The notes below the pieces were generated by a model, which searched no databases, was not told the origin of the DNA, and was given only the letters and a program-made list of their open reading frames with translations. Positions 1 through 40,299 of a stretch of DNA of 40,299 nucleotides are shown here, piece by piece. Location: the NCBI GenBank assembly GCA_028870355.1, contig JAGWPU010000023.1, positions 1 through 40,299 of the forward strand, in the 5' to 3' direction. The number at the start of each line of letters is the position of its first letter. Position 1 is the first letter of the stretch. This stretch comes from Gammaproteobacteria bacterium (GTDB lineage Bacteria > Pseudomonadota > Gammaproteobacteria > Steroidobacterales > Steroidobacteraceae). The translations under genes were made by a program, and so were the position numbers.

Positions 1-795
1 GGCTTGTCGGAGATGCTGCGGGCGGGCTACGCGATCGTCGCGACCGACTATCACGGTCTCGGCACCGAGGGGGCTCATCAGTACGTGTCGCTCGACGCGC
101 AGGCGCGCGACGTGATCTACTCGGTGCCGGCGGCGCAGCGTGCGGTGAAGAGTCTCGGCGCGCGCTGGGTCGTCGACGGCCACTCGCAGGGCGGTGCGAC
201 CGCGTGGCGGGTGGCGACGCTCGAGACCTCGATCCGCGATCCGCATTATCTCGGCGCGGTTGCGGTGTCCGGCTCGGCGTCGATGCGCGATCTCATCGAG
301 CATGTCGATCGCAGCGAAGGCGGACAGTTCTATCTGACCTACATCGCGTTCGGCATTCACGCGCGCTACCCGCAGTTCGAGCCGATGGACATCCTCACGC
401 CGCGCGCGCTCGCCGCATACCATCAGGCCACCACGCAAGGCTGCTGGTACCTCGGGTATTTTCTCTACTCCCAGGGACCGCATGCCTCGATGTTGCAGCC
501 GGGCTGGCAGAAGAACCCGTGGGTGCGCCGCTTCCTGAACCAGGCGCGGGAGGGCGCCCGACGCTTGAGCAAGCCGATCCTGGTGCTCGCCGGGGAGGCT
601 GATCGCACGGTGCCGTATGCCGGCGAGCGTCGCGTCGCGGCGCGCGCGTGCCGGGTCGGCAGCCGGGTCGAATTCAAGGGGTATCCGGGACTCGACCACG
701 ACCCGACGATGGTCAAATCGGTGCCGGATCAGCTGCACTGGATCGGGAATCGTTTCGCCGGGAAGACCGCGGGTTCGAACTGCGCGTCGTTGTAG
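1..795 (+). CDS. Secreted lipase-like alpha/beta hydrolase, C-terminal part (5' end outside window)
   Basis: The reading frame is already open at base 1 and ends at TAG 793-795, giving about 264 residues. It matches the C-terminal two thirds of the complete paralogue at 10837-12111, so roughly 160 N-terminal residues, including any signal peptide, lie upstream of the window. The nucleophile elbow GHSQGG has its serine codon at 184-186. The likely acid is the Asp of GEADRTVP (601-603) and the likely base is the His of GLDHDP (697-699). All three lie in the same order as in the paralogue. The fold and motifs fit secretory lipase/esterase-type alpha/beta hydrolases; the substrate cannot be read from sequence. 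Both paralogues end in a similar NC(A/S)(S/T)L tail whose cysteine may form a disulfide. The TTG and ATG codons near the start are internal codons, not the true start. Confidence 0.85.
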   Translation, partial: GLSEMLRAGYAIVATDYHGLGTEGAHQYVSLDAQARDVIYSVPAAQRAVKSLGARWVVDGHSQGGATAWRVATLETSIRDPHYLGAVAVSGSASMRDLIEHVDRSEGGQFYLTYIAFGIHARYPQFEPMDILTPRALAAYHQATTQGCWYLGYFLYSQGPHASMLQPGWQKNPWVRRFLNQAREGARRLSKPILVLAGEADRTVPYAGERRVAARACRVGSRVEFKGYPGLDHDPTMVKSVPDQLHWIGNRFAGKTAGSNCASL

Positions 796-799
796 CGGC

Positions 800-847
800 G
801 CGCGGCCGGATCGCGCTCATCTCGAGTCGAGCGCGATCCGGCCGCGC
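800..847. terminator. 19-bp perfect inverted repeat between convergent genes, likely bidirectional terminator
   Basis: Arms 800-818 and 829-847 are exact reverse complements over 19 bases, separated by a 10-base loop that contains CTCGAG. The hairpin lies five bases after the lipase stop and overlaps the last codons and stop of the convergent nickel permease (stop 817-819). Neither side has a clear T-tract, so classic intrinsic termination is uncertain, but position and stem strength fit a two-way transcription end. Confidence 0.7.
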
Positions 848-1845
848 ACCTGGCCGCGGTGGCGGAGCACCGAGCCGATCCACAGCGCGATCAGCGCGAG
901 CGCGAGCCCGGCGCCGATCGCACTGAAGTGCGTCTCGACGCCGCGCACGATCAGCCAGGGTGCGCCGGAAAGCGACGCTCGATCCGCGAGCAGACCGAGG
1001 ATCTCGATGCTCCCGATCAGCAGCGCGATCACCACCGACAGCAGCGTGATCGCGAGGTTGTAGCGCAGGGTTCTGATCGGATCGGCGAGCGCCCACCCGT
1101 AGGCGCTCGCCATCAGCACGCCATCGGTCGCGTCCATCAGCATCATCCCGGCGGCGAACAGGCAGGGGAACACCATCACCACCGATCCCGACACGCCTTT
1201 CGCCGCGGCCGCCGCCGCGAGGCCGAGCAGCGCGATTTCGGTCGCGGTGTCGAAGCCGAGCCCGAACAGGAAGCCGATCAGGACCATCTGCCGGCTGCTG
1301 CGGATCAGCCGGAACAGCGGACGCCAGAGCCGGACCAGGATCCCCCGGCCGTTCAGCAGGCGCTCCATCCCATCCTCGCAGTACGTGCCGCCCGCGCGAA
1401 TGCGCCGATAGTCGCGGAGCAACGAACGGAAGATCGCGAGATTCATCAGCGCGATCGCGAGCAGAAAGACCGCCGAGACCGTGGTGCCGACGAGGTCGCC
1501 GACCCCGCGTGCGAGGCCGCCGAACCGTCCGGTGAGCGCGGTCGCGGTGACCGCGACCGTGGCGGTCGCCAGCGCGACCACGGTCGAATGGCCGAGCGCG
1601 AAGTACAGCCCGACACCGACCGGGCGCTGCGTGTCGCGCACCAGGCGGCGCGTGACGTTGTCGATCGCCGCGATGTGGTCCGCGTCGAACGCGTGGCGCA
1701 ACCCGAGGCCGTAGGCGACCACCGCGGTGCCGAGCAGCCAGGGCGCGTGCCGGAACGCGACGAGCGCCCAGGCCCAGGCCGCGGCATTGAACAGCGTCAA
1801 TCCCAGGTACATCACCACGATCGAGCGGCGAGGGGCGGCGTTCAT
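817..1845 (-). CDS. NiCoT-family nickel/cobalt permease (HoxN/NixA type)
   Basis: This is a 342-residue multi-pass inner-membrane protein that imports Ni(II) (or Co(II)) at high affinity. All NiCoT signatures are present in order: RHAFDADHI in TM2, the HX4DH metal signature; then LGHSTVV; then LGFDTATE; then GMMLMDATDG. Length fits the family. The ATG at 1845 is preferred because it is directly followed by the first membrane segment. A GTG at 1854 in the same frame would add three residues, and neither has a strong Shine-Dalgarno. Having this gene about 1.6 kb from a hyp operon suggests it supplies nickel for [NiFe]-hydrogenase assembly. That is inferred from context: it is convergent to the hyp genes' flank and not in their operon. 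A cobalt role linked to B12 is possible but less likely by position. Confidence 0.93.
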   Translation of the reverse strand: MNAAPRRSIVVMYLGLTLFNAAAWAWALVAFRHAPWLLGTAVVAYGLGLRHAFDADHIAAIDNVTRRLVRDTQRPVGVGLYFALGHSTVVALATATVAVTATALTGRFGGLARGVGDLVGTTVSAVFLLAIALMNLAIFRSLLRDYRRIRAGGTYCEDGMERLLNGRGILVRLWRPLFRLIRSSRQMVLIGFLFGLGFDTATEIALLGLAAAAAAKGVSGSVVMVFPCLFAAGMMLMDATDGVLMASAYGWALADPIRTLRYNLAITLLSVVIALLIGSIEILGLLADRASLSGAPWLIVRGVETHFSAIGAGLALALIALWIGSVLRHRGQVRGRIALDSR

Positions 1846-1899
1846 CGGGCGCACGGATCTCGAGGGTGGAGCATAGATCGCCGGCGGCTCGCGGTCATC

Positions 1900-1943
1900 C
1901 GGGATTGCCGAAATCCCGACGCCTCGCGTCGCGCCGGCGCGAC
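1900..1943. promoter_or_regulatory. Two palindromes in the NiCoT/ClC divergent region, candidate operators
   Basis: A 7-bp inverted repeat CGGGATT-gccga-AATCCCG occupies 1900-1918. Ten bases further lies a perfect 16-bp palindrome GTCGCGCCGGCGCGAC (1928-1943). Both lie between the divergent starts at 1845 and 1985, just upstream of a TATACT hexamer. Neither matches the NikR box GTATGA-N16-TCATAC. GC-rich sequence makes chance palindromes more common, so confidence is limited. Confidence 0.35.
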
Positions 1944-1957
1944 CGCATCGTTGGCGC

Positions 1958-1963
1958 TATACT
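1958..1963 (+). promoter_or_regulatory. Candidate -10 hexamer for the ClC gene
   Basis: TATACT (5 of 6 to TATAAT) stands out in an otherwise GC-rich region, 21 bases before the ATG at 1985. The -35 region at 17-bp spacing (about 1935-1940) is poor and overlaps the 16-bp palindrome, which would fit regulation by a bound factor. Confidence 0.35.
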
Positions 1964-1984
1964 ACGCGATTGACAGTACCCGTG

Positions 1985-3421
1985 ATGGGTGCCGCCGTCT
2001 TCGTCCCGCACCGGAGTGGCATCATCGCTCGAGTTTCGACGACCTTGAGATTGCTGCGCGAGCGCGCCTGGCTGCGCTTGATCAGCACCCGCTCGCAACG
2101 GCTCTTTCTGCAGTTCGGCTTGCCGTGGACCGCCGCGCTCCTGGTCGGCCTGGTCGCGGTGCTGTACGCACGCTGGAGCGAGGACCTGTACGAGGTCTTC
2201 CTCGGCTGGATCCAGGGCCGGGTGTATCTCGCGCTCGCGATCACGCCGGCGCTCACCATGCTCTCGGTGTTCCTCACGCGCCGCTGGTTCTCCGGCAGCG
2301 AGGGCAGCGGCATCCCGCAGGTGATCGCCGCGCTGCACGCGCCGCGCGACGACGACCACACCTTGATGAAGCGCCTGTTCGGCCTGCGGGTGATCTTCGG
2401 CAAGCTCGGCGTCTCGCTGCTCGGTTTTCTCGGGGGCTTGACGATCGGCCGTGAGGGTCCGACGGTGCACATCGGCGCGGCGATCATGGCGGAGACCCGC
2501 CGCTTCTATCCGCACCGCAGTGTGCGGCTCGAACGCCAGTTGCTGCTCGCCGGCGCGGCCGCCGGGTTGTCGGGCGCATTCAACACGCCGCTCGCCGGGA
2601 TCATCTTCGCGATCGAGGAACTCGCGCGCGACTTCGAGACCCGGACCAACGGCACGATGCTCACCGCGGTGATCTTCTCCGGTCTCACCTCGCTCGCGCT
2701 CGCGGGCAACTATCTGTACTTCGGCCAGATCGACGTGCCGAACAATTTCCACAGCGAGTTCATCCTGCCGGTGCTGCTCACGGCGCTCGCGTGCGGGCTG
2801 CTCGGCGCGGCGTTCAACTGGGCGTTGCTGCATTGGGAACGCTGGATGCCGAAGCCGATGCGCGAATGGCGCGGCCACAAGCCGCTGCTCTACGCGTTCG
2901 TGATGGGTCTCGTGGTCGCGGTGCTCGGGATCGTGACCCACGGCCAGACCTGGGGCAGCGGCTACGACCAGGCGCGGCTGCTGCTCGAGGGGCGCAACCC
3001 GATCACGCAGAGCTTCGCGTTCGCGAAATGGGGTGCGATGGTCGTGAGCTACATGGCCGGCATTCCGGGCGGACTGTTCTCGCCGTCGCTGTCGATCGGC
3101 GCGGGGATCGCGCAGTGGGTGCACCTCGTGTTCGCCTGGGCGCCGATGGCGTCGATGATCGCGCTGTGCATGACGGGATATCTCGCGGCGGTGACCCAGT
3201 CGCCGTTGACCTCGTTCGTGATCGTGATGGAGATGACCAACGGCACCGGCCTCGTGATCCCGATGATGGCGACCGCGCTGCTCGCGTCGCGCTTCTCCGG
3301 GCTGTTCACCCCGCCGCTGTACGAGGCGCTCGCGGAGAAGAACTACTTTCCGATGGTGCCTGGCTACCACCCGCCGACGACCCCGCCGGCGAAGGCCGGC
3401 GACTCGTTCGACACGCTCTGA
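1985..3421 (+). CDS. ClC-family chloride channel/transporter
   Basis: This is a 478-residue polytopic membrane protein of the ClC family. The three chloride-site signatures are visible in order: GSGIPQ (about residues 107-112), GREGPTVHIG (about 154-163) and GLFSPS (about 362-368). The gating glutamate of GREGP is present. The helix AFNTPLAGIIFAIEEL keeps the glutamates that in E. coli ClC-ec1 include the internal proton-transfer residue, so a Cl-/H+ exchanger is more likely than a passive channel. There is no C-terminal CBS pair, as in other short bacterial ClCs. The frame opens with a TTG at 1970; ATG 1985 is preferred because it lies downstream of the candidate -10, with GTG 1982 as an alternative. 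The gene is convergent with the hydrogenase accessory operon, leaving only 25 bases between stops. A link to nickel or hydrogenase is not implied. Confidence 0.92.
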   Translation: MGAAVFVPHRSGIIARVSTTLRLLRERAWLRLISTRSQRLFLQFGLPWTAALLVGLVAVLYARWSEDLYEVFLGWIQGRVYLALAITPALTMLSVFLTRRWFSGSEGSGIPQVIAALHAPRDDDHTLMKRLFGLRVIFGKLGVSLLGFLGGLTIGREGPTVHIGAAIMAETRRFYPHRSVRLERQLLLAGAAAGLSGAFNTPLAGIIFAIEELARDFETRTNGTMLTAVIFSGLTSLALAGNYLYFGQIDVPNNFHSEFILPVLLTALACGLLGAAFNWALLHWERWMPKPMREWRGHKPLLYAFVMGLVVAVLGIVTHGQTWGSGYDQARLLLEGRNPITQSFAFAKWGAMVVSYMAGIPGGLFSPSLSIGAGIAQWVHLVFAWAPMASMIALCMTGYLAAVTQSPLTSFVIVMEMTNGTGLVIPMMATALLASRFSGLFTPPLYEALAEKNYFPMVPGYHPPTTPPAKAGDSFDTL

Positions 3422-3446
3422 CGAGCACCGCGCCGGCGCGATCCGC

Positions 3447-4469
3447 TCAGTCGACCGTGAAGCGGCACTCGACGCAGGGATCGAGCGCGGCGACCGCGCG
3501 ACGCGCGTGGTCGCGGGCGAGGTCCCTCGACCGGGCGCTCGCGCCGACCAGCCAATGCCGGAGCGGGCCGTCGGGGTGAAAATTCCACTCGGTCGGTGCG
3601 ACGATCGAATACTCCCGCACCGTCCCACCCTCCAGCGCGACGTCGTGGATCAGGGTGCCGCGTGCGGTCTCGACGACCGCCCGGCCGCGGCCCGCTGCGC
3701 CGTGCACGGACACCGTCCCGCATCGAAACTCAGGATCGTCGCGCGCGTGCAGCGCGAGCTCGGTCACCCGCGCGATCCAGCGCTGCAACAGCGGACGCGG
3801 CGCGAGCGCGGCGATCAGCGCCCGCCGCTCCAGGCGCGCGACCGGACCCGTCTCGGCCGGCTCGCCTCGATCGTGCGGTGCGGCCGCGAACCCGGCGTCG
3901 ATCCGCGGCCAGCGATCGAGCGTGTCGCGCGCGGTCACCGCCGGCACGGTCGCGATCGGCGCGGTCGCCGGTTCCCAGCGCGCGAGGCGACGGCGGTACG
4001 CGCGGGCGAGCGGCGCGTCGGTGCGTGCCGCCCAGTCCGAGAGCCCGGTCGGATGGGTGATCGCGAGCCAGCGATCGATTGGCTCGCCGAGCAGCTCTCG
4101 CTCGAGCAGTCGCGCGAGCGCCGGCGGTTCGTGGGCGGCCCGGTGCGTCGCCGCGAGTTGCGCCGGCGCGTCGTCGGCGAGCGCGGCGATCACGAGTTCG
4201 GCCGCGGCCTCCGCTCGGACCGCCGGATCGACGGCGGCCGCGGGGCGGTCGGCGGCTTCGGGGCGTGCCCGTGCCGCATGGAGCGCCGCACGGGCCGCGG
4301 CCCCCTGCGCGCGCCGGCAGATCGCGTGCAGGGTCTCGATCAGGGTCGCGGCCTCCTCCGCCGAACGCCCGGCGAGCAGCGGCGCGAGCCGGGGGCGGTG
4401 CGTCGCGACGCGGACCGTCTCGATGCGGTCGTCGCGCCAGCGGATCGTGACCTCGACCGCGCCCGTCAT
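3447..4469 (-). CDS. hupK: HupK/HoxV-like hydrogenase assembly protein (large-subunit relative)
   Basis: This is a 340-residue protein starting at ATG 4469, preceded by GAGGAG, 14 bases after hypE. Members of the HupK/HoxV family resemble the [NiFe]-hydrogenase large subunit and act as a scaffold for the Fe(CN)2CO unit before transfer to the real large subunit. The similarity to large subunits shows at both ends. Near residue 40-60 lies LHAICRRAQGAAAR, where large subunits have RICGxC, so only the first cysteine remains. The C-terminus has APTEWNFHPDG followed by DPCVEC, the counterpart of DPCxxC. There is no cleavable extension beyond DPCVEC apart from RFTVD. It is the last gene of the hyp operon, whereas in Rhizobium-type clusters hupK precedes hypA. 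The family call is fairly firm; which of HupK or HoxV is the closer name is uncertain. Confidence 0.8.
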   Translation of the reverse strand: MTGAVEVTIRWRDDRIETVRVATHRPRLAPLLAGRSAEEAATLIETLHAICRRAQGAAARAALHAARARPEAADRPAAAVDPAVRAEAAAELVIAALADDAPAQLAATHRAAHEPPALARLLERELLGEPIDRWLAITHPTGLSDWAARTDAPLARAYRRRLARWEPATAPIATVPAVTARDTLDRWPRIDAGFAAAPHDRGEPAETGPVARLERRALIAALAPRPLLQRWIARVTELALHARDDPEFRCGTVSVHGAAGRGRAVVETARGTLIHDVALEGGTVREYSIVAPTEWNFHPDGPLRHWLVGASARSRDLARDHARRAVAALDPCVECRFTVD

Positions 4470-4483
4470 TCGCGGAAGGCTCC

Positions 4484-5524
4484 TCAGCAGATCCGTGGCA
4501 ACTGGTCGCCGTGCAACCAGTCGACGATCCGGCGCCCCCCGAGCCGCGTGCGCATCTGCACGAACCGGCGCGGGTCCTCGATCACACGCCCGATCAGCGC
4601 CGCGCCGGCACCGAGCGGGTGCGCGCGCAGCGCGTGCAGCGCGGCCTCGGCGAGCGCCGGTGGACAGATCGCGAGCAGCCGGCCCTCGTTCGCGACGTAC
4701 AGGGGATCGAGTCCGAGGAGCTCGCAGGCCGCCTCGACCGGCGCCCGCACCGGGATCGCGTTCTCGTCGATCTCGATGCCGACGCCCGACTGCTGCGCGA
4801 TCTCGTTCAGCGCGGCGCCGATGCCACCGCGGGTCGCATCGCGCATCGCGTGCATGCCCGGCGCGGCGCCGAGCAGCGCGTCGGTCAGGCCGTGCAGCGC
4901 GGCGGTGTCCGAGACGATCGGCGCGTCGAACGCGAGGTTCTCGCGACAGGCCATGATCGCCATTCCGTGCTCCCCGATCGGGCCGCTGAGCAGCACCGCA
5001 TCGCCGGGGCGAGCATTCGCGCCGGCGCAATCAACGCCATCGCGCAGTTCGCCGATGCCGGTGGTGGTGATGAACACCCCGTCCGCCTTGCCGCGCTCGA
5101 CGACCTTGGTGTCGCCGGTCACGACCGGGACGCCGGCCTCACGCGATGCGCGGCCCATCGATGCGGCGATCCTGGCGAGATCGGCGAGCGGGAAGCCCTC
5201 CTCGAGCACGAAGCTCGCGGCCAGGTACAAGGGCCGCGCACCCATCACGGCGACGTCGTTGATCGTGCCGTGCACCGACAGGCAGCCGATGTCGCCCCCG
5301 GGAAAGAACAGCGGCGAGACGACGTGGGCGTCGGTCGCGACCACCAAGCGCCCCGCGGCGTGCCCGAGCCGCGCGCCGTCGTCGCCTTGCGCGAGATAGT
5401 CGTTCGCGAGCGCGCGCGCGAACACTTCCCGGATCAGCTGCGCCATCGCCCGTCCGCCGGATCCATGGGTCAGATCGACGAGTCCGTGCTTGAGATCGAG
5501 CGGCCGGGCGTACGGAGCGCTCAT
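4484..5524 (-). CDS. hypE: HypE, carbamoyl dehydratase for hydrogenase cyanide ligand synthesis
   Basis: This 346-residue cytosolic enzyme of the PurM/AIR-synthase superfamily uses ATP to dehydrate the thiocarboxamide made by HypF on its C-terminal cysteine, giving the thiocyanate that becomes CN- on the active-site iron. The N-terminus has the diagnostic DLTHGSGGRAM, and the protein ends exactly in PRIC, the required C-terminal Cys. The ATP-binding region GDTKVVERGKADGVFITTTGIG lies mid-protein. Its ATG (5524-5522) overlaps the hypD stop in an ATGA, so the two are probably translationally coupled. Length matches the family. Confidence 0.97.
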   Translation of the reverse strand: MSAPYARPLDLKHGLVDLTHGSGGRAMAQLIREVFARALANDYLAQGDDGARLGHAAGRLVVATDAHVVSPLFFPGGDIGCLSVHGTINDVAVMGARPLYLAASFVLEEGFPLADLARIAASMGRASREAGVPVVTGDTKVVERGKADGVFITTTGIGELRDGVDCAGANARPGDAVLLSGPIGEHGMAIMACRENLAFDAPIVSDTAALHGLTDALLGAAPGMHAMRDATRGGIGAALNEIAQQSGVGIEIDENAIPVRAPVEAACELLGLDPLYVANEGRLLAICPPALAEAALHALRAHPLGAGAALIGRVIEDPRRFVQMRTRLGGRRIVDWLHGDQLPRIC

Positions 5525-6636
5525 GCAGCGGCTCCGCGGAAGCGCCCGTAGGTGTAATGCGCGGCGCACGCGCCTTCCGAGGACACCATGCACGATCCGA
5601 TCGGGTTCTCCGGCGTGCACGCGGTCCCGAAGATCCGGCACTCCTCGGGACGCTTCTCGCCGCGCAGGATCTGCCCGCAGGCGCAGGCCTTGTTGTCCGG
5701 AACCGGCACGTACGGCACCGCGAAGCGCCGTTCGGCGTCGAACGGCGCGAATTCCGGCCGCAGCTGCAGCGCGCTCGCCGGGATCGTGCCGAGCCCCCGC
5801 CACTCGAATGCCGCGCGCCGTTCGAACACCCGCTCGACGAGCGCTTGCGCACGCCCGTTGCCCTCGCGCGTGACCGCCCGGGTGAACTCGTTCTCGACCG
5901 CGGCGCGACCCTCGTTCACCTGCCGGACCAGCAGGTGGATCGCCCGCAGCAGGTCGAGCGGCTCGAAGCCGGCGATCACGACCGGCTTGCGGTAATCGAC
6001 CGCGAACGGCTCGTAGGGGGCGCTGCCGATCACCGTCGACACGTGCGCGGGGCCGACGAAGCCGTCGATCGCGACGCCTTGCGGCGCGTCGAGGATCGCG
6101 TGCATCGCGGCCGGCGTGAGCACGTGGTTGCACAGGATGCTGAAATTGCCGAGCGACCCTTCCGCCGCGCGCAGCACCGCGACCGCGGTCGGCGGCGTCG
6201 TGGTCTCGAACCCGATCGCGAGGAACACCACCTCGCGCCGTGGATTCGCGCGCGCGATCGCGAGTGCATCCTCGGTCGAGTAGATCATCCGCACGTCCGC
6301 ACCGAGCGCCTTCGCGCGCAGCAGCGTGAGCCGATCCGATGCGGGCACGCGCATCGTGTCGGCATAGGTCGCGAGGATCACGCCGTGCTCGCGCGCGAGC
6401 CGGATCGCCTGATCGATCCGGCCGATCGGCAGCACGCAGACCGGACAGCCCGGCCCGTGGATCATCCGGATCGCGCCCGGCAGCAGGTCGGCGAGGCCGT
6501 AGCGGGAGATCGCGTGGGTGTGGCCGCCGCAGAATTCCATGAACCGATAGGAGCGGTGCGCGTCCGCTTCCCGCGCGATCGCCGCGGCGAGTCCGCGCGC
6601 GAGCTCGCCGTCGCGGAATTCGTCGACGTATTTCAC
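5521..6636 (-). CDS. hypD: HypD, Fe-S scaffold for Fe(CN)2CO assembly
   Basis: This 371-residue protein works with HypC to build the Fe(CN)2CO cofactor. Conserved HypD motifs are all present: FCGGHTH (about residue 34), GPGCPVC (about 65), [11 protein letters not shown] (about 200), and a C-terminal cysteine set [27 protein letters not shown] that holds the [4Fe-4S] cluster. The start is GTG 6636 ([10 protein letters not shown], typical for HypD), whose GTGA overlaps the hypC stop. The end overlaps hypE by ATGA. The longer open frame upstream runs through hypF in another frame and is not coding. Confidence 0.97.
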
Positions 6637-6869
6637 GAGCGCGCCTCCAGCGCGTCGGCGCCGATCGCGGCGAGTGTCTCGAGCGTGCGCTCGGCCTCGG
6701 CGGTGTCGAGGCGCTGCAGCGCGTAGCCGACGTGCACGATCACGTAATCGCCGACGTCCGCGTGTTCGACCAATGCGAGCGAGATGTCCTTGCGGACACC
6801 GCCGAGCTCGACGACCGCACGGTCGGCGTCGAGACGCGCGACGATGCGCGCGGGAATCGCGAGACACAT
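6633..6869 (-). CDS. hypC: HypC, hydrogenase maturation chaperone
   Basis: This 78-residue protein starts with the diagnostic MCLAIP. Cys2 (after Met removal) binds the iron precursor in complex with HypD and the large-subunit precursor. A beta-barrel core with [17 protein letters not shown] follows. It lies three bases after hypF and overlaps hypD by GTGA. It is the shorter of two HypC-family proteins in this operon; the other is at 10331-10630. Confidence 0.96.
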
Positions 6870-6872
6870 GTG

Positions 6873-9200
6873 TCAATTCCTCCCGGTGGCGAGCGCCACC
6901 CACGCTTGGCCGAGGCTGATCGCGCCGTCGTTCGGCGGCGCCCGTTCCGCGTGCAGGACCTCGAGCCCGGCCGCCGCCAGGCCCCTCGACAGCGCCTCGC
7001 GCAACACCCCGTTGCACAGACACCCGCCGCACAAGGCGATCGCGTTGCGTCGGTGCACGGCCGCCGCGTCGATCGCGAGCGCGCACAGCGCCGCGGCGAA
7101 CGTCGCATGGAACAGTGCCGCGCCGTGTTCCGGCGTACCGCGCCAGTCGGCGAGCGTCTCGAGCAGCGGCAGGAGGTCGAGCCGGCCCGCGGGACCGATC
7201 CGCCACAGTGGCGCGGGCGATACCGTCCCGTACCGACGCGCGAGGGCCTCCAGGCGCATCGCGGGTTGGGCTTCGTAGCCCGCGGTCTCGGCGACGCCGA
7301 GCAGGGCGGCGGCCGCATCGAACCAACGTCCCGCGCTCGAGGTCGCCGGACAGCGCAGGTCCCGTTCGAGCAATTCGCCGACGCCGCGCGCCGCGCGCTG
7401 GCGTGCGAAGCGGGTCGGGATCTCGGCCCCGCGGCCGAGCCGGTGCAAGGCGCCGGCCGCGACGCGCCACGGCTCGCGGGCGGCGCGGTCGCCGCCCGGC
7501 AAGGGCAAGGTCGCGAGATGCCCCAGCCGCCGACAGGTCGCGCCGGTGACCTCGAGCAGCTCGCCGCCCCAGGCTTCGCCGTCCGGACCGAGGCCGACGC
7601 CGTCGAGCGCGAGGCCGAGCAGCGGATCCGACCAGCGGTGCTCGGCCGCGACCGCGGCGACGTGCGCATGGTGGTGGCCGACCGCGATCGCAGTCGCGCC
7701 GCGATCCGCGGCGAACTGCAGCGCGAGACGCGTCGAGGGGAAATCCGGGTGCAGATCGTGCGCGACCCGCTGCGGTTCGACGTCGAGCAACGCGCACAGG
7801 TGCCGCGCGCATTCCTCGAGGAATGCGATCGACGCGGCGTCGTCCAGATCGCCGACGTGCTGCGACAGGAATGCCTCGTCGCCGCGGGTCACGCACACCG
7901 TCGTCTTCAGTCCGGCGCCGAGCGCGAGCACGGGCGGTCCGGCCGCGGGCAGGCGGATTGCCTCGGGCGTGTATCCGCGCGCGCGGCGCAGGAACCGGGG
8001 TGCCTCGCTCCCGAACCGCACCGAGTCGTCGCAGCGCACCGCGATCGGCCGGTCGTGCAGCAGGTACGCGTCCGCGATCCCGCCGAGGCGCCGCAGCGCG
8101 TCGGCGTCGTCGATCACCAGCGGCTCGCCGCCGGGGTTCGCGCTGGTCATCACCCAGACCTCGGGCGACGGCGCCGCGAGCCACGCGGTCCCGGACGGTC
8201 GTCCGGCGGCTTCGTGGAACAGTAGCCACTGGATCGGCGTCGCCGGCAGCATCACGCCGAGGTGGTCGAGACCGTCGGCGATCCCGGGCAGCACGCCGTC
8301 CGCGGCCGGGTCCTTGGGCACGAGCACGATCGGGCGCTCGGGCGACTCGAGCCAACGTCGTGCGGCGCCGTCCGCGCGCGCGATCCCGTCGAGCGAAGCG
8401 GCGTTCGCGACCATCAGCGCAAACGGCTTCGCGTCGCGTGCCTTGCGGGCGCGCAATGCGGCGACGGCTCGCGGATTGCGCGCATCGCATGCGAGGTGAT
8501 AGCCGCCGAGTCCCTTGATCGCGACGATCCCGCCCCCGCGCAGGCACTCGAGGCTTCGCGCGATCGGATCGGTGCTCGCCGGGAGACCCCGGCCGGCGTC
8601 CGCCGCGGCGCCGACGTCGGCGCCGTCGCGGTCGAGGAAGCGCAGGCGCGGGCCACAGGCCGGGCAGGCCACGGGTTCGGCGTGGAAGCGCCGATCCGCC
8701 GGGTCGCGGTACTCGCGGGCGCAGTCCGCGCACATCGCGAACCCGGCCATGCTGGTGCGCGCGCGGTCGTACGGCAAGCCGAACGCGATCGTGTAGCGCG
8801 GCCCGCAGTGCGTGCAGGTGATGAGCGCGTGGCGCCAGCGCCGGTCGTGCGGATCGAAGAGCTCCTCGAGGCAGGCCGGGCAGGTCGCGGTGTCCGGGCC
8901 GATCGCGGTCGCGCAGCGCGAGGCGACGCTCGCCGCGATCGCGAACTCCGCGTGGCCCGCCGGGCGCACCTCGCGGGCGGTGATCGAATCGATCCGCGCG
9001 AGCGGCGGTGCGTCGCTCGCGAGCCGCGCGATCAGCGCGTCGAGTCGCGCCGCGGGGCCCTCGGCGCTGATCTCGACCCCTTCGGAGTCGTTGCGCACCC
9101 AGCCGCGCAGCTCGAGTTCGTGCGCGAGCCGCCACACGAACGGGCGGAACCCGACGCCCTGGACGATCCCGCCGACGCGGATGTGGCGTGCGTGGCTCAC
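6873..9200 (-). CDS. hypF: HypF, carbamoyltransferase of hydrogenase maturation
   Basis: This 775-residue multidomain enzyme makes the carbamoyl group for the cyanide ligands from carbamoyl phosphate and ATP and loads it onto HypE. Domains in order: an acylphosphatase-like N-terminus ([14 protein letters not shown], residues about 10-25); two zinc fingers, CPAC...CTHC and CADC...CPAC (about 105-190); a YrdC-like nucleotide-binding domain ([12 protein letters not shown], about 225); and a Kae1-like domain with [15 protein letters not shown] (about 505) and a C-terminal [11 protein letters not shown]. The start is GTG 9200, whose GTGA overlaps the hypB stop. The full family length is intact, so the enzyme is expected to be functional. 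Confidence 0.97.
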
Positions 9201-9970
9201 CGCACCGCGGCGATTCGCGGCGGCCGGCCGCGCTCGATCCAGTCGAGCCATTCGTCGATGCCCGCTCCCGATTTCGCCGAGGTCAGAATCGCCGTCAGTC
9301 CGGGGTTCACGCGGCGGGCGCACTGCAACGCGAAATCCACGTCGAAGTCCACGTAGGGCAGGAGATCGGCCTTGTTGAGCAGCAGGAGCGAGGCGACCCG
9401 GAACATCTCCGGATACTTCAGCGGCTTGTCCTCGCCTTCGGTCACCGACAGCACGACGACCTTCGCCGCCTCGCCGAGATCGAACGCGGCCGGACAGACC
9501 AGGTTGCCGACGTTCTCGATGAACAGCACGCCGCCCGCGGCGGGCGCGAGCGTCGCGACCGCGCGGCCGACGGCCTCGGCGTCGAGGTGGCAGCCCTTGC
9601 CGGTGTTGATCTGGGTCGCCGGCGCGCCGGTCGCGCGAATCCGCTCGGCGTCGCGGGCGGTTTCCTGGTCGCCTTCGATCACCGCGACGGGCCGGGTTCC
9701 GCGGATCGCCTCGATCGTGCGCACCAGGAGCGAGGTCTTGCCGGAGCCCGGGCTCGACATCAGGTTGATCGCCTGGACCGCGTGCGACGCGAACGCGGCC
9801 CGGTTGGCCGCCGCGTAGCGATCGTTCTTCTCCAGGACGTCGACTTCCAGCGAGATCAGCCGCGTGCCGTGCGCGAGCGGCGCCGGCGCGGACCAGGGCG
9901 CGAGCGGGTTCGGCGCGTGGCCCTGCGGATGATCCTCGTGTCCGTCGCCGCAGCCGCAGGTCGTGCACAT
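9197..9970 (-). CDS. hypB: HypB, nickel-insertion GTPase
   Basis: This SIMIBI-class GTPase delivers nickel to the hydrogenase large subunit together with HypA. The N-terminus [18 protein letters not shown] carries the high-affinity CxxCGC nickel site and a short His-containing stretch, much smaller than the His-rich tails of storage-type HypB. The G-domain shows the P-loop [24 protein letters not shown], the [11 protein letters not shown] switch region with its metal cysteine, and NKADL. ATG 9970 is chosen because HypB proteins normally begin MCTTCGC. A GTG at 9979, which overlaps the hypA stop in a GTGA like other joints of this operon, would add Met-Thr-Ala and is a real alternative. Confidence 0.96.
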
Positions 9971-9975
9971 CGCCG

Positions 9976-10317
9976 TCACTCCACCTCGAGGGCTTTGATC
10001 CGCATCTCGGTGCCGCCGGTCACCTGGACCTGGCCGCCGCCGCAGTGCGGGCAGGGATCGAGCGGCCGCGAGATCAGTATTTCACGGCCGCAGCCGAGAC
10101 ACCACGCACGCCCGTCGGTCGCGACGATCTCGAGGCGCGCGCCCTCGGCACGGCCGCCGCGCATCGCCGCCTCGAAGCAGAATTCGAGCGCCTCGGGCTC
10201 CACCGCGGCGAGCCGGCCGACCTCGAGGGTCACGGTGCGCACGCGCTGGAAGCGCTCGCGGCGGGCGGCGTCCTCGATCAGTTCGGCGATGCTCTGGCAC
10301 AGGCTCATCTCGTGCAT
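9976..10317 (-). CDS. hypA: HypA, nickel-binding hydrogenase maturation factor
   Basis: This is a 113-residue metallochaperone. The N-terminus [10 protein letters not shown] has His2, the nickel ligand of the family. A C-terminal zinc-ribbon follows as [20 protein letters not shown], i.e. two CxxC pairs. It hands nickel to HypB and the large subunit. It lies 13 bases after the HupF-like gene and its stop touches the hypB start region. The length matches HypA/HybF. Confidence 0.96.
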
Positions 10318-10330
10318 CGCGTGCCGCCCG

Positions 10331-10630
10331 TCACCGCAAGCCGTCGGGCAGCGTGGGCTCCCGGCCCACGAGATCGGGAAACGCCGCGTCGAGCGCGCCC
10401 GGCTCGCCGCGCAGCGCTGCCTCGAGCGCGCCGAGCGCGCGGTCGATCTGCGCGGCCCGTTCGGCGTCGACGAGCTCGCGGGCCGTGTGCTGGAACGCGA
10501 GCAGCCAGGTGTCGGCGACGACCGGCCCCACCAGCGCGAGGTCGATATCGGCGACGACACCGTGCCGGTCCACGCACCGGGCGATCCCGGTGCCGGCACG
10601 CAGGACCCGCATGGGGATCGCGAGGCACAT
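10331..10630 (-). CDS. hupF: HupF/HypC-family hydrogenase chaperone, first gene of the hyp operon
   Basis: This 99-residue protein starts MCLAIPMRVL at ATG 10630, the HypC/HupF signature with the essential Cys2. It has a longer C-terminal helix-rich region (residues about 55-99) than the HypC at 6633-6869. Such longer paralogues (HupF, HoxL) act in uptake-hydrogenase systems as large-subunit chaperones, in some species protecting the precursor in oxygen. Its presence with a HupK-like protein suggests the operon serves an oxygen-exposed uptake-type hydrogenase, though no structural subunit is in view. It is the most upstream gene of the operon, divergent from the lipase gene at 10837. The HupF versus HoxL name is by length and context only. 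Confidence 0.85.
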   Translation of the reverse strand: MCLAIPMRVLRAGTGIARCVDRHGVVADIDLALVGPVVADTWLLAFQHTARELVDAERAAQIDRALGALEAALRGEPGALDAAFPDLVGREPTLPDGLR

Positions 10631-10723
10631 CGGTTCCACGCTACCCGACCCCGCGCCCTGGCCGGGACTGTGGCTTTCCCGTATGCGATTGCGCGAAGCG
10701 CAGCCTGGCGCGCGCGGGATCGA

Positions 10724-10755
10724 GCGGCGCCGACCGGCGCCGCGTTGCGGCGCAA
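10724..10755. promoter_or_regulatory. Inverted repeats in the hupF/lipase divergent promoter region
   Basis: A perfect 8-bp inverted repeat (GCGGCGCC-gacc-GGCGCCGC, 10724-10743) is followed by the 11-base palindrome TTGCGGCGCAA (10745-10755). The second overlaps the candidate -35 of the lipase promoter. No FNR box and no sigma-54 -24/-12 element, which control many hyp operons, was found in the 206 bases between the two start codons. Confidence 0.3.
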
Positions 10756-10773
10756 TTCGCCCGGACGTAGACT
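10745..10773 (+). promoter_or_regulatory. Candidate sigma-70 promoter for the lipase-fabH-like pair
   Basis: TTGCGG (10745-10750) and TAGACT (10768-10773) are separated by exactly 17 bases and sit about 65 bases upstream of the ATG. The hexamers match consensus at 3 of 6 and 4 of 6 positions, so this is only a plausible promoter. Confidence 0.35.
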
Positions 10774-10836
10774 CGGCGAAATGCGGCCGCCCGGGCTCAC
10801 GGTCGGCAGTTCCTATCGACCCCGGGGAGGTTGCCG

Positions 10837-12111
10837 ATGGTTCGCCGATTACGCTGTCTCGCGGTTCGTCGTCAGGGACGTGCCCGTCCCTTCCTGGCCC
10901 TCGCGGCACTGGCGATCGTGGCGGCGGGCGGCGTGACCGCGACGCGCGCCGACGACCTGCCGACCACGCCGGCCGCGGCGCTCGCGGCGGAGAAGGCCGA
11001 TCGGATGCCGCCGACCGCGTTCTACACGATCTCGCCGCTGCCGGCCGGGGCGGCCGGGCAGTTGATCCGATCCGAGGTCGTCACCGACTACGCATTGCCG
11101 AAGGGGGTCGGTGCGGTCCGGATCCTCTATCACTCGCGCGATGCGACCGGTCAGGACGTCGCGGCCTCCGGGGTCGTGCTGATCCCGGCGGGCAAGGCGC
11201 CGAAGGGCGGTTGGCCGGTGATCGCGTGGGCGCACGGCACCAGTGGGGTCGCGCGAATCTGTGCGCCGTCGATGATGAAGGACGTGTATTACGGGACCGA
11301 GGGCTTGTTCCCGATGGTCGAGGCGGGCTTCGCGGTGATCGCGCCGGATTACGCCGGCCTCGGGACCGCGAGCGCGCATCAGTACCTCGATCCGCTGCCG
11401 CAGGCGAACGACGTGATCAACGCGGTCGCCGCCGCGCACCGCGCGGTCGCGGACCTGTCGCCGCGCTGGGTCGTCGACGGACACTCGGAAGGCGGCGGCG
11501 CCGCCTGGTTCGTCGCGCAGCGCGAGGCGAGCCTGAAGGACCCGAACTATCTCGGCGCGGTCGCGGTCGCCGGCACCGTGAACATGCCGTGGATCATGCA
11601 TTACATGACCAGGAGCCACGCCGACTCCTTCTACGCGGTGTTCCTGGCCTACGGGATCAAGGCGCGGTTTCCGCAGTTCCGGGTCGAGGACATGCTGACC
11701 CCCCAAGGCCTGGCGCACTACCGGGCGTTCACGACGAAGGGCTGCTGGGAATACGGCTACGCGACGGAGGTGAGCGAACTGCAGAGCGCGACCGCGGCGT
11801 CGGTCCTGAAGAAGGGCTGGGAGCACAATCGCTGGGTGCGGCGCTGGGCGGCGGAGACGGTGCGCGTGCGGCGCCACGTGAATCGTCCGCTGCTGGTGCT
11901 CGCCGGCGGCGCGGACACGTCGGTGCCGCCGCCGTCGATCGAGCCGATCGTGAAGCGGGCGTGCCGGTTCGGCTATCGACTGCAGTTCAGGATCTTCCCG
12001 GGCCTCGATCACGATCCGTTGATGGACAAGTCGACGCCGTACCAGCTGCAGTGGATTCGGGATCGGTTCGCGGGCCGTCCCGCGCCGGACAACTGTTCGA
12101 CGCTCCTGTAG
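10837..12111 (+). CDS. Secreted lipase/esterase-like alpha/beta hydrolase
   Basis: This is a 424-residue exported hydrolase. ATG 10837 has a strong GGGGAGG six bases upstream and is preferred over the TTG at 10831. Residues 1-40 form a signal peptide: an Arg-rich start, then a hydrophobic FLALAALAIVAAGGV, then Ala-rich cleavage region. Catalytic residues read as Ser217 in GHSEGG, Asp360 in GGADTSVPP and His392 in GLDHDP. The AHGTSG motif (about residue 126) may form the oxyanion hole. The overall pattern resembles secretory lipases (LIP family), also seen in polyester or steroid-ester hydrolases; the substrate is unknown. It is a clear paralogue, about half identical by eye, of the truncated gene at 1-795. 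The FabH-like gene begins seven bases after the stop, so the two probably share a transcript. Confidence 0.9.
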   Translation: MVRRLRCLAVRRQGRARPFLALAALAIVAAGGVTATRADDLPTTPAAALAAEKADRMPPTAFYTISPLPAGAAGQLIRSEVVTDYALPKGVGAVRILYHSRDATGQDVAASGVVLIPAGKAPKGGWPVIAWAHGTSGVARICAPSMMKDVYYGTEGLFPMVEAGFAVIAPDYAGLGTASAHQYLDPLPQANDVINAVAAAHRAVADLSPRWVVDGHSEGGGAAWFVAQREASLKDPNYLGAVAVAGTVNMPWIMHYMTRSHADSFYAVFLAYGIKARFPQFRVEDMLTPQGLAHYRAFTTKGCWEYGYATEVSELQSATAASVLKKGWEHNRWVRRWAAETVRVRRHVNRPLLVLAGGADTSVPPPSIEPIVKRACRFGYRLQFRIFPGLDHDPLMDKSTPYQLQWIRDRFAGRPAPDNCSTLL

Positions 12112-12118
12112 AGAACCC

Positions 12119-13231
12119 GTGCGCCACGCCGCGATCGTCGGTTGGGGCAAGTGCCTGCCGCCGGCGGTGCTGAGCAACCAGGACCTGTCGACGTTCCTCG
12201 CGACCGACGACGACTGGATCACGACCCGAACCGGCATGAAGGAGCGGCGGATCTCCCACGTGCCGGGGATCGAGCTCGCGACCGTCGCCGCCGAGCGCGC
12301 GATCGCGTGCGCCGGACTGAGCGGCGCGGACGTCGATCTCGTGATCTACGGCAGTTGCAGCAACGACGAGGCGGTGCCGAACAGCGCGTCCGGCGTGCAA
12401 CGGCGCATCGGCGCGGTGCGCGCGGCGGCATTCGACGTCAACACCGCGTGCACGAGCTTCATGTACGGACTGTCGATCGGCACCGCGATGATCCGTTCCG
12501 GCGTCGCGAGGACGGCGCTCGTGATCGGGGTCGAGCTGATCTCGCGCTACATGGACTGGAACAACCGCAACGTCGCGGTGCTGTTCGGCGACGGCGCCGC
12601 CGCGGCGGTGCTGCAGGAGAGCACGGACGAAGCGGGCGTGATCGCGGAGAAACTCCAGTGCTACGCCGAGTCGCGCGACATCCTGCGGGTGCGCGGGATG
12701 GGCACGAGCTACGCCAACCTCGGCGTGCAATTCGGTCAGACGCGCTGGGACTTCGACGGTCAGGAGATCTTCCGCAAGGCGACCCACGGGATGGCGGAGG
12801 CGAGCCTCGAGGTGCTCGCACGTGCCGGCGTCGGGATCGGGGACGTCGACCTGGTCGTGCCCCATCAGGCGAACCTGCGGATCATCGAGGCGGTCGCGAA
12901 GCGCCTCGGCGCCGATCCGTCGAAGCTGCACCTGACGGTCCGCAAGTACGGCAACATGAGCTCCGCGACCGCGCCGGTTGCGCTGGTGGAGGCGATCGAG
13001 GAGGGTCGGATGCCGCCCGGCGGTCTCGTGCTGATGCCCGCGTTCGGCGGCGGCTTGACGCTGTCCGCGCACCTGCTGCGCTGGGGCGACCGGGTCACGC
13101 CGCTCGCGACCAGCAGCGCCGAACTGCCGCCGTGCGAGAAGAGCGCGCTCGAACTGGTCGAGGAGATCCGCGCGCAGAAGCGCGCGGGCCACGAGGACGC
13201 CGCGCGCTTCGAGGCGCTGCGCTTCAGCTGA
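12119..13231 (+). CDS. 3-oxoacyl-ACP synthase III (FabH-like ketosynthase)
   Basis: This is a 370-residue thiolase-fold condensing enzyme. The catalytic triad is complete: Cys111 (NTACTSF), His249 (VPHQAN) and Asn279 (YGNMSSA), close to Cys112-His244-Asn274 of E. coli FabH. The glycine-rich end of the domain (FGGGLTLSAHLLRWG) is followed by about 45 extra residues rich in Glu and Lys, absent from short FabH enzymes. The start is GTG 12119 with only a weak AGAGAA upstream; coupling to the lipase seven bases before may drive translation. As it stands alone, away from fab genes, it is more likely a specialised ketosynthase (acyl-CoA priming or secondary metabolite) than the housekeeping FabH. 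That is an inference from context. Confidence 0.88.
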   Translation: MRHAAIVGWGKCLPPAVLSNQDLSTFLATDDDWITTRTGMKERRISHVPGIELATVAAERAIACAGLSGADVDLVIYGSCSNDEAVPNSASGVQRRIGAVRAAAFDVNTACTSFMYGLSIGTAMIRSGVARTALVIGVELISRYMDWNNRNVAVLFGDGAAAAVLQESTDEAGVIAEKLQCYAESRDILRVRGMGTSYANLGVQFGQTRWDFDGQEIFRKATHGMAEASLEVLARAGVGIGDVDLVVPHQANLRIIEAVAKRLGADPSKLHLTVRKYGNMSSATAPVALVEAIEEGRMPPGGLVLMPAFGGGLTLSAHLLRWGDRVTPLATSSAELPPCEKSALELVEEIRAQKRAGHEDAARFEALRFS

Positions 13232-13270
13232 CGCGCGGTTCGGCCGGCGCGCGGTTCAGCCGGCGCGCGG
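13232..13270. repeat. Short tandem duplication at the FabH/HDAC convergent junction
   Basis: Two 16-base copies, CGCGCGGTTCGGCCGG (13232-13247) and CGCGCGGTTCAGCCGG (13248-13263), are followed by a partial third copy CGCGCGG. The unit contains GCCGGCGC and can pair with the adjacent copy. The stop codon of the minus-strand deacetylase gene (13256-13258) lies inside copy two. Confidence 0.6.
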
Positions 13271-14368
13271 CACGCGCGCCGCGAGCGCGGCCGCCGCGTC
13301 GATCACCGCCGCCTGGTGCGGCAGCAGGTCGTGGCCGGCCATCGCCATGAACTCTTCCAGGTACGGATCCGCCGCCGGCGTGCGATGCCGCGCGAATTCC
13401 TCGACGACCGCGAGGCCGCAGAACGGCACGTAGGCGTTCGAATAGCCGCCCTCGTGCAGCGCGACGATCCGCCCCTGGCACAGCGACTCGGCCGCGGCCA
13501 TCACCTGTTTCGCGAGCGCCCGGTAGGTCTCGCTGGTCGCGAGCATCCGGCCGATCGGATCCATCATGTTCGCGTCGAGCCCCGAGCAGATCACGATCAA
13601 TTGCGGGCGGAACCGCTGCAGCGCCGGGATCACCGCGCGCTCGAACGCGGCGACGTAGGCGCCGTGGCCGCTGCCCGGCGGCAACGGCACGTTCAGGTTG
13701 GTGTGCGCGGCGCTCCCTGAGCCGATCACGTCCAGGAACCCGCTGTCCAGCGGGTAGCAGCGGTCCTGGTGCACCGAGATCGTGAGCACGGACGGGTCCT
13801 CCAGGAACGCGAGCTCGGTGCCGTTGCCGTGGTGAACGTCCCAGTCGATGACCGCGATGCGATCGAGCCGGTGCACGCGCTGCGCGTGCTTGATCGCGAT
13901 CACCGCGTTGCCGAACACGCAGTAGCCGCGCCCGCGGTCGGGTTCCGCATGGTGACCGGGCGGCCGCACCAGCGCGTACGCGTTCGCGACCTTGCCGCCG
14001 AGCACCGCATCGACCGCCTCGATGCAGCCGCCGGCCGCGAGGCGCGCGATGTCGAAGCTGCCGTGGCCGATCGTCGCGCTGTCGCCGATCGTGCCCCCGC
14101 CCGCGGCGGAGAGCACGCGCACCTGCTCGACGTAGCGTTCGGTATGGAACGCGCGGATCTCCTCGATCGTCGCGAGCCGCGCTGCGATCGGCACGAGACG
14201 CTCGGCGAGGCCGCTGACCGCGAGCAGGGACAGCATCCGCCGCTTGGTCGACGGACTCTCCGGATGCGGGTCGGGCTCGACGTAGTCGCTGGACGTGCTG
14301 AAGCCGGCTCCGCTCCCCGGGTCGTGCCAGAAGTATCGTTCGTGAGAGACGAGGCCGGTTGCGTGCAT
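13256..14368 (-). CDS. Class II histone-deacetylase-like amidohydrolase (acetylpolyamine deacetylase family)
   Basis: This is a 370-residue Zn-dependent deacetylase of the arginase/deacetylase fold. Signature residues are present: the double histidine in RPPGHHAE (about residue 142), the zinc Asp and His in DWDVHHGNGT (about 183-192), the second zinc Asp in SGLDANMMDP (about 265), and the catalytic Gly-Tyr in HEGGYS (about 312). Bacterial members remove acetyl or other short acyl groups from polyamines and related amines. ATG 14368 has TGGAG upstream. It is the last gene of a minus-strand set behind two SDRs and a TonB receptor, about 40 bases after the preceding gene. With the amidase and aminotransferase on the other side of the regulator, a role in deacylating an imported amine is likely but not proven. 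Confidence 0.88.
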   Translation of the reverse strand: MHATGLVSHERYFWHDPGSGAGFSTSSDYVEPDPHPESPSTKRRMLSLLAVSGLAERLVPIAARLATIEEIRAFHTERYVEQVRVLSAAGGGTIGDSATIGHGSFDIARLAAGGCIEAVDAVLGGKVANAYALVRPPGHHAEPDRGRGYCVFGNAVIAIKHAQRVHRLDRIAVIDWDVHHGNGTELAFLEDPSVLTISVHQDRCYPLDSGFLDVIGSGSAAHTNLNVPLPPGSGHGAYVAAFERAVIPALQRFRPQLIVICSGLDANMMDPIGRMLATSETYRALAKQVMAAAESLCQGRIVALHEGGYSNAYVPFCGLAVVEEFARHRTPAADPYLEEFMAMAGHDLLPHQAAVIDAAAALAARVPRAG

Positions 14369-14408
14369 CGTGGGGTCACTCCAGTCGGAACGGGTTCGCG
14401 CTCGCGGG

Positions 14409-15176
14409 TCAATAGCCCGCGGTCAATCCAAAGTCGATCGGGATCGCCGCGCCGGTGATCGGCGCGGCCTGTGGCGACGCCAGGTAATGGACGAATTCGG
14501 CGATCTCCTCGGCGGTCGCGAACCGCGCACGCTCCCGCTGCGGGTAGCGGGCGAGCAGGTTCGCCTTGTAGCGGGCGGGGTCGCCGCCGCCGTAGGTCGC
14601 CGCCTGGAACTCGATCATCGGCGTCGCGACGTCGCAGGGGCAGACCGCATTCACGCGCACGCCGCGCGGTGCGAGCTCGAGCGCGAGCGAGCGCGACAGC
14701 AGCACGACGCCGCCCTTCGAGGCGCTGTACACGCTCGCGCCGGCGTTGCCGACGAGGCCGGCGTCCGAGGCGAGGTTCACGATCGCGCCGCCGGTGCGCT
14801 CGAGATGCGGGATCGCGTGCCGGCACACGAAGAACGTGCCTTTCAGGTTCACCGCGAGCACGCGGTCGAACTCGGCTTCGGTCACCCGCTCGGCCGCTCC
14901 TTCGAGCCAGACGCCGGCGCAGTTCACGACCACGTCGAGGCCGCCGAACTCGGCGACCGTGCGCTCGACGAGATCTGCGCAGGCCGGCGGGCTCGCGACG
15001 TCGACCGGCACCGCGAGGACCTCGGGTCCGCCACCGAGCATCGCGACCGCCGCGTCGAGCGCCGCGCGATCGCGATCGGCGATCGCGACGCGCTCCCCGG
15101 CCTCGCGGAAGCGCCGCGCGATCGCGAGGCCCATCCCGCTCGCGCCGCCCGTGATCAGTACCGTACGCCGGGACAT
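14409..15176 (-). CDS. Short-chain dehydrogenase/reductase (SDR)
   Basis: This is a 255-residue classical SDR. The N-terminal TGGASGMG coenzyme motif starts at about residue 9. An acidic residue at the end of beta-2 (AIADRD) favours NAD(H) over NADP(H). NCAG lies at about residue 85. The catalytic set is Ser in NLASDAG and YSASK at about residue 153. The C-terminus ITGAAIPIDFGLTAGY is typical for SDRs acting on secondary alcohols or ketones. It lies 17 bases downstream of another SDR in the same direction; the two share the fold but differ clearly in sequence, suggesting two successive redox steps or different substrates. The substrate is not identifiable. Confidence 0.9.
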   Translation of the reverse strand: MSRRTVLITGGASGMGLAIARRFREAGERVAIADRDRAALDAAVAMLGGGPEVLAVPVDVASPPACADLVERTVAEFGGLDVVVNCAGVWLEGAAERVTEAEFDRVLAVNLKGTFFVCRHAIPHLERTGGAIVNLASDAGLVGNAGASVYSASKGGVVLLSRSLALELAPRGVRVNAVCPCDVATPMIEFQAATYGGGDPARYKANLLARYPQRERARFATAEEIAEFVHYLASPQAAPITGAAIPIDFGLTAGY

Positions 15177-15193
15177 CGCTCGCACGCCGCTGC

Positions 15194-15970
15194 TCAGCCG
15201 CGATCCGGCGAGCGACCCTTGATTTCCTGGAGGATGTTGCCGCCGTCGACCACGAGCGTCTCGCCGTTCACGTAGCTCGCGCCGGCGGACGCGAGGAACG
15301 CGACCGCGTGCGCGACCTCCGCCGGGGTGCCCGGTCGGCCGACCGGCGTCTGCGTGCCCGCGGCGAGTTCGGCGGCGCTCGAGGAGGCGGTCGCGATCCA
15401 GCCCGGGGCGACCGCGTTCACCGTGACGCCGTGCGGGCCGGCCTCGAGCGCGAGGGCACGCGTCAGGCCGACCATGCCGGCCTTCGCGGCGCCGTACGCC
15501 GAGGACCCCAGGATCGCGACGTACGGCCCGGTGACCGACGCGACGTTCACGACCCGACCGTAGCGGGTGGCGATCATCGCCGGCAGGAACGCGCGGGTCG
15601 CCGAGAACGCGGTCTTCAAGGTGACCGCGATCATCCGGTCCCACTCGTCCTCGGCGAAATCGACGAACGCCTTGCTGACCGCCGGCTCGCCGACCGCTCC
15701 CATCCCCGCGTTGTTCACGAGGACCGACACCGGTCCGATCTCCCCGGCGAGCGCGCGCGCCGCCGAGAGGTCGGTCAGGTCCGCGACCGCCGCGTCCACC
15801 GCGTGGCCGCGCTCGCGCAGTTCCGCCGCGCGCTCGTGCACGCGCGCGGTCGTGCTGGTGATCGCGACCCGCATCCCCGCGGACGCGAGCCGCTCGGCGA
15901 TCGCGAATCCGATCCCGGTCGCGGACCCGGCGCCGGTGACCAGCGCATCGACGCGCGTCGTGCCGCTCAC
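15194..15970 (-). CDS. Short-chain dehydrogenase/reductase, 3-oxoacyl-ACP reductase-like
   Basis: This is a 258-residue SDR with start GTG 15970. The glycine motif is TGAGSATGIG (residues about 12-21), NNAG lies at about residue 89, the catalytic Ser is in NVASVTG and the Tyr-Lys pair is in YGAAK (about 159). The C-terminal YVNGETLVVDGGN is the FabG-type ending. The Ser after beta-2 (AITSTTAR) suggests NADPH preference. It sits 25 bases after the TonB receptor stop and before the second SDR. A role in the same catabolic unit is inferred from position; a FabG-like lipid role cannot be excluded. Confidence 0.9.
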   Translation of the reverse strand: MSGTTRVDALVTGAGSATGIGFAIAERLASAGMRVAITSTTARVHERAAELRERGHAVDAAVADLTDLSAARALAGEIGPVSVLVNNAGMGAVGEPAVSKAFVDFAEDEWDRMIAVTLKTAFSATRAFLPAMIATRYGRVVNVASVTGPYVAILGSSAYGAAKAGMVGLTRALALEAGPHGVTVNAVAPGWIATASSSAAELAAGTQTPVGRPGTPAEVAHAVAFLASAGASYVNGETLVVDGGNILQEIKGRSPDRG

Positions 15971-15995
15971 ACCGCGCTCCCGGCGATGTCCGGCA

Positions 15996-18407
15996 TCAGA
16001 ACCGGTACGACGCCGTCACGCCGATGGTTCGCGGCTGATAGCCACGCGCGAAGTAGTTCGTGTCGAAGTTCGGCGGGAAGCCGTTCAGCGGCGTCGTCGC
16101 CAGGTCGCGCGCGAGGAACAGCGGGCTGTGGAAGTTCGTCAGGTTGTGGACCCACAGCATCACGTCCCAGCCGCCGAAGTACATGCCGGCACGAAGATTC
16201 AGCACGCTGACCGTAGGCAATCCCGGCAGCGTCGGATCGTCGTTCGGCGCGTTCGCCGGATCCTGATACGGCTGCAGCGAGTTCTGTGCGGTCGAGAACT
16301 GGTATTCGGCGCGCAGGTACGGCCGGTGCGGCAGCGAGTGCCACTCGTAGCTCAGGTTCGCCTCGACGTTCCACGGCGCGCTCGGCAGGTGATCGCCCGC
16401 GGTCACCAGCGGGTACACCCCGGCGAGCGACACGTTGGTCGTGAACGCCGAGTCCGTGTAGGCGCCGGTCACGCCGACCGTGAGGTCCTCGGTCGGCCGC
16501 CAGTTGATCGCGACGTCGCCGCCCTTGCCGGTCACGGACCCGAGGTTGTAATCGAAGCCGAGGCCGCAGGTCAGGTAGACGAACTGCTGGATGTTGTTCC
16601 ACTTGAGGTAATAGATCGACGCGCTGATCTCGAGGCGGTTGCGGAACAGCGTGTTCTTCGAGCCGAGCTCGTATTGCCACAGCGAATCGGACGCGTACGA
16701 CGGCGGCTGTTGCGGGAGCCCGTACGAGCAGTTCTGCGGCAAGGCCGCGTTGATACCGCCCGGCCGGAAGCCCTTCGCCGCGCTGACGTAGTACAGGCTG
16801 TTGCTCGTCGGCTTGTAGTTGATCACGAAGCGTGGCGTGACCGGGTTGCCGCTGCCGGTGTTGGTGCTCTTGATCCCCGTGCCCACGATCAGCGCGCCGC
16901 TCTCGTTGATCACGCCGGTGTAGGTCAGGTGCGAGTAGCGCAGGCCCGCGGTCGCCTTGATCTTCGGCGTGATCTTGTAGGACAGCTCGCCGTAGACCGC
17001 GACCTGTTTGTCGAGCATCGAGAACTGCGGCTGATGGTACGCATTGCCCGGATCCGCCGGGCTGATGTCGGCACTGACGATATGCTCGGTCGAGTTCTCA
17101 TGCACGTGCGCATAATAGACGCCGGCAGTCCACTGGAAGCGGCTCGCCTCGTTCGACGAGCTCGCGCGCCACTCCTGCGTGAAATTGTCCTGCCGGTCGG
17201 TGAAGTACGCGCTGCTGAAATCGTTCGGCGCGGTGTACTGGTTGTACAGGAAGATCGTCGGCGCCCACTGCGAGTAATCCGAAATCGAATGCTGGGCGCG
17301 CGAGAAGTACGAGGTGTTCGAGGTGAACTGCACGCCGGGCAGGCTCCACTCGACCTTCACCGCGCCGATGTACCAGGGGTCGGTGCTCGGGTTGCGCTGC
17401 AGGTTGCCGTTGTTGTAGTCGTTGCGTGACGGCACCGACAGATTGCGCCAGTACACCGCGGTGTCGTTGATGTGCAGGGTCTGCACGTAGAACGACGGCA
17501 GGATCGAGAAGTTGTCGTTCGGCTGCCACTTGAGCGCCGCGCGGAAGGTCGCCGAGTCCTGCCAGTTCGCGTTCGCCTCGGTCGTGCCGGTGATCGTCGG
17601 CGAGCCGGTGTACACGGTCGCGGGCGCGGTGCCGTAGCAGGGCGTGCAAGTGATCAGGGTGCTCGGCGGCGGCGCGTAAGCGACGCGATTCACCCAGCCG
17701 CCGTCGTGGCGGATCGACGCGCTCACGCGGAACCCGAGCTTGCCGTCGATGATCGGTCCGCCGAACGCTGCGCCGGCCGCGTAGTCGTTGCCGCCGCCGT
17801 CGATCTCGCCGAAATCGGCGCGCGCGAAGCCCGAGTAGCGGTGCAGCCCCGGATCCGGCGTGATGAAGCGGACCGTGCCGCCCTCGGATCCGGCGCCGAA
17901 CAGCGTGCCCTGTGGGCCCTTGAGCACCTCGACCCGCTCCAGATCGAAGAGCTGCGGATACGCCATCACCGTGCCGAAGTTCAGGTGACGCCCCTGGATC
18001 GGCGTGTCGTCGATGTAGATGCCCGTGGTCGAGGCACCGGCATTCGAGTCGACACCGCGAATCGCGATATCGGAGTCCTCGTCGTTGTAGTTGCCGGACA
18101 CGCTCGTGCCGTTGCGCTGGAACGTGATGCCCGGCGCGACGCGCGCGAGATCGTCGATCGTGTGCAGCTGTTGCTGCTGGAGCGCCTGTCGTCCGAACGC
18201 GGTCACGCTCATCGGCACGTCCATCAGGCGCTCGGTGCGTCGCTCGGCCGTGACGACGACCTGTTGCAGTTGATCCCCGGCCTGGGCCGACGCGTTCGTC
18301 GCGTCGTTGGTCTGGGCCGCGGCGAGACCGATCGCAAGCGCGCAGCTGACGCCCGACGCGACGCCGAGCCTGCGCGCGCGAGCCCAATCGAGACGGTGAT
18401 GGTTCAT
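15996..18407 (-). CDS. TonB-dependent outer-membrane receptor
   Basis: This is an 803-residue outer-membrane receptor. A signal peptide spans residues about 1-36, with a hydrophobic stretch ending in AIGLAAAQ. A TonB box-like QQVVVTAERR follows. The plug domain contains DVPMSVTAFG, DDLARVAPGITFQR, IAIRGVD, IYIDDTPIQG, LERVEVLKGPQGTLFGAGSEGGTVRFIT. A 22-strand barrel follows and ends in the aromatic SYRF outer-membrane signature. ATG 18407 is chosen over GTG 18422 because GAGGA lies nine bases upstream. The plug is of the type common in sphingomonad and Steroidobacter-like receptors for large organic substrates; the sequence does not say iron or carbon source. It immediately follows the Lrp regulator gene and precedes the SDR pair, so it likely imports the substrate of this unit. 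Confidence 0.93.
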   Translation of the reverse strand: MNHHRLDWARARRLGVASGVSCALAIGLAAAQTNDATNASAQAGDQLQQVVVTAERRTERLMDVPMSVTAFGRQALQQQQLHTIDDLARVAPGITFQRNGTSVSGNYNDEDSDIAIRGVDSNAGASTTGIYIDDTPIQGRHLNFGTVMAYPQLFDLERVEVLKGPQGTLFGAGSEGGTVRFITPDPGLHRYSGFARADFGEIDGGGNDYAAGAAFGGPIIDGKLGFRVSASIRHDGGWVNRVAYAPPPSTLITCTPCYGTAPATVYTGSPTITGTTEANANWQDSATFRAALKWQPNDNFSILPSFYVQTLHINDTAVYWRNLSVPSRNDYNNGNLQRNPSTDPWYIGAVKVEWSLPGVQFTSNTSYFSRAQHSISDYSQWAPTIFLYNQYTAPNDFSSAYFTDRQDNFTQEWRASSSNEASRFQWTAGVYYAHVHENSTEHIVSADISPADPGNAYHQPQFSMLDKQVAVYGELSYKITPKIKATAGLRYSHLTYTGVINESGALIVGTGIKSTNTGSGNPVTPRFVINYKPTSNSLYYVSAAKGFRPGGINAALPQNCSYGLPQQPPSYASDSLWQYELGSKNTLFRNRLEISASIYYLKWNNIQQFVYLTCGLGFDYNLGSVTGKGGDVAINWRPTEDLTVGVTGAYTDSAFTTNVSLAGVYPLVTAGDHLPSAPWNVEANLSYEWHSLPHRPYLRAEYQFSTAQNSLQPYQDPANAPNDDPTLPGLPTVSVLNLRAGMYFGGWDVMLWVHNLTNFHSPLFLARDLATTPLNGFPPNFDTNYFARGYQPRTIGVTASYRF

Positions 18408-18422
18408 GGTCCGCGTCCTCAC

Positions 18423-18935
18423 TTAACTGACCGAATAGGTGAACGTGTGCTTGTAGGTGCCGAGGTACATCAGGATCACGGCGTCGGCGACCTCGCCGAG
18501 CGAGCGGATCTTCTCGTTGGTCACGCGCAGCAGCTGCTCGTGGCTTTCGCAGACGAGTTCGGCGATCACGTCGTACGGCCCGGCGGTCGCGACCACGTAG
18601 ATCGACTCGGGGAGCGCGGCGATCGCCTTCGCGATCCGGCGCGAGTCGCCGCGCGCCTTGATCCCGATCAGCGCCATCGACTTCGAGCCGAGCCGCACCG
18701 GATCCGTGACCGCCGCGATCTGCATCACCCCGCGGGCGAGCAGGCGCTGCACGCGCTGGCGCGCCGCGGCCTCCGACAGTCCCACCCGCGCGCCGATCTT
18801 GCCGTACGCCATCCGGCCGTCCTTCTGCAGCGCGCGCACGATCGCGCGATCGATCGCATCAAGTGTCAGCGGGCGGGCGCGAGTGCTCGTCGGGGAGTGT
18901 GCGACTGAAATCGTTGTCTCCGGGGCGTTTTGCAA
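18423..18935 (-). CDS. Lrp/AsnC-family transcriptional regulator
   Basis: This is a 170-residue regulator. The winged helix-turn-helix starts at LTLDAIDRAIVRALQKDGRMAYGKIGARVGLSEAAARQRVQRL (residues about 23-66). An RAM ligand-binding domain follows (KSMALIGIKA..., IYVVATAGPYDVIAELVC, about 83-150). The frame has no ATG before the HTH; the only usable initiation codon is TTG 18935, giving a 22-residue extension before the usual family start. The TTG lies inside a CAACG-N5-CGTTG palindrome, so the protein may bind over its own start. The receptor gene begins within a few bases of its stop, and the divergent aminotransferase gene starts about 150 bases away. It most likely senses an amino acid or amine and controls both directions. 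Confidence 0.9.
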   Translation of the reverse strand: MQNAPETTISVAHSPTSTRARPLTLDAIDRAIVRALQKDGRMAYGKIGARVGLSEAAARQRVQRLLARGVMQIAAVTDPVRLGSKSMALIGIKARGDSRRIAKAIAALPESIYVVATAGPYDVIAELVCESHEQLLRVTNEKIRSLGEVADAVILMYLGTYKHTFTYSVS

Positions 18936-18948
18936 CGAAATCCGTTGT
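18907..18948. promoter_or_regulatory. Candidate Lrp operator: repeats GAAATC(C)GTTGT and CAACG palindrome
   Basis: GAAATCGTTGT (18907-18917) and GAAATCCGTTGT (18937-18948) are direct repeats whose starts are 30 bases apart, close to three helical turns. The second copy is part of the perfect inverted repeat CAACG-aaatc-CGTTG (18933-18947), a 15-base symmetry typical for Lrp/AsnC sites. Two further GTTGTCG elements follow, at about 18949 and 18975. Confidence 0.55.
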
Positions 18949-18974
18949 GTTGTCGGGGAGCGACATCTATTCTA
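18945..18974 (+). promoter_or_regulatory. Candidate promoter with -10 shared by both strands
   Basis: On the plus strand TTGTGT (18945-18950) and TATTCT (18968-18973) are 17 bases apart. On the minus strand the same bases read TAGAAT (18974-18969), a 5 of 6 match to a -10. The only AT-rich stretch between the divergent genes is thus readable both ways and is flanked by the repeats above. Confidence 0.4.
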
Positions 18975-19088
18975 GTTGTCGACGGACTGTAGTCGCGGTG
19001 GCGGGTGCTGTCAACGCCGCGATGCGCCGGCGCAAGGCCGGTGGCGTGGACGTGCGCGGGGTCGAAGCCACTGTGGGGGAGAGACGGA

Positions 19089-20480
19089 GTGAATTCAGCG
19101 GCGATTTCCGGCGGAACGGGGCGGTCGATCGATCGCGAGCGCCTGCAGCGGCTGCATGCGCGTGAATTGGACGCGTTCGCGAACGCGCATCCGCGCTCGC
19201 GCGCGCTGCACGAGCGGGCCCGGGCGTCGATGCTCGGCGGCGTGCCGATGCCGTGGATGGCGCGCTGGCCTGGCGGCTTCCCGGTGTACGCGGCGAGCGC
19301 GACGGGTTCGCGGATCGTCGACGTCGATGGCCACGCGTACGTGGACCTGTGCCTCGGCGACACCGGTGCGATGGGCGGTCACAGCCCGGCGGCGATGGTC
19401 GAGGCGGTGCGTGCGCAGCTCGGGCACGGCACGACGATGATGCTGCCGACCGAGGCGAGCGTCGGCGCGGCGGAGAATCTCGCGCGCCGGTTCGGCGTGC
19501 GCTACTGGCAGTTCACGCTGTCCGCGACCGACGCGAACCGCACCGCGCTGCGCCTCGCGCGCCAGATCACCGGACGGCCGCTGGTGGTCGTGCACAGTTA
19601 CTGCTACCACGGCACCGTCGACGAGACCTTCGCGGTCCGCGCGCCGGACGGCGCGACCCGCTCGCGCGAGGGCAACGTCGGTCCCGCGGTCGATCCGGCG
19701 GCGACGACGCGCGCGGTCGAGTTCAACGACGTCGGACAGCTCGAGGCCGCGCTCGCGGACGATGCGGTCGCGTGCGTGATCGCCGAGCCGGCGTTGACCA
19801 ACATGGGGATCGTGCTGCCCGAGCCGGGCTATCACGAGGCCTTGCGCTCGCTCACGCGCCGTCACGGCACGCTGCTGCTGATCGATGAGACGCACACGTT
19901 CTCGGCCGGGTACGGCGGCTGCACCCGGGCCTGGGGGCTCGAGCCCGATCTCGTGACGATCGGCAAGTCGATCGGCGGCGGCGTTCCGTGCGGGGCGCTC
20001 GGGATGAGTGCCGAGGTCGGGCGCCGGATCGCGGCGCAGGAGGGCGTCGACTACGAGGACACCGGCGGCGTCGGCGGCACGCTCGCGGGCAACGCGCTGT
20101 CGGCGGCCGCGATGCGCGCAACGCTCGAGGAGGTGCTCACCGAGGCCGCGTTCGGGCGCATGATCGGTCTCGCCGGGGAGTTGCAGCGCTCCATCGCGCG
20201 CACGATCGAGTCGCGACGGCTGCCGTGGAATGTCGTGCAGCTCGGATGCCGCGTCGAGTACGGCTTCCTGCCGAGCCCGGCCCGCAACGGGACGACCGCG
20301 AAGGCGGGCGCGGACCGGGACCTCGAGGCGTACCTGCACCTGTACCTGCTGAATCGCGGCGTGCTGATCACGCCGTTCCACAACATGGTGTTGATGTCCC
20401 CGTCGACGACGGCCGAGGACGTCGCAGCCCACGATCGCGGCTTCGCGGCGGCGATCGACGAGTTACTCGGCACGGACTGA
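19089..20480 (+). CDS. Class III (glutamate-1-semialdehyde aminomutase-like) aminotransferase
   Basis: This is a 463-residue PLP-dependent aminotransferase. GTG 19089 is chosen because GGGGGAGAG lies directly upstream; the frame is open further, to 19005, without support. The PLP lysine is Lys293 in TIGKSIGGGVPCGALG, the ring-pairing aspartate is in LLIDETHTFSAGYGG, and the stacking aromatic is in CYHGTVDE. Odd point: where most class III enzymes have (S/N)xG(S/T)EA for the phosphate cup, this protein has LSATDANRTALRLAR. That marks a divergent subfamily. It is the first gene of the rightward set, followed by an amino-acid permease and an amidase. It probably removes or moves the amino group of the pathway substrate. 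Confidence 0.88.
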   Translation: MNSAAISGGTGRSIDRERLQRLHARELDAFANAHPRSRALHERARASMLGGVPMPWMARWPGGFPVYAASATGSRIVDVDGHAYVDLCLGDTGAMGGHSPAAMVEAVRAQLGHGTTMMLPTEASVGAAENLARRFGVRYWQFTLSATDANRTALRLARQITGRPLVVVHSYCYHGTVDETFAVRAPDGATRSREGNVGPAVDPAATTRAVEFNDVGQLEAALADDAVACVIAEPALTNMGIVLPEPGYHEALRSLTRRHGTLLLIDETHTFSAGYGGCTRAWGLEPDLVTIGKSIGGGVPCGALGMSAEVGRRIAAQEGVDYEDTGGVGGTLAGNALSAAAMRATLEEVLTEAAFGRMIGLAGELQRSIARTIESRRLPWNVVQLGCRVEYGFLPSPARNGTTAKAGADRDLEAYLHLYLLNRGVLITPFHNMVLMSPSTTAEDVAAHDRGFAAAIDELLGTD

Positions 20481-20519
20481 GTCGAGGCGCCGCCGAAGGC
20501 CTCGCGGAACGAACGGACC

Positions 20520-21836
20520 ATGGAGCCACTCAAGCGCACGCTGAAGTACTGGGACCTGGTCCTGTACGGACTTGCGTACATCGCGCCGATAACGCCGTTC
20601 TCGACCGTCGGGTTCGTCTGGGACGCCTCGAAGGGGCTGATCGCGCTCGCCTACGTGCTCGGCGGCGTGTGCATGTTCTTCACCGCGAAGAGTTACGCCG
20701 TGATGAGCGAGACGACCCCGTCCGCGGGCTCGGTCTACGGGTTCGCGCGCCATGCGATCGGGGTGTTTCCCGGGTTCGTCGCCGGCTGGATGATCCTGCT
20801 GGACTACCTGCTGATCCCGGCGTTCGTGTTCGTGCTGATCGCGGTCGCGCTCGGCACGCTGGTGCCGTCGGTCGACCGTTCCGTGTGGATCGTGCTGATG
20901 GTCGCGTTCACGCTCGGGATCAACTGGTTCGGCGTGACCGTGACGACGCGCGCGAATTTCGTCGCGGTCGCGATCCAGACGGTGGTCACCGTCGGCTTCG
21001 TTGCGCTGTGCGTGATCGCGATCGCGCACGGCAAGGGCAACGGCGCGCTCACCTTGAAGCCGTTCTGGAACCCGCAGACGTTCGACGGCGGCGCGCTGCT
21101 GACCGCGACCTCGATCTGCGTGATGTCGTTCCTCGGCTTCGACGCGATCTCGACGCTGTCGGAAGAAGTCGTCGGCGACGATCCGGGCCTGATCGGCCGC
21201 GCGATCATCGGCGTGCTGGTGATCTCCGGGGCGTTCTTCGTGCTGGTCGCGTGGGTGCTCGGCAATCTGCTGCCCGGGATCGCGTTGCACGATCCCGCGG
21301 CCGCGATCTACGAACTCGCCGCCTGGGCGGTCGGACCCTGGGCCTCGAGCGTGATCGCGTGGACCTACGTGCTCGTGATCGGCCTGTCGAACGCGATCCC
21401 GATGCTGATCGGCGTCGCACGCGTGCTCTACGCGATGGGCCGGGACCGGCAGCTGCCCGGAACGCTCGCGCGGGTCCATCCGCGCTACCACACCCCGTAC
21501 GTCGGCATGCTCACCGCGTCGGGGATCTCGCTCGCCGTCGCGCTCGCGATGCGCAACCGGCTCGGAGATCTCGCGACGATCGTGAACTTCGGCGCGCTGT
21601 GCGGATTCCTGATGCTGCACGTCTCGGTGCTGGTCGAGTTCGTCTGGCGGCGCCGCTCGCGCCGCTGGCTGGTGCACTGGGTGACACCGGTGCTCGGGAT
21701 TGCGGTCGTGCTGATGGTGCTCTCGGGGATGAGCCGGCTCGCGCTGATCGTCGGCTCGACCTGGCTCGCGGCCGGGTGCCTCTGGGGACTCGCGCTGCAC
21801 ACCCGCCGGCGCGCGAAGCTCGCGATCGAACTGTAA
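20520..21836 (+). CDS. APC-superfamily amino acid/amine permease
   Basis: This is a 438-residue inner-membrane transporter with about 12 predicted membrane helices. The N-terminal LKYWDLVLYGLAYIAPITPFSTVGFVW is the TM1 region of APC permeases, with the unwound GLAYIAP ligand site. SEETPSAGS-like residues (SETTPSAGSVYGFAR) form TM2, and CVMSFLGFDAISTLSEE is the TM6 signature. The ATG at 20520 has only a weak GGAACG upstream. It lies 39 bases after the aminotransferase and 45 bases before the amidase, in the same direction. It likely carries an amino acid, polyamine or related amine across the inner membrane as part of the pathway fed by the divergent TonB receptor. Confidence 0.92.
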   Translation: MEPLKRTLKYWDLVLYGLAYIAPITPFSTVGFVWDASKGLIALAYVLGGVCMFFTAKSYAVMSETTPSAGSVYGFARHAIGVFPGFVAGWMILLDYLLIPAFVFVLIAVALGTLVPSVDRSVWIVLMVAFTLGINWFGVTVTTRANFVAVAIQTVVTVGFVALCVIAIAHGKGNGALTLKPFWNPQTFDGGALLTATSICVMSFLGFDAISTLSEEVVGDDPGLIGRAIIGVLVISGAFFVLVAWVLGNLLPGIALHDPAAAIYELAAWAVGPWASSVIAWTYVLVIGLSNAIPMLIGVARVLYAMGRDRQLPGTLARVHPRYHTPYVGMLTASGISLAVALAMRNRLGDLATIVNFGALCGFLMLHVSVLVEFVWRRRSRRWLVHWVTPVLGIAVVLMVLSGMSRLALIVGSTWLAAGCLWGLALHTRRRAKLAIEL

Positions 21837-21881
21837 CGAGGCGGGCGGCCGGGGTAGCGCCGCCGCCGGAGGGGCGAACCG

Positions 21882-23339
21882 ATGACCGATGAGCTTTGTT
21901 ACCGTTCCGCGGGCGAATCGATCCGCGCGTTCCGCGCGGGCGAGAGCTCGCCGGTCGAGCTGATGCGCGCGGTGCTCGAGCGGGCCGAGCGGCAGACGGC
22001 GAGCTTGAACGCGACGACCGCGATCCATGCGGAGGCGGCCCTCGCGGCCGCGAGCGCCGCTGAGGCGCGCTACCGGGCGGGGACCGCGCGGCCGCTCGAG
22101 GGCATCCCGGTCGCGATCAAGGAGGAGACCTCGGTCGCGGGCTGGCGCAAGACGATCGGCTCGTTCCTGTGGGACGAGGTGCCGACCGCGCACCACCCGA
22201 TGGTCGACAAGCTGATCGCGGCCGGTGCGATTCCGCACCTGCAGACCAGCGTGCCGGAGTTCTGCCTGATCGGCCAGACACTGTCGCGCCGCTACGGGGT
22301 GAGCCGCAACCCCTGGAATCCGGCGATCACGCCGGGCGGTTCGAGCGGCGGGTCGGGGGCGGCGCTCGCGGCCGGGATGGCACCGCTCGCGACGGGGAGC
22401 GATATGGCCGGCTCGATCCGGATCCCGGCGGCGATGTGCGGCGTGTACGGGTTCAAGCCGCCGTTCGGACGTCTCGCGAGCGCGCCCGGCGAGGAGCTGT
22501 TCGCATTCGCGGTCGAAGGGCCGATGGCGCGCACGGTCGAGGATCTCGCGTTGATGCAGAACGTGATCGCCGGGCCGCACCCGGCGACCTATTCCGGGAT
22601 GCCGTACGTGCCGCTGCCGGCCGAGCCCGCTGCGATCGCCGGCCTGCGGATCGGCCTGTCGTTCACGACCGGGCACACCACGCTGTGTCCGGACACCCGC
22701 CGCAATCTCGAGCGCGCCGGCGCGGCGCTCGAACGCGCCGGCGCGATCATCGAACCGGTCGACCTGCGCTGGGACGGCGAGGCGCTCGCCAACGCGCTGA
22801 TCGAGGCGATCTTCGGAATCTTCCTCGACGAGTATCTCTCGAAGCTGCCGGCCGAAAAGCTCGACCAGGGCAGCTCGTACCTGCGCTGGCTGATGGAACG
22901 CTACTGCGGCAAGCGCAATTCGATCACCAAAGCCGCCGGACTCGCGCTCGGCCTGCACCAGGAACTCGAACACAAGCTCTGGGGCCGGGGGATCGCGGCC
23001 CTGATCTGCCCGACGGTGTTCGCGACCGACATCGCCGCCGATCTCGACCTCGCGAGCGTGCGCGAGGTGCCGATCGGGGACACGCGGGTCGACAGCTACC
23101 TCGGCTGGGTCGCAACGCCGCCGTTCAACCTGCTGAGCCGATACCCGGCGCTCGCCGCGCCGACCGGACTCGCGGCGAACGGGGTCCCGACCAGCCTGCA
23201 GATCGTGGGTCCTGCGTTCGACGATGCGATCGTGTTCCGGATCGCACACCACTTCGCGCGAGTCACCGACGGCGGCCTCTACCGGCGCCACTTCCCGCCA
23301 GGCTGCGGAGTCGACGGCGGGCGCACCGAACGGTTATAA
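21882..23339 (+). CDS. Amidase-signature-family hydrolase
   Basis: This is a 485-residue amidase. The Ser-cisSer-Lys triad reads as Lys80 (VAIKEET), cis-Ser at 154/155 in PGGSSGGSG, and nucleophile Ser178 in GSDMAGSIRIPA, with the usual 23-24 residue gap between the serines. GSDMAGS replaces the more common DTGGS, a modest deviation near the oxyanion hole. GGAGG is placed eight to ten bases before the ATG. It hydrolyses an amide bond, probably in the cytosol since no signal peptide is present. Next to the APC permease and aminotransferase, and with an HDAC-like deacetylase in the opposite operon, it suggests the unit deals with amide- or N-acyl-linked compounds. Confidence 0.92.
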   Translation: MTDELCYRSAGESIRAFRAGESSPVELMRAVLERAERQTASLNATTAIHAEAALAAASAAEARYRAGTARPLEGIPVAIKEETSVAGWRKTIGSFLWDEVPTAHHPMVDKLIAAGAIPHLQTSVPEFCLIGQTLSRRYGVSRNPWNPAITPGGSSGGSGAALAAGMAPLATGSDMAGSIRIPAAMCGVYGFKPPFGRLASAPGEELFAFAVEGPMARTVEDLALMQNVIAGPHPATYSGMPYVPLPAEPAAIAGLRIGLSFTTGHTTLCPDTRRNLERAGAALERAGAIIEPVDLRWDGEALANALIEAIFGIFLDEYLSKLPAEKLDQGSSYLRWLMERYCGKRNSITKAAGLALGLHQELEHKLWGRGIAALICPTVFATDIAADLDLASVREVPIGDTRVDSYLGWVATPPFNLLSRYPALAAPTGLAANGVPTSLQIVGPAFDDAIVFRIAHHFARVTDGGLYRRHFPPGCGVDGGRTERL

Positions 23340-23366
23340 AGAGGCAAACAACCGAACGGGGGAGTC

Positions 23367-24761
23367 GTGGAACACCCAGGAAAGGACCTCGCGGCGGCCG
23401 CGTCGGCGCGACGTTACATGCGCTACGTCGCCGTGCTCGCGGCGCTCGCGGGACTGATGTTCGGCCTCGACGTCGGCGTGATCTCGGGCGCCCAGCAGTT
23501 CATCCAGCGAACCTTCGCGATCGACGACCGGATGATCGAGCACATCGTGAGCAGCATGATGGTCGGCGCGGCGGTCGGCGCGGGGCTCGCCGCCTGGCTG
23601 TCGGGACACTTCGGGCGCAAGCGCTCGCTCCTGTGGAGCGCGTCGCTGTTCGTCGCCGGGTCGCTCGCGAGCGCGGCCGCGGGGTCGCCGGTCGCGCTGA
23701 TCGGCGCGCGCCTCGTGCTCGGCGTCGCGATCGGGATCGCGGCATTCACCGCGCCGCTGTACCTCGCCGAGATCGCTCCGGAGGACAAGCGCGGCGCGAT
23801 GATCTCGACCTACCAGTTGATGATCACGATCGGGATCTTCCTCGCGTTCGTGTCGGACACGGTGTTCAGCTACTCCGGACGCTGGCGCTGGATGCTCGGG
23901 ATCATCGCGGTCCCGGGCATCGCGTTCCTGCTCGGGGTGCTCGGCCTGCCGGAGAGCCCGCGCTGGCTCGTGCTGCGCGGCCGGCACGACGACGCGACCG
24001 GCGTGCTGAACCGGTTGCGCGGCGACGAGACGACCGCGCGCGCCGAAGTCGCGGAGATCGAGGAGCGCCTGCGGACCCCGCAGCAAGGCTGGCAGCTGCT
24101 GCGCGAGAACCGCAACTTCCGCCGTTCCGTCGGCCTCGGAATCGCGCTGCAGGTGGTGCAGCAACTCACCGGCATCAACATCGTGATGTACTACGCGCCG
24201 CGGATCTTCGCCGACATGGGCTACGCGACCGGTACGCAGATGCTGTTCACCGCGGTCGTCGGGCTGACCAACGTGCTCGCGACGTTCATCGCGATCGGCT
24301 TCGTCGACCGCATCGGGCGCAAGCCGATCCTCTATGCCGGCTTCGTGGTGATGGCGGTCGGTCTCGCGGTGGTCGGCACGCTGATGGCGTCCGGAATGGC
24401 GACTCAGGGGCAACGATTGCTCGCGGTCGCGATGCTGCTGGTGTTCGTGATCGGCTTCGCGTTCTCGGCTGGCCCGCTGGTGTGGACGCTGTGCTCGGAG
24501 ATCCAGCCGCTCAAGGGGCGGGATTTCGGCATCGGCGTCTCGACGGTGACGAACTGGCTCGGCACGGCGGCGGTCGGCGCGACGTTCCTCACGCTGCTGA
24601 ACCACCTGGGTCACGCGCAGACGTTCTGGTTGTACGCCGCGTTCAACGCGTCGTTCCTGCTGTTCACCTGGGCGTTCGTTCCCGAGACCAAGGGCGTGAG
24701 CCTCGAGGCGATCGAGCGGCGGCTGATGGACGGGCGCGCGCTACGGGAGATCGGGGAATGA
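23367..24761 (+). CDS. Sugar-porter family MFS transporter
   Basis: This is a 464-residue, 12-helix major facilitator of the sugar porter family (GalP/AraE/XylE type). Family motifs present: GLMFGLDVGVISGA in TM1, SGHFGRKRSLL (loop 2-3), LPESPRWLVLRG after TM6, FVDRIGRKPILYAG (loop 8-9) and VPETKGVSLEAIE after TM12. The start is GTG 23367 just behind GGGGGAG; spacing is short, and ATG 23418 without a Shine-Dalgarno is the alternative. It follows the amidase by 27 bases and overlaps the DUF481 gene by ATGA. A sugar porter at the end of an amine/amide set may export or import a sugar-like part of the substrate, e.g. of a glycosylated or amino-sugar compound. That is speculation. Confidence 0.92.
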   Translation: MEHPGKDLAAAASARRYMRYVAVLAALAGLMFGLDVGVISGAQQFIQRTFAIDDRMIEHIVSSMMVGAAVGAGLAAWLSGHFGRKRSLLWSASLFVAGSLASAAAGSPVALIGARLVLGVAIGIAAFTAPLYLAEIAPEDKRGAMISTYQLMITIGIFLAFVSDTVFSYSGRWRWMLGIIAVPGIAFLLGVLGLPESPRWLVLRGRHDDATGVLNRLRGDETTARAEVAEIEERLRTPQQGWQLLRENRNFRRSVGLGIALQVVQQLTGINIVMYYAPRIFADMGYATGTQMLFTAVVGLTNVLATFIAIGFVDRIGRKPILYAGFVVMAVGLAVVGTLMASGMATQGQRLLAVAMLLVFVIGFAFSAGPLVWTLCSEIQPLKGRDFGIGVSTVTNWLGTAAVGATFLTLLNHLGHAQTFWLYAAFNASFLLFTWAFVPETKGVSLEAIERRLMDGRALREIGE

Positions 24762-25570
24762 GGGGCCGGTACGTCGGCGGCGATCGAATCAGGCGCCCCA
24801 GCGGAATCCTCCGGCCCGCGATCGCGTCGCTCGCGCTGCTGCTGTCGCCGGCCGCCGCCTTTTGCGCGTCGGCTGCGGCGCCGGCGCCGGACGGCTGGAG
24901 CGGCAAGGGCCAGGCCGGCGGCGTGACCTCGCAGGGCAACACGCAATCCACGACGTTCAATGCGGTGCTGGATCTCGCGCTCGTCGCGGGCCCGTGGAAG
25001 CACGCGTTGCACCTCGACGGCCTGTACGGGCGCAATGCGGGCATCACCTCGAGCGAGCGCTGGGGATCCCGGTGGCAGAGCGACTACACGTTCCGACCGG
25101 CGGTGTACGCGTTCGGGATCCTGCGTTACGAGCGGGACCTGTTCAGCGGCTTCGACTATCAGGCGAGCGCGGCCGCCGGCGTCGGCTACCGGATCCTCGA
25201 CACCGACCGGGTGAAGCTCAGCGTGCAGGCGGGGCCCGGGTTTCGACGCGAACAGCCGCAGACCCTCAGCAAGGACGCGGCCGGCGCGGTGATCGCGCGC
25301 AGCCTGGGAACTCCGATGAACAGCGCGATCCTGAGTGCCGGGATCGATTACTCGCAGGTGCTCACCGCCACGACGACCCTGTCGGACAAACTGCTGACCG
25401 AGTCGGGTGGCGGCAACACGCTCGTCACGAACGCGCTGGCGCTCGCGGTCAAGGTGTCGACGCACCTCGCCTTGAGCGTCGGCTACAATCTGCAGAACAA
25501 CAGTTCGCCGCCGCCGGGACTGAAGAAGCTCGACTCGAACGAGACGGTGAACCTGGTGTATTCCTTCTAG
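24758..25570 (+). CDS. DUF481-family outer-membrane protein
   Basis: This is a 270-residue exported beta-barrel protein. A signal peptide spans residues about 1-38, with a hydrophobic IASLALLLSPAAAFCASA. The mature part begins with GWSGKGQAGGVTSQGNTQSTTFN, the DUF481 start, in which a salt-induced outer-membrane protein pattern of alternating beta strands follows to the terminal NLVYSF. ATG 24758 overlaps the MFS stop (ATGA). It is the last gene of the rightward set. Function in the family is poorly known. Its stop uses the same CTAG as the convergent methyltransferase. Confidence 0.88.
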   Translation: MRGRYVGGDRIRRPSGILRPAIASLALLLSPAAAFCASAAAPAPDGWSGKGQAGGVTSQGNTQSTTFNAVLDLALVAGPWKHALHLDGLYGRNAGITSSERWGSRWQSDYTFRPAVYAFGILRYERDLFSGFDYQASAAAGVGYRILDTDRVKLSVQAGPGFRREQPQTLSKDAAGAVIARSLGTPMNSAILSAGIDYSQVLTATTTLSDKLLTESGGGNTLVTNALALAVKVSTHLALSVGYNLQNNSSPPPGLKKLDSNETVNLVYSF

Positions 25571-26655
25571 TCCGGTCGCGTGAACCGGTAGTGCGCGACC
25601 AGCCATTCCTGGCCGTGCGCGTAACCGAAGAGCTCGGCGCACGCCATCCAGAAGATCCGCCAGCGCTGGAACCACAGCGCCGCCCGGTCGCCATACGCGC
25701 GGCGCAGCGTCGCGCGGACCGCCGCGGCGTTCGCATCCTGCCGCTCGAGCCACTGGTTCGCGGTGCGCTGGTAGTGCGTCCCGTCGATGAGCCAGCGCTG
25801 CTCGAGGGCCAGTCGGTCCTGAAAGCGCAGCAGCGTGTCGGCGGCGGGCATCAGGCCACCGGTGAAGAAGTGCCGGCCCATCCAGTTGTCCTCGCCCGCG
25901 GTCTCGAACGGATAGCAGAACGTGCGGTGCGCGAAGACGTGCACGAACAGCTTCCCGCCCGGCCGCAGCCACGCGGCGATCCGCTCCATCAGCGTCGCGT
26001 AGTTGCGCAGGTGCTCGAACATCTCCACCGACACGCAGCGGTCGAACGCGCCCGGGTCGAGCGCGAGCGCGTTCACGTCGGCGGTGATCACCCGCACGTT
26101 CCCGAATCCGCGTTTGCGGCAGACGGTCTCGATGTGCGCGCGCTGACTCTGCGAGTTCGACACCGCGGTGATGCGCGAGTGCGGGAAGCGCTCGGCCATC
26201 CACAGCGTGAGCGATCCCCAGCCGCAGCCGAGTTCGAGGATCGACTGGCCGTCGGCGAGCTCGGCGCGCGCCTCGACCGCGCGCAACATCGCATCCTCCG
26301 CCTCGGCGAGCGTCTCGTCGCCGCGCGGGTACAGCGCGCAGGAATATTTCAGGCGCGAACCCAGGCACTGCTCGAAGAACTCCGCGGGCAGTTCGTAGTG
26401 CTGCTCGTTCGCGGCCGCGGTGTGGATCGCGATCGGGCTGCGCCGCAGCGTCTCGATCAGGCGCTCGGCGCGCTCGCTCTGCGCGGTGAGTCCGCCGCGC
26501 CGCTCCTCGGCGAGCCGGCGCGCGCACAGCCGGCGGATCCCGAAGCGCAGCAGCGCATCGGGCAGCGCGCCGCGTTCGGCGAGTCCGAGCAGGCCGGGAG
26601 CCGGGCGGTCGGCCGCGAGCTCGGCGGTCGGGGAATCGGTGGCGGCGGTGCTCAC
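25567..26655 (-). CDS. SAM-dependent methyltransferase, CFA-synthase superfamily, coclaurine N-methyltransferase-like
   Basis: This is a 362-residue class I methyltransferase. The SAM site is ILELGCGWGSLTLWMAE (about residues 139-155). Other conserved stretches are NEQHYELPAEFFEQCLG, LKYSCALYPRGDETLAEAEDAML, VSVEMFEHLRNY, GKLFVHVFAHRTFCYPFE, NWMGRHFFTGGLMPAADTLL, and a C-terminal AELFGYAHGQEWLVAHYRF. From memory these line up closely with plant coclaurine N-methyltransferases, a branch of the cyclopropane synthase superfamily, more than with E. coli Cfa. The YSCAL cysteine and EMFEH glutamate are kept. The start is GTG 26655, four bases after the DUF1295 stop. It is the last gene of the lipid cluster, so the acceptor is more likely an unsaturated acyl chain or lipid amine than an alkaloid. 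The acceptor is inferred, not shown. Confidence 0.85.
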   Translation of the reverse strand: MSTAATDSPTAELAADRPAPGLLGLAERGALPDALLRFGIRRLCARRLAEERRGGLTAQSERAERLIETLRRSPIAIHTAAANEQHYELPAEFFEQCLGSRLKYSCALYPRGDETLAEAEDAMLRAVEARAELADGQSILELGCGWGSLTLWMAERFPHSRITAVSNSQSQRAHIETVCRKRGFGNVRVITADVNALALDPGAFDRCVSVEMFEHLRNYATLMERIAAWLRPGGKLFVHVFAHRTFCYPFETAGEDNWMGRHFFTGGLMPAADTLLRFQDRLALEQRWLIDGTHYQRTANQWLERQDANAAAVRATLRRAYGDRAALWFQRWRIFWMACAELFGYAHGQEWLVAHYRFTRPD

Positions 26656-26659
26656 GGGG

Positions 26660-27448
26660 TCACTCCTTCTCGGCGCGAATGCGTTTCGGGAACCAGGGGA
26701 TCAGCATCGAGGTGCGGCGCTGGTAATCGGCGTAGTCGCGGCGCGTGCGCAGCGCCTGCGCCTCGGTCCAGGGAATTCCGCTCAGGTAGCGCAGGAACAG
26801 GATCATCACGACCGGCCCGAGCCACGCGAGTCCCGACCGCGGGGAGCCGATCGCGAGCGCGACGTAGGCGAACCAGTGCAGCCATTCGAAGAAGTAATTC
26901 GGATGGCGCGAGTAGCGCCACAGCCCTCGCCGGCAGGTGAGCCCGCGGTGGCGCGGATCGGCGCGAAATGCCGCGAGCTCGGCGTCCGCGACGGACTCGC
27001 CGAGCACCGCGAGGAGTCCGATCCCGGCGCCGGCCGCGAGACCCAGCGGGTGCGCATCGCGGTTCGCGGCGACCGCGACGAACGGCAGGGAGAACAGGGC
27101 GACCACGAACGCCTGCAGCTGAAAGAAGCCGAACCAGCGCCAGGGGGCGTCTCCCCAGTGCGCGCGCAGGTGGCGGTAGCGCCCGTCTTCCGGTTCCCCG
27201 CGCACTCGCCGCCACAGGTGCCAGGCGAGGCGCGCCCCCCAGCCGCCGCCGATCAGCGCGAGCAGCGCGCGGGTCGCGGGCGCGCCGGTGCCTCGTAGCG
27301 CGAGCAGGAGCGCCGCGCCGCCGAGGCACGCGGCCCAGAGCACGTCGACGATGCCGGCGTTGCGCCGGCGCCGTTGCCATGCCCACCCGCCGGTCATCAC
27401 CGCCGCCGCCGCGGCCCAGACGGCGAGCACCTCGATCCCGGGACTCAC
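26660..27448 (-). CDS. DUF1295 membrane protein (steroid 5-alpha-reductase-like)
   Basis: This is a 262-residue protein with about six hydrophobic segments. The C-terminal CRRGLWRYSRHPNYFFEWLHWFAYVALA is the hallmark of DUF1295 and of the steroid 5-alpha-reductase/isoprenylcysteine methyltransferase membrane fold, where RHPNY lines the cofactor site. Reductase activity on an enone or double bond of a lipid is the usual suggestion; not demonstrated here. Start GTG 27448 overlaps the preceding gene's stop by GTGA, so it is translationally coupled within the lipid operon. Confidence 0.87.
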   Translation of the reverse strand: MSPGIEVLAVWAAAAAVMTGGWAWQRRRRNAGIVDVLWAACLGGAALLLALRGTGAPATRALLALIGGGWGARLAWHLWRRVRGEPEDGRYRHLRAHWGDAPWRWFGFFQLQAFVVALFSLPFVAVAANRDAHPLGLAAGAGIGLLAVLGESVADAELAAFRADPRHRGLTCRRGLWRYSRHPNYFFEWLHWFAYVALAIGSPRSGLAWLGPVVMILFLRYLSGIPWTEAQALRTRRDYADYQRRTSMLIPWFPKRIRAEKE

Positions 27449-28728
27449 CGCGGCTCGCCCGCGCGGCGCCCCGGCGTGCCGGGCTTCTCGAACAGCAGAT
27501 GCGCGACGCCGATCGAGCGTTCGCGAAAGCCGGCTTCGCAGTACGCGAGGTAGAACTCCCACAGCCGGATGAAGCGCTCGTCCTTGCCGAGCGCGCGCAC
27601 GTCCGCGCGTCGGGCCGTGAAGCGCTCTCGCCAGGCCTCGAGGGTGCGCGCGTAGGACTCCGCGAAATCCTCGAGCGACCGCAGGCGCAGCTCGCTGGCC
27701 TCGGTCTTCGCCGCGAGGATCGCGTTCAGCGACGGAATGAAGCTCCCCGGAAACACGTAGCGCTTGATGTAGTCGACCGAGCGCAGCGCGAGCTCGTAGC
27801 GGTGGTCCTCGATCGTGATCGCCTGCAGCAGCGCGAGGCCGCCCGGCTTCAGGAGCCTTTCGATCACCCCGAAATAGGTCCCGAGGAACTCGGCGCCGAC
27901 CGCCTCGATCATCTCGATCGACGCGAGCTTGTCGTAGGTGCCGGCGAGGTCCCGGTAGTCGTCGAGACGGACTTCGATCCGGGCGCCGAGGCCGGCGGCG
28001 GCGACCCGTTCGGTCGCGACCGCGTACTGCTCCCGCGAGATCGTCGTCGTGGTCACGCGGCAGCCGTAGTGGCGGGCGGCGTGCAGCGCGAAGCCGCCCC
28101 AGCCGGACCCGATCTCGACCACGTGGTCGTCGGGGCGCAGGTCGAGCCTGCGACACACGGCGTCGAGCTTGCGCGTCGACGCGGCCTCCAGTGTGTCGTC
28201 GGGCCCGTCCCACAGCGCGGAGGAATACATCCGGTCGGCGGACAGGAAGGTCGCGAAGAACTCGTTCCCCAGATCGTAGTGGGCGGCGATGTTGCGCCGG
28301 CTGCCGTCGCGCGAGTTGCGGCGCGTGCCGTTCCACGCGCGCAGCGCGGCGCCGCCGATCCGCGCGAGGCCGGTCTCGAAGCCGTCGAGCAGATCGCGAT
28401 TGCGCAGCATCAGCCGACCGAGAGCGACCAGCGCGCCGCCGCCGTCCGCACCGGGCGCGGCGCAGCGCCACAGCCCGTCGATGTACGCGCCACCCGCGCC
28501 GACGCTGCCGTTCGCGGCGAGCGCGCGATAGAACGCGGGATCTTGCACCTCGATCTCGACGACCGGATCGCCGCCGCGTTCCGCGGCGCCGAACTCGGCC
28601 GTGCCGAGCGCGTCGCGCCAGCGCAGGCGGCCGTGCCGCAGGCCCTCGAGCCGCGCCAGCAGGTGTCGCCGCAGCAGGCGGTCGAGCGCGCCATAGCGGC
28701 TCTGAATCTCGTCGATCACGGTGCTCAT
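27445..28728 (-). CDS. Cyclopropane-fatty-acyl-phospholipid synthase-like methyltransferase
   Basis: This is a 427-residue protein with an N-terminal lipid-binding domain (residues about 1-135) and a SAM domain with [29 protein letters not shown] and [22 protein letters not shown]. Compared with E. coli Cfa as I recall it, the bicarbonate-binding residues differ: the Cys of YSCA is Ser (MYSSALW), the catalytic-region FEH is IEA, and the His of LLHTI is Gln (LLQAI). Such members may transfer a methyl group to an acyl double bond without closing a cyclopropane ring, as in pathways to methylated or furan fatty acids. ATG 28728 overlaps the DUF1365 stop by ATGA. The membrane-associated, lipid-acting role is well supported; the exact product is open. 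Confidence 0.9.
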
Positions 28729-29501
28729 CGGAAACCTCGTTGGCGGGGGTGGTCGTGGACGGGGATGCGCTTCAGCCACAGCCGCAGCGCCTGCCAGTGG
28801 ATCGCGCCGATCACCTGCAGGGTCATCAGCGGGTAGCGCCACAGCACGCGTGCGAGCGCGGCGCCGCCGAGCGGCCGGCGGCGCAGGTCGAGCGTCGCGG
28901 CGAATTCGCGCGTCCCGGCGTTCAGCACGGTCATGCGCACGCGCAGCTCGTCGCCGGGCTCGGTGAAGCGCCAGCGATAGTCGCGCTCCATCCCGATGAA
29001 CGGCGAGACGTGGAAGGTCTTCGGGAACGCCCAGCACCAGAACGGGCCGTCGCTCCGCGCGGCGTCGAGTGGCAGCACGTAGGCGTGCCGCTCCCGCCAG
29101 GGCGTGTTGGTGATCTCGGCGACGATCGCGCGCAGCGTGCGCCGATCGGCGTCGTAACAGTAGTAGAAGCTCACCGGGTTGAACACGTAGCCGGCGTAGC
29201 GCAGGTGCGTCAGCAACCGGACCGGTCCGTCCGGCCGCCGCCCGGTGCGTTGCTCGACGAGGTCCAGGACCGCCGCCTTCAGCGGCCGCGTCGCCGGCCC
29301 CAGGTAGTCGCTGCGACGGAATTCGGCGAGATTGTGCCGGTCGACCGACCACAGACGACGGCCGGCGAACACGTGGTCGATCTCGTCGAGATCGAGGTAG
29401 AGCTGAGCGATCCGGACCGCGAAGCGGTGCGGCCGGGGGACGTCCCGGCGATGCTGCACGCGCCCCTCGTACACGGCGCTCGCGAAGGCGGCCTCGGTCA
29501 T
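28725..29501 (-). CDS. DUF1365 family protein
   Basis: This is a 258-residue protein with typical DUF1365 features: the start [13 protein letters not shown], then [32 protein letters not shown], the core [32 protein letters not shown] and [19 protein letters not shown]. The biochemical function is not established. The family is almost always found beside flavin amine-oxidase-like proteins and CFA-type methyltransferases, as here. It overlaps both neighbours by ATGA, which suggests tightly balanced expression and possibly a complex. Confidence 0.93.
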
Positions 29502-30766
29502 GCGGCCGCCGTGATCCGCGGCTCGCCCGGCCGGGCACCGAGCGCGTGCGCGACGTCGACGGCGCTGCGCATCCCGTCCTCGTGGAAGCCCCAGCCCCAG
29601 TAGGCGCCCGCGAACCAGGTGCGGTTCACGCCCTGGATCTCGGCGCGGCGGCGTTGCGCCTCGACCGCGGCCTGCGTGTACACCGGGTGCTGGTACACGG
29701 CCGTGCGCAGGATACGCCGGGGATCGATCGCCTCGCGGCGGTTCAGGGTCACGACGAGCGGCTCGGGCGCATCGAGCGTCTGCAGCAGGTTCATGCAGTA
29801 GCTCACCGTGCACGGCGCGCCGGACGCGCGCGGCACGAACGCGTTCCACGCCGCCCAGGCCTTGCGGGCGCGCGGCAGCACCGACGGATCGGTGTGCAGG
29901 ACCGCCTCGTTCGGCTGGTAACGGATCGCACCGAGGATCTCGCGCTCGGCCCCGCTCGCATCGGCGAGCAGCGCGAGCGCCTGGTCGGCGTGACAGGCGA
30001 GCACCGCGTGGTCGAAGCGCTCCTGTCCCTGCGCGTGCGTCACGAGCACGCCGTCGGCGCCGCGGCGGACGCTACGCACCGCGCAGCGCGACCGCTCGCG
30101 CACCCGCCAGTGCTCGCGCAGCGCGCGCACGTAGCTCGCCGAACCGCCGCGCACCACGCGCCATTCGGGGCGCCCGGTGAGATCGAGCATCTGGTGGTTG
30201 TGCATGAACTGCACGAGGTAGCGTGCCGGGAAATCGAGGATCTGCGTCGGCGGGGAGGACCACAGCGCCGAGGCCATCGGTACGAGGTGATCGTCGCGAA
30301 AAGCGGCGCCGTAGCGGTGCGCCGCGAGGTACTCGCCGAGGGTCGGGCCGCGGTCCTCGCGCTCGAGGAGCGCCGGAGCCTCGCGATAGAAGCGCAGCAG
30401 GTCGCGCACCATGCCGAGGAAGCGTGGCGACAGGAGGTTGCGTCGCTGGCAGAACAGCGTGTCCAGGCGGGTCGCGTTGTACTCGAGCCCGCTCGCCTCG
30501 GCGTGCACCGAGAAGCTCATCGTCGTCGGTTGCGAGGCGACGCCGAGCTCGCGAAGGAACTCGGTGAACAGCGGGTAGTGGCGCGGGCTGAACACGATGA
30601 AGCCGGAGTCGACTGCGTAGTGCCGTCCCTGCAGCTCGATCTCGTGCGTGTGGGTATGTCCGCCGAGATAGTCGTTCGCCTCGAACAACGTGACCTCGTG
30701 CGTGTGCGACAGCCGCCACGCCGACGCGAGCCCCGAGATCCCGGCGCCGATCACCGCGACGCGCAT
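29498..30766 (-). CDS. FAD/NAD(P)-binding amine-oxidase-like protein
   Basis: This is a 422-residue flavoprotein. The N-terminal Rossmann motif [15 protein letters not shown] (residues about 4-18) is followed by the dinucleotide-binding acidic residue in [24 protein letters not shown] and a C-terminal [20 protein letters not shown] motif close the FAD site. Fold-wise it is like amine oxidases and phytoene desaturases; in this neighbourhood such proteins act on fatty acyl chains. No signal peptide. It lies three bases after the desaturase and overlaps DUF1365 by ATGA. Confidence 0.9.
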
Positions 30767-30769
30767 GGC

Positions 30770-31738
30770 TCAGGGCCTCGCCCGCGCGAGCACGCGCGCC
30801 GGGAGCGGCCGCAGGTCCCGCACCAGGCCGAGTGCCGCGAGCAGCCGCAGACCGTACCAGGTCAGGTCGATCTCCCACCACAGGAACCCCTGGCGCGCGG
30901 TGCCGGGGAAGTGATGGTGATTGTTGTGCCAGCCCTCGCCGAAGGTGAGCAACGCGAGCCAGAGATTGTTGCGGCTGTCGTCGCGGGTGTCGAACCGGCG
31001 CGACCCGAAGCGATGCGCGAGCGAGTTGATCGTCACGGTCGCGTGGAACAGCACGACCGTGGAGACGAAGAACCCCCAGACCAGCAGTTGCGCGCCGCTC
31101 GTGTGCAGCGCGGGGTCGACGTGCCGCAGCCATGCGCCGAGCGCGACCATCGAGGCCGCGAACAGCACCGGGATCGCGGTGTCGTAGCGGTCGAGCCAGC
31201 GCAGCTCCGGATAGCGCGCGAGGTCCGGCACCCGCGTGAGGTCGGTGCGGAACCCGCGCGGCGTCAGGAACCAGCCGACGTGGCTCCACAGGAAGCCGTG
31301 CACGCGCGGCGAATGCGGATCGACCGGCGTGTCGGCGTGACGGTGGTGGTTGCGGTGGTGCGCGGCCCACCACAGCGGGCCGCGCTGCACGCTGCTCGCG
31401 CCGAGCGCCGCGAACGCGAACTGGATCGGCCGCGCGGCGCGAAACGTCCGGTGGGAGAAGCCGCGGTGGTAGAACGCGGTGATCGCGAACATCCGCAGCG
31501 CGTACGCGGCGGCCGCGACCGCGAGCGCCGTCGGCGAGACCCCGGTCCAGATCGCCCCGAAGCACCCGAGATGCAGCGCGACGAACGGTGCGGCCCGCAG
31601 CCAGTCGATCCGATCGGCACGCGCCGGGTCGAGCGCGTCCTGCGCGCCGCCGGTATCGATCCAGCGTCGCAACGCGCGCCAACGGTCTCGAGCGGATTCG
31701 CGCATCGCGGTCGTCGCGAGCGGTTCGACGTCGATCAT
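30770..31738 (-). CDS. Membrane fatty-acid (acyl-CoA delta-9-type) desaturase
   Basis: This is a 322-residue di-iron desaturase. The three histidine boxes are complete: HRGFSHRTF (about residue 92), HHRNHHRHAD (about 128) and EGWHNNHHHFP (about 268), separated by two pairs of membrane helices. It would introduce a double bond in acyl-CoA or phospholipid chains, which the methyltransferases downstream could then use. ATG 31738 has GAGGGA seven bases upstream; GTG 31741 is one codon before. It is the first gene after the candidate ECF promoter and so the likely head of the five following genes. Confidence 0.93.
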   Translation of the reverse strand: MIDVEPLATTAMRESARDRWRALRRWIDTGGAQDALDPARADRIDWLRAAPFVALHLGCFGAIWTGVSPTALAVAAAAYALRMFAITAFYHRGFSHRTFRAARPIQFAFAALGASSVQRGPLWWAAHHRNHHRHADTPVDPHSPRVHGFLWSHVGWFLTPRGFRTDLTRVPDLARYPELRWLDRYDTAIPVLFAASMVALGAWLRHVDPALHTSGAQLLVWGFFVSTVVLFHATVTINSLAHRFGSRRFDTRDDSRNNLWLALLTFGEGWHNNHHHFPGTARQGFLWWEIDLTWYGLRLLAALGLVRDLRPLPARVLARARP

Positions 31739-31769
31739 CACGGGGTCCCTCGTCGCTTCGATGACGGCT

Positions 31770-31797
31770 TATACGAAGCGAGCGGGCGGACGGATGC
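31770..31797 (-). promoter_or_regulatory. Candidate ECF-sigma promoter upstream of the desaturase
   Basis: Read on the minus strand, GCATCC (31797-31792) and CGTATA (31775-31770) are separated by 16 bases, the spacing and base type of ECF promoters. Transcription would start about 25 bases before ATG 31738. It lies between the anti-sigma stop and the desaturase, so the lipid genes can be driven separately from the regulator pair. No second copy of this pair was found in the window. Confidence 0.55.
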
Positions 31798-31833
31798 ACG
31801 ACGCGCCCCCGCTCGGGCGCGGACCGCAGCGGG

Positions 31834-32574
31834 TCAGGCGGGGCGGGAGGCGGCCGCGGTCGCGGCCCCGATCGCGCCGGTGCCGATCACCGGTCCGGTC
31901 GGCCGGCCGGTCGGCGATCCGCCGACCGGCTCGATCGAGACCGCGAGCGTCGCGGTCGGCCCCAGGCGGGCGACCAGCGACGGCGACAGGGCGATCGTCA
32001 CGGCTGCGGAATCCGAGATCATCCCGACCGGGATCGGTCGACCCGCCTTGGGGACGAGCCAGAGTTCGGGCGCGTGTCCGGGGCTCGAGCGCTGCGGAAC
32101 CCCGGGAATCACGATCATGCGCGACTGGGCGATGTCCATCGTCGCGGTCCAGCCGATCCGGTGGTCCGGTTGCACGATCGTCGCGGCCATGTACGGGATC
32201 GGGGGTGGGGTCGGGCGCTGCAGCAGCAGCGTGAGCAGCACCACCGCCGCGGTCGCCGCGAGGCCCGCCGATCCGAGGCCGAGCCAGTGCCAGAATCGCA
32301 GGTTCTCCCACAACCCCGTGCGCGGCGCGACGCCGGTCCGCTCGTCGAGCCGCAGGCGGCGGCGAATCGCATCCCAGACGCGTTCGGGTGGCTCGACCGG
32401 CGCGATCTCCGCAGCGAGCGGTGCCAGGCGCTGCGACCACGCCGCGATCGCCGCCGCCGCAGCCGGGCGCTCCGCCGATTCGCGCTCGACGGCCGCGCGC
32501 TCGCGGGCGTCGAGGACACCGAGCACGTACTCGGCGTAGCGGACTTCTCGATCGTCGGGCTCCAACGGCATCAT
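31834..32574 (-). CDS. RskA-type membrane anti-sigma factor
   Basis: This is a 246-residue protein. The N-terminal anti-sigma domain has RYAEYVLGVLDARERAAVERE (residues about 11-31), typical for RskA rather than for the zinc ChrR/ZAS type, with no HxxxCxxC. A single membrane helix (about 97-117, LGSAGLAATAAVVLLTLLL) follows, then a periplasmic anti-sigma-K domain (PELWLVPKAGRPIPVGMIS). It should hold the ECF sigma factor at the inner membrane until a signal causes release. ATGATG start at 32574 overlaps the sigma stop by ATGA. Confidence 0.9.
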   Translation of the reverse strand: MMPLEPDDREVRYAEYVLGVLDARERAAVERESAERPAAAAAIAAWSQRLAPLAAEIAPVEPPERVWDAIRRRLRLDERTGVAPRTGLWENLRFWHWLGLGSAGLAATAAVVLLTLLLQRPTPPPIPYMAATIVQPDHRIGWTATMDIAQSRMIVIPGVPQRSSPGHAPELWLVPKAGRPIPVGMISDSAAVTIALSPSLVARLGPTATLAVSIEPVGGSPTGRPTGPVIGTGAIGAATAAASRPA

Positions 32575-33134
32575 CCTGTCTCGAGGCAGCTGCGCAGCTG
32601 GATCAGCGCGCGGCGGATCCAGCTCTTCATCGTTCCGAGCGGCACCTGCAGGCCTGCCGCCAGTTCCATATACGTCGCACCGGAGAAAAAAGCTTCACGG
32701 ACCGAGTTCGCGTGCTTCGGGTCGAGCGCGTCGAGGCAGTCGTGCAGCCGGCGGTAGCCGTCCTGCGCCTCCGCCTCCGCCGAGGGTCCGGGCCGCTCGT
32801 CGACCACGCCCTCGAGGACGCTGGCGTCGTCGAGGGTGGCCTCGCGCCGCTGCCGGAGGCGATCGATCGCCTTGTTGCGGGCGAGCGTGACGAGCCAGGT
32901 CTGCGGCGCGGCGAGCGTGGGATCGAAGCTCGCGGCGCGGCGCCACACGGTCGCGTAGGTTTCCTGCAGGACTTCCTCCGCCTCGCTGCGATCGCGCAGC
33001 ATGCGCAGGCACACGCCGAAGAGCCGTGCCGACGTGAGGCGGTAGAGCGTGCGGAACGCCTTCGCGTCGCCGGCGCCGGTCTCGCCCAGCAGGCGCTCGA
33101 GGGTCTCGCGGTCCTCGGCCGGCATCGGCGACAC
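32571..33134 (-). CDS. ECF-family RNA polymerase sigma factor
   Basis: This is a 187-residue sigma factor with region 2 (LFGVCLRMLRDRSEAEEVLQETYATVWRRAASFD, then TWLVTLARNKAIDRLRQ) and region 4 (VREAFFSGATYMELAAGLQVPLGTMKSWIRRALIQLRSCL). There is no extra C-terminal domain. The type goes with SigK/RskA pairs. GTG 33134 lies one base after the GFA gene stop; ATG 33125 three codons later is an alternative start. Predicted target is the GCATCC-N16-CGTATA site before the desaturase gene. It probably controls the membrane-lipid genes downstream. Confidence 0.93.
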   Translation of the reverse strand: MSPMPAEDRETLERLLGETGAGDAKAFRTLYRLTSARLFGVCLRMLRDRSEAEEVLQETYATVWRRAASFDPTLAAPQTWLVTLARNKAIDRLRQRREATLDDASVLEGVVDERPGPSAEAEAQDGYRRLHDCLDALDPKHANSVREAFFSGATYMELAAGLQVPLGTMKSWIRRALIQLRSCLETG

Positions 33135-33135
33135 G

Positions 33136-33534
33136 TCAATCGCCCTCGGCGGTCCGGTGCGCGAGCGAGGGGTCGAGCCGCTGCCAGGGAAGCTTCTCGG
33201 CGACCCACACTTCCCGCGTCGGCGGGAATCGCGCGGGGTCGTCGAGCGAGGCGGTGGTCACGTCGATCGTGCCGGGCAGCGTGTCGCGCGCATAGGTGAG
33301 CGGGGTGCCGCAACGCTCGCAGAACGTGCGCTCGACGCCCGGCGAGGATCGGTGGGTGCGCGGCGTGCCGTGGGTCCAGTGGAAATTCGCGAGCGGGACG
33401 GTCAGCCACGCGACCGCGGCCGCGCCGCTCGCCTGGCGGCAGCTGCGGCAATGGCAGATCGCCGACGCCGTCGGCGCGCCGTCCACGCGATAGCGCACCG
33501 CCGCGCAGAAACATCCGCCTGCTTCGATCGACAT
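33136..33534 (-). CDS. GFA/CENP-V-family zinc protein
   Basis: This is a 132-residue protein with three cysteine groups: GGCFCAAVRYRV (about residue 6), CHCRSCRQASG (about 28) and FCERCGTPLTY (about 72), which form the two zinc sites of the glutathione-dependent formaldehyde-activating (GFA) fold. Most GFA-family proteins have no proven enzyme activity, so formaldehyde handling should not be assumed. GGGGAG lies just before ATG 33534. It is directly upstream of the sigma gene with one base between, so likely in the same transcript. Confidence 0.9.
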   Translation of the reverse strand: MSIEAGGCFCAAVRYRVDGAPTASAICHCRSCRQASGAAAVAWLTVPLANFHWTHGTPRTHRSSPGVERTFCERCGTPLTYARDTLPGTIDVTTASLDDPARFPPTREVWVAEKLPWQRLDPSLAHRTAEGD

Positions 33535-33561
33535 CGCTCCCCTCGGCGCACCCCGTCGCGC

Positions 33562-33579
33562 GCGATCCGGCGGGATCGC
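33562..33579. terminator. 7-bp hairpin between GGDEF and GFA genes
   Basis: GCGATCC (33562-33568) and GGATCGC (33573-33579) are perfect arms around GGCG. It lies 17 bases after the GGDEF stop and 27 bases before the GFA start. It may be a terminator of the GGDEF transcript without a T-tract, or an operator for the GFA-sigma unit. Confidence 0.4.
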
Positions 33580-33595
33580 ACGCCGGCCTCCGGGG

Positions 33596-35866
33596 CTAGC
33601 GGTGCGTCGCCGCGATCGCGGCGGCGAGCGTGCGTTGCGCCCCCTCCGCGTAGATCGTCGGTCCGGCCATGGAGACCCGGCCGCGACCGTCGCGCTTCGC
33701 AATGTAACAAGCCTCATCCGCGGTCGCCAGCCAGTCGTCGACGCTGCGCATGTCGTCGCGACGGCTCGCGACGCCGAGACTCGCGCCGATCTCGTAGGCC
33801 ACGCCGTCCCAGTCCGCCGCGAGCGGATTCAACTCCCGCGCCAGATCCCGCGCGATCGTCTCCGCCACCTCCATCGGGCAATTCGGCAGGATCACCGCGA
33901 ACTCGTCGCCGCCGAGGCGCGCGACCGTGTCGGCGGCGCGCACGTGCGCGCGCAGCAGGTCCGCGACCCGGCGCAGCAGCGCATCGCCCGCGGCGTGTCC
34001 GCCGGAATCGTTGACCGCCTTGAACCGGTCGAGATCGATCGCGATCAGCACCGCCGGTGTCGACAGGTGCGCCGATTGCGCGAAGGTCTCGCGCAGGCGC
34101 TCGTTGAACAAGGTGCGATTCGCGAGGCCGGTCAAGGGGTCGTGGGTCGCGCGGAAGTGCAGATCCTTCGAGCGCTCGACGTCGCGCGAGGCGTCGCGGA
34201 ACAGGATCACCGTGCCGGCGACGACGCCGTCCGCGTCGATCACCGGCGAGATCACGTCGACGATGTGCATCACCGAGCCGTCCGGCCGGTGCAACAACGC
34301 CGGCACCTCCCGCTGGCAGGTCCTGCCGTGGATCAGGCAGCGGGCGAGCAGGTTCGGCGCGCGACGGCCGGTTGCGGCGTCGGTCAGGTGGATCACCTCG
34401 TCGAGCCGGCGATTGACCGCGTAATCGGCGTCGAGCCCCATCAGCGCCGCGGCCGAGTCGTTCAAATAGGTGATCCGCGTCTGCGGATCGGTCGTGACGA
34501 CCGCGTCGGCGATCTTCGACAAGGTCACCTTCAGCCGCTGGCGCTCTTCCGCGAATTTCGCCTCCGCACGACGACGGTCCTCGATGCTCTCGATCTGCAC
34601 GACGAGGTGGCGCGGCCCACCGTCCTCGTCGCGCACCAGCGAGACCGCCGAGTGGGTCCACACCCAGTGGCCGTCCTTGTGGCGAAAGCGCCGCTCGACC
34701 TCGTAGGACGTGTACTCCCCGTTCAGCAGGCGGCGGCGCCGATCCACGCTGTCGCCCCGGTCCTGCGGGTCGGAGGGGCCGCCGAACGGCATCGCGCGCA
34801 GCTCTTCCTCGGTATAGCCGAGCATCCGCTGCAGCGCTGCGTTCGCATACGTCCACAGGCCGTCGAGGTCGACGATCAGCATCCCGATCGGGGAGTGCTC
34901 GATCGAATCGCGGAACCGCCGTTCGCTCGCGCGCAGCGCGCGTGCGATCGCGCGGCGCTCGTCGGTCCCGATGCCGACCGCGATCGGCGGCAACAGGGCC
35001 GTGAACAGGCCGATCACCGGGAACCCCGCGAGCGAGGTGACCGACGGGACGGCGAGGAGCGACGTCGGACGAATGCCCGCGGTCCACAGCGCGATCATTG
35101 TGATGCCGCAGGCCGCGCTCAGCAGCGAGGTGCCGAAGCCACCGAGCGGATACGCGGCGATCATCAATCCCATGCCGATCAGCACGAACGGCAAGGCCAC
35201 GAAGCGCATCGCGAGATACACGCCGAGCACGTAGCTCGACAGCAGCAGCAGGTTCACCGCGAGGTATCGCGGCCGCAGCAGCCGCTGCCACGCCGCGCGG
35301 CTCGAGAGCAGGATCGGGGCCGAGAACAGGCATGCGCCGAGCGAGGCCGACGACCAGCCGAGTCGCAGATCCTCGGCAAAGGGCGCGCCCGGGCCGACCA
35401 GACGGTCGACGGCGCTGCCGGCGACCGCGGCGAGTCCGGGCGCGAGCACGCCGAACAGGATCGTCGCGATCGATGCCTGGGTCAGCGAGACCCGGGGAAA
35501 CTCGTAACGGCCGATCAGTCTTACCGAGCCGGCCATCAATGCGACGTCGAGCGTCCGCGTCACGGCGCCGCCGAGCGCGGCCGGGATCCCGGGTGCGCCG
35601 CACAGCGCGTCGGCGAGCCCGGCGGCCGCGAAGATCAGCGCGAGCGCACGCGGCCAGTTCGGCCGGGGGAGTCGCAGCAGCGCCGCGGCCGCGATCGCAT
35701 CGGCGGGACCGAGCAGCGCGACGCCGCTCACGCGGTGGGTGAATCGCCCGACCGCGAGCGCCGCGAGGCAATATCCGAGCGCGATCGCCGCTTCGCCCGC
35801 GGGAAGATCGGCGAGCGATCGCGGCAGCGCCGATCGCGAGAACTTCCAGTTGTCCGTACCCGCCAT
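33596..35866 (-). CDS. Diguanylate cyclase with MASE1-like sensor and two PAS domains
   Basis: This is a 756-residue inner-membrane signalling protein. The N-terminal about 300 residues hold about eight hydrophobic helices in MASE1 style. PAS domain 1 begins near residue 320 (FRDSIEHSPIGMLIVDLDGLW) with a PAC end, PAS 2 near 449 (LSKIADAVVTTDPQTRITYLND). A GGDEF domain follows (about 575-740; DPLTGLANR, then ARLGGDEFAV at about 646-655). The GGDEF signature is intact. RAAD lies five residues before it, the RxxD inhibitory I-site, so c-di-GMP synthesis with product feedback is expected. There is no EAL domain. It senses a membrane or cytosolic signal through MASE1/PAS; ligand unknown. It is the first gene of the minus run but is separated from GFA by a 61-base gap with a hairpin. 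Confidence 0.93.
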   Translation of the reverse strand: MAGTDNWKFSRSALPRSLADLPAGEAAIALGYCLAALAVGRFTHRVSGVALLGPADAIAAAALLRLPRPNWPRALALIFAAAGLADALCGAPGIPAALGGAVTRTLDVALMAGSVRLIGRYEFPRVSLTQASIATILFGVLAPGLAAVAGSAVDRLVGPGAPFAEDLRLGWSSASLGACLFSAPILLSSRAAWQRLLRPRYLAVNLLLLSSYVLGVYLAMRFVALPFVLIGMGLMIAAYPLGGFGTSLLSAACGITMIALWTAGIRPTSLLAVPSVTSLAGFPVIGLFTALLPPIAVGIGTDERRAIARALRASERRFRDSIEHSPIGMLIVDLDGLWTYANAALQRMLGYTEEELRAMPFGGPSDPQDRGDSVDRRRRLLNGEYTSYEVERRFRHKDGHWVWTHSAVSLVRDEDGGPRHLVVQIESIEDRRRAEAKFAEERQRLKVTLSKIADAVVTTDPQTRITYLNDSAAALMGLDADYAVNRRLDEVIHLTDAATGRRAPNLLARCLIHGRTCQREVPALLHRPDGSVMHIVDVISPVIDADGVVAGTVILFRDASRDVERSKDLHFRATHDPLTGLANRTLFNERLRETFAQSAHLSTPAVLIAIDLDRFKAVNDSGGHAAGDALLRRVADLLRAHVRAADTVARLGGDEFAVILPNCPMEVAETIARDLARELNPLAADWDGVAYEIGASLGVASRRDDMRSVDDWLATADEACYIAKRDGRGRVSMAGPTIYAEGAQRTLAAAIAATHR

Positions 35867-35982
35867 GACCGTCAGGGACCGTCCGAAATCCGTCGAACGA
35901 ATCGAACGCTAGCAGAGCGTGCCCGCGCTCCCCGGGACGCACCTCTCATTCCGCGACCGTCGGGATGTGCGCCGCGGCACGC

Positions 35983-36012
35983 TTGACCATCACGCGCGGA
36001 TTTCGGCACACT
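35983..36012 (+). promoter_or_regulatory. Candidate promoter for the cobalamin riboswitch-btuB transcript
   Basis: TTGACC (35983-35988), 5 of 6 to the -35 consensus, is followed after 18 bases by CACACT (36007-36012), a weak -10. It is the only -35-like element before the riboswitch. The rest of 35867-36019 shows no gene or other clear element. Confidence 0.35.
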
Positions 36013-36019
36013 GTCGGGG

Positions 36020-36210
36020 TTGTCAGGTGCTCGGCCGTGGTCACACGGCCGGGTGAAACGGGAAACCGGTGACGCCGTCGAGGCCATTCCGGTACTGCCC
36101 CCGCAACGGTAAGCGAGTCGAGCCCGATCCGACAGGTCACTGTGCGCTGCGCACGGGAAGACGATCCGGCAGGAACGATTCCACTCGCGAGTCCGGAGAC
36201 CGGCCCGACG
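36020..36210 (+). ncRNA. Cobalamin (B12) riboswitch aptamer
   Basis: Conserved class-I cobalamin aptamer elements occur in order: GGTG at the 5' stem, GGGTGAAACGGGAA, CCGGTACTGCCCCCGCAACGGTAA, GACAGGTCACTG, CGCACGGGAAG, and the 3' stem GAGTCCGGAGACCGGCC. When adenosylcobalamin binds, expression of the downstream btuB-like gene is expected to drop. Limits are approximate to about 10 bases. Confidence 0.93.
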
Positions 36211-36236
36211 ACGTAGCGGCATGCGTTGCGGTGGGC

Positions 36237-36346
36237 GGCGGTGCGGAAGCGCCGTCGTCGGCGTCGACCGCATGCGTTCCTCTCCCCCCATTCGCGTTGC
36301 CCGGTGTCAATCGTCCGATCGTGCACGGCGGGTGCACAGGGGAGAG
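36237..36346 (+). promoter_or_regulatory. Riboswitch expression platform with anti-Shine-Dalgarno
   Basis: Between the aptamer and the btuB start, CTCTCCCC (36280-36287) is the exact complement of GGGGAGAG (36339-36346), which contains the Shine-Dalgarno of the GTG start at 36351. A hairpin with an 8-bp stem (two G-U pairs) and GGAA loop lies at 36237-36256, and GTGCAC-ggcgg-GTGCAC at 36321-36337. GCATGCGTT is repeated directly at 36219-36227 and 36270-36278. The layout fits control of translation start rather than termination; no T-tract is seen. Confidence 0.6.
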
Positions 36347-36350
36347 CAGG

Positions 36351-38252
36351 GTGGGGATTCGTTCTCGTAGCGGCGTCGTCTGCGCCGCGTTCTTGATTCT
36401 TTCGTTTCATGCCGCGGTCGCCGCGTCGACGTCCGATTCCGCGACGACCGATGATTCGCTGAGCCAGATCACCGTGACCGCGACGCGCACCGCGGTGCCC
36501 TTGCACGACACGCTCGCGTCGACGACGGTGCTCACGCGCCGGCAGATCGAGGCGCAGCAGGTGCTGTCGGTGCAGGACCTGTTCCAGGGGCTCGCCGGGG
36601 TCGAGGTCAGCAACAACGGCGGTCTCGGCAAGGCGTCCTCGGTGTTCCTGCGGGGCACGAACTCCGACCAGGTGCTGGTGATGATCGACGGCGTGCGCGT
36701 CGGCTCGGCGACGCTCGGCACGACCGCGTTCCAGTACCTGCCGGTCGACCAGATCGATCGCGTCGAGATCGTGCGCGGTCCGCTGTCGAGCCTGTACGGC
36801 TCCGAGGCGATCGGTGGGGTGATCCAGATCTTCACGCGGCGGCCGACGCACGACGGCGTCACGCTGCATGCGGACGCGGCCGCGGGTTCGCACGCGACGA
36901 GCTCGATCGGCGCGAGCCTCGACGTCGCCGAGGGACCGTGGACCTACGGCGTGTCGGGGAGCAACCTGACGAGCAACGGCTACCCGAACTGCATCGGGGC
37001 GCCGTACGTCTCGCCGTCCTCGCCGGGCGGGGGTTGCTACGTGTACGACACGCGTCCCGACGGGTTCCACAACGTCGGGACCTCGGCGCACCTCGGGTAC
37101 CGGCCGTCGCAGACCTTCGACGTCGACGCGCTGTTCCTGCGCTCCCAGGGCGGCGAGCGGTACGCGGGCTCCTACACGAACCATCAGAGCTTCGCCGAGC
37201 AGGTCGAGGCGCTGACCGCGCACTGGTCGCCGGTGAAGGCGCTGCGCCTGACCGCGCAGGCCGGGCAGTCGCGGGACGACGAGATCGACACGCTCGACTT
37301 CGTCGAGCCACCGGGGAACCTGTTCGACACGATCCGCAACAGCGCGTCGCTCCAGGCGGACTGGACGCTCGCCGCCCGGCAGATCCTCACGGTCGGCAGC
37401 GACACCGTGCACGACGGGATCGTCAGCGACACCGTGTTCCCGGTGACCTCGCGGCGGGTCACCGGCGTGTTCGGCGAATACCAGGGCCGGTTCGGCGCCG
37501 AGCAGTTCACGCTGAGCGCGCGTCACGACCACAACACCCAGTTCGGCGGGAAGACGACCGGCAGCATCGCCTGGGGTTACCACCTCACGCACGAACTGCG
37601 CCTCGTGGCCTCCTACGGCACGGGGTTCCACGCGCCGACCTTCAACGATCTGTACTATCCCTACTTCGGGAATCCGGCGCTGCGACCGGAGACCTCGCGC
37701 TCGATCGAGGTCGGGGTCGATCAGGGCGGGGTGGCGAATGGCTGGTCGCTGCATGCGTACCAGACGCGCCTGCACGACCTCATCAGTTACGAGAACGCGT
37801 TGTTCATCCCGGAGAACACGGACTATGCGCGCATCCGTGGCGTCGAGCTGCGGGCGCACCTGACCGACGGGCCATGGGCCGCGCGGCTGTCGGGATCCTG
37901 GCTCGATCCTCGCAATCTCACGCCGAACTCGCCGGTCTACGACAAGATCCTGCCGCGGCGCGCGCGCGCGACCGGGCAGTTCGAGCTGGCGCGCGAGTGG
38001 CCGTGGAAGCTGCGCTCGGCGGTGCGCGTGTTCACGTCCGGCCCGCGGTTCGACGACTTCGCGAACGCGCAGCGGCTCGGCGGCTACACGACTCTCGACG
38101 TGCTCCTCGACTACTCGCCGTCGACGCACTGGACGATCCAGGCGAAGGTCGCGAACCTCACCGATCGGCGTTACGAGACCGCGCTCTATTATCCGCAGGA
38201 CGGCCGCAACTACCTGGTCTCGGTGCACTACCACCCCGCCGCGCTGCGCTGA
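36351..38252 (+). CDS. btuB: BtuB-like TonB-dependent vitamin B12 receptor
   Basis: This is a 633-residue outer-membrane receptor. GTG 36351 is chosen for the GGGGAG just upstream and for the signal peptide that follows (residues about 1-26, VVCAAFLILSFHAAVAAS). A TonB box ITVTATRTAVP follows directly, then the plug (VQDLFQGLAGVEVSNNGG, SVFLRGTNSDQVLVMIDGVRVGSATLG, IDRVEIVRGPLSSLYGSEAIGGVIQIFTR), which matches BtuB plug motifs closely. The barrel contains GTGFHAPTFNDLYYPYFGNPALRPETS, the BtuB/siderophore-type conserved segment. Length fits BtuB. The riboswitch upstream confirms a cobalamin-related role. Odd: the protein ends in HYHPAALR, not in the usual aromatic residue. Confidence 0.93.
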   Translation: MGIRSRSGVVCAAFLILSFHAAVAASTSDSATTDDSLSQITVTATRTAVPLHDTLASTTVLTRRQIEAQQVLSVQDLFQGLAGVEVSNNGGLGKASSVFLRGTNSDQVLVMIDGVRVGSATLGTTAFQYLPVDQIDRVEIVRGPLSSLYGSEAIGGVIQIFTRRPTHDGVTLHADAAAGSHATSSIGASLDVAEGPWTYGVSGSNLTSNGYPNCIGAPYVSPSSPGGGCYVYDTRPDGFHNVGTSAHLGYRPSQTFDVDALFLRSQGGERYAGSYTNHQSFAEQVEALTAHWSPVKALRLTAQAGQSRDDEIDTLDFVEPPGNLFDTIRNSASLQADWTLAARQILTVGSDTVHDGIVSDTVFPVTSRRVTGVFGEYQGRFGAEQFTLSARHDHNTQFGGKTTGSIAWGYHLTHELRLVASYGTGFHAPTFNDLYYPYFGNPALRPETSRSIEVGVDQGGVANGWSLHAYQTRLHDLISYENALFIPENTDYARIRGVELRAHLTDGPWAARLSGSWLDPRNLTPNSPVYDKILPRRARATGQFELAREWPWKLRSAVRVFTSGPRFDDFANAQRLGGYTTLDVLLDYSPSTHWTIQAKVANLTDRRYETALYYPQDGRNYLVSVHYHPAALR

Positions 38253-38270
38253 GGCGGCGCGCGACGGCTG

Positions 38271-38295
38271 GCGGCGGCGGGGCAACCGCCGCCGC
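38271..38295. terminator. 10-bp all-GC hairpin after btuB
   Basis: GCGGCGGCGG (38271-38280) and CCGCCGCCGC (38286-38295) pair perfectly around GGCAA, 18 bases after the btuB stop. It has no T-tract. It may end the btuB transcript or shield it from decay. Confidence 0.55.
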
Positions 38296-38329
38296 GACCG
38301 GAGGACGCGCGATCGATTAAGATCGACCG

Positions 38330-39727
38330 ATGCGCGAGACGTCCTCGGGGAGATCAAAGACCGTCGGCTTCGGGATCGAGGCCTTGCCGCGCATCGTTCG
38401 CGGCGAGGGGAGCTATCTCATCGACGAGCGCGGCCGGCGCTATCTCGATGGCTCCGGCGGGCCGGCCGCGTTCAGCATCGGCCACGGCAATCGCGAGGTG
38501 AACGCGGCGATCGCCGCGCAGCTCGAGCGGATCGCGTGCGCGTACCGGTACCTGTTCACCAGCGAGGCGCTGGAGGAGCTGACCGCGCTCGTGTTGCGGC
38601 TCGCCGGTGGCGATTTCGAGCACGTCGTGTACACCTCGAGCGGCTCCGAAGCGGTCGAGTCGGCGATGAAGATCGCGCTCCAGTATTTCGACGCGTGCGG
38701 CGCGCCGGAGCGGCGGCACTTCATCGCGCGAGAGCGCTCCTACCACGGCAACACGCTCGGCGCGCTGTCGGTGTCGGGTTTCGCGGAACGGCGGCGGCCG
38801 TTCGAGGGGAGCCTCCTCGAGGTGTCCTTCGTCTCGGCCGCGAACGCGTATCGCCCGCCGGTCGGCGTCGCGCCGGCGGAGCGGGTCGATCATTGGGCGG
38901 CCGAGCTCGACGCGCGCATTCGATCGATCGGTCCGGAGCGCGTCGCCGGATTCGTGTTCGAACCGGTCGTCGGCGCCGCCGGGGGCGCGGTCCCGGCGCC
39001 ACCGGGCTATGCCGCGGCGGTCGCCGCGGTCTGCCGGCGGCACGGGGTCCTGCTGATCGCCGACGAGGTGATGTGCGGCGCCGGCCGTTGCGGGAGCTGG
39101 CGCGCGCTCGAGGCCGACGGGGTCGTGCCGGACGTGATGGCGGTCGCGAAAGGACTCGCCGGCGGCTACATCCCGATCGGCGCGACGCTCCTGCGGCGGG
39201 AGATCGGCGCGACGATCCTCGCGAACCACGGCGCGTTCATGACCGGACACACCTACTCGGGGCACACCGCCGCCTGCGCCGCGGCGCTCGCGGTCCAGCG
39301 GCTGATCGAGCGCGACGGGCTGATCGCGCGCGTGCGGGAGCGCGGACCGCAGCTCCTCGCGGCGTTGCGCGAGCGGCTCGAACCGATCGCCGCGGTCGGC
39401 GACGTGCGCGGACGCGGGTACCTGATCGGGATCGAACTCGTGAGCGATCGTGCGACGAAGACGCCGTACGAACCGCAACGCGCGGTCGCGCAGGCGGTCT
39501 CGCGCCACGCGTTCGAGCACGGGCTGATCGTGTATCCGTGTGCCGGCAATGCGGGCGAGGGCCGCGGCGACACGCTGATCGTCGCGCCGCCCTACAACGC
39601 GAGCGACGCCGAGCTCGAGGAGCTCGTCGACACGCTGTCCGCGTCGCTCGCGACGATCGCCAGGGGGCTGCACGCGTCGCGGGAACGCGGTACTCTCGCG
39701 CGAACACCAGGGAGCCCTCGTCGATGA
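38330..39727 (+). CDS. Class III aminotransferase (aspartate aminotransferase family)
   Basis: This is a 465-residue PLP enzyme. The phosphate-binding SSGSEAVESAMKIA, SYHGNTLGALS, LLIADEVMCGAGRCG (Asp pairing with the ring nitrogen) and PLP-lysine Lys274 in VAKGLAGGYIPIGA are all standard, followed by HTYSGHTAACAAALAV. It belongs with omega-amino acid:pyruvate/BioA-like enzymes. Substrate not readable. It starts at ATG 38330 with no good Shine-Dalgarno; GGAGG at 38300-38304 is too far. It is coupled to the next gene by ATGA. Unlike the aminotransferase at 19089-20480 it has the canonical phosphate-cup motif. Confidence 0.92.
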   Translation: MRETSSGRSKTVGFGIEALPRIVRGEGSYLIDERGRRYLDGSGGPAAFSIGHGNREVNAAIAAQLERIACAYRYLFTSEALEELTALVLRLAGGDFEHVVYTSSGSEAVESAMKIALQYFDACGAPERRHFIARERSYHGNTLGALSVSGFAERRRPFEGSLLEVSFVSAANAYRPPVGVAPAERVDHWAAELDARIRSIGPERVAGFVFEPVVGAAGGAVPAPPGYAAAVAAVCRRHGVLLIADEVMCGAGRCGSWRALEADGVVPDVMAVAKGLAGGYIPIGATLLRREIGATILANHGAFMTGHTYSGHTAACAAALAVQRLIERDGLIARVRERGPQLLAALRERLEPIAAVGDVRGRGYLIGIELVSDRATKTPYEPQRAVAQAVSRHAFEHGLIVYPCAGNAGEGRGDTLIVAPPYNASDAELEELVDTLSASLATIARGLHASRERGTLARTPGSPRR

Positions 39728-40299
39728 ACCAAACCAGCCCCGGCCTCGCGCTCGCGCTCGTCATCGCGATCGGCACCGGCGCCGCGGCGCGGCCCGCGAC
39801 CGCCGCCGCGGGCGCGATACCCACCCCGTTGCTGCAGGCGGACGCGGGACTCGCGGCCGCGGTCAATGCCGCGAACGCGGACGCCTGGGTCGCGTTCTAC
39901 GATCCCCGGGTGATCGCCCGGCTGCCGCGGGTGGGTCTGGTCGAAGGCAAGGCCGCGGCGCATCGCGCTGCGACCCGGCTGCTCGCGCAGCGGATCGACT
40001 CGTTCCGCTGGACCCCGGCCCGCTGGACCCTGAGCGCCTCGGGTCGACTCGCCTACGTCGATGGCGCCTACGCGCTGCGCGTCGACGGCTCGCGGGCCCT
40101 GCTCCGGGGCGAGCGCGTGGAGATCTGGCGCGAGCGGCGTGCCGGCGGCTGGGATTGCCTGCTCGATGCGTGGAATCCGCCCCGGGTGCAGGTCGCACAG
40201 GGTGCGCCGGTCGCACCGGTCGCACCGGTCGCACCCGCCGCACCGGCAGCGCCCGTCGCTCCCGCAGGGCCGGGGGCTGCGAGCGCGCCGACGCCCCCC
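39724..40299 (+). CDS. Secreted SnoaL/NTF2-like protein with Val-Ala-Pro tail (3' end outside window)
   Basis: The frame is open from ATG 39724 (overlapping the aminotransferase stop by ATGA) to the end of the window, 192 codons without a stop. Residues about 1-28 form a signal peptide (LALALVIAIGTGAAA, then Ala-rich). The middle resembles the NTF2-like/DUF4440 fold: ADAWVAFYDPRVIARLPRVGLVEGKAAA, then WTLSASGRLAYVDGAYALRVDG and VEIWRERRAGGWDCLLDAWNPP, the usual closing strands. From about residue 160 a low-complexity tail of Val-Ala-Pro units begins and runs off the end. Catalytic function unknown. The tail could be a spacer; its true length is not visible. Confidence 0.75.
   Translation, partial: MNQTSPGLALALVIAIGTGAAARPATAAAGAIPTPLLQADAGLAAAVNAANADAWVAFYDPRVIARLPRVGLVEGKAAAHRAATRLLAQRIDSFRWTPARWTLSASGRLAYVDGAYALRVDGSRALLRGERVEIWRERRAGGWDCLLDAWNPPRVQVAQGAPVAPVAPVAPAAPAAPVAPAGPGAASAPTPP
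40210..40236 (+). repeat. Tandem 9-bp repeat encoding Val-Ala-Pro
   Basis: Three consecutive copies of GTCGCACCG (last one GTCGCACCC) within the tail of the NTF2-like gene, with degenerate copies following to the window end. Confidence 0.7.

What the first reader, a model, noticed from the sequence alone, without database searches (positions are those of the whole stretch)
13256..25570. Candidate new catabolic island for an N-acylated amine, under an Lrp-type regulator
A TonB receptor, two SDRs, an HDAC-like deacetylase, a class III aminotransferase, an APC permease, an amidase, a sugar porter and a DUF481 protein flank one Lrp/AsnC gene in two divergent sets. Two amide-cleaving enzymes, a transaminase and two dehydrogenases form a logical chain: import, deacylation, transamination, redox. 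I do not recognise this set as a described pathway.
Basis: inference. Interest (0 to 1): 0.75.

Follow-up and report, generated by a model that had tools for sequence, protein, structure and literature searches.

The report
Conserved gene island for breaking down amines
A real, conserved block of bacterial genes, probably used to strip an acyl group from an unknown amine and oxidise what is left, whose core sits beside two different types of the same enzyme in related bacteria and resembles an unexplained gene group in Pseudomonas.

Summary
All the genes are present: a left set AsnC-TBDT-SDR2-SDR1-HdaH and a right set AT-APC-amidase-sugar porter-DUF481, divergent over one intergenic region. 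The set is not chance. SDR2-SDR1-HdaH with a PRK07046 aminotransferase recurs in 6 of 23 genomes of the genus (own included), not always at the same site, and in three genomes of another genus. Sugar porter, DUF481, amidase and TonB receptor look like local additions. 'N-acylated amine' remains inference. The deacetylase scores with HdaH enzymes such as propanil hydrolase, far above a polyamine deacetylase, which weakens the acetylpolyamine idea. New facts: HdaH and SDR1 of the two genera each form one group, but the neighbouring aminotransferases do not (AU p 1.6e-5): one genus uses an AsnC-linked type without GS, the other a type next to a gamma-glutamylputrescine-synthetase-like gene. The SDR pair, with its G-X5-G-I-G SDR, also occurs with AT+GS in probable Pseudomonadaceae (a layout recalled for PA5521-PA5525) and with a gamma-glutamyltranspeptidase in a third genus. 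Best reading: a vicinal amino alcohol is freed from an amide, oxidised and deaminated. Substrate unknown.

The parts
13256..14368 (-). HdaH: class II HDAC-fold Zn amidohydrolase; core
   Evidence: PF00850 E 2.9e-84; best single-domain PDB match propanil hydrolase 9gku E 3.9e-105, then HDAH 5g0x 5.7e-101 and dimethoate hydrolase 9gkw 3e-100; acetylpolyamine amidohydrolase 6phr 2e-32; catalytic residues invariant in 7 of 7 rows
14409..15176 (-). SDR1: short-chain dehydrogenase, standard G-X3-G-M-G, YxxxK; core
   Evidence: PF13561 E 1.3e-56; 8-row alignment, 66-86% identity to the window; motifs
15194..15970 (-). SDR2: short-chain dehydrogenase with the unusual G-X5-G-I-G cofactor motif, YxxxK; core
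   Evidence: PF13561 E 6.2e-51; motif in 8 of 8 rows and in SDR2-type partners elsewhere; the same motif type is reported for P. aeruginosa PA5524
15996..18407 (-). TonB-dependent receptor, probable outer-membrane importer; accessory (5 of 6 island genomes of the genus)
   Evidence: PF00593 E 1.9e-27, PF07715 3.5e-20; absent from the G013 locus
18423..18935 (-). AsnC/Lrp-type regulator (the ORF start at 18935 is mechanical; the true start may be internal)
   Evidence: PF13404 E 4.6e-16, PF01037 3.9e-10; no NCBIfam cut-off reached
18933..18947 (.). Inverted repeat CAACG-AAATC-CGTTG, candidate AsnC operator in the divergent control region; overlaps the mechanical AsnC start by 3 bases
   Evidence: Conserved in 5 of 6 aligned loci incl. 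window, decayed in G002; only copy in the own genome at <=1 mismatch, control pattern 0
19089..20480 (+). AT: class III (HemL-like) aminotransferase of subfamily PRK07046, AsnC-linked type; core
   Evidence: NF005453 633 bits vs cut-off 425; hemL 228 vs 527; nearest PDB 5ykr; tree
20520..21836 (+). APC-type amino acid/amine permease; near-core (also paired with HdaH alone in two other genomes of the genus; not beside AT in G013)
   Evidence: PF00324 E 3.6e-30; APC-HdaH pairs in G008 and G021
21882..23339 (+). Amidase-signature amidase; accessory
   Evidence: PF01425 E 1.9e-79; no NCBIfam cut-off reached among the 25 shown
23367..24761 (+). Sugar-porter MFS transporter; accessory of the nearest relatives
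   Evidence: PF00083 E 6e-121; TIGR00879 411 bits vs cut-off 237.8
24758..25570 (+). DUF481 protein; accessory, absent in G006
   Evidence: PF04338 E 7.2e-47; synteny

Best explanation
The island is a catabolic unit that takes up a small amine compound carrying an amide bond. The HdaH amidohydrolase (with the amidase, in the window's nearest relatives) cleaves the amide and frees a vicinal amino alcohol or related hydroxy-amine. The two SDRs oxidise its hydroxyl group(s), giving an alpha-amino carbonyl. The HemL-like aminotransferase removes the nitrogen. APC and the TonB receptor import; the AsnC protein switches both divergent operons from one palindrome. Shown: the genes, their order, the conserved core, the palindrome, the family of each enzyme, and that the same HdaH-SDR1-SDR2 core is paired with two different aminotransferase types of one subfamily, which argues that transamination is part of the pathway. 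Inferred: the substrate class, the order of steps, the direction (breakdown rather than synthesis), import, operon structure and the role of AsnC. The specific substrate is not known.
For: Conserved core in two genera, and not always at the same site within the genus. HdaH of g1+g13 lies on one side of a branch (SH-aLRT 99) and so does SDR1 (89, weaker), but the adjacent ATs do not (AU p 1.6e-5). HdaH scores with the group that holds small-molecule amidohydrolases. AT is a HemL relative, whose known chemistry is on a vicinal amino-carbonyl (established knowledge of GSAM), but the stretch aligned with GSAM's PVR reads PWM, with W56, M57 and D91 kept at >=90% in both AT clades; this fits an amine lacking the GSAM carboxylate (inference). 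Both SDRs accompany HdaH and AT in all nine core genomes seen, six of g1 and three of g13 (HdaH cut short in G013, set split over contigs in G022 and G006). In other lineages the same SDR pair stands with AT plus a gamma-glutamyl-amide-synthetase-like gene (AT and GS at 6 of 9 f21 SDR1 loci) or with a gamma-glutamyltranspeptidase (7 of 8 g23 loci): an amide-handling enzyme is a recurrent partner. Precedent: the S. coelicolor ethanolamine cluster pairs an SDR and aldehyde dehydrogenase with a gamma-glutamylethanolamide synthetase and a predicted amidohydrolase.
Against: No aldehyde dehydrogenase, oxygenase or other downstream enzyme is in the island to complete a catabolic route. A window-type AT (72%) stands alone in G030, with none of the core beside it (L038), and HdaH stands with APC alone in G008 and G021, so the parts can also live apart. 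The HdaH sub-cluster also contains protein lysine deacetylases, so HdaH need not act on a metabolite. SDR substrates cannot be read from sequence. In P. aeruginosa, loss of PA5524, which shares the SDR2 motif type, or of PA4089, the SDR beside another AT of the subfamily, changed none of the carbon sources tested. Operator and promoter are sequence inference only; the promoter-like hit (1 found) is no more than shuffles give (0.7).
Confidence: 0.4

Rival explanations
1. Acetylpolyamine catabolism: HdaH deacetylates acetylated polyamines, and AT and the dehydrogenases degrade the freed polyamine.
For: The genus g13 locus L051 adds a PauB/PuuB-like FAD oxidase (name recalled; best NCBIfam model L-pipecolate oxidase, below cut-off) and a PRK07480 omega-aminotransferase beside the core. 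AT lies directly next to a gamma-glutamylputrescine-synthetase-like gene in 26 of 33 f1/f4 loci outside the window type. PA5522/PA5523 and PA4088 are listed in a table of changes in spermine-NONOate-treated P. aeruginosa biofilm (passage; that treatment also releases NO).
Against: HdaH scores 355-327 bits with HdaH-type chains but falls to E 2e-32 with acetylpolyamine amidohydrolase 6phr; a survey found bacterial polyamine deacetylases only in its cluster 4. The window island has no GS, FAD oxidase or aldehyde dehydrogenase, and the GS relatives elsewhere in its genome are 33-36% identical to the g13 one. Polyamines have no hydroxyl for two SDRs.
Confidence: 0.15
2. The amide is made by the cell: the ancestral pathway gamma-glutamylates an amine (GS), oxidises it with the SDRs and hydrolyses the gamma-glutamyl amide (GGT in g23). 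HdaH took over the hydrolase step in g13 and g1; g1 works without, or lost, the GS.
For: AT-GS adjacency (26 of 33); SDR2-SDR1-GGT in 7 of 8 g23 loci; GS with HdaH together in g13; gamma-glutamylation precedents in PMC6529630 and PMC11335346 (passages).
Against: No close relative of the AT-linked GS in the six island genomes of the genus (best match in each 35-37%). No HDAC-fold enzyme is known to me as a gamma-glutamyl amide hydrolase (recalled). GGT is usually exported (recalled).
Confidence: 0.2
3. HdaH is a protein lysine deacetylase that controls the neighbouring enzymes, and the metabolic route is amine oxidation without any N-acyl substrate.
For: The survey's sub-cluster 1b includes true lysine deacetylases such as KpHdaH, and PA3774 is cited as one.
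Against: HdaH pairs with an APC permease alone in G008 and G021. Other HdaH relatives lie near amidases in 11 of 80 loci, against 1 of 33 AT loci used as a rough control; not significant by itself, and the locus lengths differ.
Confidence: 0.12
4. Arylamide or xenobiotic breakdown of the propanil/dimethoate type.
For: Nearest single-domain PDB relative is propanil hydrolase, with HDAH 5g0x and dimethoate hydrolase close behind.
Against: No oxygenase or ring-cleavage gene in the island; HdaH and the SDRs have diverged to 64-72% identity between two genera, which looks too old for a recent xenobiotic adaptation; AT and two SDRs are not obviously needed for anilines.
Confidence: 0.06

Closest known systems
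P. aeruginosa PA5521-PA5525 group (uncharacterised; gene order partly recalled)
   Same: Probable Pseudomonadaceae loci show an AT of the same NCBIfam subfamily PRK07046 (L190), an SDR1 orthologue and GS, mostly with an SDR2-type and a GntR gene. SDR2 has the G-X5-G-I-G motif reported for PA5524.
   Different: The window has no GS or GntR, an AT of another clade, and adds HdaH, APC, AsnC, TBDT and amidase. PAO1 itself was not searched here.
S. coelicolor gamma-glutamylethanolamide (GlnA4) ethanolamine cluster
   Same: Logic: amino alcohol, amide, SDR-type oxidation, predicted amide hydrolysis, transporter and regulator (passages).
   Different: There the amide is made by GlnA4 and an aldehyde dehydrogenase follows; the window has an HDAC-fold hydrolase and an aminotransferase and no GlnA4-type gene.
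Sub-cluster 1b HdaH enzymes (DmhA, PrpH, KpHdaH; PA3774 resembles them)
   Same: Best single-domain matches of the window HdaH; RPPGHH and EGGY motifs.
   Different: Those were studied as single enzymes; in the passages read no metabolic gene cluster is given for them.
Puu/Pau polyamine catabolism
   Same: Gamma-glutamyl-amide theme in relatives; APC permease.
   Different: No GS, FAD oxidase, aldehyde dehydrogenase or PuuD-type hydrolase in the window island.
P. aeruginosa PA4087-PA4092 type locus (MoaF-AT-SDR-DUF2218-HpaBC; L158; the PA numbers are recalled except PA4088 and PA4089)
   Same: AT on the same side of the deep split as the window's, next to an SDR.
   Different: Aromatic hydroxylase and MoaF neighbours, no HdaH; its SDR is not an SDR1 orthologue (36%, long branch).
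Fumonisin catabolic cluster of Sphingopyxis (recalled, not tested here)
   Same: TonB receptor, dehydrogenase and class III aminotransferase acting on a 2-amino-3-hydroxy compound.
   Different: Carboxylesterase rather than an HDAC-fold amidase; no sequence comparison was made.

Membership tests
HdaH, sub-cluster 1b | Scores best with 1b enzymes among solved relatives | tested here: met
   9gku (propanil hydrolase), 9gkw (dimethoate hydrolase), and 5li3, 5g0x, 9glb, 1zz0 (HdaH-type; that these are PA3774, KpHdaH and FB188 is recalled) all E <= 2e-96; 6phr 2e-32. Two-domain HDAC6 chains score higher in sum but about 180 bits per domain. No tree with named cluster members was built
HdaH, sub-cluster 1b | RPP motif and EGGY motif, Zn ligands | tested here: met
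   R135 P136 P137 G138 H139 H140; D175, D177, H179, D265; E306 G307 G308 Y309 invariant in 7 of 7; motif list, ligand roles recalled
HdaH, sub-cluster 1b | L1-loop tetramer | not testable with these tools
   Oligomer state not computable here; no model was built
Bacterial polyamine deacetylase (cluster 4 ApaH) | Groups with cluster 4 enzymes | tested here: not met
   E 2e-32 with acetylpolyamine amidohydrolase 6phr against <=2e-96 with HdaH-type chains; that 6phr is cluster 4 is recalled
GSAM/HemL (glutamate-1-semialdehyde aminomutase) | Curated score reached | tested here: not met
   228 bits against cut-off 527
GSAM/HemL (glutamate-1-semialdehyde aminomutase) | Conserved Arg of the PVR stretch that binds the substrate carboxylate (role recalled) | tested here: not met
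   PVR aligns with PWM in two GSAM alignments; W56 and M57 kept at >=90% in 12 clade-A and 42 clade-B rows
PRK07046 transaminase subfamily | Curated score reached | tested here: met
   633 bits against cut-off 425
AT-GS-SDR-SDR module (PA5521-PA5525 type) | SDR1 orthologue plus SDR2 with G-X5-G-I-G | tested here: met
AT-GS-SDR-SDR module (PA5521-PA5525 type) | GS-like gene next to AT | tested here: not met
   0 of 7 window-type loci against 26 of 33 other f1/f4 loci
Puu/Pau polyamine catabolism | Gamma-glutamylpolyamine synthetase and FAD oxidase in the locus | tested here: not met
   Gene content
Lrp/AsnC regulators | AsnC HTH plus ligand domain | tested here: met
   PF13404 and PF01037 above cut-off

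The most novel reading that the evidence does not exclude
An undescribed bacterial pathway in which N-acylated vicinal amino alcohols (possibly lipid-like ones such as ceramides or other sphingoid amides, taken up by a TonB receptor) are opened by an HDAC-fold amidohydrolase, oxidised to alpha-amino ketones by a paired SDR set, and deaminated by a HemL-like transaminase. The same SDR core has been fitted with two different HemL-like aminotransferase modules (AsnC-linked, or GS-linked) and with three alternative amide-handling enzymes (HdaH, GS, GGT). It would also give a function to the orphan P. aeruginosa PA5521-PA5525 genes.
Probability: 0.2. Interest if true: 0.7.

Novelty: new variant of a known kind. 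Interest (0 to 1): 0.45.

Why it matters
HDAC-fold enzymes of the HdaH kind are common in bacteria and, as far as I recall, mostly without a known natural substrate. Here one sits in a conserved metabolic unit, which narrows its substrate to something two SDRs and a HemL-like transaminase can finish. The SDR pair and transaminase link the island to HemL-like paralogues in P. aeruginosa (PA5523, PA4088), of which PA5523's role is called undetermined in print. A growth screen on amino alcohols, amines and their amides could settle both at once. That one core is joined to two separate transaminase types is a natural experiment on how catabolic pathways are assembled.

Tried and rejected
Acetylpolyamine substrate: weakened by the HdaH scores. 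Heme or glutamate-semialdehyde role for AT: rejected by score and by the PVR/PWM change. Sugar utilisation: the sugar porter is present in only 3 island genomes seen. Pantothenate and chloramphenicol breakdown were considered from memory and not tested, having no sequence lead. Fumonisin-type pathway: the one paper search gave no bacterial cluster paper in the 8 rows shown of 122. Variovorax VAI-C (L156), a Burkholderiales MAG (L135) and P. delhiensis (L133) carry HdaH with SDRs, and L156 and L135 also an AT of this family. I first took them for the same module and withdrew that: the SDRs of L133 and L156 (and L158) are long branches outside the SDR1 group, and that of L135 did not reach the 100-bit limit. 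HdaH-amidase association (11 of 80 loci) is suggestive only. Class Gammaproteobacteria is inferred, and f21 as Pseudomonadaceae too (SDR1 of P. delhiensis L252 groups with three f21 rows at SH-aLRT 99). No tree of SDR2 or APC was built and no structure was predicted.

Rows dropped before counts: of 46 genomes with an AT match (own included) regions were fetched for 39 of the 45 others (G033, G038, G040, G052, G084 and G085 not fetched). In one search the AT fragment of L040 was left out because the same gene is split over contigs (L039 kept). L044 (435 bp downstream) stays in the 33 as a miss. In 'adjacent' means within 700 bp on the same strand: GS lies after AT in 23 and before it in 3 (L060, L062, L072). 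In one search matches under 150 bits (HDAC) or 100 bits (SDR1) were dropped, and HdaH loci L115-L152 were left out except L133 and L135. The clade tested by AU was defined by synteny, but the test was run after the tree had been seen.

Full report
OBSERVATION. All ten genes are present and above Pfam cut-offs. The left set, read leftwards, is AsnC, TonB receptor, SDR2, SDR1, HdaH; the right set is AT, APC permease, amidase, sugar porter, DUF481. Both begin at one intergenic region of about 150 bp. The outer ends meet convergent genes on both sides: a 3-oxoacyl-ACP synthase III-like gene ending at 13231 and a CMAS-type methyltransferase ending at 25567. GC content in 2 kb steps is 0.65-0.73 over the island and 0.69-0.73 outside it; the lowest value, 0.654, is at 16-18 kb, mostly within the TonB receptor gene. 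The own genome has two further HDAC-family genes elsewhere.

CONSERVATION IN THE GENUS. An AT of the window type (identity 76% or more) occurs in 6 of 23 genomes of the genus, own included. In the window, G016 and G002 AsnC, TBDT, SDR2, SDR1 and HdaH lie beside AT on one contig. In G022 and G006 the set is split over two contigs (C145/C144 and C31/C6). In G013 the order AT // AsnC-SDR2-SDR1-HdaH is seen without TBDT, with HdaH cut by the contig end and a cation-efflux gene after AT instead of APC. Amidase was seen in 4 genomes (window, G016, G022, G006), the sugar porter in 3 (window, G016, G006), DUF481 in 2 (window, G016); in G006 the methyltransferase follows the sugar porter directly. The contigs of G002 and G022 end before some of these genes could be seen. 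The 3-oxoacyl-ACP synthase III-like neighbour is present at 74% identity or more in 15 of 23 genomes, and next to the island in four (window, G016, G006, G022). In nine other genomes with room to look on the island side (L228-L235, L242; 3.5 kb or more) no island gene follows it, apart from a 24% TonB-receptor match in L235. In G002 the island has 5.6 kb on its HdaH side without that neighbour (L036), which lies on another contig (L238). So the unit has stayed together while its place changed at least once. G008 and G021 carry HdaH (69 and 71%) and APC (67% each) as a convergent pair without the rest. An AT of 72% identity stands alone in G030 of genus g9 (L038).

OTHER GENUS. Three genomes of genus g13 (G069, G034, G053) hold HdaH, SDR1, SDR2, APC and an AT within about 6 kb, at 59-72% identity to the window apart from AT at 47-51%. 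There AT is followed by a glutamine-synthetase-like gene whose best NCBIfam model is gamma-glutamylputrescine synthetase, well below its cut-off (L051, L047). L051 adds a PauB-like FAD oxidase and a PRK07480 omega-aminotransferase. G053 has a TonB receptor, 33% identical over part, about 4 kb away.

TWO AMINOTRANSFERASES, ONE CORE. A tree of 55 ATs splits deeply. One side (13 rows) holds the window type, a Streptomyces plasmid AT that also lies next to an Lrp/AsnC gene (L157), and ATs of the PA4088 and Variovorax kind; none has GS adjacent. The other side (42 rows) has GS adjacent in 35. In the f1/f4 families GS is adjacent to AT in 26 of 33 loci outside the window type (after it in 23, before it in 3), and in 0 of 7 window-type loci. 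The g13 ATs are on the GS side. Forcing the seven core-linked ATs into one clade is rejected (log-likelihood 438 lower, AU p 1.6e-5; group defined by synteny, tested after the tree was seen), while HdaH (10 rows against 45, SH-aLRT 99) and SDR1 (8 against 25, SH-aLRT 89, short search) of the same loci are each one side of a branch. The simplest account is that the AT was exchanged, with its own partner gene, around a constant core. Two separate pairings of the core with an AT of one subfamily speak for a joint function.

THE SDR PAIR ELSEWHERE. SDR1 orthologues at E <= 1e-75 were found in 16 of 296 genomes of the order and 10 of 398 drawn from the phylum (own genome counted in both). In genus g23 the order is SDR2-SDR1-GGT in 7 of 8 loci (L188 lacks GGT; the GGT family was shown for one, L186), and three g23 AT loci show omega-AT, PauB-like, GS and AT genes together (L060, L062, L072). 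In class family f21, very likely Pseudomonadaceae, AT and GS accompany SDR1 in 6 of 9 loci and an SDR2-type gene does in 7 of 9. P. delhiensis (L252, named) shows AT-GS-SDR1 and the GntR gene. In G024 (L185) the pair stands near a contig end with no AT, GS, HdaH or GGT seen. Shinella plasmids carry SDR1-SDR2 beside a D-threonine-aldolase-family gene and RidA. SDR2-type genes carry G-X5-G-I-G in 8 of 8 aligned rows and in all those seen but one weak (35%) match. PA5524 is reported as the one studied P. aeruginosa homologue with that motif. From memory the PAO1 order PA5521 SDR, PA5522 GS, PA5523 AT, PA5524 SDR, PA5525 GntR equals the f21 layout of L190; the passages I read confirm PA5522 as glutamine synthetase, PA5523 as aminotransferase and HemL paralogue, and PA5524 as SDR. 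PAO1 itself was not searched.

ENZYMES. HdaH: see membership test. AT: subfamily PRK07046, 633 bits against cut-off 425; not GSAM (228 against 527). The GSAM stretch PVR reads PWM in the window. W56, M57, W60, D91, W140, R151, H269, K293 and H431 (numbering from 19089) are kept at 90% or more in both clades, so both AT types probably do the same chemistry. Nearest solved structure 5ykr, named only 'probable aminotransferase'. The amidase, SDRs and APC are not assigned: among the rows shown one subfamily cut-off was just reached, by SDR1 (PRK07231, 215.4 bits against 215, 'glucose 1-dehydrogenase'), and no equivalog cut-off. The nearest APC structure is 5oqt at E 1.6e-18.

REGULATION. The palindrome CAACGAAATCCGTTG (18933-18947) is kept in 5 of 6 aligned loci, decayed in G002, and is the only such site in the own genome at one mismatch or less, with 0 control hits. 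It lies between a promoter-like site on the minus strand (19014-18986) and the AsnC coding region, whose mechanical start it overlaps. That promoter hit is not more than shuffles give (1 against 0.7). Shared control by AsnC is thus plausible and untested.

MECHANISM. The recurring parts are an amide-handling enzyme, two SDRs and a HemL-like transaminase. HemL chemistry on vicinal amino-carbonyls, the missing carboxylate-binding arginine (role recalled) and the accompanying SDRs make a vicinal amino alcohol the simplest substrate: freed from an amide by HdaH, oxidised by the SDRs, deaminated by AT. The S. coelicolor ethanolamine cluster is a precedent, partly predicted, for amide plus SDR handling of an amino alcohol (passages). 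GS-like enzymes that glutamylate organic amines are described in PMC11335346 (passages). The step order and substrate are inference, hence confidence 0.4.

LITERATURE. Ten searches listed no paper that I could see describing this gene set, within a library limited to open-licence PMC papers; of the longer lists only the top rows were shown (20 of 39, 15 of 33, 8 of 122). Passages only were read of PMC11532494, PMC6529630, PMC11335346, PMC6558427, PMC13024080, PMC7857532 and PMC5403932; all other papers were seen in listings only. PMC13024080 lists PA5522 (4.23), PA5523 (5.50) and PA4088 (2.27) as the first of two values in a table of changes relative to untreated biofilm; I did not see its column headings.

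Noticed in passing
L153, L154 (Shinella plasmids), around 13800-19300: SDR1-SDR2 orthologues form a run with a D-threonine-aldolase-family PLP enzyme, RidA, a flavin reductase and an LLM monooxygenase beside siderophore uptake genes; L154 also has a FAD oxidoreductase.
   Followed up: partly
L156 (Variovorax VAI-C), L135, L050 (G007, same genus): A recurring ALDH, omega-AT (PRK07481 in L135), HAD, Tm-1-like protein, PRK07046-type AT and SDR set, with HdaH in L156 and L135: another unexplained amine-type cluster with a related AT.
   Followed up: partly
L158 around 9150-17240 (PA4087-PA4092 type): MoaF, PRK07046 AT, SDR, DUF2218 and HpaBC lie together, with a 2,4'-dihydroxyacetophenone dioxygenase family gene near by; may suggest breakdown of phenolic amino alcohols.
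   Followed up: no
L056 1002-3020 and L236 6241-8280: A molybdopterin oxidoreductase (formate dehydrogenase-like in L056; similar start sequence in L236, not scanned) stands directly before APC in two genera.
   Followed up: no
L237 1976-4030, L047 6675-8684: An Amidohydro_3 family protein (scanned in L047) lies next to HdaH in G008 and near the core in G069, 61% identical between them.
   Followed up: no
L157 10004-11837: On a Streptomyces plasmid the AT nearest to the window's among the plasmid hits (55%) is followed by an Lrp/AsnC gene, so the AT-AsnC pairing crosses phyla.
   Followed up: partly
window 12119-13231: The 3-oxoacyl-ACP synthase III-like gene beside the island is at 74% or more in 15 of 23 genomes of the genus; in G024 (L185) its homologue also lies about 2 kb from an SDR1-SDR2 pair.
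   Followed up: partly
window 36069-38252 and 33596-35866: A second TonB receptor and a PAS-GGDEF diguanylate cyclase further right in the window, with no sign of belonging to the island.
   Followed up: no
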